62,050 nt of DNA. Origin: Actinomycetes bacterium. GTDB lineage: Bacteria; Actinomycetota; Acidimicrobiia; Acidimicrobiales; Acidimicrobiaceae. Shown here piece by piece: positions 1 to 62,050 of the stretch. A model generated the notes under the pieces. That model saw only the letters and a list, made by a program, of their open reading frames with translations. It searched no databases and was not told the origin of the DNA. How positions within the stretch are numbered: the stretch's first letter is position 1; each line of letters opens with the position of its first letter. Both the position numbers and the translations under genes were made by a program. The stretch lies in contig JAJZLS010000079.1 in NCBI GenBank assembly GCA_021803345.1, positions 1 through 62,050 of the forward strand. The letters are read 5' to 3'.

Positions 1-15
1 AAGCCGAGAAATTGG

Positions 16-690
16 TCAGTAAGCCACGCCTACGCTGGCCAAACTCTGATTCCTCGGCTTAATGAAAACCTCGGCATAATCACTATGGTGGGTCAATTCA
101 CCAGGTCGCACTACTCTTTGATAGGTGGCCATATCAAGAGCATCGGTTGCCAGGTCACTCTTGAGTGACGCAGAAACCTTCCATCCTACGATTGTTCTTG
201 AAAATACATCTGTAATGAAGGCAACGTATGCCCAGCCGATCTTTGTCTTGACATAAGTGATATCCGCCACCCATAAGTGGTTTGGACCATTAGATATAAA
301 TCTCCTATTGACAAGGTCTTTTGGTCGTTCAGCAAGTTCATTTGCAATTGTGGTTACAACGTAAGTTTTTCCACGTCTAACTCCACTAATACCAAGTTCA
401 GCCATCAGCCGTTCGGTAGTGCAACGTGCAATATCAATACCTTCACGCTTGAGTGCAGCCCAGAGCTTTCTAAGTCCATAAACAGCGTAATTCTCCTTAT
501 GAATCCGACTTATCTCTATCTTCAGCAATTCATCACGTAGCGACCTGGCTGAAGGGACTCGTGATTTATGGGCATAGTAGGTCGAGGAAGCAAACTGCAG
601 AACTCTACAGATCGGCTGGACTCCCCATCTTTGTTTGTTCAGATCTATGAAAGCGATTACTTGTGTCGCTTCATGCTTGGACCGTCCAAC
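16..690 (-). pseudogene. IS3-family OrfB (integrase-type transposase), C-terminally truncated
   Basis: The minus-strand frame reads through an IS3 OrfB-like sequence: an HTH_21-like N-terminal part (YGLRKLWAALKREG) followed by the rve/DDE core with the first Asp in WVADITYV and the second in ITDVFSR. The frame is open upstream of position 528 to about 690, so it overlaps the end of OrfA, as expected for an IS3 OrfAB made by programmed frameshifting. After HHSD the family sequence is lost: a short unrelated tail follows and the frame stops at 16-18. The block with the catalytic Glu is therefore missing and the product should be inactive. An inverted repeat (AAGCCGAG at 1-8, CTCGGCTT at 53-60) lies at the break. 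The total is about 220 codons against roughly 280-300 for an intact OrfB. Confidence 0.8.
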
Positions 691-986
691 TCGGTCGCAA
701 AGAAAATCGATGCCGCTCGTAATATCTCATTGGCCCGACGAAGTTCTATGACTTCACGCTCAAGCTGGCGATTGTGCTCCTTCTCATCAGTAGTTATGCC
801 TTTAGCGTCACCGGTATCTATCTCAGCCTGACGCACCCAGGCGCGGAGTGTCTCAGGTGTCATACCTAATTTCTGCGACACCGACTGAATGGCTGCCCAA
901 GTTGACGGATACTCACCCCGGTGATCAGTGACCATACGGATTGCTCGATCACGAACTTCTGGCGCATACCTATTTATCTTTCCCAT
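657..986 (-). CDS. IS3-family transposase OrfA (helix-turn-helix)
   Basis: 109 residues. Residues 1-60 match the transposase_8/IS3 OrfA helix-turn-helix type (KINRYAPEVRDRAIRMV, then an SVSQKLGMTPETLRAWV recognition region). A leucine-zipper-like coiled coil follows (REVIELRRANEILRAA), which is typical for OrfA. ATG at 984-986 is preceded by an AAAGGAG ribosome binding site on the minus strand. It overlaps the upstream part of the OrfB frame, the usual IS3 arrangement. A related, more decayed OrfA copy lies at 59792-60067 at the other end of the window. The element left end is probably near 1030-1040, judged only from where similarity between the two copies fades. Confidence 0.85.
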   Translation of the reverse strand: MGKINRYAPEVRDRAIRMVTDHRGEYPSTWAAIQSVSQKLGMTPETLRAWVRQAEIDTGDAKGITTDEKEHNRQLEREVIELRRANEILRAASIFFATELDGPSMKRHK

Positions 987-1089
987 AATGACGACTCCTT
1001 TAACCCAAGACTAAGAGTCTCCAGAATTTTCGGGGCGTATCAGCAACTACCCTACAAGCTTTCCGTGATGAATGTCCCAGATCGCACAA

Positions 1090-1345
1090 TCCAGCTACGA
1101 CCTGGTACTTCCTTTTGGACTCAATATCACCTCTTGGTCAAACCAAGCGCAGGCATCCTTTGTGAGTTGCAGTTCGTCTTCAAGCTCCTTGAGCCGCTTC
1201 GAGCTTTACGCAGCTCGTCAACATGGTGGCTCATCACAAGTTCACCTGAAAGCTTTTGCTTACATAAGCTCTGTCTGAGTTTGTTGGGATATGATCTTGA
1301 CGCTCGTACCTTTGCTAGGTGGCTGGTGTAATTTAGCTCTTTCAA
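1090..1345 (-). pseudogene. degenerate transposase OrfA-like scrap
   Basis: No intact gene is visible. On the minus strand one frame contains KELEDELQLTKDACAWFDQEV followed by a stop. This resembles the C-terminal coiled coil of IS3-type OrfA proteins. An overlapping frame holds a 72-codon stretch that appears to be the upstream part of the same decayed gene after a frameshift. It lies between the IS3 left end and the IS1182 transposase, which fits old insertion-sequence debris. The identification rests on the short coiled-coil stretch only and is weak. Confidence 0.3.
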
Positions 1346-1493
1346 CCTTGACCAAGGATACGCAAGTCATAGCGACCTGTAAATCTGGAATTTAGTCTTG
1401 AATTTACTCAGATATTCGCTTTATAAATAGCATTATGTGTTCTAGTTGAAGCTCATTTGCTCCCAGCTGGTGGGATTTCTCCCTTTTTCTCCA

Positions 1494-3056
1494 TCAAATG
1501 GGCACTACATGTGGAGATTCTGGGGGAATTACTCCCAGTATTGCAAGTCTGGCAAGATTTTGGGCAGCAACCAGCAAGAGAAAGTCAGCAGTTACCTTTG
1601 TTATTCCCCGTACTCTTGCCTTACGTCCACCATGAAGACGTCGTGTTAGATGAGCTAGTTTACGTTCTACTTTGGGACGGATCTCTCTGTAGTCTTGTCG
1701 AAAAGCCGGATCAGCAAATCTGAGTCTTGCTTGTTGTAGCTGTTGTTCGAATGGAGATATTTGAATAGTTCGTCCTGATTTGGATTTGGTGCATTGACTA
1801 ACGAGATAACAGCTACTGCAGTTCTTACCAAAAGCTGCTCTTGCTCCATCTAGGGTTCTTTTGGGTCTTATCCCAATGGTGATTCCAGCTTTACAGGTAA
1901 CGCTCCCTTTATCAAGGTCAATTACAAAGTCGCTCTTTGGAATGAGACCATCAATGCGCTTTGGGAACTTGGCCTTTATATGGGCCTCAATTGAGCGTTG
2001 TTCGAATTGATTGACAAGTTCCCCGCTGCCATAGGCATTATCTGCATATACCGCTTTGGTATCTTCATCAATGAGATCAAGGGCGGCACTTGAGTCATGG
2101 ACATTGCCGGGGGTAACACTGGCTGCAGTGATGATTTCAGATTCTGGGTCAATTGCTATATGGGCTTTGTAGCCATCAAAGCGACTTTTAGAGGACTTGC
2201 GTCCATGACGGGCATCTGTATCTACCGAGGAGATAATGCGGTCTTTGGCCACACGTTTAGCAATGACATATCTATCAGCTAATACTTCTAAGTCTTGCCC
2301 CATAATTGCAGAGAGAAAGATCAGAGCCTCTCTAAGTTCGTTATGGGTGGGCTTAGATTCAAAGTAATCCAGAATGATACTGGCATCTTTTGCGACTTCA
2401 TTTATAAGTTCATCCCGCTCGACGGGATCATCCCAGTTGATAATAGGCTTGGCACTCGGTAGATGTCGGTCCACTTCAATCAGGCGAGATACCACTTCTT
2501 TATAGGCAGACTCCTTGGAGATTGATTCTTTGTAGACACCTCTAATCCCACGACGTAACAAAGTGACGGTATCCATCGTTACCACTGCATCGTAAAGAGG
2601 GGTGGAATCGAGCACCCTTGTCTCTTTGACCAACTTGGCACGCGATACCACCTCAAGTACTTTATCAAAGATGCGTGTGGGGAAGTCTGAGCCAGCCAGG
2701 CGTGCCCGAAAGTCGACTAATACTGTATGGGCGAATCCTGGATATTCATATGGAAGGCCACCACAGGCGTACTTGTAGCGAATATCGAAGGTAAAGGCAT
2801 TGACCGCTTCTCTATCAGATAGCCCATGGAGGCGCTGTAGCACCATTACGGTAGCCAGTATCCGTGGAGGAATTGATGCCCGTCCGAGATTGTCATAGAG
2901 ATCGCAGAAGAATTCATCAGGAAATATCTCATCACCAAAGCGGTATAAAAGCTTGAAGATCGAGGTATCAGATAGAGCGTCATCGCACAGCCTTGCCGAT
3001 GAGCTATAGAGATCCTCCACTTCTGGAGTAGTACCTAAAGACATTTGGGAACCCAT
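1494..3056 (-). mobile_element. IS1182-type transposase, full length
   Basis: 520 codons with no internal stop. The N-terminal part has the IS1182-type DUF772 region (RASIPPRILATVMVLQRLHG, then SDREAVNAFTFDIRYKYACG). The first catalytic Asp is in VLDSTPLYDA, the second in the stretch KAHIAIDPESEII..VTPGNVHDS, and a Cys-rich element (CSSCYLVSQC) lies before the C-terminal helical end, as in full-length family members. Length and domain order agree with an intact IS1182 transposase. I could not define the terminal inverted repeats with confidence: candidate short matches near 1420 and 3130 are not convincing. No passenger gene is present. Confidence 0.88.
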
Positions 3057-3551
3057 TCTGGAAAACAGCAGCTAAGCTACTATTATACCAGGTCAGAGCC
3101 CGTATTATCTTAGTTTTACCTATCAAATAAAGCTATTTGCTCACAGATTTATCTGTGTCTCTATGATCAATTGCTGCCACGATTTACTGATTCAAAACAA
3201 TCACCGAATTTGATCTAAGGTCGTGGAAAAAAACACCAGCCACCTAGTGGGGTGATGCTTACTGCAAGCGCCATACCGTCGGAAGTGGGCGCCTTCCTTA
3301 AATCGGTTGGAAGTTCGTGAACTATACCTCAGGAGATAGTTGTGTTCGGTTGCGGCCAAATGTCAATTCAATTACAGAATGCCAGAATTCGAAGACTTAT
3401 TAGAATGGGCTAGATCTTACTCTTGCCGCCAGGTGGGATTACCTTTGCCGTGCTACATTTATGTAAGCATGAGACCCTCCTGCCTGGTAGCCGAAGGGTC
3501 TCATATCAGTAGTACTGATTTTTTATGACGTCGGTTTGAACGTCAAACATC
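3057..3551. other. intergenic stretch between IS1182 and tmRNA
   Basis: About 500 bases without a convincing gene. It holds the IS1182 upstream flank, and near its right end two inverted repeats (listed separately) that could terminate tmRNA transcription, which runs leftwards. A 62-codon open frame at 3340-3528 looks non-coding: it crosses the hairpins and lacks a ribosome binding site. Confidence 0.6.
3471..3524. terminator. two adjacent hairpins downstream of tmRNA, possible bidirectional terminator
   Basis: GAGACCCT at 3471-3478 pairs with AGGGTCTC at 3495-3502. A second palindrome, ATCAGT-AGT-ACTGAT at 3505-3519, is followed on the plus strand by a run of six T. On the minus strand these are the first structures met after the tmRNA 3' end at 3552. 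A T-run follows only in plus orientation, so the assignment as tmRNA terminator is tentative. Confidence 0.4.
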
Positions 3552-3905
3552 TGGTGGAGGTGGCGGGAATTGAACCCGCGTCCTTCAGCTTCTCAGTAGG
3601 GCTTCTCCGAGCGCAGATAGAGGAGTGTTGTCGGCCTTCAATGGTCTCTATCACCCATTGTATGGCTTATCCCAAAAGAGTGTCCCTGAGCCGCCATTGG
3701 GAGTGACGGCATTGGTAAGTTCCACTAATCGTCGCTCAGACACACCCCGTGGAACTGAAGGTGGCTGAACGTTGCCTACTTATTAAGCGGCAAGGGCGAG
3801 TTGTGGCTCGTCGTTTATTTTATGATTCCGACTCTTTAACGTGGATTCGGAGACCACGGCTCGCTTCTCCTACCTCGACGACCAAAGTCGAAGCCTGTCA
3901 CCCCC
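3552..3905 (-). ncRNA. ssrA: tmRNA (transfer-messenger RNA)
   Basis: The 3' end reads GGTTCAATTCCCGCCACCTCCACCA with an encoded CCA ending at 3552. The 5' end GGGGGUG at 3905-3899 pairs with the acceptor strand CACCUCC (one G-U pair), giving a 354-nt one-piece tmRNA. The conserved 5' stretch GACAGGCTTCGACTT is present. The tag reading frame runs AAC-GAC-GAG-CCA-CAA-CTC-GCC-CTT-GCC-GCT followed by TAA TAA, giving a tag ending NDEPQLALAA, the classical C-terminal proteolysis signal. The codon before AAC is ATA rather than the usual GCA or GCN, so the resume codon is uncertain (ATA or AAC). It releases stalled ribosomes together with SmpB, encoded just upstream on the same strand, and tagged proteins would be expected to go to ClpP-type proteases (clpP at 12958). 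Confidence 0.95.
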
Positions 3906-3948
3906 TGGGTAAATTATTTGAGGTTTAAAGCTTAGTCGGAAAAGGCGG

Positions 3949-4458
3949 TTAGGATCTTCTTCTTGCCATGGATAGTTCGCGTTGGGTATCTCTCAGAACA
4001 TCCCTTTGAGCGATTGCAGCTCTTTTATCGTAGCTCTTGCGACCCTTTGCCAGAGCTATCTCCATCTTTGCCCTTCCGTTTTTGAGATAGATCGAGATGG
4101 GCACAATCGTTTGTGACTGCTGTTGTGTTTTCTGAGACAGTTCTTCAATTTCCTCTTTATGTAGCAGCAGCTTTTTGTGTCTGTCAGGATCGTGACTCCC
4201 AAAGCCGTGTGAAAAATCATATGGAGGTATGTGGGCCTGGATCAGCCATGCTTCGCCGTTGTCGACCCTGATAAAGGCGTCTCTGATTTGTGCTTTTCCA
4301 AGCCTTATCGACTTTATTTCGGATCCTTTTAGTTCCAGTCCTGCTTCGAATGTTTGGAGAAGCTCGTAGTCGTGGCGAGCTTTGCGATTCTGAGCAACGA
4401 TTTTTATCCCAGTGGATAAATTGTTTTGTTTAGCCTGTTTATGTTTTTTGGATGTCAT
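3949..4458 (-). CDS. smpB: SsrA-binding protein SmpB
   Basis: 169 residues, normal length. The core shows the SmpB oligonucleotide-binding fold signatures: IVAQNRKARHDYELLQTFEAGLEL..GSEIKSIRLGKAQIRD, then AWLIQAHIPPY, and the basic C-terminal tail KGRKSYDKRAAIAQRD that enters the decoding centre in known structures. SmpB binds the tRNA-like domain of tmRNA and brings it to stalled ribosomes. The gene sits 43 bases upstream of the tmRNA on the same strand, a very common pairing that supports both calls. The N-terminal MTSKKHKQAKQN is lysine-rich. The short divergent interval to mec (29 bases) must hold both promoters. Confidence 0.96.
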   Translation of the reverse strand: MTSKKHKQAKQNNLSTGIKIVAQNRKARHDYELLQTFEAGLELKGSEIKSIRLGKAQIRDAFIRVDNGEAWLIQAHIPPYDFSHGFGSHDPDRHKKLLLHKEEIEELSQKTQQQSQTIVPISIYLKNGRAKMEIALAKGRKSYDKRAAIAQRDVLRDTQRELSMARRRS

Positions 4459-4487
4459 AGCTCTCTCACCAAACTATCCTTCGAATA

Positions 4488-4889
4488 GTGCTTACTATTT
4501 CGCAAATATACCTTGAAGAGATGATTGCTCACGCCATAAAGGAGTATCCCTTGGAGGCATGTGGCTTGATTGCTGGGAAAAGTGACCAGGTTGAGGTCTT
4601 TTATAAGACTCGAAATGATGCTGCTTCAGCTCGAATTTATACCGTAAATCCAGGGGACTATTTGAAGGCCGATCGTGATGCGGAATCCAAAGACATGTCA
4701 ATCATCGGAGTGGTTCACTCTCATACTCATTCTGAAGCTTTTCCATCACCCACCGACGTGGCTCAGGCGCCAGATCCTTCTTGGCATTACGTATTAGTGT
4801 CATTAAAGCATAAAGATCCTATTGTGCGATCATTTGCCATCGTTGAAGGGAACATAATAGAAGAGTCTGTTGTTAGTCTTAATTGCTAG
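4488..4889 (+). CDS. mec: Mec-type JAMM metallopeptidase (CysO-cysteine peptidase)
   Basis: 133 residues, a compact MPN/JAMM domain. The zinc motif is complete: Glu23 in PLEACGL, His77 and His79 in HSH, then exactly seven residues to Ser87 and Asp90 in SPTD, i.e. HSHx7SxxD. In Mycobacterium tuberculosis the homologue (Rv1334) cleaves cysteine from the CysO-cysteine adduct. The next two genes are cysO and cysM in the same order as in mycobacteria, which makes this role very likely. Here the enzyme may also remove the two residues after the Gly-Gly of CysO (see cysO). The start is GTG at 4488 with no clear ribosome binding site; the mRNA may be leaderless. Confidence 0.9.
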   Translation: MLTISQIYLEEMIAHAIKEYPLEACGLIAGKSDQVEVFYKTRNDAASARIYTVNPGDYLKADRDAESKDMSIIGVVHSHTHSEAFPSPTDVAQAPDPSWHYVLVSLKHKDPIVRSFAIVEGNIIEESVVSLNC

Positions 4890-4925
4890 AATAATAATCA
4901 GTTAAGTCAACATTCAGGAGGAATC

Positions 4926-5207
4926 GTGGGAATCGAAGTTCGCCTACCTACAGTATTAAGGTCTGCAGCTGGTGGTCAAGCCACTGTATCCGTAGAAGGA
5001 GAGACCATAGGTGAGGTACTGAAAGATCTCACTAATAACTTTCCTGGACTAGGTGCACAGGTAATAGCCGAGGACGGTACATTGCACAGGTTTGTCAATG
5101 TTTATCTGAACGACGATGACGTCAGGTATCTAGAGAGACTAGAGACCAAGGTTGTTGATGGTGACGTGATTTCGATTTTGCCGGCAGTTGCTGGTGGAAC
5201 TCTGTAA
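4926..5207 (+). CDS. cysO: CysO sulfur-carrier protein (ThiS/MoaD-like)
   Basis: 93 residues with the beta-grasp ubiquitin-like fold of the ThiS/MoaD family. The sequence VNVYLNDDDVR followed by DGDVISILPAVAGG is close to mycobacterial CysO. GTG start at 4926 is preceded by AGGAGG about 6 bases upstream. Known function: the C-terminal glycine is converted to a thiocarboxylate, attacked by the CysM-bound aminoacrylate, and Mec then releases cysteine. Unlike M. tuberculosis CysO, which ends in Gly-Gly, this protein carries two extra residues (Thr-Leu) after Gly-Gly, so it should need trimming before activation, as described for the Pseudomonas QbsE/QbsD pair. It lies 36 bases after mec and 73 bases before cysM, probably in one operon. 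Confidence 0.93.
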   Translation: MGIEVRLPTVLRSAAGGQATVSVEGETIGEVLKDLTNNFPGLGAQVIAEDGTLHRFVNVYLNDDDVRYLERLETKVVDGDVISILPAVAGGTL

Positions 5208-5280
5208 TCCGTATTTGAACTGAATATTCGATTTATCAAAGCGTCACTATAGATTGTGCGATAGAGAAAAGAGTTCTGAT

Positions 5281-6228
5281 ATGACCGTCTACTCCAGTGT
5301 TTTAGACATAATTGGCAGAACCCCTATGATAGATATAAGCCAATTAAGTCCTAACCCTCGGGTACGCATAATTGCAAAACTGGAGGGCCAAAATCCAGGT
5401 GGGTCCGTCAAGGATCGTATTGCTTTGGCTATGATCGAGCAGGCTGAAAAAGAGGGACTGCTGCAGCCTGGTTCAACGCTGATCGAGCCATCGTCGGGTA
5501 ATACCGGCATTGGATTAGCCATGGTGTGCAAGGTAAAGGGCTATAACCTCAAGATAGTGCTCCCTTCAAACGTTTCTGTCGAGAGGACCCAGCTGTTGTC
5601 GGTGTGGGGGGCGGAAATTATCCAGTCGCCGGGATCAGAAGGCTCAAACGGGGCTGTCAGGATGGCTAGAAAGCTGGCTGCAGAGCATCCGGAGTGGGTT
5701 TTTCTTTACCAATATGCAAATCCGTCCAACCCTAGAGCCCATTATGAATCGACTGGACCGGAAATATGGCACGATGTGCCGGAAGTCACCCACTTCATTG
5801 CCGGGCTTGGAACTTCAGGAACTTTGATTGGTGTTGGAAAATATTTGAAGGAGAAGAATCCAAAAGTTCAAGTTTGGGCTATCGAGCCTCCTTCGGGTGA
5901 GATGGTTGATGGGCTAAGAAACCTGGACGATGGGTATATCCCGCCAATCTTCATCGATAACGATGGTGAGCATCTGCTTGACCGCAAGACAGTGGTTGGC
6001 CCCAAGGAGTCAATCGAGTGGACCAGGAAGTTGGTAGATGCTGGATTGTTTGTCGGAATCTCTTCCGGGGCAATTATGGCAGGTGCTGTCAAGTGTGCAA
6101 ATCTGATTGAAGAGGGTACCATTGTAACCATAGTTTGCGATGGTGGTTGGAAGTATCTGTCGACCGGTGCTTGGACTGACGATATTGATCAAGTGACTGA
6201 GCGGGCCAAGAAAATCATATATTTCTAA
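5281..6228 (+). CDS. cysM: O-phosphoserine sulfhydrylase (cysteine synthase) CysM
   Basis: PLP-dependent fold-type II enzyme of about 315 residues from ATG 5281. Lys44 in NPGGSVKDR is the Schiff-base lysine, PSSGNTG binds the substrate carboxylate, and GTSGT with the later SSGA form the cofactor phosphate site. The stretch GLRNLDDGY contains the Arg that corresponds to the phosphate-binding Arg of mycobacterial CysM (LRNMDEGF), so O-phosphoserine is the likely substrate and CysO thiocarboxylate the sulfur donor. A longer reading from TTG 5254 is open, but ATG 5281 begins directly at the family start and is preferred. The mec-cysO-cysM order matches Rv1334-Rv1336. This route is valued under oxidative stress because the sulfur stays protein-bound. 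Confidence 0.93.
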   Translation: MTVYSSVLDIIGRTPMIDISQLSPNPRVRIIAKLEGQNPGGSVKDRIALAMIEQAEKEGLLQPGSTLIEPSSGNTGIGLAMVCKVKGYNLKIVLPSNVSVERTQLLSVWGAEIIQSPGSEGSNGAVRMARKLAAEHPEWVFLYQYANPSNPRAHYESTGPEIWHDVPEVTHFIAGLGTSGTLIGVGKYLKEKNPKVQVWAIEPPSGEMVDGLRNLDDGYIPPIFIDNDGEHLLDRKTVVGPKESIEWTRKLVDAGLFVGISSGAIMAGAVKCANLIEEGTIVTIVCDGGWKYLSTGAWTDDIDQVTERAKKIIYF

Positions 6229-6506
6229 ATTTTACAGTTGAATTTAACTTTTGATTACAGAAGCGTGATTGGCGTTCGCAGAACGATTCATCTTAAAGAT
6301 CCCTCCGTCAGACTGTTTGATGATCTAAACGATGAATACAGCGGGACTCTCAGAGAGTTTTAGCTCAAAGGGGCAATTCCATGGCGCCTTTGAGCCTAGC
6401 TGAACTGGTTGTTTCCAGCTTTGTTACCTAAAGTTAACCTTGAGTTTTAAAGAATTCATCTAGAGTTTTGATTCCCGTAAGTTCGGGTTCACCTTGTCAA
6501 GTCAAA
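6229..6506 (+). terminator. intergenic region after cysM with stem-loop at 6363-6395
   Basis: No gene is seen in the roughly 340 bases between cysM and the MFS gene. GCTCAAAGG at 6363-6371 pairs with CCTTTGAGC at 6387-6395 and could be a terminator-like structure for cysM, but no T-run follows. A shorter ACTCTC/GAGAGT repeat followed by TTTTA lies just before it at about 6345-6361. Confidence 0.35.
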
Positions 6507-6553
6507 ATGGAGCTAGCCAATATTGGTATTTGGCTAGAACTGAATAGCTCCAT
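6507..6553 (+). promoter_or_regulatory. long leader hairpin immediately upstream of MFS transporter
   Basis: ATGGAGCTAGCCAA at 6507-6520 pairs with TTGGCTAG at 6530-6537 and AGCTCCAT at 6546-6553, giving a two-part stem with an 8-nt bulge on the 3' side. It ends only a few bases before the AGAGGGG ribosome binding site (6555-6561) of the MFS gene, so it is placed to influence translation or mRNA stability. No known riboswitch family was recognised. Confidence 0.45.
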
Positions 6554-6567
6554 TAGAGGGGATTTGT

Positions 6568-7965
6568 GTGAATCAAAATAGTTCTATTTCTGAGGCGCTG
6601 GACGAGGCTCCAATCAGTCGCTTCCATACTCAGTCAATATTTACCGCAGGGATGGGGTTCTTTACTGACGCGTATGATCTCTTTATTATCGGCACTGCAA
6701 CTACTCTGATTGCTAAGCAGTGGGGTCTAAGTGCGAGCCAAACTGGATTAATAAATTCCATAACCTTACTGTCAGCCTTTTTAGGCGCGATCTTTTTCGG
6801 GAGAATTGCCGATGTCTTCGGCCGTAAAAGAACTTACGGCATTGAAGCAGCAATAATGGTGGTCGGGGCACTTCTCTCTGCTTTCGCTCCATCTTTTATC
6901 TGGTTGCTGGTATTCCGATTTATTTTGGGAATTGGAGTGGGCGGTGACTACCCAATGTCTGCCGTTCTGATGAGCGAGTTTTCTAACAAGAAAAACCGCG
7001 GCAAACTGGTTGGCCTGGTTTTTTCGATGCAGGCACTTGGTACAGTTGCCGGCTATGTTGTTGCTCTGGCTCTTTTGGCTGCAAAGGTTAATCCTGACAT
7101 TGCCTGGCGAATCATGCTTGGATTTGGAGCCGTTCCGGCGGCAGGAGTAATTTACCTGCGGCGGAAGATGCCCGAGTCTCCAAGATATTTGGCAAGAGTC
7201 CAGGGGAAGGCAACTGAAGCTGCTGCTGCGATTTCGAAATTCTCAGAAGGCGTTATAAGCATAAAGAATGCTTCTGAGGCGAGGAGGAAGCTGTCTTTCG
7301 GAGAGTTTATCTCCAATCCGAAGTATCTTCTCTACCTGCTAGGGACCGCAGGGTCATGGTTTGTATTTGACTATGCATATTACGGTAACTCAGTATCTGC
7401 TCCGCTCATTGTCACCAGCGTGCTTGGTTCATCTGGATCTAAAGTATTGACGGAAGCGATTGCACTGCAGTTGATCGTATTTTCCATCGCTGCGGTACCA
7501 GGGTACTTTTTGGCAGCGTTTTTTATGGATCGAATCGGTCATAAGCGTCTTCAACTAATAGGGTTTTTCTTCATGGGACTTGCCTTTTTGCTGATCGGAG
7601 TCATTCCAAACATCACCACCCTGCTACTGCCATTCCTGATGTTGTTTGGTCTTAGTTATTTCTTTGCTGAGTTTGGTCCAAATACCACAACATTTGTGAT
7701 GGCTGGAGAGGTGTATCCGACCAGTGCGCGATCTACCGGGCACGGTATTTCTGCGGGCATCGCTAAGTTCGGAGCATTTCTTGGAGTGTATATTTTCCCA
7801 ATCCTGAAAGCACATTTGGGAGTTGCCGGCGCTTTAGAGTTCTCTTTTGGAATGGCAATTGTTGGATTCCTGGTAACCCTGGTTTTACCCGAGACTGCAA
7901 ATCGTACTCTTGACGACATAACTGGTGAGATTCCTCTGGCAAAAGTTGACGCATTGGTCAGCTAG
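6568..7965 (+). CDS. MFS transporter, phosphate:H+ symporter (PHS/Pho84)-like
   Basis: 465 residues with 12 predicted membrane segments. The first segment has GMGFFTDAYDLFIIG, the loop after segment 2 has GRIADVFGRKRTYG, and segment 4 has GIGVGGDYPMSAVLMSEF. These three stretches are characteristic of the PHS subfamily of the major facilitator superfamily, which in fungi and plants imports phosphate with protons. Bacterial members are poorly characterised, and some related families carry aromatic acids or sugars, so the substrate is an inference. The start is GTG 6568 with AGAGGGG upstream. An elaborate hairpin just before the ribosome binding site suggests post-transcriptional control. A strong inverted repeat follows the gene. 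Confidence 0.82.
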   Translation: MNQNSSISEALDEAPISRFHTQSIFTAGMGFFTDAYDLFIIGTATTLIAKQWGLSASQTGLINSITLLSAFLGAIFFGRIADVFGRKRTYGIEAAIMVVGALLSAFAPSFIWLLVFRFILGIGVGGDYPMSAVLMSEFSNKKNRGKLVGLVFSMQALGTVAGYVVALALLAAKVNPDIAWRIMLGFGAVPAAGVIYLRRKMPESPRYLARVQGKATEAAAAISKFSEGVISIKNASEARRKLSFGEFISNPKYLLYLLGTAGSWFVFDYAYYGNSVSAPLIVTSVLGSSGSKVLTEAIALQLIVFSIAAVPGYFLAAFFMDRIGHKRLQLIGFFFMGLAFLLIGVIPNITTLLLPFLMLFGLSYFFAEFGPNTTTFVMAGEVYPTSARSTGHGISAGIAKFGAFLGVYIFPILKAHLGVAGALEFSFGMAIVGFLVTLVLPETANRTLDDITGEIPLAKVDALVS

Positions 7966-7989
7966 TCATTGTGAATCAAACATTTAGGA

Positions 7990-8023
7990 CATACAGCCAT
8001 CTCGCTTTTGAGATGGCTGTATG
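7990..8023 (+). terminator. perfect 14-bp stem-loop after MFS gene
   Basis: CATACAGCCATCTC (7990-8003), loop GCTTTT, GAGATGGCTGTATG (8010-8023). It lies 25 bases after the stop codon of the MFS gene. There is no T-run, so it may be a factor-dependent terminator or mRNA-stabilising structure. Confidence 0.6.
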
Positions 8024-8193
8024 TGATTAAGGTAAAAAATGAATTGATTTGGGTGCCGATCAGTAAATGGACTTGTCCTTGGTTTATTTTGTAATCAAAG
8101 ATTTTGCAACAGAGGATCTAAGTGTAAATAAAGCATATTGAATACCTTTCGCAGAGCAGTTTCACTTGCTTACCAGTGGGTAGACTTGGCGGG

Positions 8194-9009
8194 ATGGATT
8201 CACGTGCTATTGGGATTTTTGACAGCGGTTTCGGTGGCCTTACCATTGTGCGTGCGCTCGTTGACCTGGTGCCCAACGAGTCTTTGGTGTATCTCGGAGA
8301 TTCTGCAAGGTACCCTTACGGATCCCGCCCATCATCTGAAGTTATAAGTTTTTCTCATCAGATTGCGCAGTACCTAGTCAGTGCCTATGACATCAAGATG
8401 ATGATAGTAGCGTGTAATACAGCGTCCGCAGTTGCCCTTGACTCGCTGACACAAAGATTTCGGGTTCCGGTGGTCGGAGTAATAGGACCTGGAGCCCGCT
8501 CTGCGATAAGAGCTTCGCAATCAGGTAGGCTTGGTGTGATTGGAACGGTTGGTACGATTGCATCAGGCGCATATCAAAATGCCATTGGCAGCATCGATCC
8601 ATCGATAGAACTTACCTGTGCAGCCTGTCCAGGTTTTGTGGAGTTTGTCGAGGCTGGCGAGACAGATTCAGAGCAGGTGATGGTATTGGCGGCAAGGTTG
8701 TTGCATCCGGTATCGTCTGCCAAGGTGGATACTCTCTTGCTGGGGTGCACGCACTATCCTTTTCTTGCCCGCACCATTCAAAATGTGGTTGGCAGAGACG
8801 TGGTTCTGGTCTCGTCTGCGGAAGAAACTGCCTTTGAAGTGAAGGAAATACTTGAAAAAACCTCGCTATCGGCGCCAATTGAAGCTAAAGGTGAATATTT
8901 ATTTTTAACTACTGGTGATCCCGAACGATTTCAGGAATTGGGTCATAGGTTGCTAGGGCCAGAGTTAAATGGAGCAAAAAAAGTTGATTTGACAGGAGAT
9001 AAAAGATGA
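8194..9009 (+). CDS. murI: glutamate racemase MurI
   Basis: About 271 residues from ATG 8194. It makes D-glutamate for peptidoglycan. Asp10 and Ser11 (IFDSGFGGL), the two catalytic cysteines Cys74 (VACNTASA) and Cys185 (GCTHYPF), and His187 are all present at the family positions. An upstream in-frame GTG (8176) would add six residues, but ATG 8194 matches the family N-terminus MDSRAIGIFDSG. The stop codon overlaps the start of rph by four bases (ATGA), so the two are co-translated. The gene order murI-rph-rdgB downstream of cysM is as in mycobacteria. Confidence 0.95.
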   Translation: MDSRAIGIFDSGFGGLTIVRALVDLVPNESLVYLGDSARYPYGSRPSSEVISFSHQIAQYLVSAYDIKMMIVACNTASAVALDSLTQRFRVPVVGVIGPGARSAIRASQSGRLGVIGTVGTIASGAYQNAIGSIDPSIELTCAACPGFVEFVEAGETDSEQVMVLAARLLHPVSSAKVDTLLLGCTHYPFLARTIQNVVGRDVVLVSSAEETAFEVKEILEKTSLSAPIEAKGEYLFLTTGDPERFQELGHRLLGPELNGAKKVDLTGDKR

Positions 9010-9755
9010 GACGAGATGGGCGACAGGTAGATGAGATCAGAGAGTGCACATTTGAGCGGGACTATACCGAAATGGCATTGGGTTCTGTCCTGGTGGCAAT
9101 GGGCAGGACGAAAGTTCTTTGTACCGTTTCTTTAGATGAAAAGGTCCCACCGTGGCTAAGAGGCACGGGTAAGGGATGGGTGACAGCCGAATATTCATTG
9201 CTGCCGGGCTCCTCGCCTGAAAGAGTCAGTCGTGAAGCGGTCAAAGGTAAACAAAGCGGAAGAACCCAGGAAATACAGAGGCTTATCGGGAGATCCATCC
9301 GCGCTATCGTCGATCTAAACGCTCTTGGGGAGAAGCAACTGATTATAGATTGTGACGTTATTCAAGCCGATGGCGGAACCAGGACCGCATCGGTATGTGG
9401 AGCTTATGTAGCTCTGGCAGATGCAGTCAGCAGGATGGAGCAGGCTCACCGGGTAGGCCCTAACGTTTTACTTTCGTCGTGTGCTGCAGTCTCTGTGGGA
9501 ATCGTGGAAGGATCAGCCTATCTGGACCTTGATTATTCCGAAGACGTCAGAGCTGAAGTGGATATGAATGTGGTCATGACTTCAGAAGGCCACTTTATTG
9601 AAGTTCAAGGTACCGCAGAGAATGCACCGTATACCAAAGGACAGCTGGATGACATGCTGTCGCTTGCAGAGCACGGCATCGCGGATATATTGCAGATTCA
9701 GTCAAAAGTTCTATTGGAAATAGCAAGTCCCAAGCCAGAACTTTTTCGCCTCTAG
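9006..9755 (+). CDS. rph: ribonuclease PH
   Basis: 249 residues, typical length. This phosphorolytic 3'-5' exoribonuclease trims tRNA 3' ends. Family signatures visible: MRRDGRQVDEIRE at the start, GKGWVTAEYSLLPGSS, the Arg-rich GRTQEIQRLIGRSIRA, then DCDVIQADGGTRTASV, which contains the phosphate-binding and catalytic residues, and MNVVMTSEGHFIEVQGTAE. tRNA 3' processing matters here because the tRNA-Leu gene in this window does not encode CCA. It overlaps murI by four bases and lies 9 bases before rdgB. Confidence 0.97.
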   Translation: MRRDGRQVDEIRECTFERDYTEMALGSVLVAMGRTKVLCTVSLDEKVPPWLRGTGKGWVTAEYSLLPGSSPERVSREAVKGKQSGRTQEIQRLIGRSIRAIVDLNALGEKQLIIDCDVIQADGGTRTASVCGAYVALADAVSRMEQAHRVGPNVLLSSCAAVSVGIVEGSAYLDLDYSEDVRAEVDMNVVMTSEGHFIEVQGTAENAPYTKGQLDDMLSLAEHGIADILQIQSKVLLEIASPKPELFRL

Positions 9756-9764
9756 GTTGAGTGA

Positions 9765-10352
9765 ATGAGGACAATACTGTTGGCTACAACCAACCAGGGC
9801 AAGATTACTGAGATTCGAGAGTTGCTGGCTGGCATTGCTGAGATAATATCACCGGGGAACTTGCCGGAGGTTTTCGAAGATGGAGAATCTCTTGCTGAAA
9901 ATGCCTATAAGAAGGCTAGAAGCGCTGCAGATTTTTCGAATATGGACGCGGTCGCTGATGATTCAGGATTATTTGTTGATGGAATCGATGGAAGGCCTGG
10001 GGTCCTTTCGGCCAGATATGCCGGCGAGAATGCTGACGATAATTCCAACAGGCAAAAGCTGTTGGCCGAGATGTCGAAAGTTGAAAATAGGAAGGCTTAT
10101 TTCTCGACAGTTATATGCCTATGCTCTCCTTCTCAGGAGTTTGAGGAGGCTCTCTTTTTTGAAGGTTGCTGTTGGGGAACAATTTCTCATAAAGAAATGG
10201 GAGCAAACGGGTTTGGGTATGATTCCATTTTCGTACCTGATGATGGGGATGGCCGCACGTTTGCCCAAATGAGTTCGGCCGAGAAAGCCAAGTACTCTCA
10301 TAGAGCCAGAGCTATAGAACAATTCAAAGACGCTTTGTTGTCCATGAGCTGA
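9765..10352 (+). CDS. rdgB: XTP/dITP pyrophosphatase (HAM1/RdgB family)
   Basis: 195 residues. It removes non-canonical purine nucleotides (dITP, XTP) from the pool. Motifs: LLATTNQGKITEIRELL at the N-terminus, the metal-binding Glu in SLAENAYKKA, ADDSGLFVDGIDGRPGVLSARYAG in the centre, and GFGYDSIFVPDDGDGRTFAQM followed by KYSHRARA at the C-terminus. The gene follows rph by 9 bases and is probably the last gene of the murI-rph-rdgB unit. Confidence 0.95.
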   Translation: MRTILLATTNQGKITEIRELLAGIAEIISPGNLPEVFEDGESLAENAYKKARSAADFSNMDAVADDSGLFVDGIDGRPGVLSARYAGENADDNSNRQKLLAEMSKVENRKAYFSTVICLCSPSQEFEEALFFEGCCWGTISHKEMGANGFGYDSIFVPDDGDGRTFAQMSSAEKAKYSHRARAIEQFKDALLSMS

Positions 10353-10472
10353 TTTTCTGTATTCAAGCGGCAAATTTAAGTCACAGCAACTATTTAGGTT
10401 TTCTATAGCTCCGGCTAAAAGTAACCGACTTAGATGGACAATGAAGTCTCGGCCGTAACAGAGGAGAAGCTG

Positions 10473-11075
10473 ATGAAGAAAAAGAGTGTACTAGTTGGTT
10501 CGATTGCGGTTGCTGCATCCACGACAATTGGCGTTGGCGCCCTGGCGTTAGGCGGTACTTCACTTGCATCAAACAACGTCCCGACTACGCACCTGGCGGC
10601 ATCGAGCACTACCAAGACTCCAAGCCCTGCTAAGCCTCATCACCGGAGATTTAGATTTATGCGCTTTGGACAAGGGGTATATTCTGAGACAGTGGTTCAC
10701 GCCAAAGGTGGAGGCTATAAAACCATAATTACCGTCCACGGTCCACTTAGCGCAATAACGCCTTCTTCTACGTCTGGTTCGATCTCAGTAACTCGGCCTG
10801 ACACTGGAACTGCTGTGATGGCGTCGATAAATTCCAGCACCAAATTCGTCCGAACCAGTGAAGCAGCACTTCAAACGGATGCCACTAAGAAGATTTCGGT
10901 CAATATACGGTTGGTTGAAATTGATGGTGTGGCAAAGGTTGTTATGGTTCCACCACCTCCTGGAACTCGGCCATTGTTGCCTCATCATCCACATGTCAAA
11001 GGCAGCACATCTTCTGGCAACAGTGGATCGGCAAGCTTTTCGGGTTCAGTTGGATCAGCTAAAGCGACAGCCTAA
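10473..11075 (+). CDS. secreted protein of unknown function
   Basis: About 200 residues from ATG 10473, which follows a GAGGAG ribosome binding site; an upstream start at 10434 would add 13 residues but spoils the signal peptide. The N-terminus MKKKSVLVGSIAVAASTTIGVGALALGG is a Sec signal peptide. The mature part begins with a Ser/Thr/Pro-rich linker, then a basic HHRRFRFMRFG patch. A central beta-rich region (VVHAKGGGYKTIITVHGPLSAI, then a STKFVRTSEAAL segment) resembles the layout of small OB-like secreted actinobacterial proteins. The tail is Gly/Ser-rich. I recognise no named family. A clear terminator follows. Confidence 0.7.
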   Translation: MKKKSVLVGSIAVAASTTIGVGALALGGTSLASNNVPTTHLAASSTTKTPSPAKPHHRRFRFMRFGQGVYSETVVHAKGGGYKTIITVHGPLSAITPSSTSGSISVTRPDTGTAVMASINSSTKFVRTSEAALQTDATKKISVNIRLVEIDGVAKVVMVPPPPGTRPLLPHHPHVKGSTSSGNSGSASFSGSVGSAKATA

Positions 11076-11121
11076 ACTTTCTCTGCCTGGTGGGTATCAA
11101 CCTCTCTGATAGAGACAATTC

Positions 11122-11170
11122 GAAGAACGTTCCTTGGGAAGGCCGAGCCTGAGGGGCGTTCTTCTTTTTA
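11122..11170 (+). terminator. rho-independent terminator
   Basis: GAAGAACG (11122-11129) pairs with CGTTCTTC (11157-11164), the loop contains a secondary TTCC/GGAA stem, and the stem is followed by TTTTTA. It lies 47 bases after the secreted-protein gene. Confidence 0.8.
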
Positions 11171-11201
11171 TATCAATCTCACTTCAATTACGAATGTTGT
11201 G

Positions 11202-11283
11202 TGCGGGCGGAGAGACTCGAACTCTCATGCCTTGCGGCGCTAGGACCTAAACCTAGTGCGTATGCCAATTTCGCCACGCCCGC
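11202..11283 (-). tRNA. tRNA-Leu, anticodon TAG
   Basis: On the minus strand the acceptor GCGGGCG (11283-11277) pairs with CGCCCGC ending at 11203, with discriminator A at 11202. The anticodon stem CTAGG/CCTAG encloses loop TTTAGGT, so the anticodon is TAG (codon CUA). The T arm reads GAGAGTTCGAGTCTCTC, and a class II-length variable arm is present. CCA is not encoded. It is 82 nt long. Confidence 0.93.
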
Positions 11284-11421
11284 TTGGTTTCGCATCTAAG
11301 AAACTTGCGAAACATGAACTCAGATGATACTAGTGGCGCATTTGAGATTACGTTGCTGCTTTATTTGGTTTCAGTCCTGGCTGCTGTCACTTTTTTCAGT
11401 GAATCCCTTAACCAGTCCACT

Positions 11422-12630
11422 CTATGGAATTACCGCCGGTTCACTGGCCAGTTTGGTAGAGGCTGTCAAAATGATTGTGGCTGCGGCTATTGCTATTACT
11501 GCAGCGTAGGCGTATGACCAGCTTGGTCCTATTTGATAAAGCAGTCCCATGACGATGTTGCCAACAAAAAGGCCAAGACTCCTTGAAGATGAAAGTGCCC
11601 CAAAACCTCTTCCTGAACCTCCTTGCGAGGCAATTACTGAAATTAATGACGGTTCTAAAGTTTCGATCACGCCAAGTGCGAACCCCAGGACAGCTAACCC
11701 GAGAAGATATGCCGGCAATCCCAGATTTAGGTGGATATCTAAAATAAGTATTATGGCCCCTATTCCAGATACAAAATAGCCCAGCACCCCCAGGTTCCGA
11801 AATCTCGCAGCCAGGGATTTGCCAAGTTTTCTGGCTAGCAGATAGCCGGTTGCGGCCGAAACCGCCTGGAAAACAAGAAATGACACGATGCCTGATATTT
11901 TTGATCCGGTCTTTTGAGCTACGGTCAAAACTGGAAATCCGATGCTATAGAAAGTGAATCCATAGAGGGCGCTGGCGGCATAAATGGCCCGGGCTTCTCT
12001 CGGATGCCGAAACTGGGTCTTACTTTGAGTGCTATCCTGATTTGGTTTTGGACGAGAGATTTTCTTTCCGGTCGATGCCCTGGCTAGCGATAGAGAAGAC
12101 ATCGCTAATGGAATCGCGGTCAGAAGGAACAGATACTTGAACTGAAGATGGTAGCTGAGTGCGACGATGACGAGAAGTGCCGCAGCGGCACCCCCGCCCA
12201 CATCAAGGGCATGCAGAAACCCAAATACCGTGGTTCGGTGTTCTTCCTCGGTTATAGCTTCACTGAGCATTACTCGACGCGATGGGCTTCTGAAGTTGCG
12301 GGCCCACCATCCACCTGTGAGGAGTCCAATTGCCCAGGCTGGATTTGCAATCAATGCGGAAAGGGAAAGAAGCGGGATTAGGCAGTTTCCTATGAGTGCT
12401 GTTTTTTTGTGACCGATGCGGTCTCCAAGGCGGGATCCAAACAGGGAGAAGATTGCCCCGCCACCGTAACTTAGTGCCATTGCCAGGCCATATTGCCACA
12501 CCGGAGCGTGAAGTCGAATTACTAAGAAGAGTGGAAAGGCAGCCAGTACGGACTGATAGCCAACATCAGCAAATCCGGCAGAGAGTGAAATTGACCAAAT
12601 GTCTCTGTTCCGCCATTGGCTTTTGCCCAT
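11422..12630 (-). CDS. MFS transporter, unknown substrate
   Basis: 402 residues and about 12 hydrophobic segments. The N-terminal half carries the MFS loop signature as GSRLGDRIGHKKTALIG between segments 2 and 3, and the region WWARNFRSPSRRVMLSEAI resembles multidrug/sugar-efflux-type MFS proteins. A central cytoplasmic loop (RASTGKKISRPKPNQDSTQSK) divides the two six-helix halves. No substrate can be assigned from sequence. It is a single gene, transcribed towards the tRNA-Leu and convergent with the secreted-protein gene, and divergent from clpP. Confidence 0.82.
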   Translation of the reverse strand: MGKSQWRNRDIWSISLSAGFADVGYQSVLAAFPLFLVIRLHAPVWQYGLAMALSYGGGAIFSLFGSRLGDRIGHKKTALIGNCLIPLLSLSALIANPAWAIGLLTGGWWARNFRSPSRRVMLSEAITEEEHRTTVFGFLHALDVGGGAAAALLVIVALSYHLQFKYLFLLTAIPLAMSSLSLARASTGKKISRPKPNQDSTQSKTQFRHPREARAIYAASALYGFTFYSIGFPVLTVAQKTGSKISGIVSFLVFQAVSAATGYLLARKLGKSLAARFRNLGVLGYFVSGIGAIILILDIHLNLGLPAYLLGLAVLGFALGVIETLEPSLISVIASQGGSGRGFGALSSSRSLGLFVGNIVMGLLYQIGPSWSYAYAAVIAIAAATIILTASTKLASEPAVIP

Positions 12631-12957
12631 TAATTTCCCTGAACAGTCCTTATCAGTAAGCCGATTTGTTTAAAAGTTGTGATTGGAAACCAATAATACC
12701 CTTACAGCTGCAACTTGGCAATTGCTTGACGGTGAGAACATAATCTCGAATGATTTGATAAGACCTTATGACAGGAATTAAAGAATTGATCTGTCATATG
12801 ATTCCCACGCTAGGATCCAGCTGGCTGGCACGGCGCACTTTGGTGGTCGGGTTGAGTTTTAAAGTCAGCAGTTATGGCAGCTATTTTTATGTCTTTTTAT
12901 TTTCTTTCACCATAGAGATTGGAATTCAAAGTTTCACCTTCCTGGTAGGGTTATGGT

Positions 12958-13581
12958 ATGTCAAATTTACAGACCCAATTTGGTTCCGATGTAACAATGC
13001 AGATTCAGTCCACTGATAGAAGTGCAGACTTATATCAGCGCCTCCTTAAAGAGAGAATTGTGTTTCTTGGTACCCAGGTAGACCAGAATTCAGCAAATGC
13101 TATCTGCGCTCAACTTTTACTGCTCGAAGCTGAGGATCCGAGTAAAGATATCGCACTGTATATCAACTCGCCAGGGGGGTCCGTAACTGACGGTCTGGCA
13201 ATTTACGATACAATGCAATATGTCAGTTGTGATGTAGCCACTATTTGCCTGGGAATGGCTGCATCAATGGGTCAATTTTTGCTATGTGCGGGAGCTCCAG
13301 GAAAGAGGTATGCGTTGCCTCATTCCAGAATACTGATGCACCAGCCCTCGGCGCAGGCTCAGGGTCAGGCAGCTGATATTGCGATCCAAGCTGAACAAAT
13401 TGGTTACCTGAAAAAGATGCTGGCTGAGAGGATTGCGATGCATACTGGCCAGACGGTTGAAACTATAACAGCCGATTCAGATAGAGACCGTTGGTTTACC
13501 GCTGAAGAAGCCAAAGATTACGGATTTATAGATCAGGTGATAACCAGATCTTCTTCAACAAAGATAGAGACAAAAGGATAG
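12958..13581 (+). CDS. clpP: ATP-dependent Clp protease proteolytic subunit
   Basis: 207 residues. Serine peptidase family S14 with the complete triad: Ser103 (GMAASMGQ), His128 (ILMHQPSAQ) and Asp177 (DRDRWF), at the spacing found in Escherichia coli ClpP. The oxyanion-loop motif [16 protein letters not shown] is also present. A short N-terminal extension ([15 protein letters not shown]) precedes the mature core and may be a processed propeptide. Actinobacteria usually have clpP1-clpP2 tandems. Here it stands alone with no clpX nearby, so it may be an additional paralogue. Confidence 0.94.
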
Positions 13582-13678
13582 CTGATGTTCCCAGTCAGTA
13601 GGGGATAATCACCTATGATGGTAACAGAGCGAAAGTCTTAAGCGGAATAACCAAAATAAGAATTCGGAAGGAAAGGCT

Positions 13679-14620
13679 TTGTTGGAACAAGCCGACAGCA
13701 CATCCGGTGGCAAGGTGGCTGAATCTCGTTCAGGATCGATGCCTATAAGGGTAGTGAGTCCAAAAGTAACAATTTTGAAGAGGCTCGCGAACATATGGTC
13801 GTTTAGGGAACTCTTGGTTTCGATGGTGCGCAAAGAGCTGCGGATCAAGTACAAGAATTCGGTACTAGGGTTCGTATGGTCTCTACTTAACCCCGCTCTT
13901 TATTTGGTGATCTACTACATTGTTTTTCAAAAAATCCTGAAAAACGAAATGCCGCTTTACGCTATATTCCTGTTGTCGGGTCTGTTGGTGTGGAACTTCT
14001 TCTCAAACGCGCTTTCTGCTGCCACGACTACAGTTGTAGCCAATTCTGGAATAGTCAAAAAGGTGGCGTTCCCCAGGGAGATTTTGGCACTTTCGAGCGT
14101 AGGTGCAGCATTTGTGTTTTTCCTGCTTCAAGCTACCGTACTGGTGTTGGCACTTTTGATATTTCAGGTCACTCCGGCCTTAACCTATGTCTGGTTGGTG
14201 CCCGTAGCTTTGTTGGCACTGATCCTTTTTGCTGGAGCTTTGGCGGTAGCTCTTTCCGCAATCAATGTTTATCTTCGTGACACGCAACACCTGCTTGAAC
14301 TGGTGTTGCTCGCGTGGTTCTGGGCGACTCCAGTTGTATACCCGTTTCAAGAGCTTGGAGTCAGGCTTGCTCAAAAGCACCTGCTGTGGGCCTATTTTCT
14401 AAATCCGGTAACAGTAGTCGTTTTGACCTTCCAGAGAGCACTTTATGCCAAAGTGTCTCCAGTCGGGCTGAACGGCCAGGTGGTTAATATTCTTCCTACT
14501 TATTCTCCTCTTTGGTTTTTCATGCAGCTGCTGATTGTAATTGTTGTAAGTGCTCTTTTGTTCATAGGTGCCTTGGCGATATTTGGACGCCTTGAAGGCA
14601 ATTTTGCAGAGGAGTTATAA
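13679..14620 (+). CDS. ABC-2 polysaccharide export permease (Wzm-like)
   Basis: About 313 residues. The N-terminal cytoplasmic helix REL-VSMVRKELRIKYKNSVLGFVWSLLNPALYLVIYY is the signature of the ABC-2 permeases that export O-antigen, teichoic acid or galactan. Six membrane segments follow. The start is TTG at 13679 or 13682, after AAGGAAAGG. One base separates its stop from the start of the matching ATPase, so the two form a transporter pair. By analogy with mycobacterial RfbD/RfbE it could export a lipid-linked glycan. The glycosyltransferases on the opposite strand and the dprE genes 9 kb away support a cell-envelope glycan role. Confidence 0.88.
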   Translation: MLEQADSTSGGKVAESRSGSMPIRVVSPKVTILKRLANIWSFRELLVSMVRKELRIKYKNSVLGFVWSLLNPALYLVIYYIVFQKILKNEMPLYAIFLLSGLLVWNFFSNALSAATTTVVANSGIVKKVAFPREILALSSVGAAFVFFLLQATVLVLALLIFQVTPALTYVWLVPVALLALILFAGALAVALSAINVYLRDTQHLLELVLLAWFWATPVVYPFQELGVRLAQKHLLWAYFLNPVTVVVLTFQRALYAKVSPVGLNGQVVNILPTYSPLWFFMQLLIVIVVSALLFIGALAIFGRLEGNFAEEL

Positions 14621-14621
14621 C

Positions 14622-15884
14622 TTGCAGGCGGCAATTGAGATTGACAACGTTTCTAAGCATTTCCGTCTATACCATGAGAAGTACACCTCGCTCAAGGAAC
14701 GGGTCATCCACCTCAATAAGATTCCTTATGAGGAGTTTTGGGCCCTTAAAAATATAAATTTTGACGTGAATGAGGGTGAGACGGTAGGACTGCTCGGTCA
14801 CAATGGATCAGGGAAATCTACGCTGCTCAAATGCATTGCGGCAATTCTTCAGCCGACAAGTGGCGAAATTAGGGTCCGGGGGAGAGTGGCTTCGATGTTG
14901 GAACTCGGTGCCGGTTTCCACCCAGAGCTTTCCGGGAGGGAGAACATCTATCTTAATGCCGCTCTTTTAGGGGTAGCTAAAAAGGATATTGACCTGAGGT
15001 TTGACGACATTGTTGATTTTTCCGAACTGGGTCCATTTATCGACAATCAAGTGCGTTACTACTCGTCTGGAATGTACACCAGATTGGGTTTCGCTGTGGC
15101 GGTAAATGTTGATCCGGACATATTGCTTGTGGATGAAGTATTAGCAGTTGGCGACGAGAATTTTCAGAGGAAGTGTTTCGATAAGGTTGAAGAGTTCCAG
15201 GATGAAGGAAGGACTATAGTTTTTGTCTCCCACTCTCCTGATATTGTCAGGCGAGTGTGCAGCAGGGTGTTTGTCCTTGATCATGGAGCTGTGGTGGGAG
15301 AGGGTACAGCTCCAGAGGCAATCTCAATCCTTCGTGAATTCCAAGCCAAGGGTTCTGGTCTGGCGTCCATGATTGATGCTATGAAATCGAGGGGCCAGCT
15401 GGATGAGGGATCCACGGTTGTTTTAGATTCGTCGCCTTCGGCTCCGGATGAAAGAGTTACTGTTTCAAGGATTTGGGTCGAATTTCCTGCAACTCCCGGT
15501 TCGGGACATCTTGTCCCTGGCGATCCGATGACTGTTAAAGTTCAATACTCTGCCACCAGGGCAATTTCCGGGGTGATTGTGGGCATACAATTATTTGATC
15601 AGAAGTCTGATTTGGTTTTTGGCACTGATTCAGACGTTATGGGTCTTGAGCCCCTTGAAGTTGGAACAGAAGGTGAACTGGAATTTTCATTCCCTTCAGT
15701 TCCCGTGGGAGATGGTTTGTTTTCTGTGTCGGTAGGCTTTACCTCGGCCAGAGATCAGCACATTTACGATTGGCAGAATCAGGATCTCGCTTTTAAGGTT
15801 ATTTCAGATGGTAAGAGTAACGGGTATCTCAAGGTCAACCCCAAATTGATTCAAAATGGGGAGGCCGTCCCTATCAGGCTTTGA
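14622..15884 (+). CDS. ABC polysaccharide export ATPase with Wzt-type C-terminal domain
   Basis: About 420 residues from TTG 14622, which follows AGAGGAG and lies one base after the permease stop. Residues 1-240 are an ABC ATPase: Walker A GHNGSGKST, a signature replaced by YYSSGMYTRLGFAVAV as is usual for Wzt/TagH proteins, and Walker B DILLVDEVLAVGD. Residues from about 280 form a beta-sandwich domain (VSRIWVEFPATPGSG..) like the Wzt C-terminal domain, which in O-antigen systems recognises the modified end of the glycan. That fits a nearby methyltransferase that could cap the chain. The gene overlaps the convergent glycosyltransferase by 11 bases. Confidence 0.9.
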   Translation: MQAAIEIDNVSKHFRLYHEKYTSLKERVIHLNKIPYEEFWALKNINFDVNEGETVGLLGHNGSGKSTLLKCIAAILQPTSGEIRVRGRVASMLELGAGFHPELSGRENIYLNAALLGVAKKDIDLRFDDIVDFSELGPFIDNQVRYYSSGMYTRLGFAVAVNVDPDILLVDEVLAVGDENFQRKCFDKVEEFQDEGRTIVFVSHSPDIVRRVCSRVFVLDHGAVVGEGTAPEAISILREFQAKGSGLASMIDAMKSRGQLDEGSTVVLDSSPSAPDERVTVSRIWVEFPATPGSGHLVPGDPMTVKVQYSATRAISGVIVGIQLFDQKSDLVFGTDSDVMGLEPLEVGTEGELEFSFPSVPVGDGLFSVSVGFTSARDQHIYDWQNQDLAFKVISDGKSNGYLKVNPKLIQNGEAVPIRL

Positions 15885-17064
15885 AAAGGCCGGTTAGAAA
15901 AGTTTCGAGTTTAGAAACTATCACATCCCACCTGTAGTTCTTATGAGCATAGGTGTAACCATTTTCCCCAAGTTGGTAACGGAGCTCTGGATTATTATTG
16001 AGATGATTCAGCTGTGCCTCGAAACTTGGGTAGTCGCTGAATGCAAATCCTCCACCAGAGTCGATGGCATGATCACTGGTTACCTCGCATTGAGCATTGA
16101 CAAGAATTGGTTTCTTTTGCGACCAGGCTTCGAAAAGCACTAGAGAGAACGACTCGAATCCGGAAGGATTAACTAGTGCGGTGCAATTACTGAGAAGGGC
16201 CCATTTGATTTTGTCGCTTACCGTTCCCATCGTGACAATGTCCGGGAAGTCAATCGGCTGTGTGGTAACAGGTCCAGCGAATACCAGTTTCAAATTGCTT
16301 GGATTGCGACGTTTGTACTCGGCAAACAGTTCTGAAAGAAGCGTAGCTCCTTTCAGCTGATCGACCCTACCAAGAGTGAGTAGAAATGGAATGCCTTCGA
16401 GTTCCGGTGCAACTTCGGAGAGGGGGCTGATTCGGTCGCCGTATTCTTCAATGCCAAGACCCAACCTAAGCCGTGGTTTATGAGCTGTCTGGAAAATTGA
16501 ATCCACCAAGCGTTCTTCTGCTTTGGTCTGGAAAATGATGGCCCGGGAGGATTGAAACATCTTGGAAAAGATTGGCAAATATGCAGGCGCCTCATCATGG
16601 GCTGCAGGGATCAAGATCGATTTCTGCGCCACACGGGGTATTCCCCTGACCATTGGATGATATAGATAGGGAAAAAATAGTAATGCATCGGCTTCTGACG
16701 ATCCGATAGCGTCAATTAGACCATTTGAGATAGGTCCCTGAGCGTCAATCCAGGATTCAGCTTCCTCCATAGTTGCAGACAGAGGATATTTAAGTAAGCG
16801 GCCCGAGAGCCTCGAAAACCCCGGATCTCGTCCACGGTCCACCGGAAACCTTCGAACCAGCACCCCGTTGATATGTTCTTCGCCAGGTTGATAATGGTTG
16901 TCCCAAGTATCTGTGTTAATCGCTGTCGTAGTCAGGATTTCAACTTTGATTCCCAGACGTTGCGCTATATTTTCCGCCATCATTCTGGTTCCGAATTCAG
17001 CTCCTCCGATTACTTCCATGCCATATCTCGGCGTGACAAATGCAAGATGGTGAAGGTTTGTCAT
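15874..17064 (-). CDS. GT4-family glycosyltransferase (first of three)
   Basis: 396 residues, GT-B fold. The N-terminal part starts LAFVTPRYGMEVIGGAEFGTR, a donor/acceptor loop seen in GT4 enzymes. The C-terminal half has LLTLGRVDQLKGATLL and the nucleotide-sugar binding segment ALVNPSGFESFSLVLFEAWSQKKPI, with the E-x7-E pair of the family. Substrates cannot be read from sequence. It is the last of four minus-strand genes that touch or overlap each other (20387 to 15874) and would build or decorate a glycan exported by the adjacent Wzm/Wzt pair. Its start (17064) shares one base with the previous gene's stop. Confidence 0.85.
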   Translation of the reverse strand: MTNLHHLAFVTPRYGMEVIGGAEFGTRMMAENIAQRLGIKVEILTTTAINTDTWDNHYQPGEEHINGVLVRRFPVDRGRDPGFSRLSGRLLKYPLSATMEEAESWIDAQGPISNGLIDAIGSSEADALLFFPYLYHPMVRGIPRVAQKSILIPAAHDEAPAYLPIFSKMFQSSRAIIFQTKAEERLVDSIFQTAHKPRLRLGLGIEEYGDRISPLSEVAPELEGIPFLLTLGRVDQLKGATLLSELFAEYKRRNPSNLKLVFAGPVTTQPIDFPDIVTMGTVSDKIKWALLSNCTALVNPSGFESFSLVLFEAWSQKKPILVNAQCEVTSDHAIDSGGGFAFSDYPSFEAQLNHLNNNPELRYQLGENGYTYAHKNYRWDVIVSKLETFLTGLFKA

Positions 17065-18167
17065 TATACATTCACCACTTGAGCAAGGCTGGGCTCTAAT
17101 TCACTTAAGGCGGATAAGAGTTTGGTTCGTGACTTTTCCAAGCCAAGTTGTTCAAGTCTTTTTGTCATTTCATTTTTCAATACTTCTCTAAGGGTAATAT
17201 TGGAGGTTATTTCATTCATGGCCACTGCTGTGGTTACTGGATCATTGCTGCTGATGACCAGTCCGCTATTTCCCAGGGTTTCTTTAATCGCTGAACTGTT
17301 ATAGGCGACGATGGGAAGTCCGTGATGCATGGCTTCTAACAGTGGAACGCAGAAACCCTCATGTTCCGACAAGCTCACCAGGGCATCGGAAAAACGATAG
17401 TATGAGGCCAGTTGGTCTGAACTGACGCCCAGTGCAAAGTTGACGTTTGCCGATACTTCCAGTTGACGAGCAACTTCTTTTAACATTTTTAGATATTCGG
17501 GAGAGAAAGGCCTTCCGACCAAATGGAGGACAGCGTTACGTTTATAGATGAAGTTATAGGCGCTTAAGGCTGCAATCAGATTGTGCTGCGCTTTATTGGG
17601 CACTAACCGTCCGACAAAGAGAAAGTTCTCACGCCCATTTTTTGTGTTGTCCTGCAGCATGTTTTCAACTTTTGAGTCGTTCCCGGCTGCGGAGGCTGCC
17701 TGGTCTAAAAGTATTGGGACAACTTCACTTTTGCCGTAACCAAGTTCCAAAAGTTCATTTTGATTGAATTTGGAGACTGGAAGCGCAAGGGTAGTTCTTG
17801 GCGCCAACCTCGATAGTTGCGCTCTTGCCCATATTTGCCCGGTGGCGGCTACTTGATCCCATTTTTCGAAAAATGCTGCCGGGGTAATGTTGTGGTATAT
17901 CAGCACCAGGGTTTCATTTCTCGACGATAAAAAGTCGGCAATGGCTGAAGGTGCGGCAAGATGATAAATCAGGATATCGTCTGGCCGGTTTTCTTTAGCG
18001 TAATTTGTAAAACGGGTTGCATTTCCGATCTGATTAGGCTTTACCTCTTCCACATAAAGTTTGGTTTCGATTCCAAATTCCCTCAGGGATTTGTCTATCA
18101 TCAGTGCGTGCATTCCGGTGGCATCACCCGACATAAGTGTGGGAACAAACTGCATCACTCTTCTCAT
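17064..18167 (-). CDS. GT4-family glycosyltransferase (second of three)
   Basis: 367 residues, GT-B fold. The N-terminus QFVPTLMSGDATGMHALMIDKSL is followed by DILIYHLAAPSAIADFL and LIYHNITPAAFFEKWD. The C-terminal domain shows ENFLFVGRLVPNKAQHNLI and the donor-binding SEHEGFCVPLLEAMHHGLPIVAY with E-x7-E. It is clearly paralogous to the next gene upstream (both share YHNITP/FHNITP, GRxxPNKAQH and SDHEGF/SEHEGF), so the two arose by duplication. The stop and start codons overlap with its neighbours, which indicates one operon. Confidence 0.87.
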   Translation of the reverse strand: MRRVMQFVPTLMSGDATGMHALMIDKSLREFGIETKLYVEEVKPNQIGNATRFTNYAKENRPDDILIYHLAAPSAIADFLSSRNETLVLIYHNITPAAFFEKWDQVAATGQIWARAQLSRLAPRTTLALPVSKFNQNELLELGYGKSEVVPILLDQAASAAGNDSKVENMLQDNTKNGRENFLFVGRLVPNKAQHNLIAALSAYNFIYKRNAVLHLVGRPFSPEYLKMLKEVARQLEVSANVNFALGVSSDQLASYYRFSDALVSLSEHEGFCVPLLEAMHHGLPIVAYNSSAIKETLGNSGLVISSNDPVTTAVAMNEITSNITLREVLKNEMTKRLEQLGLEKSRTKLLSALSELEPSLAQVVNV

Positions 18168-19258
18168 CCAGCGACCGCCAGGTGTGGAATCAGGAACTTT
18201 AAAGCTGCAAGATTCTCCTTTACGGAGACTTGGTGGGAGAATTTATCTGTCTGGCGTTTTGATTTCGTTATAAGGCTTTTGCGCAAATCCAAGTTGTTCT
18301 CAATCATTGCAACGGCTGCAGCACAGCGTATTGGGTCTTTGTTGGACAACAGTATTCCAGCTTCACCTACGGTCTCAGTGACTGCGGTGCTGGCGAAAGC
18401 GACTACAGGGAGTCTGTGCCGCATGGCTTCTATAATTGGAAATCCGAATCCCTCGTGATCGGATAGACAGATGAACACCGTGGCACTTTGATACAGGTTT
18501 TCAAGGGAGCTTGCGTCAATTGGTCCGGTCAGAGTCACTCTTTCTGTTAAATTCAGTTCTTCGATCAATTTGATTAGGGTGTCAAAATAGATTTGGGATG
18601 AAATTGCACCAACTAAGGTGAGGGTGGCTTTTGGATCCCATCCGGTCGTATACGCACTGAATGCTTTTATGATGTCATGCTGGGCTTTATTTGGTGCAAT
18701 TCGGCCCACGAATAGCCAATTTGAACTGGTATTTGAGTCTTTTGAGGAATGCGGAGCGGGTGTTTTATCGTAGCCGGGAATGAACGGTGCGGCGACTAAC
18801 GAATTCTCTTTGATTCCTTCCTGTTCAAGGCACCATTTATTGAACGACGATACCGAGATTGCTCCGCTGATTCTATCTTTGAACAGCCCTAATTGCTTGA
18901 CTCCAGCCCCAACGATAATCCCCACCTGTGGATCCCATTTTCCTAAGATTTCTCTTGGGGTTATGTTGTGGAAATTGAGTATCAAAGGTTCAGTTCGTTC
19001 CAAGAGTTTGGCTGCCACCGGTGATCCCGTTGAGGCTTGATAGATCAGGTATCGGGACTGGTCTGATTTAGTCCTGAACAGTTCTTTGACCGGACGGGCA
19101 AACTCTCTCATCTCATCTTTTATCTCGTCGGCATATATTTGTGACTCTATATTTTGCGATCGGATCAGTTTTTGAAGTTCCAGTGTGTGGAACCCGATTG
19201 CATCTCGAGCTGCGAAGGAAGGCAGCACCTGATCAATTCGGAGTCTATGTTCAGGCAT
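18164..19258 (-). CDS. GT4-family glycosyltransferase (third of three)
   Basis: 364 residues, GT-B fold and a paralogue of the preceding gene: LPSFAARDAIGFHTLELQKL, then LILNFHNITPREILGKWDP, NWLFVGRIAPNKAQHDII and LSDHEGFGFPIIEAMRHRLPVVAF. The paired glutamates of the GT4 donor site are present. It overlaps its downstream neighbour by four bases and follows the methyltransferase-like gene with one base between them. Two near-identical architectures in tandem suggest successive addition of similar sugars, which is an inference. Confidence 0.87.
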   Translation of the reverse strand: MPEHRLRIDQVLPSFAARDAIGFHTLELQKLIRSQNIESQIYADEIKDEMREFARPVKELFRTKSDQSRYLIYQASTGSPVAAKLLERTEPLILNFHNITPREILGKWDPQVGIIVGAGVKQLGLFKDRISGAISVSSFNKWCLEQEGIKENSLVAAPFIPGYDKTPAPHSSKDSNTSSNWLFVGRIAPNKAQHDIIKAFSAYTTGWDPKATLTLVGAISSQIYFDTLIKLIEELNLTERVTLTGPIDASSLENLYQSATVFICLSDHEGFGFPIIEAMRHRLPVVAFASTAVTETVGEAGILLSNKDPIRCAAAVAMIENNLDLRKSLITKSKRQTDKFSHQVSVKENLAALKFLIPHLAVAG

Positions 19259-19259
19259 G

Positions 19260-20387
19260 CTACAGATCGTCTCCCGAGCTATTTGAACCGCTTTTACCCC
19301 ACACGAGATAGCTGTGGGGTCCCTTTGAACTGGAGATTTCCCTTACTCCGAGTCTGTCGAGAACAAATGCCCATGTTTCTGGCTCAAAGGGAGTTCCGGG
19401 GGATATATCTCTCTGGATTACATATTGTTCACTGGAACGGTAGTGTTCAGGGTCTATTGAACCGATAACCACTATTGCGTCATTGCTGGCCACCCTTAGT
19501 GATTCCATTACCAGGTAAAGCTTGTCGACCGAAGAAATTAGGTCGATTGAACCCTGAAGAAAAATAGCTGCCAGTGATTTATCCGCAATCTCTGCCAGAT
19601 GTTCAGGTATGGTCTGCCAACGAAGATCAAGCGCTTTCTCAACCGGGGTTTCCAACATTTCGCCAAAGCTGTCAACTCCATACGCGTCAAGCCCGGCCTG
19701 TATCAGTTTTGATACGATTTCTCCATTGCCGCAATCAGCGACTAGGACTCTTCCCGAAAGTGAACCGAGCAGATTAATGAGGGGTTTTGGTAGATCCAGG
19801 TTTGGATATAGGGGTTTTACCAGGCGGCCTCTGGGATCGGTCGCGTATTTCATCTCAATTGAGCTTTCGAGTTTTTTTACGCGAGTGTCAAAGAGGTATA
19901 ACAAACGCATTAGGTTTGTCGAGAAGTTGTTCAACTGCTGGGCCAGGTAGTTTAGATACCAGGCTTGGGTCATGCGCAGTATCTTCTTTAGTTTTGCCAC
20001 ACCCGGTTTTTGAGAACTGGTGGGGACGTCAATGTCAAAGTAGGCGGCTCGGTCGCTTGAGCGCAAAAGGGCTTCAAAATCTTTTCTGCCATTACCGCTC
20101 CCCGGTGGAACAAGCTGTTCAAAAATCATCTTCAACCTGCGTTCGAACGCTGGAGGAAAGGCCCCCTCAGACCTTTTTTTGCGTACCTCCCGCTCGATCT
20201 GAGCGTTTAGCTGACTTATAAACTCTGTGGTGGATTTATTGATCTCGGGACCGGAATTAACTGGTGCAGCCGTTCCCGATCCATTAAGGAATTCGGTAGG
20301 TTTTTCTTCGCCAACTTGGTTGCTAGTGTGGTCTTGGTCTGGTCGGCTCATAGTCGATGAAAGGATCCCTTCTTCTGCGCTCTTCAC
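19260..20387 (-). CDS. SAM-dependent methyltransferase-like protein with coiled-coil N-terminus
   Basis: 375 residues. The first 60 are polar and low complexity. Residues about 60-180 are helical and charged. The C-terminal third looks like a class I methyltransferase: GRVLVADCGNGEIVSKLIQAGLDAYGVDS carries the glycine-rich SAM loop and the acidic residue after strand 2, and AAIFLQGSIDLIS resembles the post-motif region. Motif I is DCGNGE rather than DxGxGxG, so activity is uncertain. Similar domain pairings occur in O-antigen chain terminators such as WbdD, which would match the Wzt C-terminal domain. ATG 20349 is an alternative start. It is the first gene of the four-gene minus-strand operon. 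Confidence 0.65.
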   Translation of the reverse strand: MKSAEEGILSSTMSRPDQDHTSNQVGEEKPTEFLNGSGTAAPVNSGPEINKSTTEFISQLNAQIEREVRKKRSEGAFPPAFERRLKMIFEQLVPPGSGNGRKDFEALLRSSDRAAYFDIDVPTSSQKPGVAKLKKILRMTQAWYLNYLAQQLNNFSTNLMRLLYLFDTRVKKLESSIEMKYATDPRGRLVKPLYPNLDLPKPLINLLGSLSGRVLVADCGNGEIVSKLIQAGLDAYGVDSFGEMLETPVEKALDLRWQTIPEHLAEIADKSLAAIFLQGSIDLISSVDKLYLVMESLRVASNDAIVVIGSIDPEHYRSSEQYVIQRDISPGTPFEPETWAFVLDRLGVREISSSKGPHSYLVWGKSGSNSSGDDL

Positions 20388-20781
20388 AGATTAGTATGCC
20401 AAAAGCGCCCATTACCTGATTGAACCGATGGAAATGATGGTGCAGTCAGTTCAGTGAAGTTCATAGGTTGAAGACGCTTTGGATCTTCGCTTTGCTGGTT
20501 TACTGTTGTGAATTAATCGTTGGATTATCGGTTGTCACTTTAAATTCGACCTTGAGAATATCGAGGTCGAATTTCCTTAACAGTCGAAAAAGCACTTTCT
20601 GTGGACAAGCTTACACTTTTTGTAATAAAGTATATGAAATTACAATTGCGCTAATTGCAATAGTGGAATTATAAGCCTTGTAAGGATAGCTTGGCTAAGG
20701 TTTTTGGAGAAAGTCCCATGGATGGGAAGGAATGATGCGAATGGATTCGCGTGTCGAAACTGCTTTGAACGGAGCCAGGGG
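20388..20781 (+). promoter_or_regulatory. divergent leader with three hairpins before the SpoIID-repeat gene
   Basis: No gene is seen here. AAATTCGACCT (20542-20552) pairs with AGGTCGAATTT (20564-20574), an 11-bp perfect stem that could be an operator or leader structure. Nearer the gene are two small stems with the same TGGA loop: TCCCA-TGGA-TGGGA (20714-20727) and GCGAA-TGGA-TTCGC (20737-20750). The first contains CATGGATG, an exact fit to the CsrA consensus CANGGANG. A ribosome-binding GGAGCCAGGGG precedes ATG 20782. Confidence 0.45.
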
Positions 20782-22956
20782 ATGAAATCACACAGCAAAA
20801 TGCATGCCCCTGAGCGCAAAAAAACAAGGTTTTCGATACTGGCCAAGATTTCAGTAGCTGCGATAGTGGTCGCCGCGCCTGCTGTTGTAATGGTTGGGAC
20901 GTCCTCGGCATCAGCCACCTCTACGGGTACGTTGACCATTACTGGCCATGGTTGGGGGCATGGAAGAGGTGGGGGACAATGGGGTGCTTTTGGTTACGCG
21001 GTTGAAGGTGGCTGGAGTGCCAATCAGATACTGAGTCATTATTTTTCGAATACTCATTTCAGCACAGTTGCCAACTCTAATATTCGGGTCGTCATGACAG
21101 AAAACGACGGAAATCCGATCATAGTTACTGACGCTGCCCCCTTTACTGTTGCTAACGTCAGTTTCGCAGCTGGTGCGACGGCAAGGATGATTCGGCTTTC
21201 CACCGGAAGCTGGGAAATCGACTCGTTGAATCCAGGAACTGGAAGCGGATGTAACGTCAGTTCGGCAGCCTGGACGTCTAAGGCAACAGTTGCAGAGGCT
21301 CAGGCTGTGGCTTTGCCTCCGACAACAGCGTATTCGACGGAGACCTTTGCTAACGCATTACAACTGTGCACGCCGGTGCGGAATGAATTTTTACGCGGTC
21401 AAATTGTTGCTGCGGATTATATGGGTTCTCCTCGAACGGTGAATGTAGTTGACGTGGAAGACTATCTCCGAGGCGTTGTTCCCTCTGAGTCACCTTCTTA
21501 CTGGGGTACCATGGGACCAATGTCTTCCCTCCCAACAGGGGGATCGGTTGGGCCTCAGCCAGCTGGTTTTCAGTCTCTAATGGTTCAAGCTGTAGAGGCA
21601 CGGTCGTATGCGCTTTCAACGCCAGGTCAGTACGTAACGGCTCCAGGTGGTCCCAGCTACGCCGATATATGTGACAGCACCCAATGTCAGGTTTACCTGG
21701 GAATGAATAATGAAAGCACTGTGACCGATCAGGCAATAGCTGCCACTGCCGGAGAAGTCATGTTGATGGACAGCACAAATGCTATTGCAAGAGCAGAGTA
21801 CTCAGCTTCTACCGGCGGTTGGACTTATGGGGGTACGTTTCCAGCAGTAATAGATCAATACGACAACGTTTGCATCACAAATGCCTGTAATCCAAACCAT
21901 GATTGGACCACAACCCTTCCGATATCGAGCATTGAAGCGATGAATCCCTCAATTGGAACTTTGACTGGCATCGATGTAACTGCCAGAAACGGTCTTGGAA
22001 GCATGGGAGGAAGAGTTGAGTCACTCAATCTTGTTGGAACAACAGGCACGGTTTCCCTATATGGATACAGTTTTGAGTATGATTTCGGATTGAAATCTGA
22101 CTGGTTCTCTTTCTCGGGTCCGATAAATATCAATAACAATTCACCAACGCAGTCCGGTTCGACCACTTCGGGGGCGGCCACCGGACCGGGCAATGGTTAC
22201 CTTATCGACAACGCGACCGGAGGGGTTGAGACCTTTGGTGATGCAGCCAGTTATGGCTCAATGGCTGGTAAATATCTTTACAAGCCATTAGTCGGAATGG
22301 CTTCAACTCCTAATGGCCAAGGGTACTGGATGGTGGCTTCCGACGGGGGAATATTTACATTCGGAAATGCCGGTTTTTATGGCTCCATGGGTGGTAAACC
22401 GCTGAACAAGCCAATTGTCGGAATGGCAGCTACGCCTAATGGCCAAGGGTACTGGATGGTGGCTTCCGACGGGGGTGTATTTGCCTTTGGAAATGCCGGT
22501 TTTTATGGCTCCATGGGTGGTAAACCGCTGAATCAGCCAATTGTCGGAATGGCAGCTACGCCTGACGGTAAAGGTTACTGGTTAGTGGCTGCTGACGGAG
22601 GTATATTCTCATTCGGTGACGCTGCCTTCTACGGCTCCATGGGTGGCAAACCGCTCAACAAGCCTATAGATGGCATGGCAGCCACTGCAGACGGCAGAGG
22701 GTACTGGTTGGTGGCTTCCGATGGAGGGATATTTACCTTTGGCGACGCGACGTTTTACGGTTCACTTGGGGGTAAGCCGATAAGTAACGGGGCATGGGCC
22801 ACCTCATTTTCGGCAACCAAGGACGGGCTGGGTTATTACATTCTTGATTCTTTGGGCAGAGTATACACCTTTGGTGACGCCAAATTCATGGGAGACCCCA
22901 ATACTTCACCTGGCTGGCAACCAGTTACTTATACTGGAATCACGGTAACTCCGTAG
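20782..22956 (+). CDS. SpoIID/LytB-domain secreted protein with C-terminal 42-residue repeats
   Basis: About 724 residues from ATG 20782 (GGAG upstream; a TTG at 20704 would add 26 residues in front of the signal peptide). A Sec signal (AKISVAAIVVAAPAVVMVGTSSASA) is followed by TGHGWGHGRGGGQWGAFGYA, the SpoIID start. Next come VDVEDYLRGVVPSESPSYW, whose Glu corresponds to the catalytic residue of SpoIID lytic transglycosylases, then QAVEARSYAL and AEYSASTGGWT. Residues from about 470 are repeats of the type GYWLVASDGGIFTFGDAxFYGSMGGKPLNKPI, probably a beta-propeller-like surface domain. It likely acts on or binds peptidoglycan outside the cell. It is flanked by the glycan-export and arabinan-precursor genes. 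Confidence 0.88.
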   Translation: MKSHSKMHAPERKKTRFSILAKISVAAIVVAAPAVVMVGTSSASATSTGTLTITGHGWGHGRGGGQWGAFGYAVEGGWSANQILSHYFSNTHFSTVANSNIRVVMTENDGNPIIVTDAAPFTVANVSFAAGATARMIRLSTGSWEIDSLNPGTGSGCNVSSAAWTSKATVAEAQAVALPPTTAYSTETFANALQLCTPVRNEFLRGQIVAADYMGSPRTVNVVDVEDYLRGVVPSESPSYWGTMGPMSSLPTGGSVGPQPAGFQSLMVQAVEARSYALSTPGQYVTAPGGPSYADICDSTQCQVYLGMNNESTVTDQAIAATAGEVMLMDSTNAIARAEYSASTGGWTYGGTFPAVIDQYDNVCITNACNPNHDWTTTLPISSIEAMNPSIGTLTGIDVTARNGLGSMGGRVESLNLVGTTGTVSLYGYSFEYDFGLKSDWFSFSGPININNNSPTQSGSTTSGAATGPGNGYLIDNATGGVETFGDAASYGSMAGKYLYKPLVGMASTPNGQGYWMVASDGGIFTFGNAGFYGSMGGKPLNKPIVGMAATPNGQGYWMVASDGGVFAFGNAGFYGSMGGKPLNQPIVGMAATPDGKGYWLVAADGGIFSFGDAAFYGSMGGKPLNKPIDGMAATADGRGYWLVASDGGIFTFGDATFYGSLGGKPISNGAWATSFSATKDGLGYYILDSLGRVYTFGDAKFMGDPNTSPGWQPVTYTGITVTP
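22183..22900 (+). repeat. 126-bp (42-residue) tandem repeats inside the SpoIID gene
   Basis: Unit starts at about 22309, 22435, 22561 and 22687 are exactly 126 bases apart. The two units from 22309 and 22435 are nearly identical at DNA level, which points to recent duplication or gene conversion. Degenerate units precede and follow. Confidence 0.9.
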
Positions 22957-23012
22957 CATCTGTTTTGTGCGTAAAACTTAGCCGACATTTGCTTTGGTCG
23001 ACCGCTATTTAC

Positions 23013-23774
23013 TCAGAACGGTAATCTTCTTCCAATCGATCTTGGAAGGTGTCGGAGGATAAATATAACGGTTCTAAAGGAAGAAGGAACCCAAATTATC
23101 TCTGAGCCACGTTCCAGCGCCCGAACTGAGGCGACAGCAACTCTTTCAGCTGAAGTTGACATTGGAACAGATTTTAGAGCCTGAGTCATTTTGGTCTTGA
23201 CGAATCCCGGACGGACGACTGTGATTGTTATCGGAGTCTTGTATAGTGCGTCGGAAAATCCAAGTGCAAAGCTGTCCAAGCCGGCTTTAGAGGAACCATA
23301 GATGAAGTTTGAGCGCCTTACTTTGGCTCCGGCAACAGAGGAAAGGACCAGTACGGAGCCGCTACCTTGTCTTTTCATTTTTTCAACTACCGCAGTTAGG
23401 GCAGCGGCCGGGCCGGTGAAATTAGTCGAAATCAATTTTGCGACCGCCACTGGGTCTGTCTCGTCATGCGATTGGTCACCCAGTATGCCGCTGGCAATGA
23501 TCACCAAATCAACCGAGGAGACCAGTGACATGGCAAGTTCAGTTTGGGCTTTGACCTGAGCCAGATCCATGGCGTCAAAAGCTGCTATTTGCACTTCTAT
23601 CCGGCCCAGGGAACTTACCTCAGAGGCCCTTTCATGTAGGGTTGTTTGGTTTGGTCCAGCCAGTACGACCTTTTCGAGTCGGTCATTGGCCAGCTCCCTA
23701 AGTATTGCGAATGCAATGTCGGAATTACCTCCCAGTACTACAACGTTTTGAGGTTTTCTGAATGAGTCATTCAA
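23013..23774 (-). CDS. dprE2: decaprenylphospho-2-keto-ribose reductase (SDR), DprE2
   Basis: 253 residues, short-chain dehydrogenase. The Rossmann motif is VVVLGGNSDIAFAILRELA, close to mycobacterial DprE2. NNAG is replaced by IIASGILGD as in that family, and the catalytic Ser-Tyr-Lys set is LSSVAG...YGSSKAGLD. DprE2 reduces the 2-keto intermediate to decaprenylphosphoryl-arabinose, the donor for arabinan synthesis. It lies 27 bases after dprE1 and downstream of ubiA on the same strand, which strongly supports the assignment. The C-terminal hydrophobic tail WVPSSFRTVIFILRHLP could associate with the membrane. Confidence 0.9.
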   Translation of the reverse strand: MNDSFRKPQNVVVLGGNSDIAFAILRELANDRLEKVVLAGPNQTTLHERASEVSSLGRIEVQIAAFDAMDLAQVKAQTELAMSLVSSVDLVIIASGILGDQSHDETDPVAVAKLISTNFTGPAAALTAVVEKMKRQGSGSVLVLSSVAGAKVRRSNFIYGSSKAGLDSFALGFSDALYKTPITITVVRPGFVKTKMTQALKSVPMSTSAERVAVASVRALERGSEIIWVPSSFRTVIFILRHLPRSIGRRLPF

Positions 23775-23801
23775 TGTATTCGGTTTCCTTAGTCGTATTG
23801 T

Positions 23802-25157
23802 CTAAATCCCAAGCCGTCTGGTCAGGTCGGATGAAAGGATTCTGGTTGGATCTACACTACTAACAATATTTTTGAATTCGCTAAGATTCGGATACATTTG
23901 TTCCAAAACTCCCCGGCGAACTCTGGCATCTTTTGCAAGATAGACTCTCCCGTTTGCTTCAAGCACCATCTGGTCCAGTTGGTCTAATAGACGTGGCAAT
24001 CGTGCTGAGCCTACAGGTAGGTCGAGTGCCAATGTCCATCCTTCGATTGGAAATGAGAGCAGCCCTCCACTTGGCTTGCCAAATCTTTTTAGTACGCTCA
24101 AAAATGAGCCGGCTCTATGTTTTGTGAGCAGCTCAAGCGATCGTCTGACGACTTCTACTTCTGGAAAAGGGACTACATACTGGTACTGGATAAAGCCCCG
24201 AGGCCCATAGATCCGATTCCAATTATTTACTGAGTCGAGAGGATGGAAAAATGCTGAGCTATGTTGTATAGCCCCCGTCTCAGCATTTGGCGCCTTGCGG
24301 TACCATATCTCATTGAATGCCTTCACAGTGAAGACATTCAGCAGCCCTGATGGAAATATATCAGGAGCGGAAATTAGGGCTTTGGGTTTGAACGCAAGCG
24401 GTGCCTTTCTGAGAGGTGCATCCAGCTCACTAAGCAGTGCGTGATCTCCTCTGGTAAGGACGGATCTTCCCAAAGAAGCACCCTGGGACAGTGAATCGAT
24501 CCAAGCCACTGAGTATCTGTAGTTGTGGTCCTGCTCTTCCATCATCGAGAGTGTCTGGTCTAGATCTTTTGTCTTATGGGTATCAACTTTGATATAGCTG
24601 GTTTCGATTCTGATTAGTTTTATAGTAGCGTTTAGGATCACGCCAGTAAGACCCATCCCACCGCATGTTGCGTTGAATAATTGGGGATGCTCCTCCTTTG
24701 TGACGGTTACGACACCGGTCGGTGTGGCCAAATCGAATGCCATTACATATTGCGCAAAGGATCCATCCTTATGATGATTCTTGCCATGCACATCACAGGC
24801 TATAGCACCTCCAATTGTCACTTGACGGGTACCGGGAGTCACTGGTACGAAGAATCCATATTCAGAGAATTCCTTCATAATTTGATCCAAAGAGACACCA
24901 GCTTGGGCTGTTAAGATTCCCTTGGCTGGATCAAAATGTATAACTTGATTCCAAATTGTTGTGTCGATAAAAGATCCACCTGAGAGTTGTGCCGCATCAT
25001 TGTAGCTGCGCCCTAGTCCTCTGGCTATAACTCCTGAACTCGATAAAGCCTTTAGCATTGCAGGCCAATCTGAATTAACTGGCAGTTCCAGTTTTGAACT
25101 CATCACTGGGTTTGTTCTTCCCCAGCCCGTAAGAATCTTGGTGTTTTCTATGGTCAA
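23802..25157 (-). CDS. dprE1: decaprenylphospho-beta-D-ribofuranose 2-oxidase, DprE1
   Basis: 451 residues, FAD-linked oxidase of the VAO family. FAD-binding RGLGRSYNDAAQLSGG and GGAIACDVHGKNHHKDGSF are present, with His124 matching His132 of M. tuberculosis. Lys408 in VYLAKDAR matches the substrate-binding Lys418. The region GWTLALDLP aligns with GWNICVDFP of M. tuberculosis, so the Cys387 attacked by benzothiazinones is Ala377 here. It oxidises the 2'-hydroxyl of decaprenylphosphoryl-ribose, and DprE2 completes the epimerisation. It lies between ubiA (53 bases upstream) and dprE2 (27 bases downstream) in an operon that runs the three consecutive steps. Confidence 0.94.
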   Translation of the reverse strand: MTIENTKILTGWGRTNPVMSSKLELPVNSDWPAMLKALSSSGVIARGLGRSYNDAAQLSGGSFIDTTIWNQVIHFDPAKGILTAQAGVSLDQIMKEFSEYGFFVPVTPGTRQVTIGGAIACDVHGKNHHKDGSFAQYVMAFDLATPTGVVTVTKEEHPQLFNATCGGMGLTGVILNATIKLIRIETSYIKVDTHKTKDLDQTLSMMEEQDHNYRYSVAWIDSLSQGASLGRSVLTRGDHALLSELDAPLRKAPLAFKPKALISAPDIFPSGLLNVFTVKAFNEIWYRKAPNAETGAIQHSSAFFHPLDSVNNWNRIYGPRGFIQYQYVVPFPEVEVVRRSLELLTKHRAGSFLSVLKRFGKPSGGLLSFPIEGWTLALDLPVGSARLPRLLDQLDQMVLEANGRVYLAKDARVRRGVLEQMYPNLSEFKNIVSSVDPTRILSSDLTRRLGI

Positions 25158-25210
25158 GTCTCGTCCTCTGCTCGTAGGTATTCAATTCTCTGACTGTGGT
25201 AATCCCTTTC

Positions 25211-26134
25211 CTACCTGCTTACGTAGATTCCAATTATTAACACGATAATCCAAATCAGACCGATGGATTGAAGCGACCGGTCCTCAAACAGCATTTCTTC
25301 CGGTGCGCCCCCGTGGCCTTGTTCCACCAGGAGAGAGTAACGAAGAATTGCAGCAACGAAGAATAAGATCGAACTTTCAATCCATATTGCGCCTTTTGGT
25401 GAGGATGCACCTTTTTCGAAAGCCCATAAGCAGTAGGCAGTCATGGCTACCCCGGATGAGATAGTCCTGACATAATTTAGGAAACCTTCGGGGTATTTGG
25501 CAAGTGACGCTCTGTGTGTAAAGGCTTCATCCCCTAACAATTGAACTTCGGCCATTCGTTTGCATACCACTACAAAAAGGGATCCGAAGGAAGCGACGAT
25601 TAAAAACCAATTCGAAAGGAATACATGATCTGCGACACCACCAGCAATTGAACGAAGCAGAAACCCCAATGATACAGAGAGAATATCTACTATAGGTTCG
25701 TGCTTGAGCAATCTGGAATAGGCAATATTTATTAACACATAAATAGTTATCACCATTCCCAGGTCATTGCCGGAATAAATATAGGCGACGGAAACGCCAG
25801 CGATTATCAGAACTGCGCTGATTACATATGCAAGCTGTCTGGACAGTTCTCCCGCAGCAATTGGCCTAGATGACTTCTTCGGGTGCATTCTGTCAAGTTC
25901 TATGTCGAACGAGTCATTGAGCATATAGATTCCGGACGCGGCAAGAGTGAAGGAAACAATTGCGACTATAGAAGGGATGATGATTCGGGGGCTGGTTATT
26001 GAACCAGCCGCAATCGGAGCAGCCAGCACTAATAGGTTCTTAGTCCATTGTTTTGGGCGTGAAGAAATTAAAATAGCTTTGCCAAGGCCTCTTTTGGGTT
26101 TTATGGGAGCCATTGATGATTCCAATTCAGCCAT
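25211..26134 (-). CDS. ubiA: decaprenyl-phosphate phosphoribosyltransferase (UbiA superfamily)
   Basis: 307 residues with about nine membrane segments. The first Asp-rich motif is NDSFDIELDRMHPKKSSRPIAAG, the form NDxxDxxxDxxHPxKxxRP seen in DPPR synthases (Rv3806c type), and KRMAEVQLLGDEA is in the second conserved loop. It transfers 5-phosphoribose from PRPP to decaprenyl phosphate, giving the precursor for DprE1/DprE2. The removal of the 5-phosphate requires a phosphatase not seen here. First gene of the ubiA-dprE1-dprE2 set. Confidence 0.9.
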   Translation of the reverse strand: MAELESSMAPIKPKRGLGKAILISSRPKQWTKNLLVLAAPIAAGSITSPRIIIPSIVAIVSFTLAASGIYMLNDSFDIELDRMHPKKSSRPIAAGELSRQLAYVISAVLIIAGVSVAYIYSGNDLGMVITIYVLINIAYSRLLKHEPIVDILSVSLGFLLRSIAGGVADHVFLSNWFLIVASFGSLFVVVCKRMAEVQLLGDEAFTHRASLAKYPEGFLNYVRTISSGVAMTAYCLWAFEKGASSPKGAIWIESSILFFVAAILRYSLLVEQGHGGAPEEMLFEDRSLQSIGLIWIIVLIIGIYVSR

Positions 26135-26229
26135 GAGCTAACCGTTTTCCTTACTGGAGTTGCACTCGCGCGCATTGTTGTTGTGCCAATGAAGCGTCTA
26201 AATCACTCTAGCGACAGTTTGCCAGCAGC

Positions 26230-28368
26230 CTATTGTTTGTCCGGAGCTCCGTAGTGATCCGGGCCTGAACAAAAGCGATAATATTCAATCCCCTCAATTA
26301 CCCCGTATGCGTATTGGCTTTGTGCAAAGTAGATTTGGTGATGGCCCCTAAGGCGTTCCAGCTCCGGACTATAGTTTCCAACCACTATCCCCAGGGTTCT
26401 ACCTTCGAGCATCTCTTCATCATTTCCCGAGTCGCCTGCTACAAGCATCTGCTCCAAAGGTATTCCCCACTTATACGACAGGTACCTCAGCGCTCTACCT
26501 TTTGAGGCTCTCAGTGGAAGGATGTCGACAAACTTCCCATGGGAATATATTAGATTGGTTCTCAACCCAGCTTCCGCGAGGACTTTAGAGATTTCCTCCG
26601 GAGTGGGCGGATTCTCCTTCGGTAGTGTATAAGAAATCTTGAATTCTCGCTGGTTGGATCGGGGCTGCAATTTCATACCCTCAATCTTCTTGAGTTCGTT
26701 TACTACGGCTTCGCGCCGCCAGTAGTAACTAATGTGGGTTGCCCAGCCTATATCTGGGAGAATCTTTGGCCCATAGTGTATTTCGCTTCCTACGGAGCTA
26801 ATTATCACTTCCGGTGTCGGCACCTTTTTGGTCTTGAGTATTTCAAGAGCACTTTGTAAAGGGCGCCCGGTTGCCACCGCAAAAATGGTCTCCTTTTGGT
26901 GTATTTTCACCCATTCGACTAATTTCCTAGTCGCTTTGTCATCGCCTACTAAAACATTATCGATATCGAGCACCAGCATTCTGTGTGCGTGGATAAGCGG
27001 TGGTTTGTGCAGCAGCTCGATCCGTTTTCGCATCGACTTCCTATTGGAATGCACCACGTGGCGTAGTTCTTTCAGGTATTTAGTAACATGTGCATCCCAT
27101 GCGTAATGGTTTTTAACGCCGCTCAGGCCATTTCTTGCCCACTGTCTCCATTTTGGTCCCGCGCTAATCACTGCGTATAGAGTTTCTCCAAGTGCTTCGG
27201 TGTCAAGAGTTTCCACAAGGAGTCCGTTTCGACAGTGCCTAATTATGTCAATCGGACCACCATCATTCGGTCCGACGATGGGTAGTCCACTGGCAGAAGC
27301 TTCTAACAGTGTCAGCCCAAACGCTTCTGTAATGGCAGAGTTTACGAACACCCCTCTTCGTTTAGCGGCAAGCCTGAACAATTCCGGGACATCGTCGGGC
27401 TGATGGTGTTTGGGCATTGAGACCTTGCCGTTCAGGGAGAACTTGTCGATCTCCAGCAGCATATTGGTAAGAATTTGTGAAGCACTTTCGTCCAGGTCTC
27501 TGATGTCGTCTCGATTACCGGCAACGATCACCAGGTTGGCCGCATCCTGGAGTTTGGGTGACTGCCCGTAAGCCCTGATTAGACCGTCGAGATTTTTACG
27601 CCTGTCAGCCCTGGCTATAGTAAAAATCATCGGTTTATTTGGCTTTGTTAGAAATCTGTTGACTTCGTGCTGAATAGATTTCGGAGGTTGCCATTCCCGG
27701 TTGGGAGGATGAAATCTGGAAAGATCCAGTCCCGGGGGGATTACCTTTATTCGATTTGGTTGGGCTCTCTCGTACAGTCCGTATTGTTGATCGACTTCCT
27801 GTCTGGTGCTGGCAATTACCAGCGAAGCATGCTCCAGTATTTGTTCCTCTGCTTCAATTCGTCTTGAAATCCGGAAACGTCTTTCGATCTGAGTTTTTGA
27901 CATCCCGCTTTCTGTCAGATAATGCTGCTTGACCCTTCCCAAAGAGTGTCCCGTGTGCACCTGAGGTATGTTCAGCATGCTTGAAAGCTGGTATCCAATA
28001 TATCCGGCGTCAGCATAGTGAGAATGTATCACGTCAGGTAGACGGTCTTGAGCTTTGAAGTACTGGAGAGTTCTGTCGACAAATTCATCCAAATATGGCC
28101 ATAAGGATTCTTTTTTAATGTATTTTTTTGGGCCGCATCTGAGTCGGACAATTTTGGAATTTTCGGATAGAATTTCGGTGTCCGAGGCGTATTCAGGTGC
28201 TACTTCTGGGCTTTCAATTTTACGGGTGAGAAGGTCCACCTTCTCAACGCCAGCATTATTCGACAGAGCCCTTACCAGGTCTAGTACATACCCTATTTGA
28301 CCACCGGTGTCCGGATCACGCCCAAGTTCGGGTTCGTAGCCCCGGATGAGTCCGTGGACACTAATCAT
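26230..28368 (-). CDS. sucrose-phosphate synthase-like, GT4 domain fused to HAD phosphatase domain
   Basis: 712 residues from ATG 28368. Residues 1-470 are a GT-B domain: SVHGLIRGYEPELGRDPDTGGQIGYVLDLVRAL, IHSHYADAGYIGYQLS, TGHSLGRVKQHYL, FTIARADRRKNLDGLI and EAFGLTLLEASASGLPIVGP. These are hallmarks of bacterial sucrose-phosphate synthases. Residues from about 490 are a HAD-type domain: LVLDIDNVLVGDD (motif I), AVATGRPLQSAL and LVAGDSGNDEEML (motif IV). This matches the bidomainal SPS-SPP layout, so UDP-glucose plus fructose-6-phosphate to sucrose(-phosphate) is likely, probably as compatible solute. The frame stays open 96 bases upstream with family-like sequence (GLYLC before MISVHG), but no ATG, GTG or TTG is there. 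Confidence 0.82.
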   Translation of the reverse strand: MISVHGLIRGYEPELGRDPDTGGQIGYVLDLVRALSNNAGVEKVDLLTRKIESPEVAPEYASDTEILSENSKIVRLRCGPKKYIKKESLWPYLDEFVDRTLQYFKAQDRLPDVIHSHYADAGYIGYQLSSMLNIPQVHTGHSLGRVKQHYLTESGMSKTQIERRFRISRRIEAEEQILEHASLVIASTRQEVDQQYGLYERAQPNRIKVIPPGLDLSRFHPPNREWQPPKSIQHEVNRFLTKPNKPMIFTIARADRRKNLDGLIRAYGQSPKLQDAANLVIVAGNRDDIRDLDESASQILTNMLLEIDKFSLNGKVSMPKHHQPDDVPELFRLAAKRRGVFVNSAITEAFGLTLLEASASGLPIVGPNDGGPIDIIRHCRNGLLVETLDTEALGETLYAVISAGPKWRQWARNGLSGVKNHYAWDAHVTKYLKELRHVVHSNRKSMRKRIELLHKPPLIHAHRMLVLDIDNVLVGDDKATRKLVEWVKIHQKETIFAVATGRPLQSALEILKTKKVPTPEVIISSVGSEIHYGPKILPDIGWATHISYYWRREAVVNELKKIEGMKLQPRSNQREFKISYTLPKENPPTPEEISKVLAEAGLRTNLIYSHGKFVDILPLRASKGRALRYLSYKWGIPLEQMLVAGDSGNDEEMLEGRTLGIVVGNYSPELERLRGHHQIYFAQSQYAYGVIEGIEYYRFCSGPDHYGAPDKQ

Positions 28369-28779
28369 GCACAGATAGAGGCCTTTTTCTTCGATAAGAG
28401 CTTCTCCTTGGTAAGCGGGATCAGCTGCATCCCATACGGGTTTATTTTGAGAAGTTGTCCATTTTTAGTGTACCAAGGGGTCTGGATTAATGGTTAGTAA
28501 AATTGACATAAACGAGGTTGTCCAGCCAGTTGTCATCAATTTAAGTAGCTTGATAACGATGGTACGGCGGAGAAATAATTGAATTTGCGGACTGGTTATT
28601 TCCATGAAATCCCGAATTCAGGGAGCCAAGACAACTGACTATTGTCCACCTTTGCTAATTATGTAATAACAGGGTTAGGCTCGGAAACTAAGATAGAGCC
28701 ATAAACACTGGTCCAGGAAAAAAATAGTAGATGCACGGGTTGCTTGTTTTTGGAAAATCCTCTTGAAATGGAGGTGAGT
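28369..28779. other. divergent intergenic region between SPS and dinB
   Basis: The first ~100 bases are an open extension of the SPS frame. The rest is AT-rich and holds no recognisable gene. A good ribosome binding site (GGAGGTGA) lies just before dinB ATG 28780. Confidence 0.5.
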
Positions 28780-30060
28780 ATGTCGGATCTGGCCAAGCCT
28801 TGGGGATCGAGTAAAGCAATCCTTCATGCTGACCTGGATTGTTATTTTGCGGCAGTGGAAATCTTGGATAACCCCTCACTGGTTGGTAAGCCGGTTATTG
28901 TGGGGGGTAGTGGACCTCGGGGAGTTGTAGCCGCCGCTAATTACCAGGCGAGAGCTTACGGGGTGCATTCAGCCATGCCGATGGCAATAGCCCGGCGTAT
29001 TTGTCCGAATGCAGTGATAGTCGACGGCAGGCACTCCCGTTATATGGAGTTCTCCAATCAGTTCCAGGAGATACTTGGAACTTTTACTGATGAGATCGAG
29101 CCGATAGGTCTTGACGAAGCATTCCTGGATGTCAGCGGTGCTTCGATGTTATTTGGCCACCCGATAAAGATTGCAGAACAGATCCGGCGAAATGTATTTG
29201 AGGACCTTTCACTTTCTGTATGCATTGGAGTGGGCACAACCAAGCAGATTGCCAAGCTGGCATCGAAGCGTGCTAAGCCATCAGTTAGTAATGGGAAAGT
29301 GATTCAGGGACCGGGGATATATGTGGTGTGGCCTGGAGAGGAAAGAGGTTTTTTGGAACCCCTCTCGGTTGGGGAGCTTTGGGGGGTTGGAGTCAAGACC
29401 CTTGAAAAACTTAATGGAATCGGTATAAAAACAGTATCGGACCTAAGAGAGGTGCCACAGAAATCACTGGTTAAGCTTTTGGGTAAATCAGGACAGAATC
29501 TGCACCTTCTGGCGATGGGTCTTGATGGTGACAAAGTTACCCAAAGCCGTGCACGAAAATCGATCGGCAGGGAAAAGACATTTTCAACCGATTTGTTCAG
29601 TCAGGATAGTATCAGCGGAGAACTAGTCAGGATATGTGATTCTGTGGCCGGAAGCCTCAACCGTAAGGGGATTGGCGCTCGAACTGTAACAGTTAAGGTG
29701 CGCTTCGGAAATTTCCAAACTTTTACCCGCTCGGTTACTTTGGCGCAACCGACTAATTCCCAGGCGGAAATCATTAAGCATGTGCGGGCACTGGCCAGTC
29801 AAATCTCTTTCGATCAGGGAGTTAGACTTCTTGGTGTTTCACTTTCGAATCTGAGTGAATTCAAAACTGTGCAGTTGACACTGGATGAACTGGAAAACGA
29901 CACTAAACAGCTCTCATTAACTGAGGCCATAACCAAGATTAGAGAACGTTTCGGCAACGATTCTCTGGCTCCAGCTTCGCTGCTGAAGTCTGGAAAGTTG
30001 GATGTGATTCGGGATCATGAACAACAGTGGGGGCCGGACAGGTCAGGACAGGATTTATAG
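28780..30060 (+). CDS. dinB: DNA polymerase IV (Y-family)
   Basis: About 426 residues from ATG 28780, chosen because GGAGGTGA lies 5 bases upstream; an upstream start at 28744 is less likely. Palm motif ILHADLDCYFAAVE, metal-binding GLDEAFLDVSG, fingers ARAYGVHSAMPMAIARRICP, and the little-finger segment SIGREKTFSTDL are present, followed by a C-terminal region with LSNLSEF. It is an error-prone translesion polymerase. No beta-clamp motif could be picked with certainty. It is a single gene, with convergent ureD downstream. Confidence 0.95.
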   Translation: MSDLAKPWGSSKAILHADLDCYFAAVEILDNPSLVGKPVIVGGSGPRGVVAAANYQARAYGVHSAMPMAIARRICPNAVIVDGRHSRYMEFSNQFQEILGTFTDEIEPIGLDEAFLDVSGASMLFGHPIKIAEQIRRNVFEDLSLSVCIGVGTTKQIAKLASKRAKPSVSNGKVIQGPGIYVVWPGEERGFLEPLSVGELWGVGVKTLEKLNGIGIKTVSDLREVPQKSLVKLLGKSGQNLHLLAMGLDGDKVTQSRARKSIGREKTFSTDLFSQDSISGELVRICDSVAGSLNRKGIGARTVTVKVRFGNFQTFTRSVTLAQPTNSQAEIIKHVRALASQISFDQGVRLLGVSLSNLSEFKTVQLTLDELENDTKQLSLTEAITKIRERFGNDSLAPASLLKSGKLDVIRDHEQQWGPDRSGQDL

Positions 30061-30154
30061 ATGGAATTTTTAAGAGATTAGCCCCGGCAGTTTGTAATTC
30101 TGGTCTCCGACCTTGGAAGCCGTCGTGATTCGTTCGATTTACTTCGGATATTTT

Positions 30155-31015
30155 TTATTTTCCTTGTGAGGTTATTATTTCGATTGAGCTTTCGAAAAGC
30201 TGCTTGACCGAGTCTGATGTAATCGAGCAAACTCTACCAAGTACAAGCTTTGGTGAGATGCTCGAAATTGAGACTTCGATTGAACTTCCAGCATCTCTAA
30301 CTGATTTGGCTTGATTACGTAGGATTTCCTCTACTTTGGAGGCTCGATAACCACCGATATATAGCGTTCCAGTGCACAGGGCGTTGGAAAAAACATGTTG
30401 CCAGGATTGTGCGGCAGTGTAAATTGGATTTGGCTCAACCACAATTGAATCAGCATAAAGCAACTTGTTTTCGACGAATATTCGAAATTGCGTATTTAGA
30501 CGGTTGTAAACTAGAGTGTCGTCGATTTGGGGGAATGGCTGGCCGATTATGTCAGTAAAAATCAGTCTCGCGTCTTTTGCGAGATGTAAGTCGGTGGAAA
30601 ACTCCAGGGAACTATTTGGAAGCATTATGATGGGCTCGCAAATGTAGATCAGTGACGAATTATCCATTGCCACTATTTTCAAATCGACTTTCGCTGATTT
30701 GCCATCGCGCGTAGGCATTACTTTGGTGGCAGATTGGGCGTGTAGAACTATACTGCGTGAGTCGCTAAGGGTAACGTGAATTCGATGTTCTTCGGAGGGG
30801 AAAATTCCTGGCCCGATCTCTACCAAATAGTACTTGACATGGTTAAACTTAATTCCGCAGTTTTTTGATAGCCTGAATTGCCCGCTTTGGTGTGCTAGTT
30901 GCACGCCTCCTGAGGCTCCAAAGTTTGCTTCGAGGACGGAGGCTAGGTAGCTGTCTTTTTTGTCGGCTTCCTCTTTTCTTGTGTTAACGGGGATTCCTTT
31001 AGTCCAATAGCTCAT
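30155..31015 (-). CDS. ureD: urease accessory protein UreD/UreH
   Basis: 286 residues. The UreD pattern is present: GPGIFPSEEHRIHVTLSDSRSIVLHAQSATKVMP, then SLIYICEPIIMLPNSSLEFSTDLHLAKDARLIFTDIIG. UreD scaffolds the apo-urease and, with UreF and UreG, tunnels nickel into the active site. The N-terminal 30 residues are atypical and Lys/Glu-rich. It is the last gene of the urease operon. Its ATG overlaps the stop of the unassigned 187-codon frame by four bases. Confidence 0.88.
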   Translation of the reverse strand: MSYWTKGIPVNTRKEEADKKDSYLASVLEANFGASGGVQLAHQSGQFRLSKNCGIKFNHVKYYLVEIGPGIFPSEEHRIHVTLSDSRSIVLHAQSATKVMPTRDGKSAKVDLKIVAMDNSSLIYICEPIIMLPNSSLEFSTDLHLAKDARLIFTDIIGQPFPQIDDTLVYNRLNTQFRIFVENKLLYADSIVVEPNPIYTAAQSWQHVFSNALCTGTLYIGGYRASKVEEILRNQAKSVRDAGSSIEVSISSISPKLVLGRVCSITSDSVKQLFESSIEIITSQGK

Positions 31016-31575
31016 GCTTTCGATGCTTTCAGTTGTTGATTTTTCATCGGAGCACTGGGGTTCACTAGACTAGGCTTTTCTTGTTGTATCCTTCCAAGTC
31101 CTGAAAGATCCCGATGGGGATCCAGTCTTACGGAAACAACGAATTGCGTTGTAGTTATGTCCGCATCAGCTGTATATTTGCATTTGGAGCTAGCGAAGAG
31201 TGCTCGCTTCTTGTTATCTTCAATTTTGGCATTTTTACAGCCTGGGTAGTAGCACTGCGAATCGAAATTGGTATAGTCCGTTATGACTGGAACCCTGGGT
31301 TCAATGTTTGACACGTTCTCCCATAATAAAATTCTGTATGTGCACAAATTCTGATAAAGTAACGCCCTATTTGGTTCGTACTGCCGAGCTGCGTTTCGTC
31401 CCTTGTGACCAGTTTCAACACTTCTGAGTTGCGTAATCTCTGCGGCGGTAAAGACCTCATGCCTCGTAAGTGCGCATGTTTGGGCTCGACCTCTTTGCCG
31501 GAAGTTTGTTTGGTCGAGGCCCAAGTAGTAGATGACGTGGCAATTAGGGTAGTCCCGATGCTGGCGAATGCTCAT
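31012..31575 (-). CDS. unassigned 187-residue frame inside urease operon, C-terminus resembles degenerate TnpB zinc ribbon
   Basis: It fills the gap between ureG (6 bases before its start) and ureD (4-base ATGA overlap), so by position it looks like an operon member. No full-length family is recognised. Residues about 115-150 read SQCYYPGCKNAKIEDNKK..ALFASSKCKYTADADI, which resembles the RNA-guided nuclease/transposase-associated TnpB C-terminus (SQxCxxCG..DNRKSQ..F.CxxCGYxxDADxNA). The third Cys position is Ser, so the ribbon would be defective. The N-terminal half has no recognisable RuvC motif. Alternatives: a TnpB relic that happens to stay open, or a real small gene of unknown function. 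No UreE gene is present elsewhere in the operon, but nothing here resembles UreE. Confidence 0.4.
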   Translation of the reverse strand: MSIRQHRDYPNCHVIYYLGLDQTNFRQRGRAQTCALTRHEVFTAAEITQLRSVETGHKGRNAARQYEPNRALLYQNLCTYRILLWENVSNIEPRVPVITDYTNFDSQCYYPGCKNAKIEDNKKRALFASSKCKYTADADITTTQFVVSVRLDPHRDLSGLGRIQQEKPSLVNPSAPMKNQQLKASKA

Positions 31576-31581
31576 ATGGTT

Positions 31582-32313
31582 TTATGAATTCGCATGATGA
31601 TGCATGTCTTCAGCAGATGTAACGGTTTTGCCATGATATGATGCACGTATTCCCTCATTTAAGGAGTTTGTGGGGTTGAAGTTGCGGATTTGTTCAAGCA
31701 CCCAGCGTTGTATTTCCATGACACCCTCCCTGCTGAGCAGGTCACAGAAAATAGTTGGTAGTTCCCCCCTTATAATCTTTGCATCGCGGGCCATTACCTC
31801 CAAATCTGCTCCAACATGAGGTGCAAGTGTGGTTTTATTTATTATCAGCAGGTCTGAATATGTAAGGCCAGGCCCTCCCTTTCTTGGTATCTTGTCTCCC
31901 TGGGCCACGTCGATAATGTAGATGGTTTTATCTGCTAAATCAGGTGAGAACATAGCAGTCAAATTATCGCCACCAGATTCGACTAAAATTAGATCTAACT
32001 TAGGGAAGTTATCTCTGAGTTCGCGGATCGCTCCCAAATTCATTGAAACATCATCCCTTATGGCAGAATGAGGACATCCTCCAGTTTCGACACCAATTAT
32101 TTTTTGATTATCGATGATGTTTAGTTTTGAGAGAAACTGGGCATCTTCTTTTGTGTAGATGTCATTAGTTACGATTGCCATGTCTAACTGTGACTGGAGC
32201 ATTTCGATCAGACGCCTTACTAGCGTTGTTTTGCCTGATCCAACCGGTCCGCCGATTCCGATTCGAACCGGAGCATGTAATTCACTTTGGTATTTGGTTT
32301 TAGTGGCAGTCAT
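31582..32313 (-). CDS. ureG: urease accessory GTPase UreG
   Basis: 243 residues. SIMIBI-class GTPase: P-loop GPVGSGKT at residues 22-29, switch stretch AIVTNDIYTKEDAQFL, the nickel-binding Cys-Pro-His in GVETGGCPHSAIRDD, ESGGDN, and NKTTLAPHVGADL as guanine-specificity loop. It couples GTP hydrolysis to nickel delivery. The C-terminal tail ends MHHHANS, a short His cluster that might help hold nickel, notable because no UreE is encoded here. It lies 13 bases after ureF. Confidence 0.96.
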   Translation of the reverse strand: MTATKTKYQSELHAPVRIGIGGPVGSGKTTLVRRLIEMLQSQLDMAIVTNDIYTKEDAQFLSKLNIIDNQKIIGVETGGCPHSAIRDDVSMNLGAIRELRDNFPKLDLILVESGGDNLTAMFSPDLADKTIYIIDVAQGDKIPRKGGPGLTYSDLLIINKTTLAPHVGADLEVMARDAKIIRGELPTIFCDLLSREGVMEIQRWVLEQIRNFNPTNSLNEGIRASYHGKTVTSAEDMHHHANS

Positions 32314-32326
32314 TTTCTATCCTTTG

Positions 32327-33034
32327 TTAGCTCTGGAATAGTCTTGGTGAAAGAGATTGATGCTGCATTTGTGACACTTCAATTCCTAAACATAGCGCGG
32401 TTATGGTGTTTGGTTTTTGGTCGGGATAGACGCTAGCCAACTTGGTGATTATCGGACTAAGTTTTGACATAAGTTTGAGCTGATCGGTTTGGCCAATTCT
32501 TGCATATCTAACTAATACTTGCGTAAGAGCCAGAGCCTGACTTTGAAGGTAGAGCAGCCTGGTGCTATAAAAGTTCCAAGTACGGCGTGAAGCTATAAGA
32601 CCTACTAGGGTTGCGGGTTCATTGATGGCAAAACTGTCGAGTTTGGCAGCGGTTTCTCCGAAATAATTCTTGGCGGCGGTCAGGATAGCTTTGCAAATTA
32701 ATAGTGAAGCCGTTCTTGCCTCATGAGTGGGTCTAGAAGCATGCAAGTGGCTATCATTTTTCTCAATTTCTCCAATCGATTTACTACCTTTTGATTCATA
32801 AAGTCTCTGCGCTTCAGTCAGCACTACAAGCTCGCCATACCAGAGAGAATAAATCAGATAATTTGTGATCCACACGGCATACGACTCAAGTGTTTTCCCA
32901 GTGGAATTGGCTACAAAAGTTTCAAATCCAAAGCTGTGCGAAAAATAGCCAACCGGAAAACTCGAGTCGAAAAAGTAGTGCATCTCCCCGAGTGATGGAT
33001 CGCAATGATTGATTTCTGCAATCTTAGCCATCAA
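32327..33034 (-). CDS. ureF: urease accessory protein UreF
   Basis: 235 residues, all-helical. Family signatures: YFFDSSFPVGYFSHSFGFETFV near the N-terminus, then the central RTASLLICKAILTAAKNYFG region and the C-terminal LSPIITKLASVYPDQKPNT..LGIEVSQMQHQSLSPRLFQS, which matches the conserved UreF C-terminal tail (…S.xQ...SRLF.S). UreF bridges UreD and UreG. It lies 6 bases downstream of ureC. In most operons ureE would lie in this position, but it is absent. Confidence 0.93.
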   Translation of the reverse strand: MMAKIAEINHCDPSLGEMHYFFDSSFPVGYFSHSFGFETFVANSTGKTLESYAVWITNYLIYSLWYGELVVLTEAQRLYESKGSKSIGEIEKNDSHLHASRPTHEARTASLLICKAILTAAKNYFGETAAKLDSFAINEPATLVGLIASRRTWNFYSTRLLYLQSQALALTQVLVRYARIGQTDQLKLMSKLSPIITKLASVYPDQKPNTITALCLGIEVSQMQHQSLSPRLFQS

Positions 33035-33040
33035 GTGTTC

Positions 33041-34750
33041 CTAAAATAGACTGTAACGTTGGGTAAGTGGCAATTTATCTGCCGGGGAGGAAGTTAGCAG
33101 CTCTCCGTTTAGCCGGACTTGGTAGGTCAAAGGATCTACTTCAATGTCTGCAATCAAATTGTTGAGTACCATGTCATTTTTCGTAATAGTACGTGTGTTT
33201 TTTACGGGTAAGTATTTTCGACGCATGTATCTGGGTAGATTATTTTGGGCGATACTAATGCCGGAAACAAAGCTGACTCCAAGACTACTGGAAGCACTTC
33301 CCATTGTTCCAAATTGAGGTTTGTACATCTGCACTTGAGGAGTGGGGATTGAAGCATTGGGATCTCCACTAATTGCATAGGCGATCATTCCGGATTTTAT
33401 AACAGTCTCAGGTCTGATGCCGAAGAAGGACGGCTTCCATATTACTAAGTCAGCCAACTTCCCTATTTCAATTGATCCCACGTATTCCGATATACCGTTA
33501 GCTATAGCTGGATTTATGGTGAACTTTGAAATATACCTCTTGACGCGATAGTTATCTGATTTTTCATTATCCTGGGGCAAGGGCCCTCTCTCGCGTTTCA
33601 TTTTATCTGCAGTTTGCCAGGTCCTAATCAGGACCTCGCCAACTCGTCCCATTGCCTGGGAATCCGACGAGATTATGGAAATTCCACCTAGGTCATGAAG
33701 CACATCTTCGGCAGCGATGGTTTCTTTCCTTATTCTGGAGTCAGCGAAAGCGACATCTTCGGCAACACGCTTATCGAGATGGTGGCAGACCATGAGCATG
33801 TCCAGGTGTTCTTCAATGGTGTTAACGGTGTAAGGCCTGGTGGGATTGGTCGAGGAAGGGATGAAGTTTGAGAGGCCAGCTACTTTTATGATGTCGGGGG
33901 CATGCCCTCCGCCAGCGCCTTCCGTGTGGAAAGCGTGGATAGTCCGGCCGGCGATTGCATTTATTGTGTCTTGCACGAATCCACTTTCGTTTAGGGTGTC
34001 GGTGTGTATTGCTACTTGCACATCCGTTAAGTCGGCAACTTCCAAGCATGTGTCGATTGCTTTTGGAGTTGATCCCCAATCCTCATGTAATTTGAGCCCC
34101 ATCGCCCCGGAGCTCACCTGTTCCAGAAGTGCCTGGCCAGAAGAAGAGTTTCCTTTGCCGAAAAATCCGACGTTAATGGCCTGGTATTCGAATGCTTCCA
34201 GCATCCGGTGAAGGTACCACTTACCTGGAGTGCAAGTTGTGGCATTTGTTCCTGTGGCTGGACCGGTTCCTCCTCCAATCATCGTGGTCACCCCAGAAGT
34301 TATGGCAGCTTGTATCTGGTCGGCGGAAATGAAGTGAATGTGGGAATCAATTGCCCCAGCAGTTACAATCAAATTTTCGGCTGCAATGATTTCGGTTGAA
34401 GCACCAATTTCTATAGTTACCCCATAGGAGACCTGAGAGTTTCCTGCCTTTCCGATTGCTGCGATCAGGCCGTCTCGGACCGCAATATCTGCTTTGTAAA
34501 TGCCAGTGTTGTCGATAATTAAGGCATTTGTGACTACTAGATCTGGCGCGCCATGATCCCGTGTGATGGTTGGGTTTTGCCCCATTCCGTCTCTAATGGT
34601 TTTCCCGCCACCAAATTTGGCCTCTTCTCCGTAGACTGTTAGATCTTTCTCGACTTCAATAATCAGGTCTGTGTCTGCTAATCGCACTCGGTCACCAGTG
34701 GTGGGACCGTAATGGTAGGCATATTCGGCTCTACTAATTGAGATACTCAT
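33041..34750 (-). CDS. ureC: urease alpha subunit
   Basis: 569 residues, standard length. All active-site residues are present at positions three higher than in Klebsiella UreC: His137 and His139 (SHIHF), carbamylated Lys220 ([10 protein letters not shown]), His222, His249 ([10 protein letters not shown]), His275 ([15 protein letters not shown]), flap Cys322-His323 (MVCHHLD) and Asp363 (SSDSQAMGR). It hydrolyses urea to ammonia and carbamate with a binuclear nickel centre. It overlaps ureB by four bases. In this window it should consume urea made by the guanidine hydrolase of the divergent operon. Confidence 0.98.
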
Positions 34751-35058
34751 AGGTTGTGAATTCCATGGTGGTCATGACTAGGGGTACCCCCAGGCTGATC
34801 GGCACTAAACTTTATGAGCGATACAATCTTGGTTTGGCCGGGCTCGAATCTAACTGCAGTTCCCGAGGCTATATTAAGACGTTTTCCAATGGCGGTTTCT
34901 CTGTTGAATTCAAGGGCTGAATTCGTTTCAAAAAAATGGAAGTGCGATCCTACCTGAATTGGCCTATCGCCACTATTTCGAACTTCTATTGCGAGCGACT
35001 CCAGATTCTCGTTGAGAATGATGTCTTCTTCTTTCAAAAATATTTCACCAGGAATCAT
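34747..35058 (-). CDS. ureB: urease beta subunit
   Basis: 103 residues. [17 protein letters not shown], then [22 protein letters not shown] and [23 protein letters not shown] are the conserved UreB stretches. Separate gamma, beta and alpha subunits show the usual three-gene bacterial form. Its stop overlaps ureC by four bases, and it follows ureA by 25 bases. Confidence 0.96.
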
Positions 35059-35083
35059 TTTTATTCCTCTAAAAGTTTTCCAA

Positions 35084-35386
35084 TTATTGAATTGGATTAT
35101 GGACTGTGACTAGCTTGGTGCCGTCTGGGAATGTGGCTTCTATCTGGATTTCGTCAAGCATTTCAGCAATGCCTTCCATTACCTGGGAGCGGGCCAGGAT
35201 AGATCTCCCTTCAACCATTAGTTGTGCTACTGAAGCTCCATCACGGGCCCGCTCGAGTATTTGAGCTGATATCAGTGCAACTGACTCTGGGTAGTTGAGC
35301 TTTAAACCTCTATTTAGCCGCTTAAGAGCTAGATCAGATGCAACCACAAGCAGAAGCTTTTCCTTGTCTCGTTCAGTTAGAAGCAT
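35084..35386 (-). CDS. ureA: urease gamma subunit
   Basis: 100 residues. [40 protein letters not shown] and the C-terminal [21 protein letters not shown] are classic UreA. First gene of the urease operon, divergent from the riboswitch operon across a 460-base AT-rich interval. Confidence 0.97.
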
Positions 35387-35809
35387 CGAAACCCCGATTC
35401 ATTGAAGTGTAACGAAAATCTAATTCCTCTAAATATCTTTATAGTGACTAAGAATTAACATTCGTCAAGTTACAAATGCTGTTAATAAAATGGAAATAAT
35501 TTCGATTATGCGTGAGATAATTGTCATTGGTATGTACCAATAAATAGTTGTCATGCGTCGTGTCTATTTTCAATATTCTGATTGTAGTGCTTGTCATCTT
35601 GGTGAATTACCAGGTTGAGAGCAATATAGGGCTGTTATGCTCATGTGATTATTATGGGAATGGCATATTAGTTAACCGTATGTTTACATTTCTGATGTTA
35701 TTTCACACAAAAGATCGGCTAAATTTAATAATTAGTTAGTTTGTTTAGTGGTTGTGAGTTGCGAAATGTCCGTAACAATTTAGAAACAAAGGTGTTTGAT
35801 TTCACTGTA
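35387..35809. promoter_or_regulatory. AT-rich divergent control region between urease and guanidine operons; 16-bp palindrome
   Basis: No gene is seen. A perfect palindrome ATTGGTA-TG-TACCAAT lies at 35526-35541, flanked by two TTGTCAT copies (about 35520-35526 and 35547-35553). It is a plausible operator for a dimeric regulator acting on ureA, ureC and the rest of that operon. On the minus strand TTGACG followed 19 bases later by TATAAA, about 40 to 80 bases before ureA, could be the urease promoter, although the spacing is long. The regulator cannot be named. Confidence 0.4.
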
Positions 35810-35839
35810 TTGGAGGTAATTAGACCCACTGGGTATAAA
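35810..35839 (+). promoter_or_regulatory. putative sigma-70-type promoter of the riboswitch operon
   Basis: TTGGAG (35810-35815), 18-base spacer, TATAAA (35834-35839). Transcription would begin about 35846, exactly at the 5' edge of the riboswitch aptamer, which supports the assignment. Confidence 0.6.
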
Positions 35840-35846
35840 AAATAAT

Positions 35847-35936
35847 GCACCTAGGGTTCCACGCTTTGCGGTTCGGTCCGAGAGGTGCGAGCGGATGTTA
35901 AATCCGTTACACGGAGGGATAAAAGCCCGGGAGGTC
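35847..35936 (+). ncRNA. guanidine-I riboswitch (ykkC subtype 1) aptamer
   Basis: The conserved ykkC blocks are all present in order: CTAGGGTTCC (35851-35860), GGTCCGAGAGGTGC (about 35875-35888), the variable stem GCGGAT/ATCCGT, then TTACACGGAGGGATAAAAGCCCGGGAGGT (about 35907-35935). Known subtype 1 members bind free guanidine and switch on genes that detoxify, export or use it. ykkC subtypes 2 sense PRPP or ppGpp and are hard to tell apart by eye, but the downstream guanidine-hydrolase gene argues for guanidine. It controls the operon 36008-43667. Confidence 0.93.
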
Positions 35937-35956
35937 CATAGATCGTCCGGGCTTTT
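35921..35956 (+). terminator. riboswitch-controlled intrinsic terminator
   Basis: AAAAGCCCGG (35921-35930) pairs with CCGGGCTTTT (35947-35956). The 5' arm is part of the conserved 3' segment of the aptamer, so the terminator and the ligand-bound aptamer exclude each other. Guanidine binding should thus prevent termination and turn the operon on. Confidence 0.8.
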
Positions 35957-36007
35957 GCACGTCTGGAGGATGGTTTGTCGTTCTAAAACACAAAGGAGAG
36001 TGCAAAA

Positions 36008-37723
36008 ATGAATTGGCTATGCCGGTTCAATCTTAGAGGGAGTTCAATTCCAGGACGAAGGAGGCGACGGTTTGCACTTCGGTTTCCAGGTAGGTCTCTA
36101 GCGGTAATAGCCGCCGGATCAATGGTGTTGGCGGCATGCGGCAGTTCAGCAAGTTCGAGCTTAACCTCGACTACCGGTTCGGGGTTGGCTAAGACGGCTG
36201 CTGTAGTTGGGGATCCCAGTAGTCATACTTTGAATCTGGCCTTCACTGCTGACACTCAGCCTCCAGATCCTGATGTTTTCTATGCCGGTCAAGGTCTAGC
36301 AATTACTAACTCGGTATATCAAGGCTTAGTCCAGTACCAGCAGGATCCGGTAAATTATACGGGGTCAACCACCTTCCAGCCTTCCACCTCAAGACCTAAG
36401 ATTGTGCCTGATCTTGCAACTTCATGGACTATATCTCCGGATGGCTTGACCTATACATTCAATCTTCGTCATGGAGTCACGTTCCATGACGGAACCCCAT
36501 TCACCTCAGCAGCGGTAGCGGCTTCCTTTGCCCGGAGGACAGCAGTAAACCAAGGTCCTGCATATATGCTTTCTGATGTTGCTAGCGTTGACACATCAAA
36601 TCCGTATGTGGTAGTAATTCATCTCAAGCAGCCTGTTAGTGCTTTTATGGACTACCTGGCGTCTGCTTATGGTCCAAAGATGGAGTCCCCAACGGTGCTC
36701 AAGGACCATGCCGGCAAGGACTATGCTCAGTCCTGGCTCGCTACTCACGACGCTGGTACCGGTCCCTATTACATTGCATCGGTTACTCCAGGACAGGAAT
36801 ACGTATTGAAGGCGTATCCGCAATATTGGGGGCCTAAGCCCTATTATACGACCGTAAACATACGGATAATACCGAGTATTTCGACTCAAGAACTGGAATT
36901 TGAACAGGGAAAATTGACAATGCTCTTACATGGATTGTCGACGTCAGCCATTGCTAGCTTTAAGTCAAATCCGTCATTTAGAGTCTATGCGGTGCCCACG
37001 CTTGAAACTCCGATGCTGTGGGTAAACCCCAATAGTAAGCTTCTATCTTCACAAACAGTGCGTCAAGCGCTTGCTGAAGCGATCAACCGCGCTCAGATCG
37101 TCAAGTTCATCTATCCTGGGCGAGCCACAGTTGCAAAGCAGATCTATCCAGTTGGGATGGTGCCCGCCGGAACTGCTGTGGACAATCCCCCCTATGATCC
37201 CGGTGCATTGGCTAAAGCCTTAGGGTCACATGGAAGTTCAAGAAATTTGGTGCTTGGATACGACGCGCCATCTCCATCAGATGCTCAAATGGCCAACTTG
37301 ATCCAAACTGAGCTTGCGGCAGCTGGGTTGCACGTGACAGTTCGTTCTTACACCTCTACCGCCCTATATGGTTATGCTGGCAATCCAGTTGGAGCGCCAG
37401 ATCTTTTGGCGGTGACAAACTGGCCTGATGCGGCTGCTCCAGATACATGGGCTCGAATTGTGATGACTCCCGGAGGAGGGCTTAACTACCTGAACTGCTC
37501 GGTCCCGTCCGGGACGGCGCTTCTGAATAAGGGGCTGCACACAACCTCTCAGGCTCAGGCGAATCTCTATGACGAAGAAGCTGGAGTCAAATTTGCTCAG
37601 TCAGGATGTTGGGATCCTATCGCCAACAGGGGAGACACAATTGTTGCTCCGAGCTGGCTTAAGGGCATAGTCCATCAGGTACCGGTACCAAGGACCGTGG
37701 TATTGGCCGACTTGCACCCATGA
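36008..37723 (+). CDS. family-5 (dipeptide/nickel-type) solute-binding lipoprotein
   Basis: 571 residues. A long basic N-terminus is followed by a lipoprotein signal with lipobox LAAC (Cys44). The SBP_bac_5 fold is shown by PKIVPDLATSWTISPDGLTYTFNLRHGVTFHDGTPFTSAAV, GTGPYYIASVTPGQEYVLKAYPQYWG, and a C-terminal lobe with SQTVRQALAEAINRAQIV. Family members bind peptides, nickel complexes, sugars or opines, so the ligand is not readable. ATG 36008 follows AAAGGAGAG. It is the first gene after the guanidine-I riboswitch, so its ligand is probably guanidine, a guanylated compound, or nickel for the downstream enzyme. Confidence 0.9.
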   Translation: MNWLCRFNLRGSSIPGRRRRRFALRFPGRSLAVIAAGSMVLAACGSSASSSLTSTTGSGLAKTAAVVGDPSSHTLNLAFTADTQPPDPDVFYAGQGLAITNSVYQGLVQYQQDPVNYTGSTTFQPSTSRPKIVPDLATSWTISPDGLTYTFNLRHGVTFHDGTPFTSAAVAASFARRTAVNQGPAYMLSDVASVDTSNPYVVVIHLKQPVSAFMDYLASAYGPKMESPTVLKDHAGKDYAQSWLATHDAGTGPYYIASVTPGQEYVLKAYPQYWGPKPYYTTVNIRIIPSISTQELEFEQGKLTMLLHGLSTSAIASFKSNPSFRVYAVPTLETPMLWVNPNSKLLSSQTVRQALAEAINRAQIVKFIYPGRATVAKQIYPVGMVPAGTAVDNPPYDPGALAKALGSHGSSRNLVLGYDAPSPSDAQMANLIQTELAAAGLHVTVRSYTSTALYGYAGNPVGAPDLLAVTNWPDAAAPDTWARIVMTPGGGLNYLNCSVPSGTALLNKGLHTTSQAQANLYDEEAGVKFAQSGCWDPIANRGDTIVAPSWLKGIVHQVPVPRTVVLADLHP

Positions 37724-37736
37724 TGGAGGTGAAACC

Positions 37737-39713
37737 GTGGCACTTACCTTTCGCATCAAAAAGGATCCGGGAGCAATGAATAACATAGTCGATGATCCTA
37801 GTCCAGTAGTCGAAATCAGGGATTTGTCTGTTTCTCTTAGCCGAGGACAGCAACGAGTTCAAGCCTTGAAGGGGATAAATCTTACGATCAACCAGGGCGA
37901 GATTATCGCCCTGGTTGGGGAGTCAGGTTCAGGTAAATCTGTTCTTGGGATGACAATTCTAGGGTTGTTACCACCGACTGCAGATCCGGCAGTGGACGGC
38001 ATTGTTTCGGTACTAGGTAGTGATCTGACCAATATTAGCGACCGCAAGCTGAGAGAACTAAGGAGATATCAACTCGGTGCCGTGTTTCAGGATCCAATGA
38101 GTTCATTAAATCCTTCGATGAAGGTAAAGGGGCAGCTTAGGGAGGTATTCGAGCCAGTTCGCAGTTTGGTTGATGCTCTAACAGAGGTAGGTATTACTGA
38201 TCCTGAATCTGCGCTTGAGCGTTTTCCTTTTGAGCTTTCTGGTGGACAGCGTCAAAGGGTGATGACCGCTATGGCGTTACTGAAAGAGCCGTCCGTTGTA
38301 GTCGCAGACGAGCCAACTACAGCACTAGATGTGACAATCCAGGCTCAGATTTTAAATTTAATAAAGGAACTCCGTACCAATTCAAAAAGCGCATTTTTAT
38401 TTATAACTCATGATTTGGGTGTTGCTGCCGAAATTGCCGATCGAATAGTGGTCTTATATAACGGCAAAGTTCTTGAGCAGGGTATTGCAAGCGATATCCT
38501 TACTAATCCGAGCCATCCATATACCCGTCATTTGACTAATTCACGAATCACTATGACCCAGGATAAAGAGGGCATGCTCAGTAGAAGGGAGATGCGGGTC
38601 AATCAGTTCGCTCTTAAACCAGAGGGTTGTCCGTATTCCAATGGGTGCGAGTTTGCGTCGGAAAACTGTGCGAACCAATTCCCAGCAGCAACTGAGGTTG
38701 GACCTGGCTGGTTGAGCTATTGTCATCATCTCGAAGAATTGAAGTTGGTCAACTTTGAACTATCAAATAGAAAGCGAGCTAAAACTCCGCCGAGCCGCTC
38801 CTCTAGCGAGGTTGTTCTGGATGTTGCAGGAGTTGAGAAGCGCTTTAGAATCAGAAGTTCAGATGGGTACCGGGAACTCCAGGCACTTGACAACGTGGAC
38901 CTCAAACTATCCAAGGGTGAGGTAATAGCCGTGGTAGGCGAATCTGGTTCCGGTAAATCCACTCTTCTTCGTATTCTTGCCGGGCTCGAAACCGCATCTT
39001 CAGGTTCTATTATCAGGCGATCAGGCAGTCTACCCAAAATGGTTTTTCAAGATGCCGGTTCTTCGCTTACACCCTGGATGAAGGTTTCAGAAATTTTGGC
39101 TGAATCACTTCTGCAAAAGAGAATTCCAAAGGTCGAACGGGAACTCCTCGTATCGCAAGTACTGGGTAAAGTTGGCTTGAGTGATGGGGTCCGGGACTCT
39201 AAGAGTTCGAGCCTTTCTGGTGGACAGCGTCAAAGGGTGGCAATTGCTAGATGCGTGATCGATCCACCGGATGTCTTGCTGTGTGATGAGCCAACCAGCG
39301 CCCTCGATGCCTCTTTGGTTGCAAATACGTTGGATCTGTTGGTCAGTCTAAAAGACGAGTTGCAAATGGGAATGGTTTTCGTCACCCATGATCTGGCGGT
39401 GGCCAGATACATATCTGACCGAATCATGGTGATGTATAAAGGCAGGGTAGTCGAATCTGGACCGTCTGAGCTTATATGTACACATCCCCTGCATCCTTAC
39501 ACCAAAATGCTTCTGGCGTCGCTACCTGGAGAGGGCAATCTCGTAGATGCCCCAAAATCTGAAGTGTCGCAAGCAGAGAATATGACGGGTTGCCCATTCG
39601 CACCTAGGTGTTCTTCAGCAATGGATAGATGCATTGAGGCGTATCCGACTTCTATGAGATTTGAAGACCGACGGCAGGTGGATTGTTTTCTGGTCAAAGG
39701 AGGAATGCGTTGA
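37737..39713 (+). CDS. fused double ABC ATPase (DppD-DppF type)
   Basis: 658 residues holding two complete ATPase halves that are normally separate proteins. Half 1: Walker A GESGSGKS at 61-68, signature LSGGQRQRV, Walker B VVVADEPTTALD, then a Cys-containing oligopeptide-type C-terminal tail (CPYSNGCEFASENC). Half 2: Walker A GESGSGKST near residue 401, signature LSGGQRQRVAIARC near 493, Walker B VLLCDEPTSALD and a second Cys-rich tail (CPFAPRCSSAMDRC). Such tails can hold an iron-sulfur cluster in oligopeptide transporters. GTG 37737 follows TGGAGGTGA. It powers the two permeases downstream. Confidence 0.93.
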   Translation: MALTFRIKKDPGAMNNIVDDPSPVVEIRDLSVSLSRGQQRVQALKGINLTINQGEIIALVGESGSGKSVLGMTILGLLPPTADPAVDGIVSVLGSDLTNISDRKLRELRRYQLGAVFQDPMSSLNPSMKVKGQLREVFEPVRSLVDALTEVGITDPESALERFPFELSGGQRQRVMTAMALLKEPSVVVADEPTTALDVTIQAQILNLIKELRTNSKSAFLFITHDLGVAAEIADRIVVLYNGKVLEQGIASDILTNPSHPYTRHLTNSRITMTQDKEGMLSRREMRVNQFALKPEGCPYSNGCEFASENCANQFPAATEVGPGWLSYCHHLEELKLVNFELSNRKRAKTPPSRSSSEVVLDVAGVEKRFRIRSSDGYRELQALDNVDLKLSKGEVIAVVGESGSGKSTLLRILAGLETASSGSIIRRSGSLPKMVFQDAGSSLTPWMKVSEILAESLLQKRIPKVERELLVSQVLGKVGLSDGVRDSKSSSLSGGQRQRVAIARCVIDPPDVLLCDEPTSALDASLVANTLDLLVSLKDELQMGMVFVTHDLAVARYISDRIMVMYKGRVVESGPSELICTHPLHPYTKMLLASLPGEGNLVDAPKSEVSQAENMTGCPFAPRCSSAMDRCIEAYPTSMRFEDRRQVDCFLVKGGMR

Positions 39714-40573
39714 GCCTTGCATATGGGGTAGCGCGATCTGACGTGAAGCCGATTAGAAAACCTGGGTTATTTTCTAGGAGCAGGTCTGAAAAAGCGGCCA
39801 TAGGCGTTCTTGGAATGGTAACCCTTATTGCCCTTTTGGCACCAGTTTTAGCGCCTACGAATCCGTTATTGCCAGTTACACAGCCATTTGTTCATCCGTT
39901 TACAAGTAGTCATTTGTTGGGCACCGATTCAGTTGGCCGGGATGAGTTGTCACGGATTCTCTACGGAATACGTGCGAGCTGGTTTTCCGCTCTAGCTGTA
40001 ATTGCTTCAGGTGTTGTTATAGGTGGGCTGGTTGGCATGATGGCTGGCATAAGAGGTGGACGAGTCGATTCGGTTTTGATGCGGATTACGGATGGTTTTT
40101 TAGCTTTCCCTGGTCCGGTGCTTGCTATTGCAGTCGTGGCATCTCTCGGCGCTTCTTTGCTTCATACACTTTTGGCAGTAGCAATTGTCTGGTGGCCATT
40201 TTATGCAAGGATTGTTAGAGGAGAGGCTAGGGCTATAATGTCACGTCCTCATATAGAGGCTGCTCGGACTTTTGGAGTCAAGGGATTAAGGCTGGCTTAT
40301 CGGCATGTGATGCCAGGGGTGATTCCAGCAGTAGTCGTCACTGCATCACTTGATATTGGTAATCTGATTGTCACCTTATCTGGTCTTTCTTTCCTTGGTT
40401 TGGGTGCTCCGGCTCCTTCTCCGGAACTGGGTGCTATGGCCGCGAGGAATCTTCAATATCTACTTCAACAGTGGTGGGTTTGTGTGTTTCCAGCAGTGGC
40501 AATTATGTTTCTGGCCCTGGTTGGAAATTTTGCCGGCGATTCCCTTCGTAATGTCTTTGATTCAAGATCATAG
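39710..40573 (+). CDS. ABC permease, DppC type
   Basis: About 287 residues from TTG 39710, which follows AGGAGG and overlaps the ATPase stop by four bases (TTGA). It has an N-terminal cytoplasmic stretch, then six membrane segments with the BPD_transp_1 EAA loop as EAARTFGVKGLRLAYRHVMPGVIPAVV. HLLGTDSVGRDELSRILYGIR is the signature of DppC/NikC/OppC permeases. In most operons the DppB-type gene comes first; here the order is C then B, and both follow the ATPase. Confidence 0.9.
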   Translation: MSLAYGVARSDVKPIRKPGLFSRSRSEKAAIGVLGMVTLIALLAPVLAPTNPLLPVTQPFVHPFTSSHLLGTDSVGRDELSRILYGIRASWFSALAVIASGVVIGGLVGMMAGIRGGRVDSVLMRITDGFLAFPGPVLAIAVVASLGASLLHTLLAVAIVWWPFYARIVRGEARAIMSRPHIEAARTFGVKGLRLAYRHVMPGVIPAVVVTASLDIGNLIVTLSGLSFLGLGAPAPSPELGAMAARNLQYLLQQWWVCVFPAVAIMFLALVGNFAGDSLRNVFDSRS

Positions 40574-40586
40574 AGAGGAGCCAGGA

Positions 40587-41651
40587 ATGTATGTATCGAT
40601 GTTTATCCTCAAGCGAATTATGGCTGCGATTGCCATAATTGCTGGACTTACTTTGGTACTATTTATATTGCAGGCGGTATCGAAGACTAATCCAGTTCAT
40701 GCCATGCTTGGAGCTGGGGCTACACAGTCAGCGATACACGCTGAAGAGGTTAAGCTGGGTCTAAATAAGCCTCTCATTATTCAGTATTTTCGCTATCTCC
40801 ATGGGATTATCACCGGTAACTTGGGAATTTCGTATCGCACCAGGAGGCCAGTCGCTTCAGATTTAGCTACCTACCTTCCCGCCACTCTTGAATTGGCATT
40901 TTATTCACTAATTCTGGCAATCGCGATTGGAACTATGTTGGGGGTCTTGTCAGCTGGAAGATTTAGGGGTGCCGGAATCATCAAAGGTGTGCTAGTTGGG
41001 GGAGCATCAGTTCCTCAGTTCCTTTTGGCAATCGCTGGTTTGCTCTTCCTTTACGGAAGGTTTCATTTACTGCCTGCTACTGGGCGGATAGGTGTTCCAA
41101 ACCCGCCGACAGGTCCAACTGGGTTTTATACGATCGATGGAATTTTAAATGGCCGACTTGGTGTGACGTTAGATGCATTCAAATATTTGGCTCTTCCATG
41201 TCTTTCTGTGGCAATAGGCCCTGCAGTATCAATTGGGCGGGTACTCCGAGGTTCATTACTCGAAACCATGAATTCAGATTTTATAAAAACTGCAAATTCT
41301 AAAGGTCTTTCACGGTCTAAGGTAATTCTGCTTCATGGGCTGAGAAACTCCATTGGTCCTGCTTTATCCATGACTGGACTTCAAGCTGGTTTGATGTTTG
41401 CTGGAGTTGTCGTGATTGAAGATGTGTTCGCCTGGCCAGGTATTGGCTATTATACAGCTCAGAGCATACCGAGTGGCGACTTTCCTGCCATTGCTGGAGT
41501 CACTTTGATCCTAGGTGTTGGCTATGTGCTTATAAATACAATCGTCGATATTGCTCAATTGATTGCAGATCCTCGATTGCGCCGGATGGAGATGGGTGGG
41601 CGATTGAAAGCAAATTCCCGAATCAAGACTCCTACTGCAGTGCGGCTTTAA
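40587..41651 (+). CDS. ABC permease, DppB type
   Basis: About 354 residues from ATG 40587, preceded by GAGAGGAGCC. An earlier in-frame reading would overlap the previous permease deeply and is rejected. The N-terminus FILKRIMAAIAIIAGLTLVLFIL is the TM1 of DppB/NikB proteins, followed by the periplasmic region with LGLNKPLIIQYFRYLHGIITGNLGISYRTRRPV. The EAA loop is FIKTANSKGLSRSKVILLHGLRNSIGPAL. The C-terminus shows GVVVIEDVFAWPGIGYYTAQSI. It forms the heteromeric channel with the DppC-type protein. Confidence 0.92.
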   Translation: MYVSMFILKRIMAAIAIIAGLTLVLFILQAVSKTNPVHAMLGAGATQSAIHAEEVKLGLNKPLIIQYFRYLHGIITGNLGISYRTRRPVASDLATYLPATLELAFYSLILAIAIGTMLGVLSAGRFRGAGIIKGVLVGGASVPQFLLAIAGLLFLYGRFHLLPATGRIGVPNPPTGPTGFYTIDGILNGRLGVTLDAFKYLALPCLSVAIGPAVSIGRVLRGSLLETMNSDFIKTANSKGLSRSKVILLHGLRNSIGPALSMTGLQAGLMFAGVVVIEDVFAWPGIGYYTAQSIPSGDFPAIAGVTLILGVGYVLINTIVDIAQLIADPRLRRMEMGGRLKANSRIKTPTAVRL

Positions 41652-41710
41652 AGATAAATCAAATAATCCTTGTCAAACAATAACCTTATAGAGAGAAAGC
41701 GAATTCACCT

Positions 41711-42844
41711 ATGTCAAAAACTGAAGCAACTAATCAGCCATACAGGCCAAAGCATGGGAACGAAGCATTATTTGCTGTAGAGGCTGAAGCCAAATTGCCC
41801 ACTGCCAACTGGGAGAAGGAAAAGGCATGGGCACTTGAAATGGGTCTGCCTGGTTCAGATAGTCTCAGGGATAAATCAATCCCAACTTTTTCCCGGGGTG
41901 AACTTCCGCATTTTGCAGGGATAAATACTTTTTTGAAAGCTCCTTTTCTTGAGGACGTTAGAAAATGTGGTGAGTACGATGTCGCAGTACTGGGCGCGCC
42001 GCTCGATGCCGGTACTACCTATAGGCCAGGAACCCGTTTTGGTCCGCAGGGGATTCGTCGGATATCGGCACTGTACGGGACTTACAGTTTTGAGCTTGGT
42101 GTGGATCTCAGAGAGTCGATAACAATTGCTGACCTTGGAGATATATTTACAATCCCTGCCAATATTGAGAAGAGCTTCGATCAGATTTCTAAGGCTGTGG
42201 CACATGTTTATTCGAGTGGTGCGCTGCCGATAGTTCTTGGGGGCGATCACTCGATTGGCTATCCAACAGTTAGGGGAATTGCACAACATTTGAACGGTAA
42301 TTTGGGAATCATCCATTTCGACCGCCACGTGGACACTCAGGAATACGATCTGGATGAGCGGATGCATACCACGCCGTGGTTTCATGCTACAGATATTCCC
42401 AATGTTCCACCGAGAAATCTGGTCCAAATCGGAATTGGTGGATGGCAAGCACCTCGACCAGGAGTAGCTGCCGGGAGAGATAGACAAACCACAATCATGA
42501 CTGTGAATGACTGCGTAGATATGGGGGTTGAAGAAGCCGCTCAGGTTGCTCTTGACGTCGCTTGGGATGGAGCGGATTCAGTTTGGCTTTCGTTCGACGT
42601 TGATTGTCTTGACGCTGCATTTGTTCCTGGCACTGGTTGGCCAGAGCCTGGGGGATTTCTTCCGAGAGAAGTTCTGAAGATGATTCAAACTATAGGTTCA
42701 AGGCCATTGGCGGGCATCGAGGTTGTGGAATGTTCGCCACCGTACGACAATGCCGATATCACGTCGTTGATTGCCACAAGAGTAATTTGTGATACGTTAG
42801 GTTCCCTGGTAAAGTCAGGAAACTTGCCAGTAAGGAGAGATTAG
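41711..42844 (+). CDS. gdmH: guanidine hydrolase (nickel-dependent ureohydrolase), GdmH-like
   Basis: 377 residues, arginase/agmatinase fold. Metal ligands: His180 (GGDHS), Asp204, His206 and Asp208 (HFDRHVD), Asp296 and Asp298 (SFDVDC). Features that distinguish it from agmatinases and match the Synechocystis guanidine hydrolase as I remember it: HFDRH instead of HFDAH, TQEYDLDERMHTTPWFHAT, QIGIGGWQAPR, and GTGWPEPGG, plus an extended N-terminus of about 85 residues. Known reaction: guanidine + water to urea + ammonia with a dinuclear nickel centre. Position in a guanidine-I riboswitch operon beside urease supports this independently. Separate nickel-insertion proteins, needed by the cyanobacterial enzyme, are not in the window. 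Confidence 0.92.
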   Translation: MSKTEATNQPYRPKHGNEALFAVEAEAKLPTANWEKEKAWALEMGLPGSDSLRDKSIPTFSRGELPHFAGINTFLKAPFLEDVRKCGEYDVAVLGAPLDAGTTYRPGTRFGPQGIRRISALYGTYSFELGVDLRESITIADLGDIFTIPANIEKSFDQISKAVAHVYSSGALPIVLGGDHSIGYPTVRGIAQHLNGNLGIIHFDRHVDTQEYDLDERMHTTPWFHATDIPNVPPRNLVQIGIGGWQAPRPGVAAGRDRQTTIMTVNDCVDMGVEEAAQVALDVAWDGADSVWLSFDVDCLDAAFVPGTGWPEPGGFLPREVLKMIQTIGSRPLAGIEVVECSPPYDNADITSLIATRVICDTLGSLVKSGNLPVRRD

Positions 42845-42848
42845 TCAG

Positions 42849-43667
42849 GTGGGTCGAAGATTCGGGGTCAGGCAGCTATATATGTTTACCGTCGGATGGG
42901 AGGAACTTCCCAAATCTTGGTCGGTTTATGGAACTGATTCTTCGGAGCGACTAGTTGAGCCGGTTCCAATGGTTCTACTGGAGACCGTTGATGGATGGTT
43001 TCTATTGGATACCGGGTTTAACAAAGTACTTATTGAGAACCGGGAGCTTTATCGCAGGTTTCACTCCAGATTCCATATGATCAAGCCGATTTTGCCCAAA
43101 TATAATGAGGATCCTTTGATCGACGCTATAAACAAGGTAGGTCTAGGAGCCAAAGACATTTCGGGGGTTGCCATCAGCCACCTTCATAATGACCATTCCG
43201 GGGGTATACGCCATTTCGCAGGTGGCACTCCCATATTTATTCAGAAGCAGGAACTGGAGTTTGGTCTTGGCGATCAGGTAAAATGCGAGTCTGACGGGTA
43301 TGCACGGGTAGATTACGATGACCCTTCGGTCAACTGGATTCAGTTGGAAGGCGATGGACGGGTGGCTCCAGGAGTTGAAGCCATTTTCACTCCTGGTCAT
43401 ACTCCCGGTCACATGAGTTTTGTGGTCCATTTTGACGGCGAGGAGTCAAGCGGCTTGGTGTTTGCCTTCGATGCGGGGGACTTGCACGAGAATTTTGATG
43501 ACGAGGTGGCTATTGGGGGTTTTATCGATGTAGAGCCTCGCCAAACAGTTGAGCAGATTGTCAAGCTCAAGCAGATTTCTAAATCGTACAATTACCAATT
43601 AATTCCTGGTCACGACCCAACGGTATGGCCTGGTGCGAACGAGAACCTGATGCGTAAAGTCCACTGA
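42849..43667 (+). CDS. metallo-beta-lactamase-fold hydrolase, lactonase-like
   Basis: 272 residues. The two-metal MBL motif is complete: SHLHNDHSGG (HxHxDH), PGHTPGHMS (third His), AFDAGDLHEN (bridging Asp) and PGHDPTVWP (last His). The overall layout, with an N-terminal LYMFTVGWEELPKSW and LLDTGFN strand, resembles N-acyl-homoserine lactonases and related lactonases or amidases of the AttM/AhlD group. GTG 42849 lies four bases after the gdmH stop, so it belongs to the riboswitch operon. No guanidine-pathway role is known for this fold. Possibilities are hydrolysis of an imported guanylated precursor, a damaged intermediate, or a moonlighting resident. Function is not assigned. Confidence 0.82.
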   Translation: MGRRFGVRQLYMFTVGWEELPKSWSVYGTDSSERLVEPVPMVLLETVDGWFLLDTGFNKVLIENRELYRRFHSRFHMIKPILPKYNEDPLIDAINKVGLGAKDISGVAISHLHNDHSGGIRHFAGGTPIFIQKQELEFGLGDQVKCESDGYARVDYDDPSVNWIQLEGDGRVAPGVEAIFTPGHTPGHMSFVVHFDGEESSGLVFAFDAGDLHENFDDEVAIGGFIDVEPRQTVEQIVKLKQISKSYNYQLIPGHDPTVWPGANENLMRKVH

Positions 43668-43784
43668 GTGCTAAGGTGCTCCACCTCGATTGGGCTTGAT
43701 AAAGAGCTATGAAAACTGGCCTGTAGTAATCCAATTCATCAGCTGGGTTGTGCTAGAGGGTCATAAGTTGAAGATTTAATGCAA

Positions 43785-43825
43785 CTGATCTGGCCTTCTT
43801 TATTAAGAAGGCCAGATCAGTTTGT
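43785..43825 (+). terminator. strong rho-independent terminator, end of guanidine operon
   Basis: CTGATCTGGCCTTCTT (43785-43800), loop TATT, AAGAAGGCCAGATCAG (43805-43820), then TTTGTT. The 16-bp perfect stem lies 118 bases after the MBL gene. It could also stop the small minus-strand gene at 43845-44003. Confidence 0.88.
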
Positions 43826-43844
43826 TGTGCATATATCTAGGTTG

Positions 43845-44003
43845 TTATCTGGAAAACCAGCGCCTTTTCGTGCCCTGTGGGCTTGAACTGTAGCATTGGC
43901 ATCGTTCTGACGGAGGTATATGTCCTAAGACCTGTTCTACATGGGCTCCGCACCCTGTCCATGTTGGACGATGGCATTTATTACACGTAATAGCAGTACA
44001 CAT
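43845..44003 (-). CDS. small Cys-rich (zinc-ribbon-like) protein, 52 residues
   Basis: ATG at 44003-44001, TAA at 43845-43847. The product starts MCTAITCNKCHRPTWTGCGAHV and continues with EQVLGHIPPSERCQC. Cysteines at 2, 7, 10, 18, 35 and 37 suggest a small zinc-binding fold with a CxxC and a CxC. I recall many bacterial short proteins with the pattern CxxCxxxTWxGCGxHVxxVxxxxPxxxRCxC, function unknown. GGTAGG lies directly upstream of the start. The basic tail KRRWFSR could contact nucleic acid. It is too short for most gene callers. Confidence 0.75.
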   Translation of the reverse strand: MCTAITCNKCHRPTWTGCGAHVEQVLGHIPPSERCQCYSSSPQGTKRRWFSR

Positions 44004-44520
44004 ACCTACCAGGGTATATTGTTAGAGTCTTTTTCAGTCCGGAAAATCCAAAAATATAGCCAGTAATGATGGAATTTAAGATTATTTACCATGGCGAACA
44101 GGGATTCAATTTTATATGGCGATACGTTTGAGTTGCAAGCGGCTTGATTTGATCCAGGTGGTACAGTTGTTTTTCCCATTGCTGTCAGCTTTGAAAATTC
44201 TCATTACTCAGATACGTTTTTATTGACAATGCGATTGCTTGAAGATGGCACCATCGAATGGGGTGCCAGCTTGTTGGGTAATAGTGGCTCAAGGTTGACG
44301 CACCCGTATTTCCATATACGATTGGAATCCCGACTGACTTTGTCGATCGAGATCGTCTGACCCTGATTGCTTCCCAGCCCTTTGGTAGCCATGCGTAGCT
44401 TGTGATTGAGGGAACTGGGTGCTGCTTCCAATCGAGAGGGACTGAGTGGATGATTCGTGAGCCGTTTCAATGTTATTGTATTGAAGGCGTTAGAATTCTC
44501 GAGGGATCAAGGAAGGTAGC
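44004..44520 (+). other. intergenic region with a decayed-looking frame
   Basis: No intact gene. From ATG 44092 a plus-strand frame reads MANRDSILYGDTFELQAA, a TGA, then another 67 codons (DPGGTVVFPIAVSFEN..FLLTMRLLEDGTIEWG..) before the next stop. This may be a pseudogene or chance. Only the short intervals next to the flanking genes look like leaders. Confidence 0.3.
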
Positions 44521-45540
44521 ATGCGCGCAATTATTTACCGCGAAACTGGTGATCCAACTGTTCTTCAGCTTGTGGAACGTAATCCGCCCACTCCGGCCCC
44601 TGGGGAGGTGGTGGTGAAGATTGAGTATTCGGGCGTAAATCCTACAGACTGGAAGAGCAGGCGGGGAGCCAAGCCTGGGGATCCCCTTCAGTTTCCTGAG
44701 GTCGTTCCTAATCAGGACGGTTCGGGTACGATTATTGAGGTTGGCGAGGGAGTTAGTCAGTCGCGAATTGGTCAGCGGGTATGGATCTGGGAGGCCGCAT
44801 ATCAGAGGCCTAATGGCACGGCGCAGGAGATGGTGGCTGTACCACAGTCGCAGGCTGTCCCTTTGCCGGACTCAGCAACCTTTGAACAAGGTGCCAGCCT
44901 TGGAATTCCTGCACTTACTGCCCATCGTTGTCTTACTGTCCACCCAGGTTGCGATGGTCGGCTTGCTCCAGGATCTCTAGTGGGGAAAGTAGTGCTAGTG
45001 GCTGGTGGAGCTGGAGCTGTAGGCCATGCTGCAATCCAGCTCGCCAAATGGGCAGGAGCCGAAGTAATCACTACGGTGAGTTCATCAGACAAGGAAGTGC
45101 TAGCCAAGGCGGCAGGGGCTCACCACATAGTCAATTACCGAACTTCAGATCCGATTGCTGAACTAAGAAAGTTATCAAGCAACGGTATGGATATTGTGGT
45201 TGAAGTGGCCCCATTTGCCAATAACCAACTAGACCAGGCAGTCATATCAAGCAATGGCACGATAGCAATTTATGCAAATGATGGTGATCAACTAGAGCTT
45301 CCGATTAGACCTTCGATGATGGCGAATGTGAGATATCAGTTTGTTATGGTTTATTCTGTTCCAAAGGTCGTAAAGAAACAAGCTGTCGAAGATGTCGAGA
45401 GGGCGTTGGTGGATGGTGTGCTCACCGTTGGCCAAGATGCAGGGATGCCAATTCATTACTTCAGCTTGGAGGATACTGCCAAGGCACACGAAGCAGTTGA
45501 GAACTCGACCGTTGGGAAAGTTTTGATCAGAATGGGGTGA
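44521..45540 (+). CDS. zinc-free MDR oxidoreductase, NADPH:quinone reductase type
   Basis: 339 residues. GroES-like N-terminal domain (MRAIIYRETGDPTVLQLVER, GEVVVKIEYSGVNPTDWKSRRG) and a Rossmann domain with VLVAGGAGAVGHAAIQLAKWAGAEVITTVSS. No structural or catalytic zinc ligands are present, so it belongs with quinone oxidoreductases and related enoyl reductases. NADPH preference is suggested by the lack of an acidic residue after the second strand (TTVSSSDKE). ATG 44521 follows a AAGGTAGC stretch. Its physiological substrate is unknown. It is a single gene not obviously linked to the guanidine operon. Confidence 0.88.
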   Translation: MRAIIYRETGDPTVLQLVERNPPTPAPGEVVVKIEYSGVNPTDWKSRRGAKPGDPLQFPEVVPNQDGSGTIIEVGEGVSQSRIGQRVWIWEAAYQRPNGTAQEMVAVPQSQAVPLPDSATFEQGASLGIPALTAHRCLTVHPGCDGRLAPGSLVGKVVLVAGGAGAVGHAAIQLAKWAGAEVITTVSSSDKEVLAKAAGAHHIVNYRTSDPIAELRKLSSNGMDIVVEVAPFANNQLDQAVISSNGTIAIYANDGDQLELPIRPSMMANVRYQFVMVYSVPKVVKKQAVEDVERALVDGVLTVGQDAGMPIHYFSLEDTAKAHEAVENSTVGKVLIRMG

Positions 45541-45938
45541 TCACTGACTCAAATGCCAACAGCTGCTTGATGGTTTGAAAAATGATTCGTACGGGTCTGT
45601 GAACTGGTCTCCGCGAAGGATTTGGATATCGATGGTCGCGCGTTAGCTGGATGCTGATCCGTTGTCCAAGATGGTGAAATCTAAAGACTTCATATCACTC
45701 TGATTCACCGGGGAAACTTTGGTGGGAAGTAGTTGTCTTATCCTGATCTTTGCTCTCGCTCCAGTGTTAGTGATTACCAATGCTTTGGCGGCTGATTCCA
45801 AATCTTTGGTTCATCATGGAACCTGCAACATTTTGCGGTTTTTTATGCGGAATAGAAGTTATGTAATTTTTGTTTTCAGAAGTTGTGGACTTTCGGAGTT
45901 AAAATTCTGGTGGATTGATTTGTCGGCCAGGAGTGCTG
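45541..45938 (+). other. intergenic region, no convincing gene
   Basis: Nearly 400 bases. A 75-codon plus-strand frame from TTG 45719 starts with a signal-peptide-like run (LILIFALAPVLVITNALA), but it lacks a good ribosome binding site and runs into the diguanylate cyclase start in another frame, so it is not called. The SD AGGAG of the next gene lies at about 45929. Confidence 0.4.
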
Positions 45939-46859
45939 ATGGGTGAGAGGTTCAGGTTGACAGAAGTTAATCAAGGCGAAGCTTTGTCGATTGAAGACAT
46001 CGGTCCAGGGAGTCTTCTTGATGCTATGCCTGATGCAACTGCAATTCTTGATAGTTTCGGCACGATTGTAGCTGTTAATTATGCCTGGAAGACATTCGGG
46101 CGCGACAATGGCGGTGACGAATCGACTCTAGGTGTTGGCATCAACTATTTTACGGTGTGTAATAAAGCAGTTGAGAGCGGCTGTATTGAAGCAGGAATGG
46201 TCGTCGACGCATTGAATGACGTACTCAGCGGCAGGGCTGTCGAAAGGGAATTTGAATATCCCTGCGCTTCTCCGGAAGCCAGTAGATGGTATTTGATGAG
46301 AATGACTTCGTTAGGTAGCGGGGTATTAGTTTCCCATTTAAATATTTCCCGCCGTAAAGCGGCAGAGATTGACCTCATCCGCAAGGCATCTCAAGATCCT
46401 CTCACCGGCCTAAATAATAGAAGATCATTTTACAATCACCTGAGGAATTCTCTGAGGCCTCGTCCTGGCTCCAAAGGGGTACGCAAAGTTGGGGTGCTAT
46501 ACCTCGATCTTGATAGATTTAAGCCAATAAACGATAAGTATGGTCACGCCGTGGGGGACGAAATATTACAGAGAATCTCAAACCGGTTGCTTTCTGTCAC
46601 TAGGAAGGGTGCGGTAGTTGGCCGCTTAGGCGGTGATGAATTTGCTGTACTTATTCCCAGGATCTCTGAAGATCAGTTGCCAGCTTTTGTCGCCAGGATA
46701 GGAGCAGCAGTGTCCGAGCCTATTTTAGCTGGTGGGGTTTGGGTGACGGTGGAGGCGAGCGTCGGTTCATACCTTGCGTGCGTTGGTGAAGACCCAGACC
46801 TTTGCATTAGTCGGGCAGACCAAGATATGTATGCCGCCAAGCGTATAAAAGCCAGTTGA
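45939..46859 (+). CDS. PAS-GGDEF diguanylate cyclase
   Basis: About 306 residues from ATG 45939, which follows CAGGAG; an in-frame start at 45915 would add eight residues. Residues about 25-135 are a PAS-type sensory domain (LLDAMPDATAILDSFGTIVAVNYAWKTF). Residues about 140-305 are GGDEF: DPLTGLNNRRSFYNHL, YLDLDRFKPINDKYGHAVGDEIL and VVGRLGGDEFAVLIPRI, with the intact GGDEF active site. It makes cyclic di-GMP from two GTP. The product-inhibition I-site (RxxD five residues before GGDEF) reads RKGA, so feedback inhibition is probably lost. No membrane segment is seen. A decayed EAL gene lies 2 kb downstream. Confidence 0.92.
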   Translation: MGERFRLTEVNQGEALSIEDIGPGSLLDAMPDATAILDSFGTIVAVNYAWKTFGRDNGGDESTLGVGINYFTVCNKAVESGCIEAGMVVDALNDVLSGRAVEREFEYPCASPEASRWYLMRMTSLGSGVLVSHLNISRRKAAEIDLIRKASQDPLTGLNNRRSFYNHLRNSLRPRPGSKGVRKVGVLYLDLDRFKPINDKYGHAVGDEILQRISNRLLSVTRKGAVVGRLGGDEFAVLIPRISEDQLPAFVARIGAAVSEPILAGGVWVTVEASVGSYLACVGEDPDLCISRADQDMYAAKRIKAS

Positions 46860-46985
46860 TTTATAAGGATTCAAATAGAGTTTTTGACGGCATAATATTT
46901 CTGTAGCCCTGCATTGTATATTGCTTCAAACCCTAGTTTCGATGAGAAAATTGCGGTTGCCAGTCGGTTTTGTTTTCTTGATTGA

Positions 46986-48104
46986 TTATTTTCGAGCGGA
47001 CATTGTAAAGAAATCTCGGGCCCAAGTAGGTTCAAAGAAGGTCCAGGGGCCTTGAACTGTATTGGGTAGAAGTTTGGTTCCATTTTTAGCTGAGGCAAGT
47101 CCGTTTGGCGCCGATGGATTATATGTAGCAAAATCAGGCCAATCGGGATTTATGTCCAGCTGCATTGCGCTGATAGCTCCAGCTCGTACAAGAAGTTGGG
47201 CTAGTTGGAGCGGATCAAGGGACGGCCCAGTTACGTACACTGCCGCACCATCTGCGGTCATGCCGATACCGGATCTCCACTGGTGCTCAATGCCAGGGCC
47301 AGTACATGATGTCTTGGAGCAAGTAGCACCCCATATTTGCCAATCGGAACTTGAAGCAAGTGGTGTTGGAGCTCCATTTACCACCAAAGGGGATAAATTT
47401 TGACGGACGCTCACAACATTTGCTGACAAAGTGAAGCCCGGTCCGGACCCCCACGGTCCAATATCGATACTTCCGTTCGAATATATTACCAGCGAGGCAG
47501 CACCATTTTTAAGTGGAAATACCGTTTGTCCTTCGGTATAGTAGCCACCCTGAGCTACGCTCATCATAAATCCGCCGTTGAATGCGGCGACCAATGAAGC
47601 TGACTGCTTGGGCTGAATTGGTGCGGTGTAGGTGTACGGCCCTTTCCCGGGGCTTACGGATCCAGAGTACAACCTTGCAGAAAGCAAGCCAGTGTCCATC
47701 CATGCAATTCCGGCAGGTGCTGTACCTCCTGGCGGTATCAAAGTTGTCTCGAACACCGCCGCATGCCCGTTCACCATCCGACCGGAGGGTTTCCATATAC
47801 CCTGGGTTGAGCCTGCTTTTGGGTTGAATGGCGTAATTGGCGAAGGTGAGGGCAGTATCTGAGGGCTGCATGGCGTTAAAGCACTGGTTGGACAGTTAGG
47901 AAGCGACGTTGTGGTAGTGGTAGACGGAAGAGTTGTAGTGAGGGTTGTCCGACTGGATTGACGTGTCCCGGCGTTTGAAGCAGATCCAGCAGCCATGGTC
48001 GAAGAACATGAGCATAAAGCCAGTGCAACAGCGGAGAGAACCGCTTTATAGCTGAGATTAGAGGTTAAATACTTCGTAAATGATCTAGTGTATGATTTGT
48101 TCAT
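46986..48104 (-). CDS. secreted phosphodiester glycosidase (NAGPA) domain lipoprotein
   Basis: 372 residues. N-terminal signal KAVLSAVALALCSC ends in a weak lipobox (LCSC), followed by a Thr/Ser-rich linker (TTLTTTLPSTTTTTSLP), which is typical of actinobacterial surface proteins. The domain from about 120 shows SLVAAFNGGFMM..GGYYTEGQTVFPLKNGAASLVIYSNGSIDIGPWG and the C-terminal AGAISAMQLDINPDWPDFATY, the pattern of the phosphodiester glycosidase family (N-acetylglucosamine-1-phosphodiester alpha-N-acetylglucosaminidase-like). In bacteria it is often linked with exopolysaccharide or wall teichoic-type sugars. Substrate unknown. Ends convergently with the diguanylate cyclase. Confidence 0.82.
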   Translation of the reverse strand: MNKSYTRSFTKYLTSNLSYKAVLSAVALALCSCSSTMAAGSASNAGTRQSSRTTLTTTLPSTTTTTSLPNCPTSALTPCSPQILPSPSPITPFNPKAGSTQGIWKPSGRMVNGHAAVFETTLIPPGGTAPAGIAWMDTGLLSARLYSGSVSPGKGPYTYTAPIQPKQSASLVAAFNGGFMMSVAQGGYYTEGQTVFPLKNGAASLVIYSNGSIDIGPWGSGPGFTLSANVVSVRQNLSPLVVNGAPTPLASSSDWQIWGATCSKTSCTGPGIEHQWRSGIGMTADGAAVYVTGPSLDPLQLAQLLVRAGAISAMQLDINPDWPDFATYNPSAPNGLASAKNGTKLLPNTVQGPWTFFEPTWARDFFTMSARK

Positions 48105-48470
48105 GCTCTGTTCTTAATTGCTCTCGGACTTTGAAATAATGTAGGCCGGGATCGACGTCGTAGCTGCGCCGTGTGACTTATGGGATTCTTAGCTGAATTG
48201 CTGTCTTTTGATACTTAACCCTGGTCTTGGTCAGTTCGGTGCTGATCCGGTACATTCGTTTACCGCTCACTTTGAAGTTTCTTTACAGATTACAGAGAAA
48301 CAGATCCGATGTATTGGCGGATTAGCAGTTTGAGTTTATGCAACGATGGTTTCGCTATTTTATAACCGACTCACAATGAGATCTGGTGAGAGAATCGGCA
48401 TTTATACTTTTTCAATACCAATGGATGGAAAGTGTTCGAACTCAGATTTTCGCGCCGACGTCGGAGATGC
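48105..48470. other. intergenic region, nothing recognised
   Basis: About 365 bases upstream of the NAGPA gene and downstream of the decayed EAL-DICT gene. No RNA gene, repeat or coding frame could be supported. Confidence 0.5.
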
Positions 48471-49744
48471 CTACGAGTAATTTGGAGCAAGTTTTTGGAG
48501 CAGGCTCCGGGCGGCAGCAAGAACTGTATCGGAGCTACGGGTAACCACGTAGGCAAATCGGCGGTCTCGGTCCTCTATGGACCCGGTGTCGCCAAGATCT
48601 TTAGCAATAAGTGCCCCATGATAATGGGTCCCCACAACTACAACAACCCACCCGTCGACAAGTGGATCATTTACAGTCAGGTCGATTCCACGGATATCCG
48701 GCAGGGGTTCAGCCGACATGTTTTCTCCCAGGGCTGCCACCAAAGGACCTCTCTTAGCAAGGAGCGAATATCGGCGACCTGTATCCGGGGTGAATTGCTT
48801 AGCGCTTTGGAAAGTGCTCAGAATGACGGGTAGTTTTGAAGGTGCAGCCCCTGGCTCTCTAGATGATGCGATATGCCAAGTAGTAGCCCTTTTTTAGCTA
48901 ATTCAGCTTCGATCTATCGACAGCTTCAAAAGGAGAATTGGGGATCGGAATAGGAAATTGCTGGGAAATTACGAGCTTCTCTGGAGAAGTGTATTTTTCA
49001 AGCGGACCTGGACGCCCGAATAGCCATTCCTGGGCCAGGGATGCTCCAAGAGCCATGGCCTGGTCCAAATCAAATTCATTTTCCACCCCTTCCGCCAGGA
49101 CCACTGCATCGGTTCGTTCCGCATCGGCCGTGACCGCAGTGAAAATCGCAGCCTGCCTTGCATCGGGCTAGCGGGGAATCAGGGAGATATCAAGTTTGAC
49201 TACTGCTGAATCAACCAGTGGAAGCATGGCCAATGAATCCGGCTCTGCTCCAACATCATCAAGAGCAACGACACAGTTGGCAGCGCAAAGCTGGTTTACA
49301 GTTTTGGTCAACTCTGCAGGCCGGGACATGAGCTCCCTGTCATTGATCTCTGCTACCAGATTGAGCTTTCCCTGGGTGAGTTCCACGAGTTGCCGAGCTG
49401 ATTCTGCGGTAATCGTGGATGGTTCCAAGTTGACAAAAAGTGCGAAGTTTTCGGGCAATCCTGTGTTTATGGCGACATCTATAGCGGCATTTCGGCATGT
49501 CATATCCAGTTCGGCTATCCGGCCTAGTCGTCTCGCTAGCTGGAATGCAGCGTCAGGATTAACATTGTGTTCGAACGCGCCAACACCTCAACTTCCACTG
49601 TTTGTTGGCTGGAAAGGTCAAGAATTGGTTGGTATAAAGGCTGCAAAAATCTCGGATAAGTAGATCATCGAAACTTATAGTTAGATCGTCAGCCACGATT
49701 GATTCCGCTTCAGGATTTTTAACGTACGAAGTTAGTTTATCCAA
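48471..49744 (-). pseudogene. decayed EAL-DICT cyclic-di-GMP phosphodiesterase/sensor gene
   Basis: The pieces lie in order on the minus strand but in different frames. EAL start: FLQPLYQPILDLSSQQTVEVEVLARSN near 49560-49650 (EAL itself is replaced by EVL). EAL body: AAFQLARRLGRIAELDMTCRN..FALFVNLEPSTI..CVVALDDVGAEPDSLAML (about 49545-49171), ended by an in-frame TAG at 49168-49170. EAL end: VLAEGVENEFDLDQAMALGASLAQEWLFGRPG (49104-48898). DICT domain: STFQSAKQFTPDTGRRYSLLAKRGPL..PDIRGIDLTVNDPL..GWVVVVVGTHYHGALIAKDLGD..RRFAYVVTRSSDTVLAAARSLL. At least three frameshifts and one nonsense codon separate them, so the gene is dead unless the sequence has errors. Confidence 0.85.
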
Positions 49745-49997
49745 TCTAAGACTCGTGATTTGAATTGGGAGGATCTAAAGTATCAAGTTGTATTCCTTGG
49801 AACTCAATGATTGGTCTTAGCTGGACTGCTTTGTTAGAGATGTTCTAGTCCCAAAAAGGAGCTTTGTGTAAAGGGAGTCCTCCAAACTATCGTCTGTTGG
49901 GAAGTCAGTTTTTATTGCTGTAGGCGGGTCAATTTGATTCTGCTGTTTACACTTACTAATGCGGTAGCAAACCCGACACTTACCGAGAGGAACCCTG

Positions 49998-50429
49998 ATG
50001 ATAAAGATCGGCCATGCGCAGTTTTGGGTCCGCGACCAGGACGAGGCGCTCATGTTCTACACTCAGACCCTCGGCTGGGAAGTTCGCGCTGATGTCAGCA
50101 TGGAAGCGTGGAACTTCCGGTGGCTATCTGTTGGCCCGGCCACACAGAATGAGGTCGGGCTGGTCCTGATGCCCATCCCGGGACCGCCGATGATCGATGA
50201 GCAGTCAAGCGCCGCTCTCGCGGAGCTTGTGGCCAAGGGTATGGGCGGTACACTCTTTCTCGAAACCGATGACTGCCAAGCCAGCTATGAAGAACTGGCG
50301 TCTCGAGGGGTGCACTTTAACGATCCTCCCACCAGGCACCCGTATGGAATCGACACGTCTTTCCAAGACCCCTCAGGCAACAACATCCGCCTTACTCAGG
50401 TCCTTGAGTTTGACCCGAATCGTGCCTGA
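49998..50429 (+). CDS. VOC-superfamily (glyoxalase/bleomycin-resistance type) protein
   Basis: 143 residues. Two beta-alpha-beta-beta-beta modules: IGHAQFWVRDQDEALMFYTQTLGWEVRAD and GTLFLETDDCQASYEELASRGVHF..PPTRHPYGIDTSFQDPSGNNIRLTQ. Likely metal or ligand positions include His6 and the end-of-module acidic residues, but substrate is unknown: members act as dioxygenases, isomerases, epimerases or antibiotic-binding proteins. The DNA is clearly richer in GC than the genes to its left. It is the left edge of the 50.0-55.7 kb GC-rich island. ATG 49998 follows GAGAGGAA. Confidence 0.88.
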   Translation: MIKIGHAQFWVRDQDEALMFYTQTLGWEVRADVSMEAWNFRWLSVGPATQNEVGLVLMPIPGPPMIDEQSSAALAELVAKGMGGTLFLETDDCQASYEELASRGVHFNDPPTRHPYGIDTSFQDPSGNNIRLTQVLEFDPNRA

Positions 50430-50447
50430 TACCCTTCGGATGGACAA

Positions 50448-50872
50448 GTCCTCGAGGAGATCCTGCGACCGGAGGCCAACTCCGGCTTATTGCCAGCACC
50501 TGGCCCAGCCGTACTGCGCTTCGCCGCAATAGTGGCATTTTCCGGACTCGTCATATCACTTATTGCCACCCGCAACCTACAGCGTCCAGCTACTGGGCGC
50601 TCAGGATCCCCGGGCAATCGCAGAGGATTTTGGCTGATTGTTGCTGCGGAGGGTGCGGCGATAGCGGTTGCCTGCGCCCTCGTGACAGCGTCGCTCTACA
50701 TCCAGCGAATGGGGTGGTTGCTTGGGTGTCAGTCGTCGTCGAGGTCCACTTCCTGGAGGCTCGGGTCAAACGGGCGGTCACCGGCTGCTTCAAAGCAGCA
50801 AGTGGCAGTGGCGCTAAACGTTGTCAGTCCGAACTTTTACCGAGTTATATTCGATCACGCCTCCTAAGCTAG
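50448..50872 (+). pseudogene. frameshifted small membrane protein
   Basis: One frame reads EILRPEANSGLLPAPGPAVLR then two membrane segments (FAAIVAFSGLVISLIAT and FWLIVAAEGAAIAVACALVTA). Membrane-protein sequence continues in another frame as NGVVAWVSVVVEVHFLEARV. The pattern (FWLIVAAE..VAWVxVVVGVHFxxLAR) occurs in small four-helix actinobacterial membrane proteins of unknown function, so this looks like one gene broken by a frameshift near 50700. No start codon with a ribosome binding site was found. Confidence 0.6.
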
Positions 50873-51063
50873 GCCATGGGTCTGCCCACATGCACCTTTG
50901 CAGTTGACGGGTTCATAAAAAGTCTGATGGCAATCTCCTGATTTGACAGCCCTTTGGCAGCAAGGATCACGATTTCGCTCTCGCGGGGCGTGAGCGACGA
51001 AATTCCTGGAACCGCTGTATACTCTACTGCCGCAGCGTAACCAGCAGTGTTTGCCGATAATTT
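50869..51063 (-). pseudogene. remnant of LuxR-family regulator (C-terminal HTH)
   Basis: On the minus strand, between TGA at 51064 and TAG at 50869, the frame reads GISSLTPRESEIVILAAKGLSNQEIAIRLFMNPSTAKVHVGRP. This is the LuxR/GerE helix-turn-helix (LTPRExEVLxLxAxGLSNxEIAxxLxxSxxTVKxHV). The N-terminal receiver or sensor part is missing and the last helix is cut short, so it cannot be functional as it stands. It sits between the broken membrane gene and the glycoside hydrolase. Confidence 0.75.
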
Positions 51064-51072
51064 TCACTCGGC

Positions 51073-52296
51073 TCACCCATGAGTATATCTATGACATTTT
51101 AGGACCCGAGCGAAGGCGTCCAGGTAGCGAGGATCCCCGCTGGCTTGACGTAGTAGCCAGTACTCAGCCCCCCAGAACAGGTAGGCTTTGCAGGCCAAGC
51201 CTGATCGTGCCGCGTAGCTTATAGCCCGATTGTAATTGTCTATCACGTCCTCAGGAAGACAGCTGTACATGCCAGCACGGACTGGGTTGGGCGGCACGGT
51301 GATGGTTTCCCACGGTTCGGCCTGTCCCTCGGTCACGATCATCTGGCGGCGGGAACTTTCGCTCTGCCAGGCCGCTAGCAGCCTCCACGGACGCTGTTGC
51401 CATTGCCGATTCGCGCCGTCCAGGTAGGCACTCCAGGACCCGAGGCTGACAAGGGCGTGGCGGGGGTAGAAATCGACCCCTATCACGTCGGCCAAGCTGC
51501 GGGCGATGGTCAACGAGTCACCCTGGTCGCGGGTCCGCCACCACTGGACGAGGCGCACCGGCGTGGAAGTGGGAAGGAACCCGTTGAGCACGACCGGCCG
51601 GGAAGGATCTACGGATCTAACTGCATCGACTTCCGACCGGACGAACGAGGCTGAGAGGCGCCACGAGTGCTCAATACCTAGCGGGTCAACCGCCTCGTGC
51701 TCGACCTGCCAAGCGACGACTGACTCGCGGTCGCGATACCGCTCGACGATCCGTCGGGCAAAGGTGGTGCTGGCCTCGAGCAGCGACGGGTGCGTCTTCG
51801 CGGACACGACGCTGTGCTCGGGAATGGGACTGTCGAGAACGTGGTCAGGGACGAAGTATTCGGGGTAGCCGAAGCATTTGACCGGCCCGACGCAGATGAT
51901 GATCTGTTTGTCGGCCGCTTCGGCTGCGTCGACTTGCCAGTCTAGCTCGGAGAAATCGAAACGGCCTGGTTGCGATTCGATATGGTTCCAATACGCCGCC
52001 AGCCGGATGATGTCGAATGGGTACTCGAGGAGGGAGTGCAACGCGTCAGTCGGCACCAGACCAAATGACTCCGCTTGGCGGGGACGGAAGCTGATCCCGA
52101 GCATCGTGGATAGTCCAGGTACAACCGATACACTCTGCCAGCGGTCGGTCAGAGGGCGCTCTAGGCGCTTGAGCCGCAACTCCGTGGCCAAGCTTATAGC
52201 CGCGGAGGCGATACAAATCGAACTGGTGATACCGATGCTCATTCTGTGTTTGCGTTCAGAGTGTGCCATGCGGTCCAACTTGTGTTCGGGTTTCAT
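51073..52296 (-). CDS. clan GH-A glycoside hydrolase (beta-galactosidase/GH42- or GH5-like)
   Basis: About 407 residues from ATG 52296; ATG 52269 is an alternative, and the longer frame from 52467 would overlap the upstream gene by over 200 bases. A hydrophobic stretch (ITSSICIASAAISLA) near the start may be a signal anchor. The TIM barrel shows FDIIRLAAYWNHIESQPGRFDFSELDWQVDAAEA at strand 2, WQVEHEAVDP with the likely acid/base Glu after strand 4, and MIVTEGQAEPW with the likely nucleophile Glu on strand 7. The exact GH family and sugar are uncertain. It is the last gene of the GC-rich operon and probably acts at or outside the membrane on a product of the upstream genes. Confidence 0.78.
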   Translation of the reverse strand: MKPEHKLDRMAHSERKHRMSIGITSSICIASAAISLATELRLKRLERPLTDRWQSVSVVPGLSTMLGISFRPRQAESFGLVPTDALHSLLEYPFDIIRLAAYWNHIESQPGRFDFSELDWQVDAAEAADKQIIICVGPVKCFGYPEYFVPDHVLDSPIPEHSVVSAKTHPSLLEASTTFARRIVERYRDRESVVAWQVEHEAVDPLGIEHSWRLSASFVRSEVDAVRSVDPSRPVVLNGFLPTSTPVRLVQWWRTRDQGDSLTIARSLADVIGVDFYPRHALVSLGSWSAYLDGANRQWQQRPWRLLAAWQSESSRRQMIVTEGQAEPWETITVPPNPVRAGMYSCLPEDVIDNYNRAISYAARSGLACKAYLFWGAEYWLLRQASGDPRYLDAFARVLKCHRYTHG

Positions 52297-53428
52297 CGGG
52301 CGCCACCAGACTAGCGACCAAGGAGGCGACCTGGCGGGCTGCCTGGGGCTTGGACAGGGACAGCGCTGAGTGTCGCATTGCTTGTAAAACATTTGGGTCG
52401 TCCTTGAGCCGAGCGATCCAATCCACGACGTCTGCGGTCTTGGGCGTGTGCGCGCCGGCTCCAGCACGGACCACTAGCTCGGTGTTGCCTCGTTCTTGCC
52501 CAGGAAGATGTGAGGTGATGAGAAGGCAGGCGCCGCAGCAGGTCGCCTCTGCGATCGTCTGTGGCCCAGCTTTCGTGACGACCACGTCTGCGGTTCGATA
52601 CCAGTCGGCCATGTTGTGCACGAACCCTTTCACCGTCAGTCTTGGCGAGCAGAGTGCCCTGAGTCGAGCCTCAAGACGGCGGTTGCGACCACAGATCGCC
52701 ACGACTTCTACATCATCGAAGGCACGCGTGACGGCATCAGCGTTACGGGCGATTGGACCCGACCCTTCCGCTCCTCCGGCTAATACCACGAGAAATCGCC
52801 CGGGGCGTACCCCGAGCCGAAGTCGGAGCTCCTGTTGTTGGCGACAGGTGAGCGGCGCAGCACTGAACGCGCTGCCGACAGGGAGCCCGAAGCTATGACA
52901 ACGTTGTGGAGCGATCCCATCCGTTTCGAAACGTTGCCTCACTGCCGCCGAGGGCACGACAATCCGTTCCACGAAGCCATAGTGCCAGGCTGCATGCGTG
53001 GTGACCAGGTCGGTAACCACCGTGACCACCGGAGTTCCAACGGTATGGCGACGGACAGCCCGGACCGCTGCCGCCGTGGTAAGGGGGTGAAAGGACAGCA
53101 CAACTGCTGGCTGGAGGCTCGCTATGACTTCTGCAACTGGGCCGTCGACAAGACGCAGCCACGTCCGGCGCAGGAGTGCGGCGGCATGCTGAGAGTCACT
53201 GGCATGGTACACCGCGCCCCACGACCAGGGAGCAAGCCGTACAATCGGACCGTAGAGCCCGGCGACGTTACGGAGCAGATGAGGTGAGCGCGGCGCACTC
53301 AGTGGATCGTAGAGCAATGGGGCGAAGACGCCGGGATACTCGGCTTTGAGCGCATCTGTAACCGCTAGGGCAGCGCTGCGATGGCCGCCGCCGGTGTCGG
53401 CAAAGAGGCATAGCACAGGAATGCTCAT
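52256..53428 (-). CDS. MGDG synthase-type glycosyltransferase (GT28-like)
   Basis: About 390 residues from ATG 53428; an in-frame upstream ATG (53452) is less likely. The N-terminal LCLFADTGGGHRSAALAVTDAL is the acceptor-binding glycine-rich loop of MGDG synthases and MurG-like enzymes. The C-terminal half has FLVVLAGGAEGSGPI, GFVHNMADWYRTADVVVTKAGPQTIAEATCCGACLLI and LPGQERGNTELVV, the UDP-sugar binding region. It would transfer a hexose to a lipid or hydrophobic acceptor. It overlaps the ABC permease gene by four bases. The next gene is a glycoside hydrolase. Confidence 0.87.
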   Translation of the reverse strand: MSIPVLCLFADTGGGHRSAALAVTDALKAEYPGVFAPLLYDPLSAPRSPHLLRNVAGLYGPIVRLAPWSWGAVYHASDSQHAAALLRRTWLRLVDGPVAEVIASLQPAVVLSFHPLTTAAAVRAVRRHTVGTPVVTVVTDLVTTHAAWHYGFVERIVVPSAAVRQRFETDGIAPQRCHSFGLPVGSAFSAAPLTCRQQQELRLRLGVRPGRFLVVLAGGAEGSGPIARNADAVTRAFDDVEVVAICGRNRRLEARLRALCSPRLTVKGFVHNMADWYRTADVVVTKAGPQTIAEATCCGACLLITSHLPGQERGNTELVVRAGAGAHTPKTADVVDWIARLKDDPNVLQAMRHSALSLSKPQAARQVASLVASLVAPDETRTQVGPHGTL

Positions 53429-54237
53429 CGGCTGCGTTCCCTGTACTCCCACAGCCGCTCTCCGCCAAGGAGAAACAACACGAATAGCGGCACCATAACC
53501 GCCAAATCGCCAGTCGGCCCTAAGGTGACTACCTCACCATAGCCGGGCGTTCCGACATAGAATGCAGCCCTAGTGAGCTCGACAGCGTAGCGCATGGGCA
53601 TTGCCCATCCTAGAGCATTGAGCCAACCTGCCACCCCACGGAGGGGAACCACAACGCCGCTCAACACATATTGGGGCACAATCAAGAATTGGAAGACTTG
53701 CATCGCTGACCGCTGATTGGGAAGGGCGGCTACTGTCGCCAGCCCGAATGACGCCCCCAAGAGGGCACAGGCGACACACGGGGCCATAATCAACATAAGC
53801 TGGTGGAACCCTATATTCACGCCGAATAAAAGAGCAGCGAGAGCTATGCATACTCCTTGGCAGAGAGCCACGGCCGTCTCGCCTAGCACTTTGCCCGACA
53901 TCAAAACCAGACGTGACACCGGAGCGACGAAAAGCTCCCGGGCAAAATCCAGTTCGCGATCTTCGACAAGCGAGATCATGCCGGCAGCTGCGGACTGAAA
54001 AATGGTCGCCGCCAGCACGCCGGTGAAGGCAAGGGTGACGGTATCCAGCCCATAGACTCGGCCAACTGTAGGCGCCAGGAGATTCCCTAGTCCCACCATC
54101 ATGACGACTGGAAACATTAGATTCACGGCGAGGCGAAGGCGGTCGCGTCGCAGCTTGGTCACGTCACGCTGGGCAATCATTAACACCGCCGAGATCTGAT
54201 GGCGCGCCGGACGACAGCGAAGGGCTGTGGCGGTCAC
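53425..54237 (-). CDS. ABC-2 permease, DrrB/NodJ type
   Basis: 270 residues, six membrane segments. The start AVLMIAQRDVTKLRRDRLRLAVNLMFPVVMMVGLG and the middle part LVEDRELDFARELFVAPVSRLVLMSGKVLGETAVAL are the ABC2_membrane signature shared by daunorubicin (DrrB), NodJ and related exporters. FLIVPQYVLSGVVVPLRGVAGWLNALGWAMPMRYAVELTR is the conserved end. It overlaps the ATPase gene by four bases, so they form one exporter. The cargo may be the glycosylated product of the next gene. Confidence 0.9.
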   Translation of the reverse strand: MTATALRCRPARHQISAVLMIAQRDVTKLRRDRLRLAVNLMFPVVMMVGLGNLLAPTVGRVYGLDTVTLAFTGVLAATIFQSAAAGMISLVEDRELDFARELFVAPVSRLVLMSGKVLGETAVALCQGVCIALAALLFGVNIGFHQLMLIMAPCVACALLGASFGLATVAALPNQRSAMQVFQFLIVPQYVLSGVVVPLRGVAGWLNALGWAMPMRYAVELTRAAFYVGTPGYGEVVTLGPTGDLAVMVPLFVLFLLGGERLWEYRERSR

Positions 54238-55028
54238 TGGTCAGCTCTGGCTAGGAGGCGGAGGTAGGTATCCTCAAGGGTCGGCTGCGCCGCTGGCGGC
54301 CCAGACGCGTTGCAACCGAATTGGCGGCGCTTCAGCTCATCGGGGCTGCCAAGCCCGATAATCCGTCCTCCGGCCATGATGCATATCCGATGGGCGTCCT
54401 CAGCCTCCTCTAAATAGTGAGTGGTCAGGAAGACCGTCGTTCCCTGCTGCTCCCGGGCCAGACGGAGGTACTCCCATACGTTACGTCTGGTCTCAGGATC
54501 GAGTCCAGTGGTCGGCTCGTCTAGAAACAGAACCCGGGGTTGATGCAGCAGGGCGCGGAGGATCTCCAACTTGCGTCGAGTCCCGCCTGATAAGTGCCGC
54601 ACGGGGCGGCTCATGTGTTCGCCCACACCTAGCACATGAGCAAGCTCATCCACAGTCCGGCGATAGCCCGATGACATTAGGCGATACGAGGGACGCCACG
54701 GGTAGAGTCCGTACAGCACAGCGTGGAGACGGACGTTCTCCTCGCCGGTCAGGTTGACATCTAGCGAGGAGCCCTGGAAGACTATGCCTATCTCTCGCCG
54801 CACTCCCTTGGGGTCCGTAGTTACGTCGATCCCTGCTACCCGCACACGGCCAGAGGTGAGCATTAGAGTGGTAGTGAGAATTGAGATCGTCGTCGTCTTC
54901 CCAGCGCCGTTGGGTCCAAGTAGGCAGAACAGCTGTCCTTCGGCGGCGTCGAACGAGACATCGTCGACGGCGTACGCATCCGCGCCACGGTAGCGCTTGA
55001 CAAGATGTTGAACCTCAATAGCGCTCAT
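54234..55028 (-). CDS. ABC exporter ATPase, DrrA type
   Basis: 264 residues. Walker A GPNGAGKTTT, Q-loop IVFQGSSLD, signature LSGGTRRKLEILRALL, Walker B RVLFLDEPTTGLDPETR and the H-loop LTTHYLEEAEDA. The C-terminal GLGSPDELKRR is typical of daunorubicin-type exporters. It overlaps both neighbours by four bases. With the DrrB-type permease it should export a hydrophobic compound or lipid. Confidence 0.94.
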   Translation of the reverse strand: MSAIEVQHLVKRYRGADAYAVDDVSFDAAEGQLFCLLGPNGAGKTTTISILTTTLMLTSGRVRVAGIDVTTDPKGVRREIGIVFQGSSLDVNLTGEENVRLHAVLYGLYPWRPSYRLMSSGYRRTVDELAHVLGVGEHMSRPVRHLSGGTRRKLEILRALLHQPRVLFLDEPTTGLDPETRRNVWEYLRLAREQQGTTVFLTTHYLEEAEDAHRICIMAGGRIIGLGSPDELKRRQFGCNASGPPAAQPTLEDTYLRLLARADQ

Positions 55029-55693
55029 GCCTGGTGGCCGACCGTGGGCGACCCGCAGGATTGCCGTAGACGGCGATAGCGTCGGTCAGCATGGATCAAC
55101 CGGGCGAGGTACGCCGCTGGCCGGCAGATAATGGCCACGACGCCGGGGATCCACGGCGACGCCACCTCCGCCTTGAACTCCTGCATGAATAGGACCAGGT
55201 CAACCAGCCGAGGGAGACGCTTGCCCGCCAGGTATTGGTCTTGAGCCAGGACCGCCGCCGTACGCAGTAGATCCTCCATGTCGAGGGCCGGAACCGTCTC
55301 CACCCGAACCCGTATGGGCACCCGCCCCTGGTTGGCGAAAGAGTGCACCCGGCCCGGCGCAACTGTCACCGACTCGCCCTGCCGGACCTCCAGCCTCCGC
55401 CACCCGACTCGAAAATGAAGTTCACCATCGAGTACGGTGAAGCATTCCTGCTGGCGGGGATGGATATGGCTCGATGGCACCCGGCCGCCCGGACCAAGCA
55501 CGAGATCCCAAACCAAAGCGTTGGCCTCCGGGCCGACGTTACGACACACTATCGTGATCCGCTCGCCACTGAGGGGGTTCTCGACAACTTCGGTTGAATG
55601 ACCCGACACACCACCCGTAGATTGTTTTCCTTCCGATTCGATCGGATTGGGTCGGCCACCACGTTTTGTCACGCCGGAACCAATGCCTAGCAT
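55025..55693 (-). CDS. cupin-domain protein
   Basis: 222 residues. The cupin barrel is shown by GPGGRVPSSHIHPRQQECFTVLDGELHFRVG (motif 1, with His/His/Glu metal ligands) and VAPGRVHSFANQGRVPIRVRVETVP (motif 2, with His). The N-terminal 40 residues are polar. A helical C-terminal part (LRTAAVLAQDQYLAGKRLPRLVDLVLFMQEFKAE..) follows the barrel. It may bind or modify a small molecule or serve as a ligand sensor for the operon. It is the first gene of the cupin-drrA-drrB-GT-GH set. A distal start within the frame is possible because its N-terminus is weakly supported. Confidence 0.8.
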   Translation of the reverse strand: MLGIGSGVTKRGGRPNPIESEGKQSTGGVSGHSTEVVENPLSGERITIVCRNVGPEANALVWDLVLGPGGRVPSSHIHPRQQECFTVLDGELHFRVGWRRLEVRQGESVTVAPGRVHSFANQGRVPIRVRVETVPALDMEDLLRTAAVLAQDQYLAGKRLPRLVDLVLFMQEFKAEVASPWIPGVVAIICRPAAYLARLIHADRRYRRLRQSCGSPTVGHQA

Positions 55694-56043
55694 CTTTCTA
55701 CTTCGGACCTATCATTCATGATCTCTCCTCCAATAACAGCAGGACAATTTTATCATGACGTAATGGTAGCCGCGAGGACAGTGCTGGCCGCTTCTTCAGG
55801 TAGGCATTCTAGGTAGCCTCGCGGATTATAATTTTCAATAACTTATACGACCCTCGTCGTATCTAGGCTTCAGATTTACTTGGTTAAACCGGTCCTGCCT
55901 CGGATGCCCGTATGACTGTTTGGACGCGATCACACACCCGAAGTGATCAGGCTATTGCATCTAACTAGCCAGTCGTTTTGTCATCTTGCGATCATTTAAG
56001 GGTCTTAGAGTTATTTCCGTAGTTATCTCCAAAGGAGGGAAAA
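55694..56043. promoter_or_regulatory. divergent region at the right edge of the GC-rich island, inverted repeat
   Basis: No gene is seen. CCGCGAGG (55770-55777) and CCTCGCGG (55817-55824), both preceded by TAG, form an inverted repeat close to where base composition drops back to the background. It could be an operator, hairpin or element edge. The AAAGGAGG site of the next gene lies at about 56030-56037. Confidence 0.35.
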
Positions 56044-56817
56044 ATGTCAATAAAAAGGTCATTAGTTATGGGGCTGTTCTCGGCTGGCGCGGTTGCGGTG
56101 CCTGGTATGGCTCTTGTTAGCGCTCAGTTTAGTCCGACACCTACAGCTGCTGCGTCGACTCCAACTACTTCGATAACAGCGAGTCAAGCTGATCAAGTGG
56201 CTTTAACAGTTGTCGGAGGTGGCACGGTTACGAACACCTCGTCTGACACTTATCAAGGTTCTGCCGTTTATGACATCCATGTACTTTATAATTCAACTGT
56301 CTACGACGTGAAAGTGTTAATGGCGAACGGCAGTGTGGTTTTGAAGAAGGTCTCTAATGAGCAAAGCTCGGCGTCCAGCCCAAAGGACCACAGCACCTCG
56401 CCTAAAAGTAACGCTCCAGAGAAGGTAAGCGCTCCAGAGAAGGTAAGCGCTCCAGAGAAGGTAAGCGCTCCAGAGAAGGTAAGCGCTCCAGAGAAGGTAA
56501 GCGCTCCGGAGAAGGTAAGCGCTCCAGAGAACGGCTCACCTTCTCCTGATAAGTCCAATTCCGCACGTCCGACTCGCTCCGGGAGCGGCATTACCTATGG
56601 AGTAAAATTGACGGCGGTGCCTGGTGCATTCCAGACATTTGTGAATCAAGCACTGGCTCAACAACATGGCACGTTTAGATGGGTGAAGTTCAGCTCGAGT
56701 CAAGGAAGTGATACTCAGATGAACATCAAAATTAAGTTGAGTCAAGGTGGAACTGTAAAAGTTATAGATCTATTCAGTGCTTCCAATCAGCTAATTAGAC
56801 AAAGCGTAGGGAGCTAA
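56044..56817 (+). CDS. secreted PepSY-like protein with APEKVS repeats
   Basis: 257 residues. A signal peptide (SLVMGLFSAGAVAVPGMALVSA) is followed by a region of PepSY type at about 45-100 (ASQADQVALTVVGGGTV..YDIHVLYNSTVYDVKVLMANGSVVLKK). Then comes a Pro/Lys/Ser linker with six exact APEKVS repeats, and a second small domain from about 180 (VPGAFQTFVNQALAQQHGTFRWVKFSSSQGSDTQMNIKIKLSQGG). PepSY domains often inhibit secreted proteases or act as periplasmic sensors. AAAGGAGG lies just before ATG 56044. A two-component pair follows 350 bases downstream, so it may be the sensed or controlled output. Confidence 0.75.
   Translation: MSIKRSLVMGLFSAGAVAVPGMALVSAQFSPTPTAAASTPTTSITASQADQVALTVVGGGTVTNTSSDTYQGSAVYDIHVLYNSTVYDVKVLMANGSVVLKKVSNEQSSASSPKDHSTSPKSNAPEKVSAPEKVSAPEKVSAPEKVSAPEKVSAPEKVSAPENGSPSPDKSNSARPTRSGSGITYGVKLTAVPGAFQTFVNQALAQQHGTFRWVKFSSSQGSDTQMNIKIKLSQGGTVKVIDLFSASNQLIRQSVGS
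56413..56532 (+). repeat. 18-bp in-frame tandem repeat (APEKVS), six full copies plus a partial
   Basis: Unit GCTCCAGAGAAGGTAAGC starts at 56413, 56431, 56449, 56467, 56485 and 56503 (the last has one A-to-G change), then a diverged seventh start at 56521. The copies are almost identical at DNA level, so copy number is probably variable between strains. The linker length of the protein would change in steps of six residues. Confidence 0.96.
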
Positions 56818-57170
56818 ACGTGAGCATATTCATATTCCTGATAAAGGGAGTATGAACGATCAAGCCACTTTTTAGAAGGTCTCATGAAAATGAGTTAGAT
56901 GTGCAAGTTAGTAAGGTGAGAGTTCGAAGTCGGATTTCTTGATATATACAACTGGATTTTACGGAGAACTTGCGCGTACGACGCAATTGTAGACGGGGTG
57001 TATTGCGCTGGGGCAAATTTGAGGATCTTGGAGGTGCCGCATGGGACATGGGGAATTAAGCCGTTGCGACTCGGAACGGAGTATTCTTTAGCGTGAAAGA
57101 GTTGTGTTTTCAGCGTTCACAGTTTTCACGAGACAATTCTGCATAACTGGTCGCTTATACGGAGCATGGT
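56818..57170 (+). other. intergenic region before the two-component genes
   Basis: About 350 bases with no gene, RNA or clear terminator recognised. It may hold the promoter of the response-regulator gene. Confidence 0.45.
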
Positions 57171-57842
57171 ATGCGAGTTCTAATAGTTGAAGATCACCCA
57201 GAAATGGGAAGATGGCTAACGAGAGAATTGGATAAAGTAAAGTGGGAGTGCGACCTTGCTGAAACCGCAGCGGCTGCCCTATCGTTAGCTCGTCAAGGTG
57301 CTTACGATGTCGTTCTGATCGACGTTATGCTTCCTGACAGAAATGGCATTGAACTCTGCCAGGAGTTAATGACGCTAGGAAATACAGCGAGGATTATGGT
57401 AACGGCACGAGATGCTGTTTCTGATCGGATTGAAGCCCTAGACAAAGGTGCAGATGACTACATCATAAAACCTTTTGTCATTGGAGAATTAATAGCACGA
57501 ATACGAGCAGTATCAAGACGAACAACGGGTGACAGAGGACCGGTACTCGAGTTCTGTGATCTCCGCCTATGGGTAGAAGAGAGGAGCGTAGAACAGCGGG
57601 GTCTACCCATTGAGCTAAGCCGACGAGAGTTCGATCTTCTCCGGGCATTTATGAATCACACCAAAAAGGTACTAGCTCGCGATCAATTGCTGGAGTTGGC
57701 TTGGGGGTACATGTTCTACGCAGAATCAAACGTTGTTGATGTAACTGTTAAGAGATTGCGCGAACGCTTGAACCCAGATGGACAGGTTGTAATCGAGACG
57801 GTGAGAGGCATCGGGTACGTTTTGAGGCCAGCTCATGAGTAG
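57171..57842 (+). CDS. OmpR/PhoB-family response regulator
   Basis: 223 residues. The receiver domain has the acidic pair in VEDHPEM, phosphoacceptor Asp51 (VLIDVMLPDRNG), Thr in MVTARDA, and the conserved Lys in IIKPF. The C-terminal winged helix shows IELSRREFDLLRAFMNHTKKVLARDQLLELAWGY and SNVVDVTVKRLRERLNPDG..IETVRGIGYVLRP. It overlaps the kinase gene by eight bases. Targets are unknown; the PepSY-like gene upstream is the obvious candidate. Confidence 0.95.
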   Translation: MRVLIVEDHPEMGRWLTRELDKVKWECDLAETAAAALSLARQGAYDVVLIDVMLPDRNGIELCQELMTLGNTARIMVTARDAVSDRIEALDKGADDYIIKPFVIGELIARIRAVSRRTTGDRGPVLEFCDLRLWVEERSVEQRGLPIELSRREFDLLRAFMNHTKKVLARDQLLELAWGYMFYAESNVVDVTVKRLRERLNPDGQVVIETVRGIGYVLRPAHE

Positions 57843-59226
57843 GGGTCTAGGAGCACGAACCTGGCGAATCTCATGGGTGCTTACGATTGGTATTGAATGC
57901 GCCTTGGTATTAGCAGTACTTGGTTCTAGTATTTTTGTGTACTCCATGGTAGGTAATACTCTCATATCTCAGGGAATTGACGAGGTTGTATTCTCAGCTC
58001 GAGTGTCGGCTGGAAAGCTGGCATCTGAATACAGATCCCATCCAAATCGGGCTCCAGTGGAAGATTTGGCCTATCTTGCGGTCTCAGGGAGTGAATATGT
58101 GTTGCTCGCAACCAATGAAGGACGCTTTATAGCTGCAAGTGGTGTAAAACCTCCTATTTCTCCGGCCCTGGGTTGGACTCACGTAAGTCGTTCCGGTTGG
58201 ATACGATATCAAGGGATTCCTTATCTATTCGCGTCTGCTCCAATCAGTGTAGGGAATGCAAGATGGAGGGTGATTTTTGTCGAAGGTGAAAGTCATATCG
58301 CCTCGCTGCTTTATACGCTCAGAATTGCGCTGGCGCTGGGGAGCCTCGTTCTAGTTATGAGCACCTTGACTGCTGTTACATTGATTGTACGACGGGTTAC
58401 GGGTCCTTTACGTGACCTTGAGAAGGTGGCAAGAACAGTTACTTTAAATGTTGACAAGGCAGCGTTTTCAGCTACTGTCCATTCACGACTTTCTGAGGTA
58501 AAATCACTGACTGAGTCCTTTAATAACATGTTAGAGCGATTAAGCCTGGCTCAACTTCGTGAGCGGGAATTCATCAGTAATGCTGCGCACTCCCTTAGAA
58601 CTCCGATCCAGGTGATCCAGGGTAATCTTGAATCTTTAGCTCAAAGACTCATTGGACACCCAGACTTGACTCGTCAAGACCTTAAGGCAGTAACGAGAGA
58701 GTCGCAAGCCATGGCTACCCTTGTAGATCGTTTGTTGCAGCTCTCAAGTGCTGAATCTGATTCTTCACCGAGGATGGAGCAACTGGATATAGTTGGCTAT
58801 TTAGAACGAATTGCTGGTAACTTGCGGGACTTATGTATGCATCATCCGCTAGTTTTGCAGACCCAGGATCTTGAACAGTCTAACGTAATGACGGATCCAG
58901 TTCTTTTGGAGGCTGCATTAAGAGTACTTGTGGAAAACGCAGACGCTTACTCATCACCTAAGTCGACAGTGGTGGTTTTTGCTGTTGCTTTTAAAGATCC
59001 TTATATCGTTCGTGTAGGTATTCAAAACCAAGGCACTCCTATACCGCCTGATGACTTGGAAGAGATTTTTCAGAGATTTTATCGCGGAAAGAGGGCGGCC
59101 TCAAGCGATCACTACGGACTTGGACTTGCTATTGCCGACAGCATTGTAAAGCGTATTGGGGCGAAATGGAATATCAGAAGCGACCAGGACAGCACTGTAT
59201 TCGCCATCGATCTGCCGTATGGGTGA
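57835..59226 (+). CDS. sensor histidine kinase
   Basis: 463 residues. Two membrane segments (about 12-38 and 160-185) bracket an extracytoplasmic sensor of about 120 residues. A HAMP-like linker (VRRVTGPLRDLEKVARTV) is followed by the H box REFISNAAHSLRTPIQVIQGNLE, N box LEAALRVLVENADAYSS and G boxes FQRFYRGKRA, HYGLGLAIADSIVKRIG. A D/F box is compact. It phosphorylates the upstream-encoded regulator. The H box has His-Ser-Leu-Arg-Thr-Pro instead of HELRTP, a variation seen in actinobacterial kinases. Confidence 0.94.
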   Translation: MSRGLGARTWRISWVLTIGIECALVLAVLGSSIFVYSMVGNTLISQGIDEVVFSARVSAGKLASEYRSHPNRAPVEDLAYLAVSGSEYVLLATNEGRFIAASGVKPPISPALGWTHVSRSGWIRYQGIPYLFASAPISVGNARWRVIFVEGESHIASLLYTLRIALALGSLVLVMSTLTAVTLIVRRVTGPLRDLEKVARTVTLNVDKAAFSATVHSRLSEVKSLTESFNNMLERLSLAQLREREFISNAAHSLRTPIQVIQGNLESLAQRLIGHPDLTRQDLKAVTRESQAMATLVDRLLQLSSAESDSSPRMEQLDIVGYLERIAGNLRDLCMHHPLVLQTQDLEQSNVMTDPVLLEAALRVLVENADAYSSPKSTVVVFAVAFKDPYIVRVGIQNQGTPIPPDDLEEIFQRFYRGKRAASSDHYGLGLAIADSIVKRIGAKWNIRSDQDSTVFAIDLPYG

Positions 59227-59335
59227 CGACTAAAGCCTCACAACACTAGCTTCCAGGAGGTAAAACTGGCCAGTCCCACTTTCCCGGACACAGTAACTGC
59301 TGAATTAGAATCAGTGTTGAAAGGAAAGTAATCAA

Positions 59336-59635
59336 ATGGTTTCAAAAGGTTCGAGAATCAACCGCTATTCGCCCGAGTTCAAAGATGAAACGGTCAGGTA
59401 CTGGAAGGATTCAGGCAAATCAGTTCATGAGTGTGCCGGCGATTTAGGTGTGAAACCGAGCACCTTTTCAGGTTGGGTAACTCTTTGGAATCGAGCAGGA
59501 AGCACAAATGACGGTCCGTCGTCTTTTACCGAGGGTGCCTGGATACGTCAACTTGAAAAGGAGAACGCCCAGCTGAAGGCTGAGAACTCCTTTTCAAAAA
59601 AAGCCGCTGGCTACTTCGCATCGATGCAGAAGTAG
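59336..59635 (+). CDS. IS3-family transposase OrfA
   Basis: 99 residues. SRINRYSPEFKDETVRYWKDSGKSVHECAGDLGVKPSTFSGWV is the helix-turn-helix and QLEKENAQLKAENSFSKKAAGYFAS the coiled-coil end of OrfA. AAGGAAAG lies before the ATG. It is followed by a cut-off OrfB, so the element cannot move by itself. It differs from the OrfA copies at 657 and 59792, so it is a separate IS3 lineage. Confidence 0.85.
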   Translation: MVSKGSRINRYSPEFKDETVRYWKDSGKSVHECAGDLGVKPSTFSGWVTLWNRAGSTNDGPSSFTEGAWIRQLEKENAQLKAENSFSKKAAGYFASMQK

Positions 59636-59736
59636 CCGATAAACATAGGTTCATTCCCATTAACCAGGAGCTCTACGACATAAAGATGATGTGCAAGCTC
59701 CTCGAAGTCTCACGTTCAGCGTTCTACGACTACTGA
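59624..59736 (+). pseudogene. IS3 OrfB remnant (first 35 codons)
   Basis: A frame overlapping the end of OrfA reads DKHRFIPINQELYDIKMMCKLLEVSRSAFYDY and stops at once. This is the start of an IS3 OrfB, with the rest lost where the next IS copy begins. Confidence 0.75.
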
Positions 59737-59791
59737 ATCGCTCCGGCATAATCTTAGACACTCCTAATCTTGAGAGAATGGAGTTGTCATT

Positions 59792-60067
59792 ATTGGAAAG
59801 ATAAACAGGTACGCACCAGAAGTTCGTGATCGAGCAATCCGTATGGTAACTGATCAACGGGGTGAGTATCCATCGCAGTGGGCAGCAATTCAGTCAGTGT
59901 CGCAGGAATTGGAAATGACACCAGAGACACTGCGTGTCTGGGTTCGCAGGGCTGAGATTTACAATGGTAAGCGAGATGGCGTTACAACCGCTGAAGCCGA
60001 GCATATCAAGGCACTCGAGAACGCAGTTCGGACGTGTTTCGAGGTTCAGATCGTCAAACACTTTTGA
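59792..60067 (+). pseudogene. second IS3 OrfA copy, start codon lost and truncated
   Basis: GKINRYAPEVRDRAIRMVTD and SVSQELEMTPETLRVWVRRAEI match the OrfA at 657-986, and the leader (TTGAGAGAATGGAGTTGTCATT) is also alike. The ATG is replaced by ATT at 59792 and the similarity ends after about 75 codons in an unrelated tail. It is a non-functional copy of the element seen at the left end of the window. Confidence 0.8.
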
Positions 60068-60105
60068 TGGGATTTTAGATTATGCCTTGATCTCACTATT
60101 GAAGA

Positions 60106-60366
60106 TCATTCCTGCTGTTTGAGAGCCTCTTTTTTTTGGTTGTATTCGTCAATATCGATCTCACCCCGGGCAAAACGCTCGTTGAGTATTGAAAGAGCAT
60201 TTCCTACACGCCACATTCCATCGTGATCGTGCATTCCAATGTGACGGATCGGCCGTCTGAAAAAGAAAGCAACCAAGAAAACCACGACTGCAAGGAATGC
60301 AAGCATCATAATGAATCCCAAGATCGGAAACCATGAGCCAGGACCTCCAGCATAGTAATATCCCAT
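60106..60366 (-). CDS. small membrane protein with SHOCT domain
   Basis: 86 residues. One membrane segment (FPILGFIMMLAFLAVVVFLVAFFF) near the N-terminus is followed by a short basic/His-rich linker and a C-terminal SHOCT motif (ALSILNERFARGEIDIDEYNQKKEALKQ). SHOCT domains are small oligomerisation modules often attached to phage or envelope-stress proteins; the function is unknown. A GGAGGTGA site precedes the ATG. It is the only intact-looking gene between IS remnants, so it may be an original chromosomal gene stranded among insertions. Confidence 0.8.
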   Translation of the reverse strand: MGYYYAGGPGSWFPILGFIMMLAFLAVVVFLVAFFFRRPIRHIGMHDHDGMWRVGNALSILNERFARGEIDIDEYNQKKEALKQQE

Positions 60367-60495
60367 TTAAATCACCTCCGCAAGGTTATACTGCGGATAC
60401 TACACCGTTACTTCCGCACTTTTTACAAAAAGAGCTACTTTTCGGCTTTCCGGGGTTAGGGTGTAAGTCTCTGAGATATTGAACGCAATGACTCA

Positions 60496-60834
60496 TTGCA
60501 CTTCATTGGATTTTTAGAGGAAATTGAAAAGAGCATTGACAGTTCACTTTCCATCCACATGGTTTTAGACAATAGCTCATCACATACCTCTAAGGCCACT
60601 AGGACCTGGATAGCTGAACACCCTCGCTTTGTGGTACATCACACCCCGACCCATGCCAGCTGGCTCAATCAGGTAGAGGCATTCTTTTCGATTCTGACAC
60701 GTAAACTTTTACGTCGAGGGGAGTTCTCTTCACGAGGTGACCTGGTTGAGAAAATGATGGCATTCATTGCACATCACAGTGAAACGGCTACCCCGTTCAA
60801 GTGGGTCTTGAACGCTAAGCGGACAGCTGCATGA
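60496..60834 (+). pseudogene. IS630-family transposase, C-terminal fragment
   Basis: The DDE core end is visible: HMVLDNSSSHTSKATRTWIAEHPRFVVHHTPTHASWLNQVEAFFSILTRKLLRRG, with the second Asp (LDN) and the Glu (QVEAFFS) of the IS630 triad. The N-terminal half with the helix-turn-helix and first Asp is missing. It ends 33 bases before the next IS630 copy. Confidence 0.85.
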
Positions 60835-60867
60835 GTTATATTCAACGAACTTATGCGCGGGAGCCCC

Positions 60868-62048
60868 AGTGTCCTAATTTAGAATTTATGTTAGATAAGG
60901 GAATTAATCCATTTGTGCGCTGTTTTACCTTCTGAGTGATAAAACATAGGGGGTAGACATGAGCAAGCAAAAAGGACGTAAGCCAGCAGAGGTAATTATA
61001 AGTGATGATGATCGAGAGTTTCTTGAATCTTTGATCAGGAAATCAACTGCTACTCAAGCCCAAGTTTTACGTGCCAAAATAGCCTTGGAATGTAAAGATG
61101 GAAAAACCAATGGTCAAATTGCTAGCGAAGTGGGTACTACCGAGAAGACCGTTTCCAAGTGGAGACTCAGATTTTCGAAATACGGTGTAGGAACTCTTAG
61201 CGATGCACCGAGAAGCGGAGCTCCAAGAACCATTAGCGATGAAATGGTAATGAAGGTCATAGAGACCACCTTGAATGAGACCCCGGATAATGAAACACAC
61301 TGGTCGACTTATTCTTTGGCAGAAAAGTTAGCCATGTGTCAAAACGCCATCTTTAGGATCTGGAGAACTTTTGAGCTAAAGCCCCACATCGTTCAGTACT
61401 TCAACATATCTACCGATCCGGAGTTCACTGAAAAGACAAGAGATGTGGTTGGACTAGATTTGAACCCTCCAGATGCCGCACTTGTGCTTTGTCTGGATGA
61501 GAAGACTCAGACCGAGGCACTCGATCGAACACAGCCTGTTCTTCCACTTAGACCCTTTGTGCCAGAGAGACAAACCCATGATTACGTCAGACATGGCACG
61601 ACAAATCTTTATGCTGCACTCGATGTAGCGGGTGGAAACGTCATGCCAAGGCCACCAATGCACACCGGGCAGTAGAGTTTCTAGAGTTTTTGAACCAGAT
61701 CAAAAAACAAGTTCCAAAAGAACTCGAGATCCATGTCATACTCGACAATTATGCGGCTCACAAAACAGCAGCTATCAAAGACTGGCTACTCGAAAATCTG
61801 AGATTCCACTTTCATTTTACGCCAACGTACTTCCTGGATGAATCTGGTGGAGAGGTGGTTTGGAGAGTTGACATCAAAAGCACTGCGCAGAGCTACACAC
61901 AAGTCCGAAAAACAACTAATCGCTGGTATCAATGCTTGGACTCAAAGCTGGAACGACAACCCCCGTCCTTACAGGTGGGTAAAGACTGCAGATGAGATCT
62001 TTGAATCCATTGCAAAGTTTCTGAACTGAACTTATAAATTGGGACACT
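60868..62048 (+). mobile_element. IS630-family element with terminal inverted repeats
   Basis: The left end AGTGTCCTAATTTAGAA (from 60868) and the reverse complement of the right end, AGTGTCCCAATTTATAA (from about 62048), are near-perfect inverted repeats that bracket the transposase frame. TA lies at the right edge as expected for the family, but the left edge reads CA, so the target duplication is not clear. The element is about 1.18 kb. Confidence 0.82.
60959..62029 (+). pseudogene. IS630-family transposase, broken by two frameshifts
   Basis: Frame 1 (60959 to about 61650): helix-turn-helix NGQIASEVGTTEKTVSKWRLRFSKYG, then GALV-type LCLDEKTQTEALDRTQPVLPL with the first Asp and LYAALDVAGGNV. 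Frame 2 (about 61655-61825): NAHRAVEFLEFLNQIKKQVP..IHVILDNYAAHKT with the second Asp. Frame 3 (61838-62029): MNLVERWFGELTSKALRRATHKS with the catalytic Glu. Together they would make one normal transposase of about 355 residues. The frame changes lie near 61650 and 61828. Either it is dead or these are sequence errors. Confidence 0.85.
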
Positions 62049-62050
62049 AG

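Follow-up and report, generated by a model that had tools for sequence, protein, structure and literature searches.

GdmH, the guanidine-I riboswitch and the route from guanidine to ammonia are already known. In Synechocystis sp. PCC 6803, the operon of the GdmH enzyme Sll1077 also combines a guanidine-I riboswitch, an ABC importer and the hydrolase, as described in passages of PMC12186494 and PMC8390497; the importer is of the SsuA/NrtD-SsuB type and is accompanied by HypA and HypB. The guanidinase locus of Nitrospira inopinata is preceded by a riboswitch and there is a urease in the genome; passages of PMC11410670 describe an APC permease at this locus, with neither an ABC importer nor a nickel chaperone close by. 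In Vreelandella boliviensis, a riboswitch-controlled operon is extended by enzymes for substituted guanidine (PMC12508155). This is a carboxylase route, and the operon genes named in passages of that paper include neither GdmH nor urease.

The window (the whole stretch of 62,050 nucleotides analysed here) contains a guanidine-I riboswitch, a six-gene operon that includes GdmH, and a divergent urease cluster (Table 1). We consider it likely, at a probability of about 0.8, that this cluster is a guanidine-inducible nitrogen-scavenging module.

Table 1. Features of the riboswitch operon and the urease cluster in the window
Feature	Position	Strand	Basis
ureD	30155..31015	-	Pfam UreD, 2.4e-23
187-aa ORF between ureG and ureD, may not be a gene	31012..31575	-	ORF only
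ureG	31582..32313	-	Pfam cobW/HypB/UreG, 8.6e-39
ureF	32327..33034	-	Pfam UreF, 3e-14
ureC (urease alpha)	33041..34750	-	TIGR01792, 904 bits vs cut-off 680
ureB (urease beta)	34747..35058	-	TIGR00192, over cut-off
ureA (urease gamma)	35084..35386	-	TIGR00193, over cut-off
Guanidine-I (ykkC-yxkD) riboswitch aptamer	35840..35935	+	Rfam RF00442, 80.4 bits, gathering 63, E 1e-12
Terminator-like hairpin (putative expression platform)	35920..35957	+	5' arm is the 3' end of the aptamer
SBP_bac_5 family-5 solute-binding lipoprotein, importer receptor	36008..37723	+	Pfam PF00496, 4e-72
Fused double ATPase, DppD-DppF type	37737..39713	+	Two ABC_tran and two oligo_HPY stretches
Permease C (BPD_transp_1)	39683..40573	+	Pfam
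Permease B (BPD_transp_1)	40587..41651 (likely ATG start at 40587)	+	Pfam on ORF 40368-41651
Predicted guanidine hydrolase GdmH/guanidinase	41711..42844	+	Arginase family, 1e-77; PDB 9fek, 7esr; T103, H219, W310
MBL-fold hydrolase, AiiA-like, Asp211 where AiiA has Tyr194	42849..43667	+	Lactamase_B; PDB alignment; 24-homologue alignment

Riboswitch, guanidine hydrolase and urease

The aptamer is the single match to RF00442 across the contigs of the source genome in a covariance-model search, and its score exceeds the curated gathering score (80.4 vs 63 bits). Six plus-strand genes follow, with intergenic gaps of at most 59 bases; the original prediction that a ykkC guanidine-I riboswitch heads a six-gene operon is thus borne out. 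The hairpin behind the aptamer is strong, with fold z-scores of -3.4 and -4.1 (folds of 35900-36012 and 35840-36020). Two points speak against a terminator: its U run is just four long and is followed by GCACG, and the hairpin was not called in a simple terminator scan. Since the 3' end of the aptamer doubles as the 5' arm of the hairpin, the arrangement fits a terminator/antiterminator switch. Judging from this anatomy and from the known riboswitch class, plus-strand transcription would halt at the hairpin in the absence of guanidine (the OFF state); when guanidine is bound, the aptamer would capture the 5' arm and the six-gene operon would be read.

GdmH-type enzymes can be recognised by a small number of residues. 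The HFDRH and GTGWPEPGG motifs, from which this identity had originally been predicted, are present in the window enzyme. Its top PDB matches are the N. inopinata guanidinase 9fek (665.7 bits) and a second guanidinase, 7esr (553.3 bits); the next chain scores 179.9 bits. According to passages of PMC11410670, guanidinases are marked by Thr at position 105, His at 222 and Trp at 313 (N. inopinata numbering). The window enzyme has T103, H219 and W310 at these positions, which were placed via the 9fek alignment with an inferred constant chain offset of +2; the letters were checked in the sequence. Across 248 genomes of the order, GdmH orthologues show at least 72% identity, well clear of the other listed ureohydrolases, none of which exceeds 41%. 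The enzyme misses the agmatinase cut-off (159.1 vs 174.3) and is the sole ureohydrolase in the source genome at E 1e-3. Because of the diagnostic residues, the best PDB matches and the identity gap, its identification as a guanidine hydrolase is strongly supported, and it would convert guanidine to urea and ammonia.

The urease gamma, beta and alpha subunits all score above curated cut-offs and the accessory proteins UreD, UreF and UreG are present. UreC carries what we take to be the urease active-site motifs. No UreE was found among the ORFs scanned at the urease locus; UreE is dispensable for urease. A Pfam search of the 187-aa ORF gave no match. There is also an Rfam match to 5_ureB_sRNA antisense to ureC.

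The ureABC-F-G-D cluster is divergent from the riboswitch operon. It lies on the opposite strand, as predicted, at a slightly different distance: 453 bases, not 460, separate the ureA start codon from the riboswitch. In a three-sequence alignment, no clear conserved regulatory motif was found upstream of ureA outside the riboswitch. Since the window urease is preceded by an upstream region of its own, in which there is no second riboswitch, it may be constitutive. It is expected to break down urea to ammonia and CO2, so that GdmH followed by urease would make all three guanidine nitrogens available.

Distribution in Acidimicrobiales

The gene set was surveyed in 248 genomes of the order Acidimicrobiales. 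GdmH is carried by 24 of these and the riboswitch (over cut-off) by 23, with both in 22; urease is found in 56. All 24 GdmH carriers have urease, compared with 32 of the 224 non-carriers; related genomes are among those counted, so that the counts are not independent, as the order-wide Fisher values take them to be. Because of this co-occurrence, the set of riboswitch, importer, GdmH, MBL protein and urease is a real unit. Nine genomes were drawn from the window's own family: three have the riboswitch, GdmH, urease, solute-binding protein and MBL protein, and six have none of them.

In 18 of the 24 carriers, the window among them, no more than about 10 kb separates urease from GdmH; no urease is in view near GdmH in the other six. 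A single strand carries the genes for importer, GdmH, MBL protein and urease, in this order, in six relatives. Five of these (G141, G033, G083, G116 and G069) have the riboswitch upstream, on that strand and contig; the contig of the sixth is cut. In five of the six, the stop of the MBL gene and the start of ureA are predicted to overlap by 4 nt. The search of other genomes that had been proposed as a check therefore recovered the same gene set in Acidimicrobiia relatives, including these one-strand clusters. Acidithrix ferrooxidans PY-F3, which has been cultured, has riboswitch, importer, GdmH and MBL gene in the window order and its urease on another contig.

Urease is in view beside GdmH in 30 of 98 GdmH loci; most of the 30 belong to Actinomycetota and one, L064, to Chloroflexota. 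On a quick tree of GdmH from the 98 loci, in which 34 of 94 inner branches are open, the label 'urease in view' changes at least 16 times, a count inflated by contig ends. Gain or loss of the urease neighbourhood thus seems to have happened more than once.

Importer cargo, MBL-fold protein and alternative readings

The known cargoes of family-5 receptors are mainly peptides, metal chelates or opines, which speaks against a cation as small as guanidine. The window importer would take up guanidine or a guanidine-bearing compound. Two other importer types occur near GdmH; they are in view in none of the 15 family-5 loci and in 60 of the remaining 83, as expected if the family-5 importer is a replacement for them. 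The family-5 importer clade is found in 12 of 24 GdmH carriers, compared with two of 32 genomes which have urease without GdmH.

The MBL-fold protein belongs to the same sequence family as the N-acyl homoserine lactonase AiiA (3dha, 2a7m) and keeps the full metal-site motif (HLHNDH, H184, D208, H255). In AiiA, Tyr194 is next to the metal ligand Asp191 and has a catalytic role. This position is Asp211 in the window protein and in all 16 cluster proteins aligned, and the lactonase score is 133.5 against a cut-off of 375; lactonase identity was rejected on these grounds. The MBL gene is in view in 14 of the 15 family-5 loci and in two of the 83 others, with few independent origins behind these counts. 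It is a regular partner of the family-5 importer, and its product probably acts on an imported compound before or beside GdmH. An isochorismatase-family domain, nearest to biuret amidohydrolase and below its cut-off, is fused to the MBL protein in two relatives (L131 and L132); it is encoded by a separate gene after the MBL gene in L133 and inside the importer operon in L162. The linkage of MBL protein and importer, together with the fusion to a biuret-hydrolase-like domain, suggests a substituted guanidine as substrate.

It is possible, though this is the less probable reading, that a larger, or an acylated or cyclic, guanidine compound is imported and that the MBL protein, in relatives with the isochorismatase-family amidohydrolase, frees guanidine from it. 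The freed guanidine might then be both intermediate and inducer, leaving GdmH and urease to finish the route. Guanylurea hydrolase, from the same isochorismatase family, makes guanidine (passages of PMC9800807), and one published guanidine-I operon is used for growth on methylguanidine, although over the tested range only guanidine elicited a response from its class-I switch (passages of PMC12508155). Some relatives also have Rieske oxygenases, a second ureohydrolase, and GS-like and creatininase-like genes in clusters behind guanidine-I riboswitches. The window cluster, however, contains none of these extra genes, and the source genome lacks a close isochorismatase homologue (31% identity for the best match). 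The MBL gene is absent from view in the family-5 locus L070, and six of 19 MBL-bearing genomes have no receptor; of these, G123 has the MBL gene beside GdmH and the other five have no GdmH. The importer type has changed about three times on the GdmH tree, and a tree-based pair test of MBL protein and importer had no power (2 supported pairs, median p 1). Two genomes with receptor and MBL gene and without GdmH (G178 and G197) were set aside as a sign of independence, since GdmH could have been lost at the edge of the short G197 contig, where permease, receptor, MBL gene (29% identity) and urease are in view. We thus offer only tentatively the idea of an undescribed Acidimicrobiia pathway in which one riboswitch governs a substituted-guanidine importer, the MBL protein (in relatives with the amidohydrolase) and GdmH. 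Its substrates might be, for example, guanylurea-like, acylated or cyclic, and in relatives the urease that yields ammonia would also be riboswitch-controlled, so that a single RNA sensor would govern the complete mineralisation.

An importer that carries a nickel chelate for GdmH and urease, with guanidine entering otherwise, is unlikely. The fused ATPase passes the NikD cut-off (349.5 vs 318.7) and also that of the general dipeptide ATPase; it misses NikE (314.3 vs 332.55). Nickel models are among the matches of the receptor and permeases, all below cut-off (NikA 166 vs 393 bits, NikC 227.9 vs 358.45, NikB 186.6 vs 447). The source genome has no match to the nickel transporter NicO, and no CbiM match is over cut-off in the 24 GdmH genomes; lack of NicO and the NikD score leave some room for a nickel role. 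NicO, however, is found in four of 12 family-5 GdmH genomes and in five of 12 other GdmH genomes (three weak), and the importer clade follows GdmH rather than urease and stays apart from the other importer types, as a replacement would. Nickel import was rejected as first choice because NicO/CbiM distribution and receptor co-occurrence give it no support. More improbable still is that the urease is an accidental neighbour which serves external urea only. Its divergent position without a riboswitch of its own, the separate Acidithrix contig and the six carriers with no urease in view near GdmH are in keeping with this idea; the presence of urease in every GdmH genome, its proximity in most of them, the 4-nt overlaps in five relatives and the repeated changes on the tree (inflated by contig ends) argue against it. 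On the strength of co-occurrence, neighbourhood and the overlapping one-strand clusters, the urease is assigned to the guanidine route. In the nitrogen-scavenging module that we favour, the GdmH and urease steps of the full guanidine-to-ammonia route predicted originally are supported by homology and linkage; the importer cargo is assigned more loosely, and the window urease is divergent.

Comparison with known guanidine systems

The window has a family-5 receptor, a fused ATPase and an MBL gene where Synechocystis has an SsuA/NrtD-SsuB importer with HypA and HypB. There is no NitT match for an SsuA/NitT-type importer in the window locus, and HypA and HypB are absent from the six operon genes, which all belong to other families. 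N. inopinata provides the closest PDB sequence and the same signature residues. In the literature searched, which covers few subscription journals, no family-5 importer, MBL gene or urease set was found behind a guanidine riboswitch. Within that literature, the predicted novelty of the unit holds for the exact set; it does not extend to the adjacency of GdmH and urease, which recurs among the 98 loci. Each component is of a familiar type; the family-5 importer, a type for which no link to guanidine was found in this literature, and the MBL partner are the unusual ones in this setting.

The natural source of guanidine is described as an open question in passages of the review PMC12186494. Gene order links the MBL, isochorismatase-like, Rieske and creatininase-like enzymes to guanidine sensing and makes them candidates for guanidine release. 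The Synechocystis urease is sited where the riboswitch does not regulate it (Fig. 1 legend of PMC11410670), and that of N. inopinata is not under the guanidine riboswitch according to passages of the same paper; in relatives of the window, by contrast, the urease gene set is placed behind the guanidine riboswitch.

The guanidine hydrolase and its operon

The closest PDB sequence to the window's guanidine hydrolase (guanidinase, GdmH) is 9fek (665.7 bits), followed by 7esr/7oi1 (553.3 bits); the next chain reaches 179.9 bits. PDB labels both as putative agmatinases; PMC11410670 identifies them as the Nitrospira inopinata guanidinase and the Synechocystis enzyme, respectively. That paper also gives Thr105, His222 and Trp313 (N. 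inopinata numbering) as the guanidinase rule. Alignment to 9fek places the equivalent residues at T103, H219 and W310, assuming that chain numbering differs from native numbering by a constant two, an inferred offset. The enzyme falls under the cut-off of the NCBIfam agmatinase model (159.1 vs 174.3), and a search of its own genome at E 1e-3 finds no ureohydrolase besides GdmH. The original prediction of a GdmH-type enzyme is supported by the PDB matches and the three residues.

The predicted riboswitch at the head of a six-gene operon is confirmed (Table); it is the only guanidine-I riboswitch detected in this genome, and the six genes behind it share one strand with intergenic gaps of at most 59 bases. 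The overlapping hairpin takes its 5' arm, AAAAGCCCGGGAG, from the conserved 3' terminus of the aptamer. CUUUUG closes the 3' arm; the U run is short, and a simple terminator scan does not call the hairpin. The overlap fits a switch in which bound ligand would block termination.

Urease lies on the other strand, as predicted, and begins 453 rather than 460 bases away. UreE is absent from the ORFs scanned in this cluster. Between ureG and ureD, where the window has an unassigned 187-aa ORF, locus L127 has no called gene. An Rfam small RNA match lies antisense to ureC; mere conservation of urease coding sequence may explain it. Elsewhere in the window, a block of approximately 60% G+C (45-51% in the rest) may be of foreign origin.

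Table. Features of the window, with two fused frames from related loci in their own coordinates
Feature	Position	Strand	Detail
Guanidine-I riboswitch	35840-35935	+	80.4 bits; gathering score 63
Long G+C-rich hairpin	35920-35957	+	from folding, aptamer through to first gene
Family-5 solute-binding lipoprotein (receptor)	36008-37723	+	operon gene 1
ATPase with two nucleotide-binding domains		+	operon gene 2
Two permeases		+	operon genes 3 and 4
Arginase-family enzyme (GdmH)	41711-42844	+	operon gene 5
MBL-fold protein (MBL)	42849-43667	+	operon gene 6
ureA, ureB, ureC, ureF, ureG, ureD		-	
187-aa ORF between ureG and ureD	31012-31575	-	no Pfam match
5_ureB_sRNA match	34306-34595	+	98.5 bits
G+C-rich block	50001-56000		
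Block genes	51073-55693	-	GH42-like, MGDG-synthase-like glycosyltransferase, ABC-2 exporter pair, cupin
MBL-isochorismatase frame, L131	11002-12504	+	one open frame
MBL-isochorismatase frame, L132	8359-9885	-	one open frame

Urease and GdmH in related genomes

Of 248 genomes of the order, a sample drawn from a larger group, 24 carry a GdmH orthologue, delimited by identity (at least 72%, vs at most 41% for the next matches listed). This count includes G123, where GdmH is broken across two reading frames and the MBL and urease matches are likewise partial, through sequencing error or decay. The riboswitch exceeds its cut-off in 23 genomes; 22 also carry GdmH, which occurs alone in G055 and G135, while G202 has a riboswitch without GdmH, at a contig edge. 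Urease (E up to 1e-100) is found in 56 genomes: all 24 GdmH carriers vs 32 of the other 224 (Fisher 3e-18, for genomes that are not independent). The gene set thus holds up as a unit in these genomes; the original observation is real, largely as stated. In 18 of the 24 carriers, window included, no more than about 10 kb separates urease from GdmH; the remainder are G117, G189, G050, G021, G009 and G036, the last with a urease set adjoining riboswitch and importer on a contig other than that of GdmH. Within the window's family, three of nine drawn genomes carry riboswitch, GdmH, urease, receptor and MBL together; at the thresholds used, the other six, among them the sole other genome drawn from the same genus, have none of the five. 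The set looks to have been gained or lost jointly.

At six of the loci compared (L126, L128, L129, L131, L132 and L133), receptor, ATPase, permeases, GdmH, MBL and ureA to ureG follow on one strand, in some with additional genes. Five have an Rfam riboswitch upstream, on the contig and strand of the operon (L129 in G141, L131 in G033, L132 in G083, L133 in G116 and L128 in G069); at L128 it is farther upstream, before glutamine-synthetase-like and creatininase-like genes, and the contig of L126 starts within the receptor gene. The predicted MBL stop and ureA start overlap as ATGA or GTGA at all except L133, where an isochorismatase-family gene separates them. Gene order, upstream riboswitch and overlap together suggest that urease in these relatives is probably translated off a guanidine-switched message. 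Urease runs divergently in the window, L002 and L005. In Acidithrix (L003) it lies on another contig, not beside the operon; the Acidithrix GdmH and that of L112 (G117) are identical.

Urease is in view at at least 30 of 98 distinct GdmH loci (the best 80 named loci and 24 from the order plus the window, with 7 duplicates removed), all such counts being lower bounds as contig ends interrupt many loci. ureA is downstream on the same strand at 15, on the other strand at 7 and upstream on the same strand at 7; the remaining locus, L127, has ureC only, on the other strand. GdmH adjoining urease is not special to the window's family. A custom riboswitch model, built from sequences of the order, matches 61 of the best 80 named loci (E up to 0.001); at L075 the match is on the opposite strand.

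The importer, its partner and its cargo

The 98 loci comprise 15 with a family-5 importer, 43 with a NitT/SsuA-type receptor, 17 with an APC permease and 23 where no importer is detected with the queries and thresholds used. NitT/SsuA-type or APC importers are in view at none of the 15 family-5 loci vs 60 of the other 83, a pattern consistent with the guanidine importer having been replaced. MBL is present at 14 of the 15 (exception L070) vs 2 of the 83. One of these two belongs to G189 (L049/L114), which has a family-5 importer on another contig; the other belongs to G123 (L134), a genome without a receptor match. By genome (receptor E up to 1e-70, MBL E up to 1e-25), MBL occurs in 13 of 14 receptor-bearing genomes and in six further genomes without the receptor. 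The importer label requires three changes on the GdmH tree, at least two of them with good branch support, and significance is out of reach for a paired test; the MBL-importer association is therefore suggestive.

Both GdmH and urease require nickel. A nickel importer would suit a genome in which NicO was looked for without a match; CbiM exceeds its cut-off in none of the 24 GdmH genomes, and the ATPase scores above the NikD cut-off. However, the receptor and permeases fall below their respective nickel-model cut-offs, NicO is about as frequent with the family-5 importer (4 of 12 GdmH genomes) as without it (5 of 12), and the receptor clade tracks GdmH (12 of 24) rather than urease without GdmH (2 of 32); a nickel importer is not favoured, though still conceivable. 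The cargo may instead be a substituted guanidine, as hinted at by isochorismatase partners, added cluster genes and a published methylguanidine operon. At L131 and L132, the MBL-isochorismatase frame sits between GdmH and ureA; at L133 the isochorismatase-family (amidohydrolase) domain is a separate gene right after MBL, and at L162 it lies inside a riboswitch-led importer operon. Biuret amidohydrolase is the nearest NCBIfam model for all four domains, each below cut-off. The guanidine-producing guanylurea hydrolase belongs to this family, according to PMC9800807. Elsewhere, clusters are extended by Rieske oxygenases, by a second ureohydrolase, by an allantoinase-like gene or by a glutamine-synthetase-like and creatininase-like pair. 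Rieske oxygenases share a locus with GdmH or importer at L126, L128, L049/L114, L113, L162 and L167; for the two scanned, glycine betaine monooxygenase is the nearest NCBIfam model, below cut-off, and N-demethylation of methylated guanidines is a possible role. Against a substituted guanidine, the window's cluster contains only MBL among candidate cargo enzymes, and the best isochorismatase match in its genome, at 31% identity, is not close.

At L163 (G189), L165 (G078) and L176 (G069), a guanidine-I riboswitch precedes glutamine-synthetase-III-like and creatininase-like genes and then the same family-5 receptor.

Comparison with known systems

The window's MBL and the N-acyl homoserine lactonase AiiA have the metal motif in common; the position of AiiA Tyr194 is Asp211 in MBL. 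Asp is found here in 16 of 16 aligned cluster proteins and also in 7 of 8 other homologues, so on this alignment Asp211 is a marker of a wider MBL clade, not of guanidine loci alone.

The combination had been proposed as new. No account of a family-5 importer, MBL gene or urease set behind a guanidine riboswitch turned up in the literature that could be searched, and within that scope this part stands; GdmH beside urease, seen at many loci, is not novel to the window. The cargo of the importer is one testable question raised by the cluster. PMC12508155 describes a guanidine-I operon serving growth on methylguanidine, whose class-I switch showed no binding of this compound across the tested range. 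Already published are the route from guanidine through urea to ammonia, GdmH itself, and its regulation by guanidine-I riboswitches alongside an ABC importer or APC permease (PMC8390497, PMC12186494, PMC11410670, PMC12342949). In the four example genomes of the comammox paper (PMC11410670), urease is located outside guanidine riboswitch regulation.
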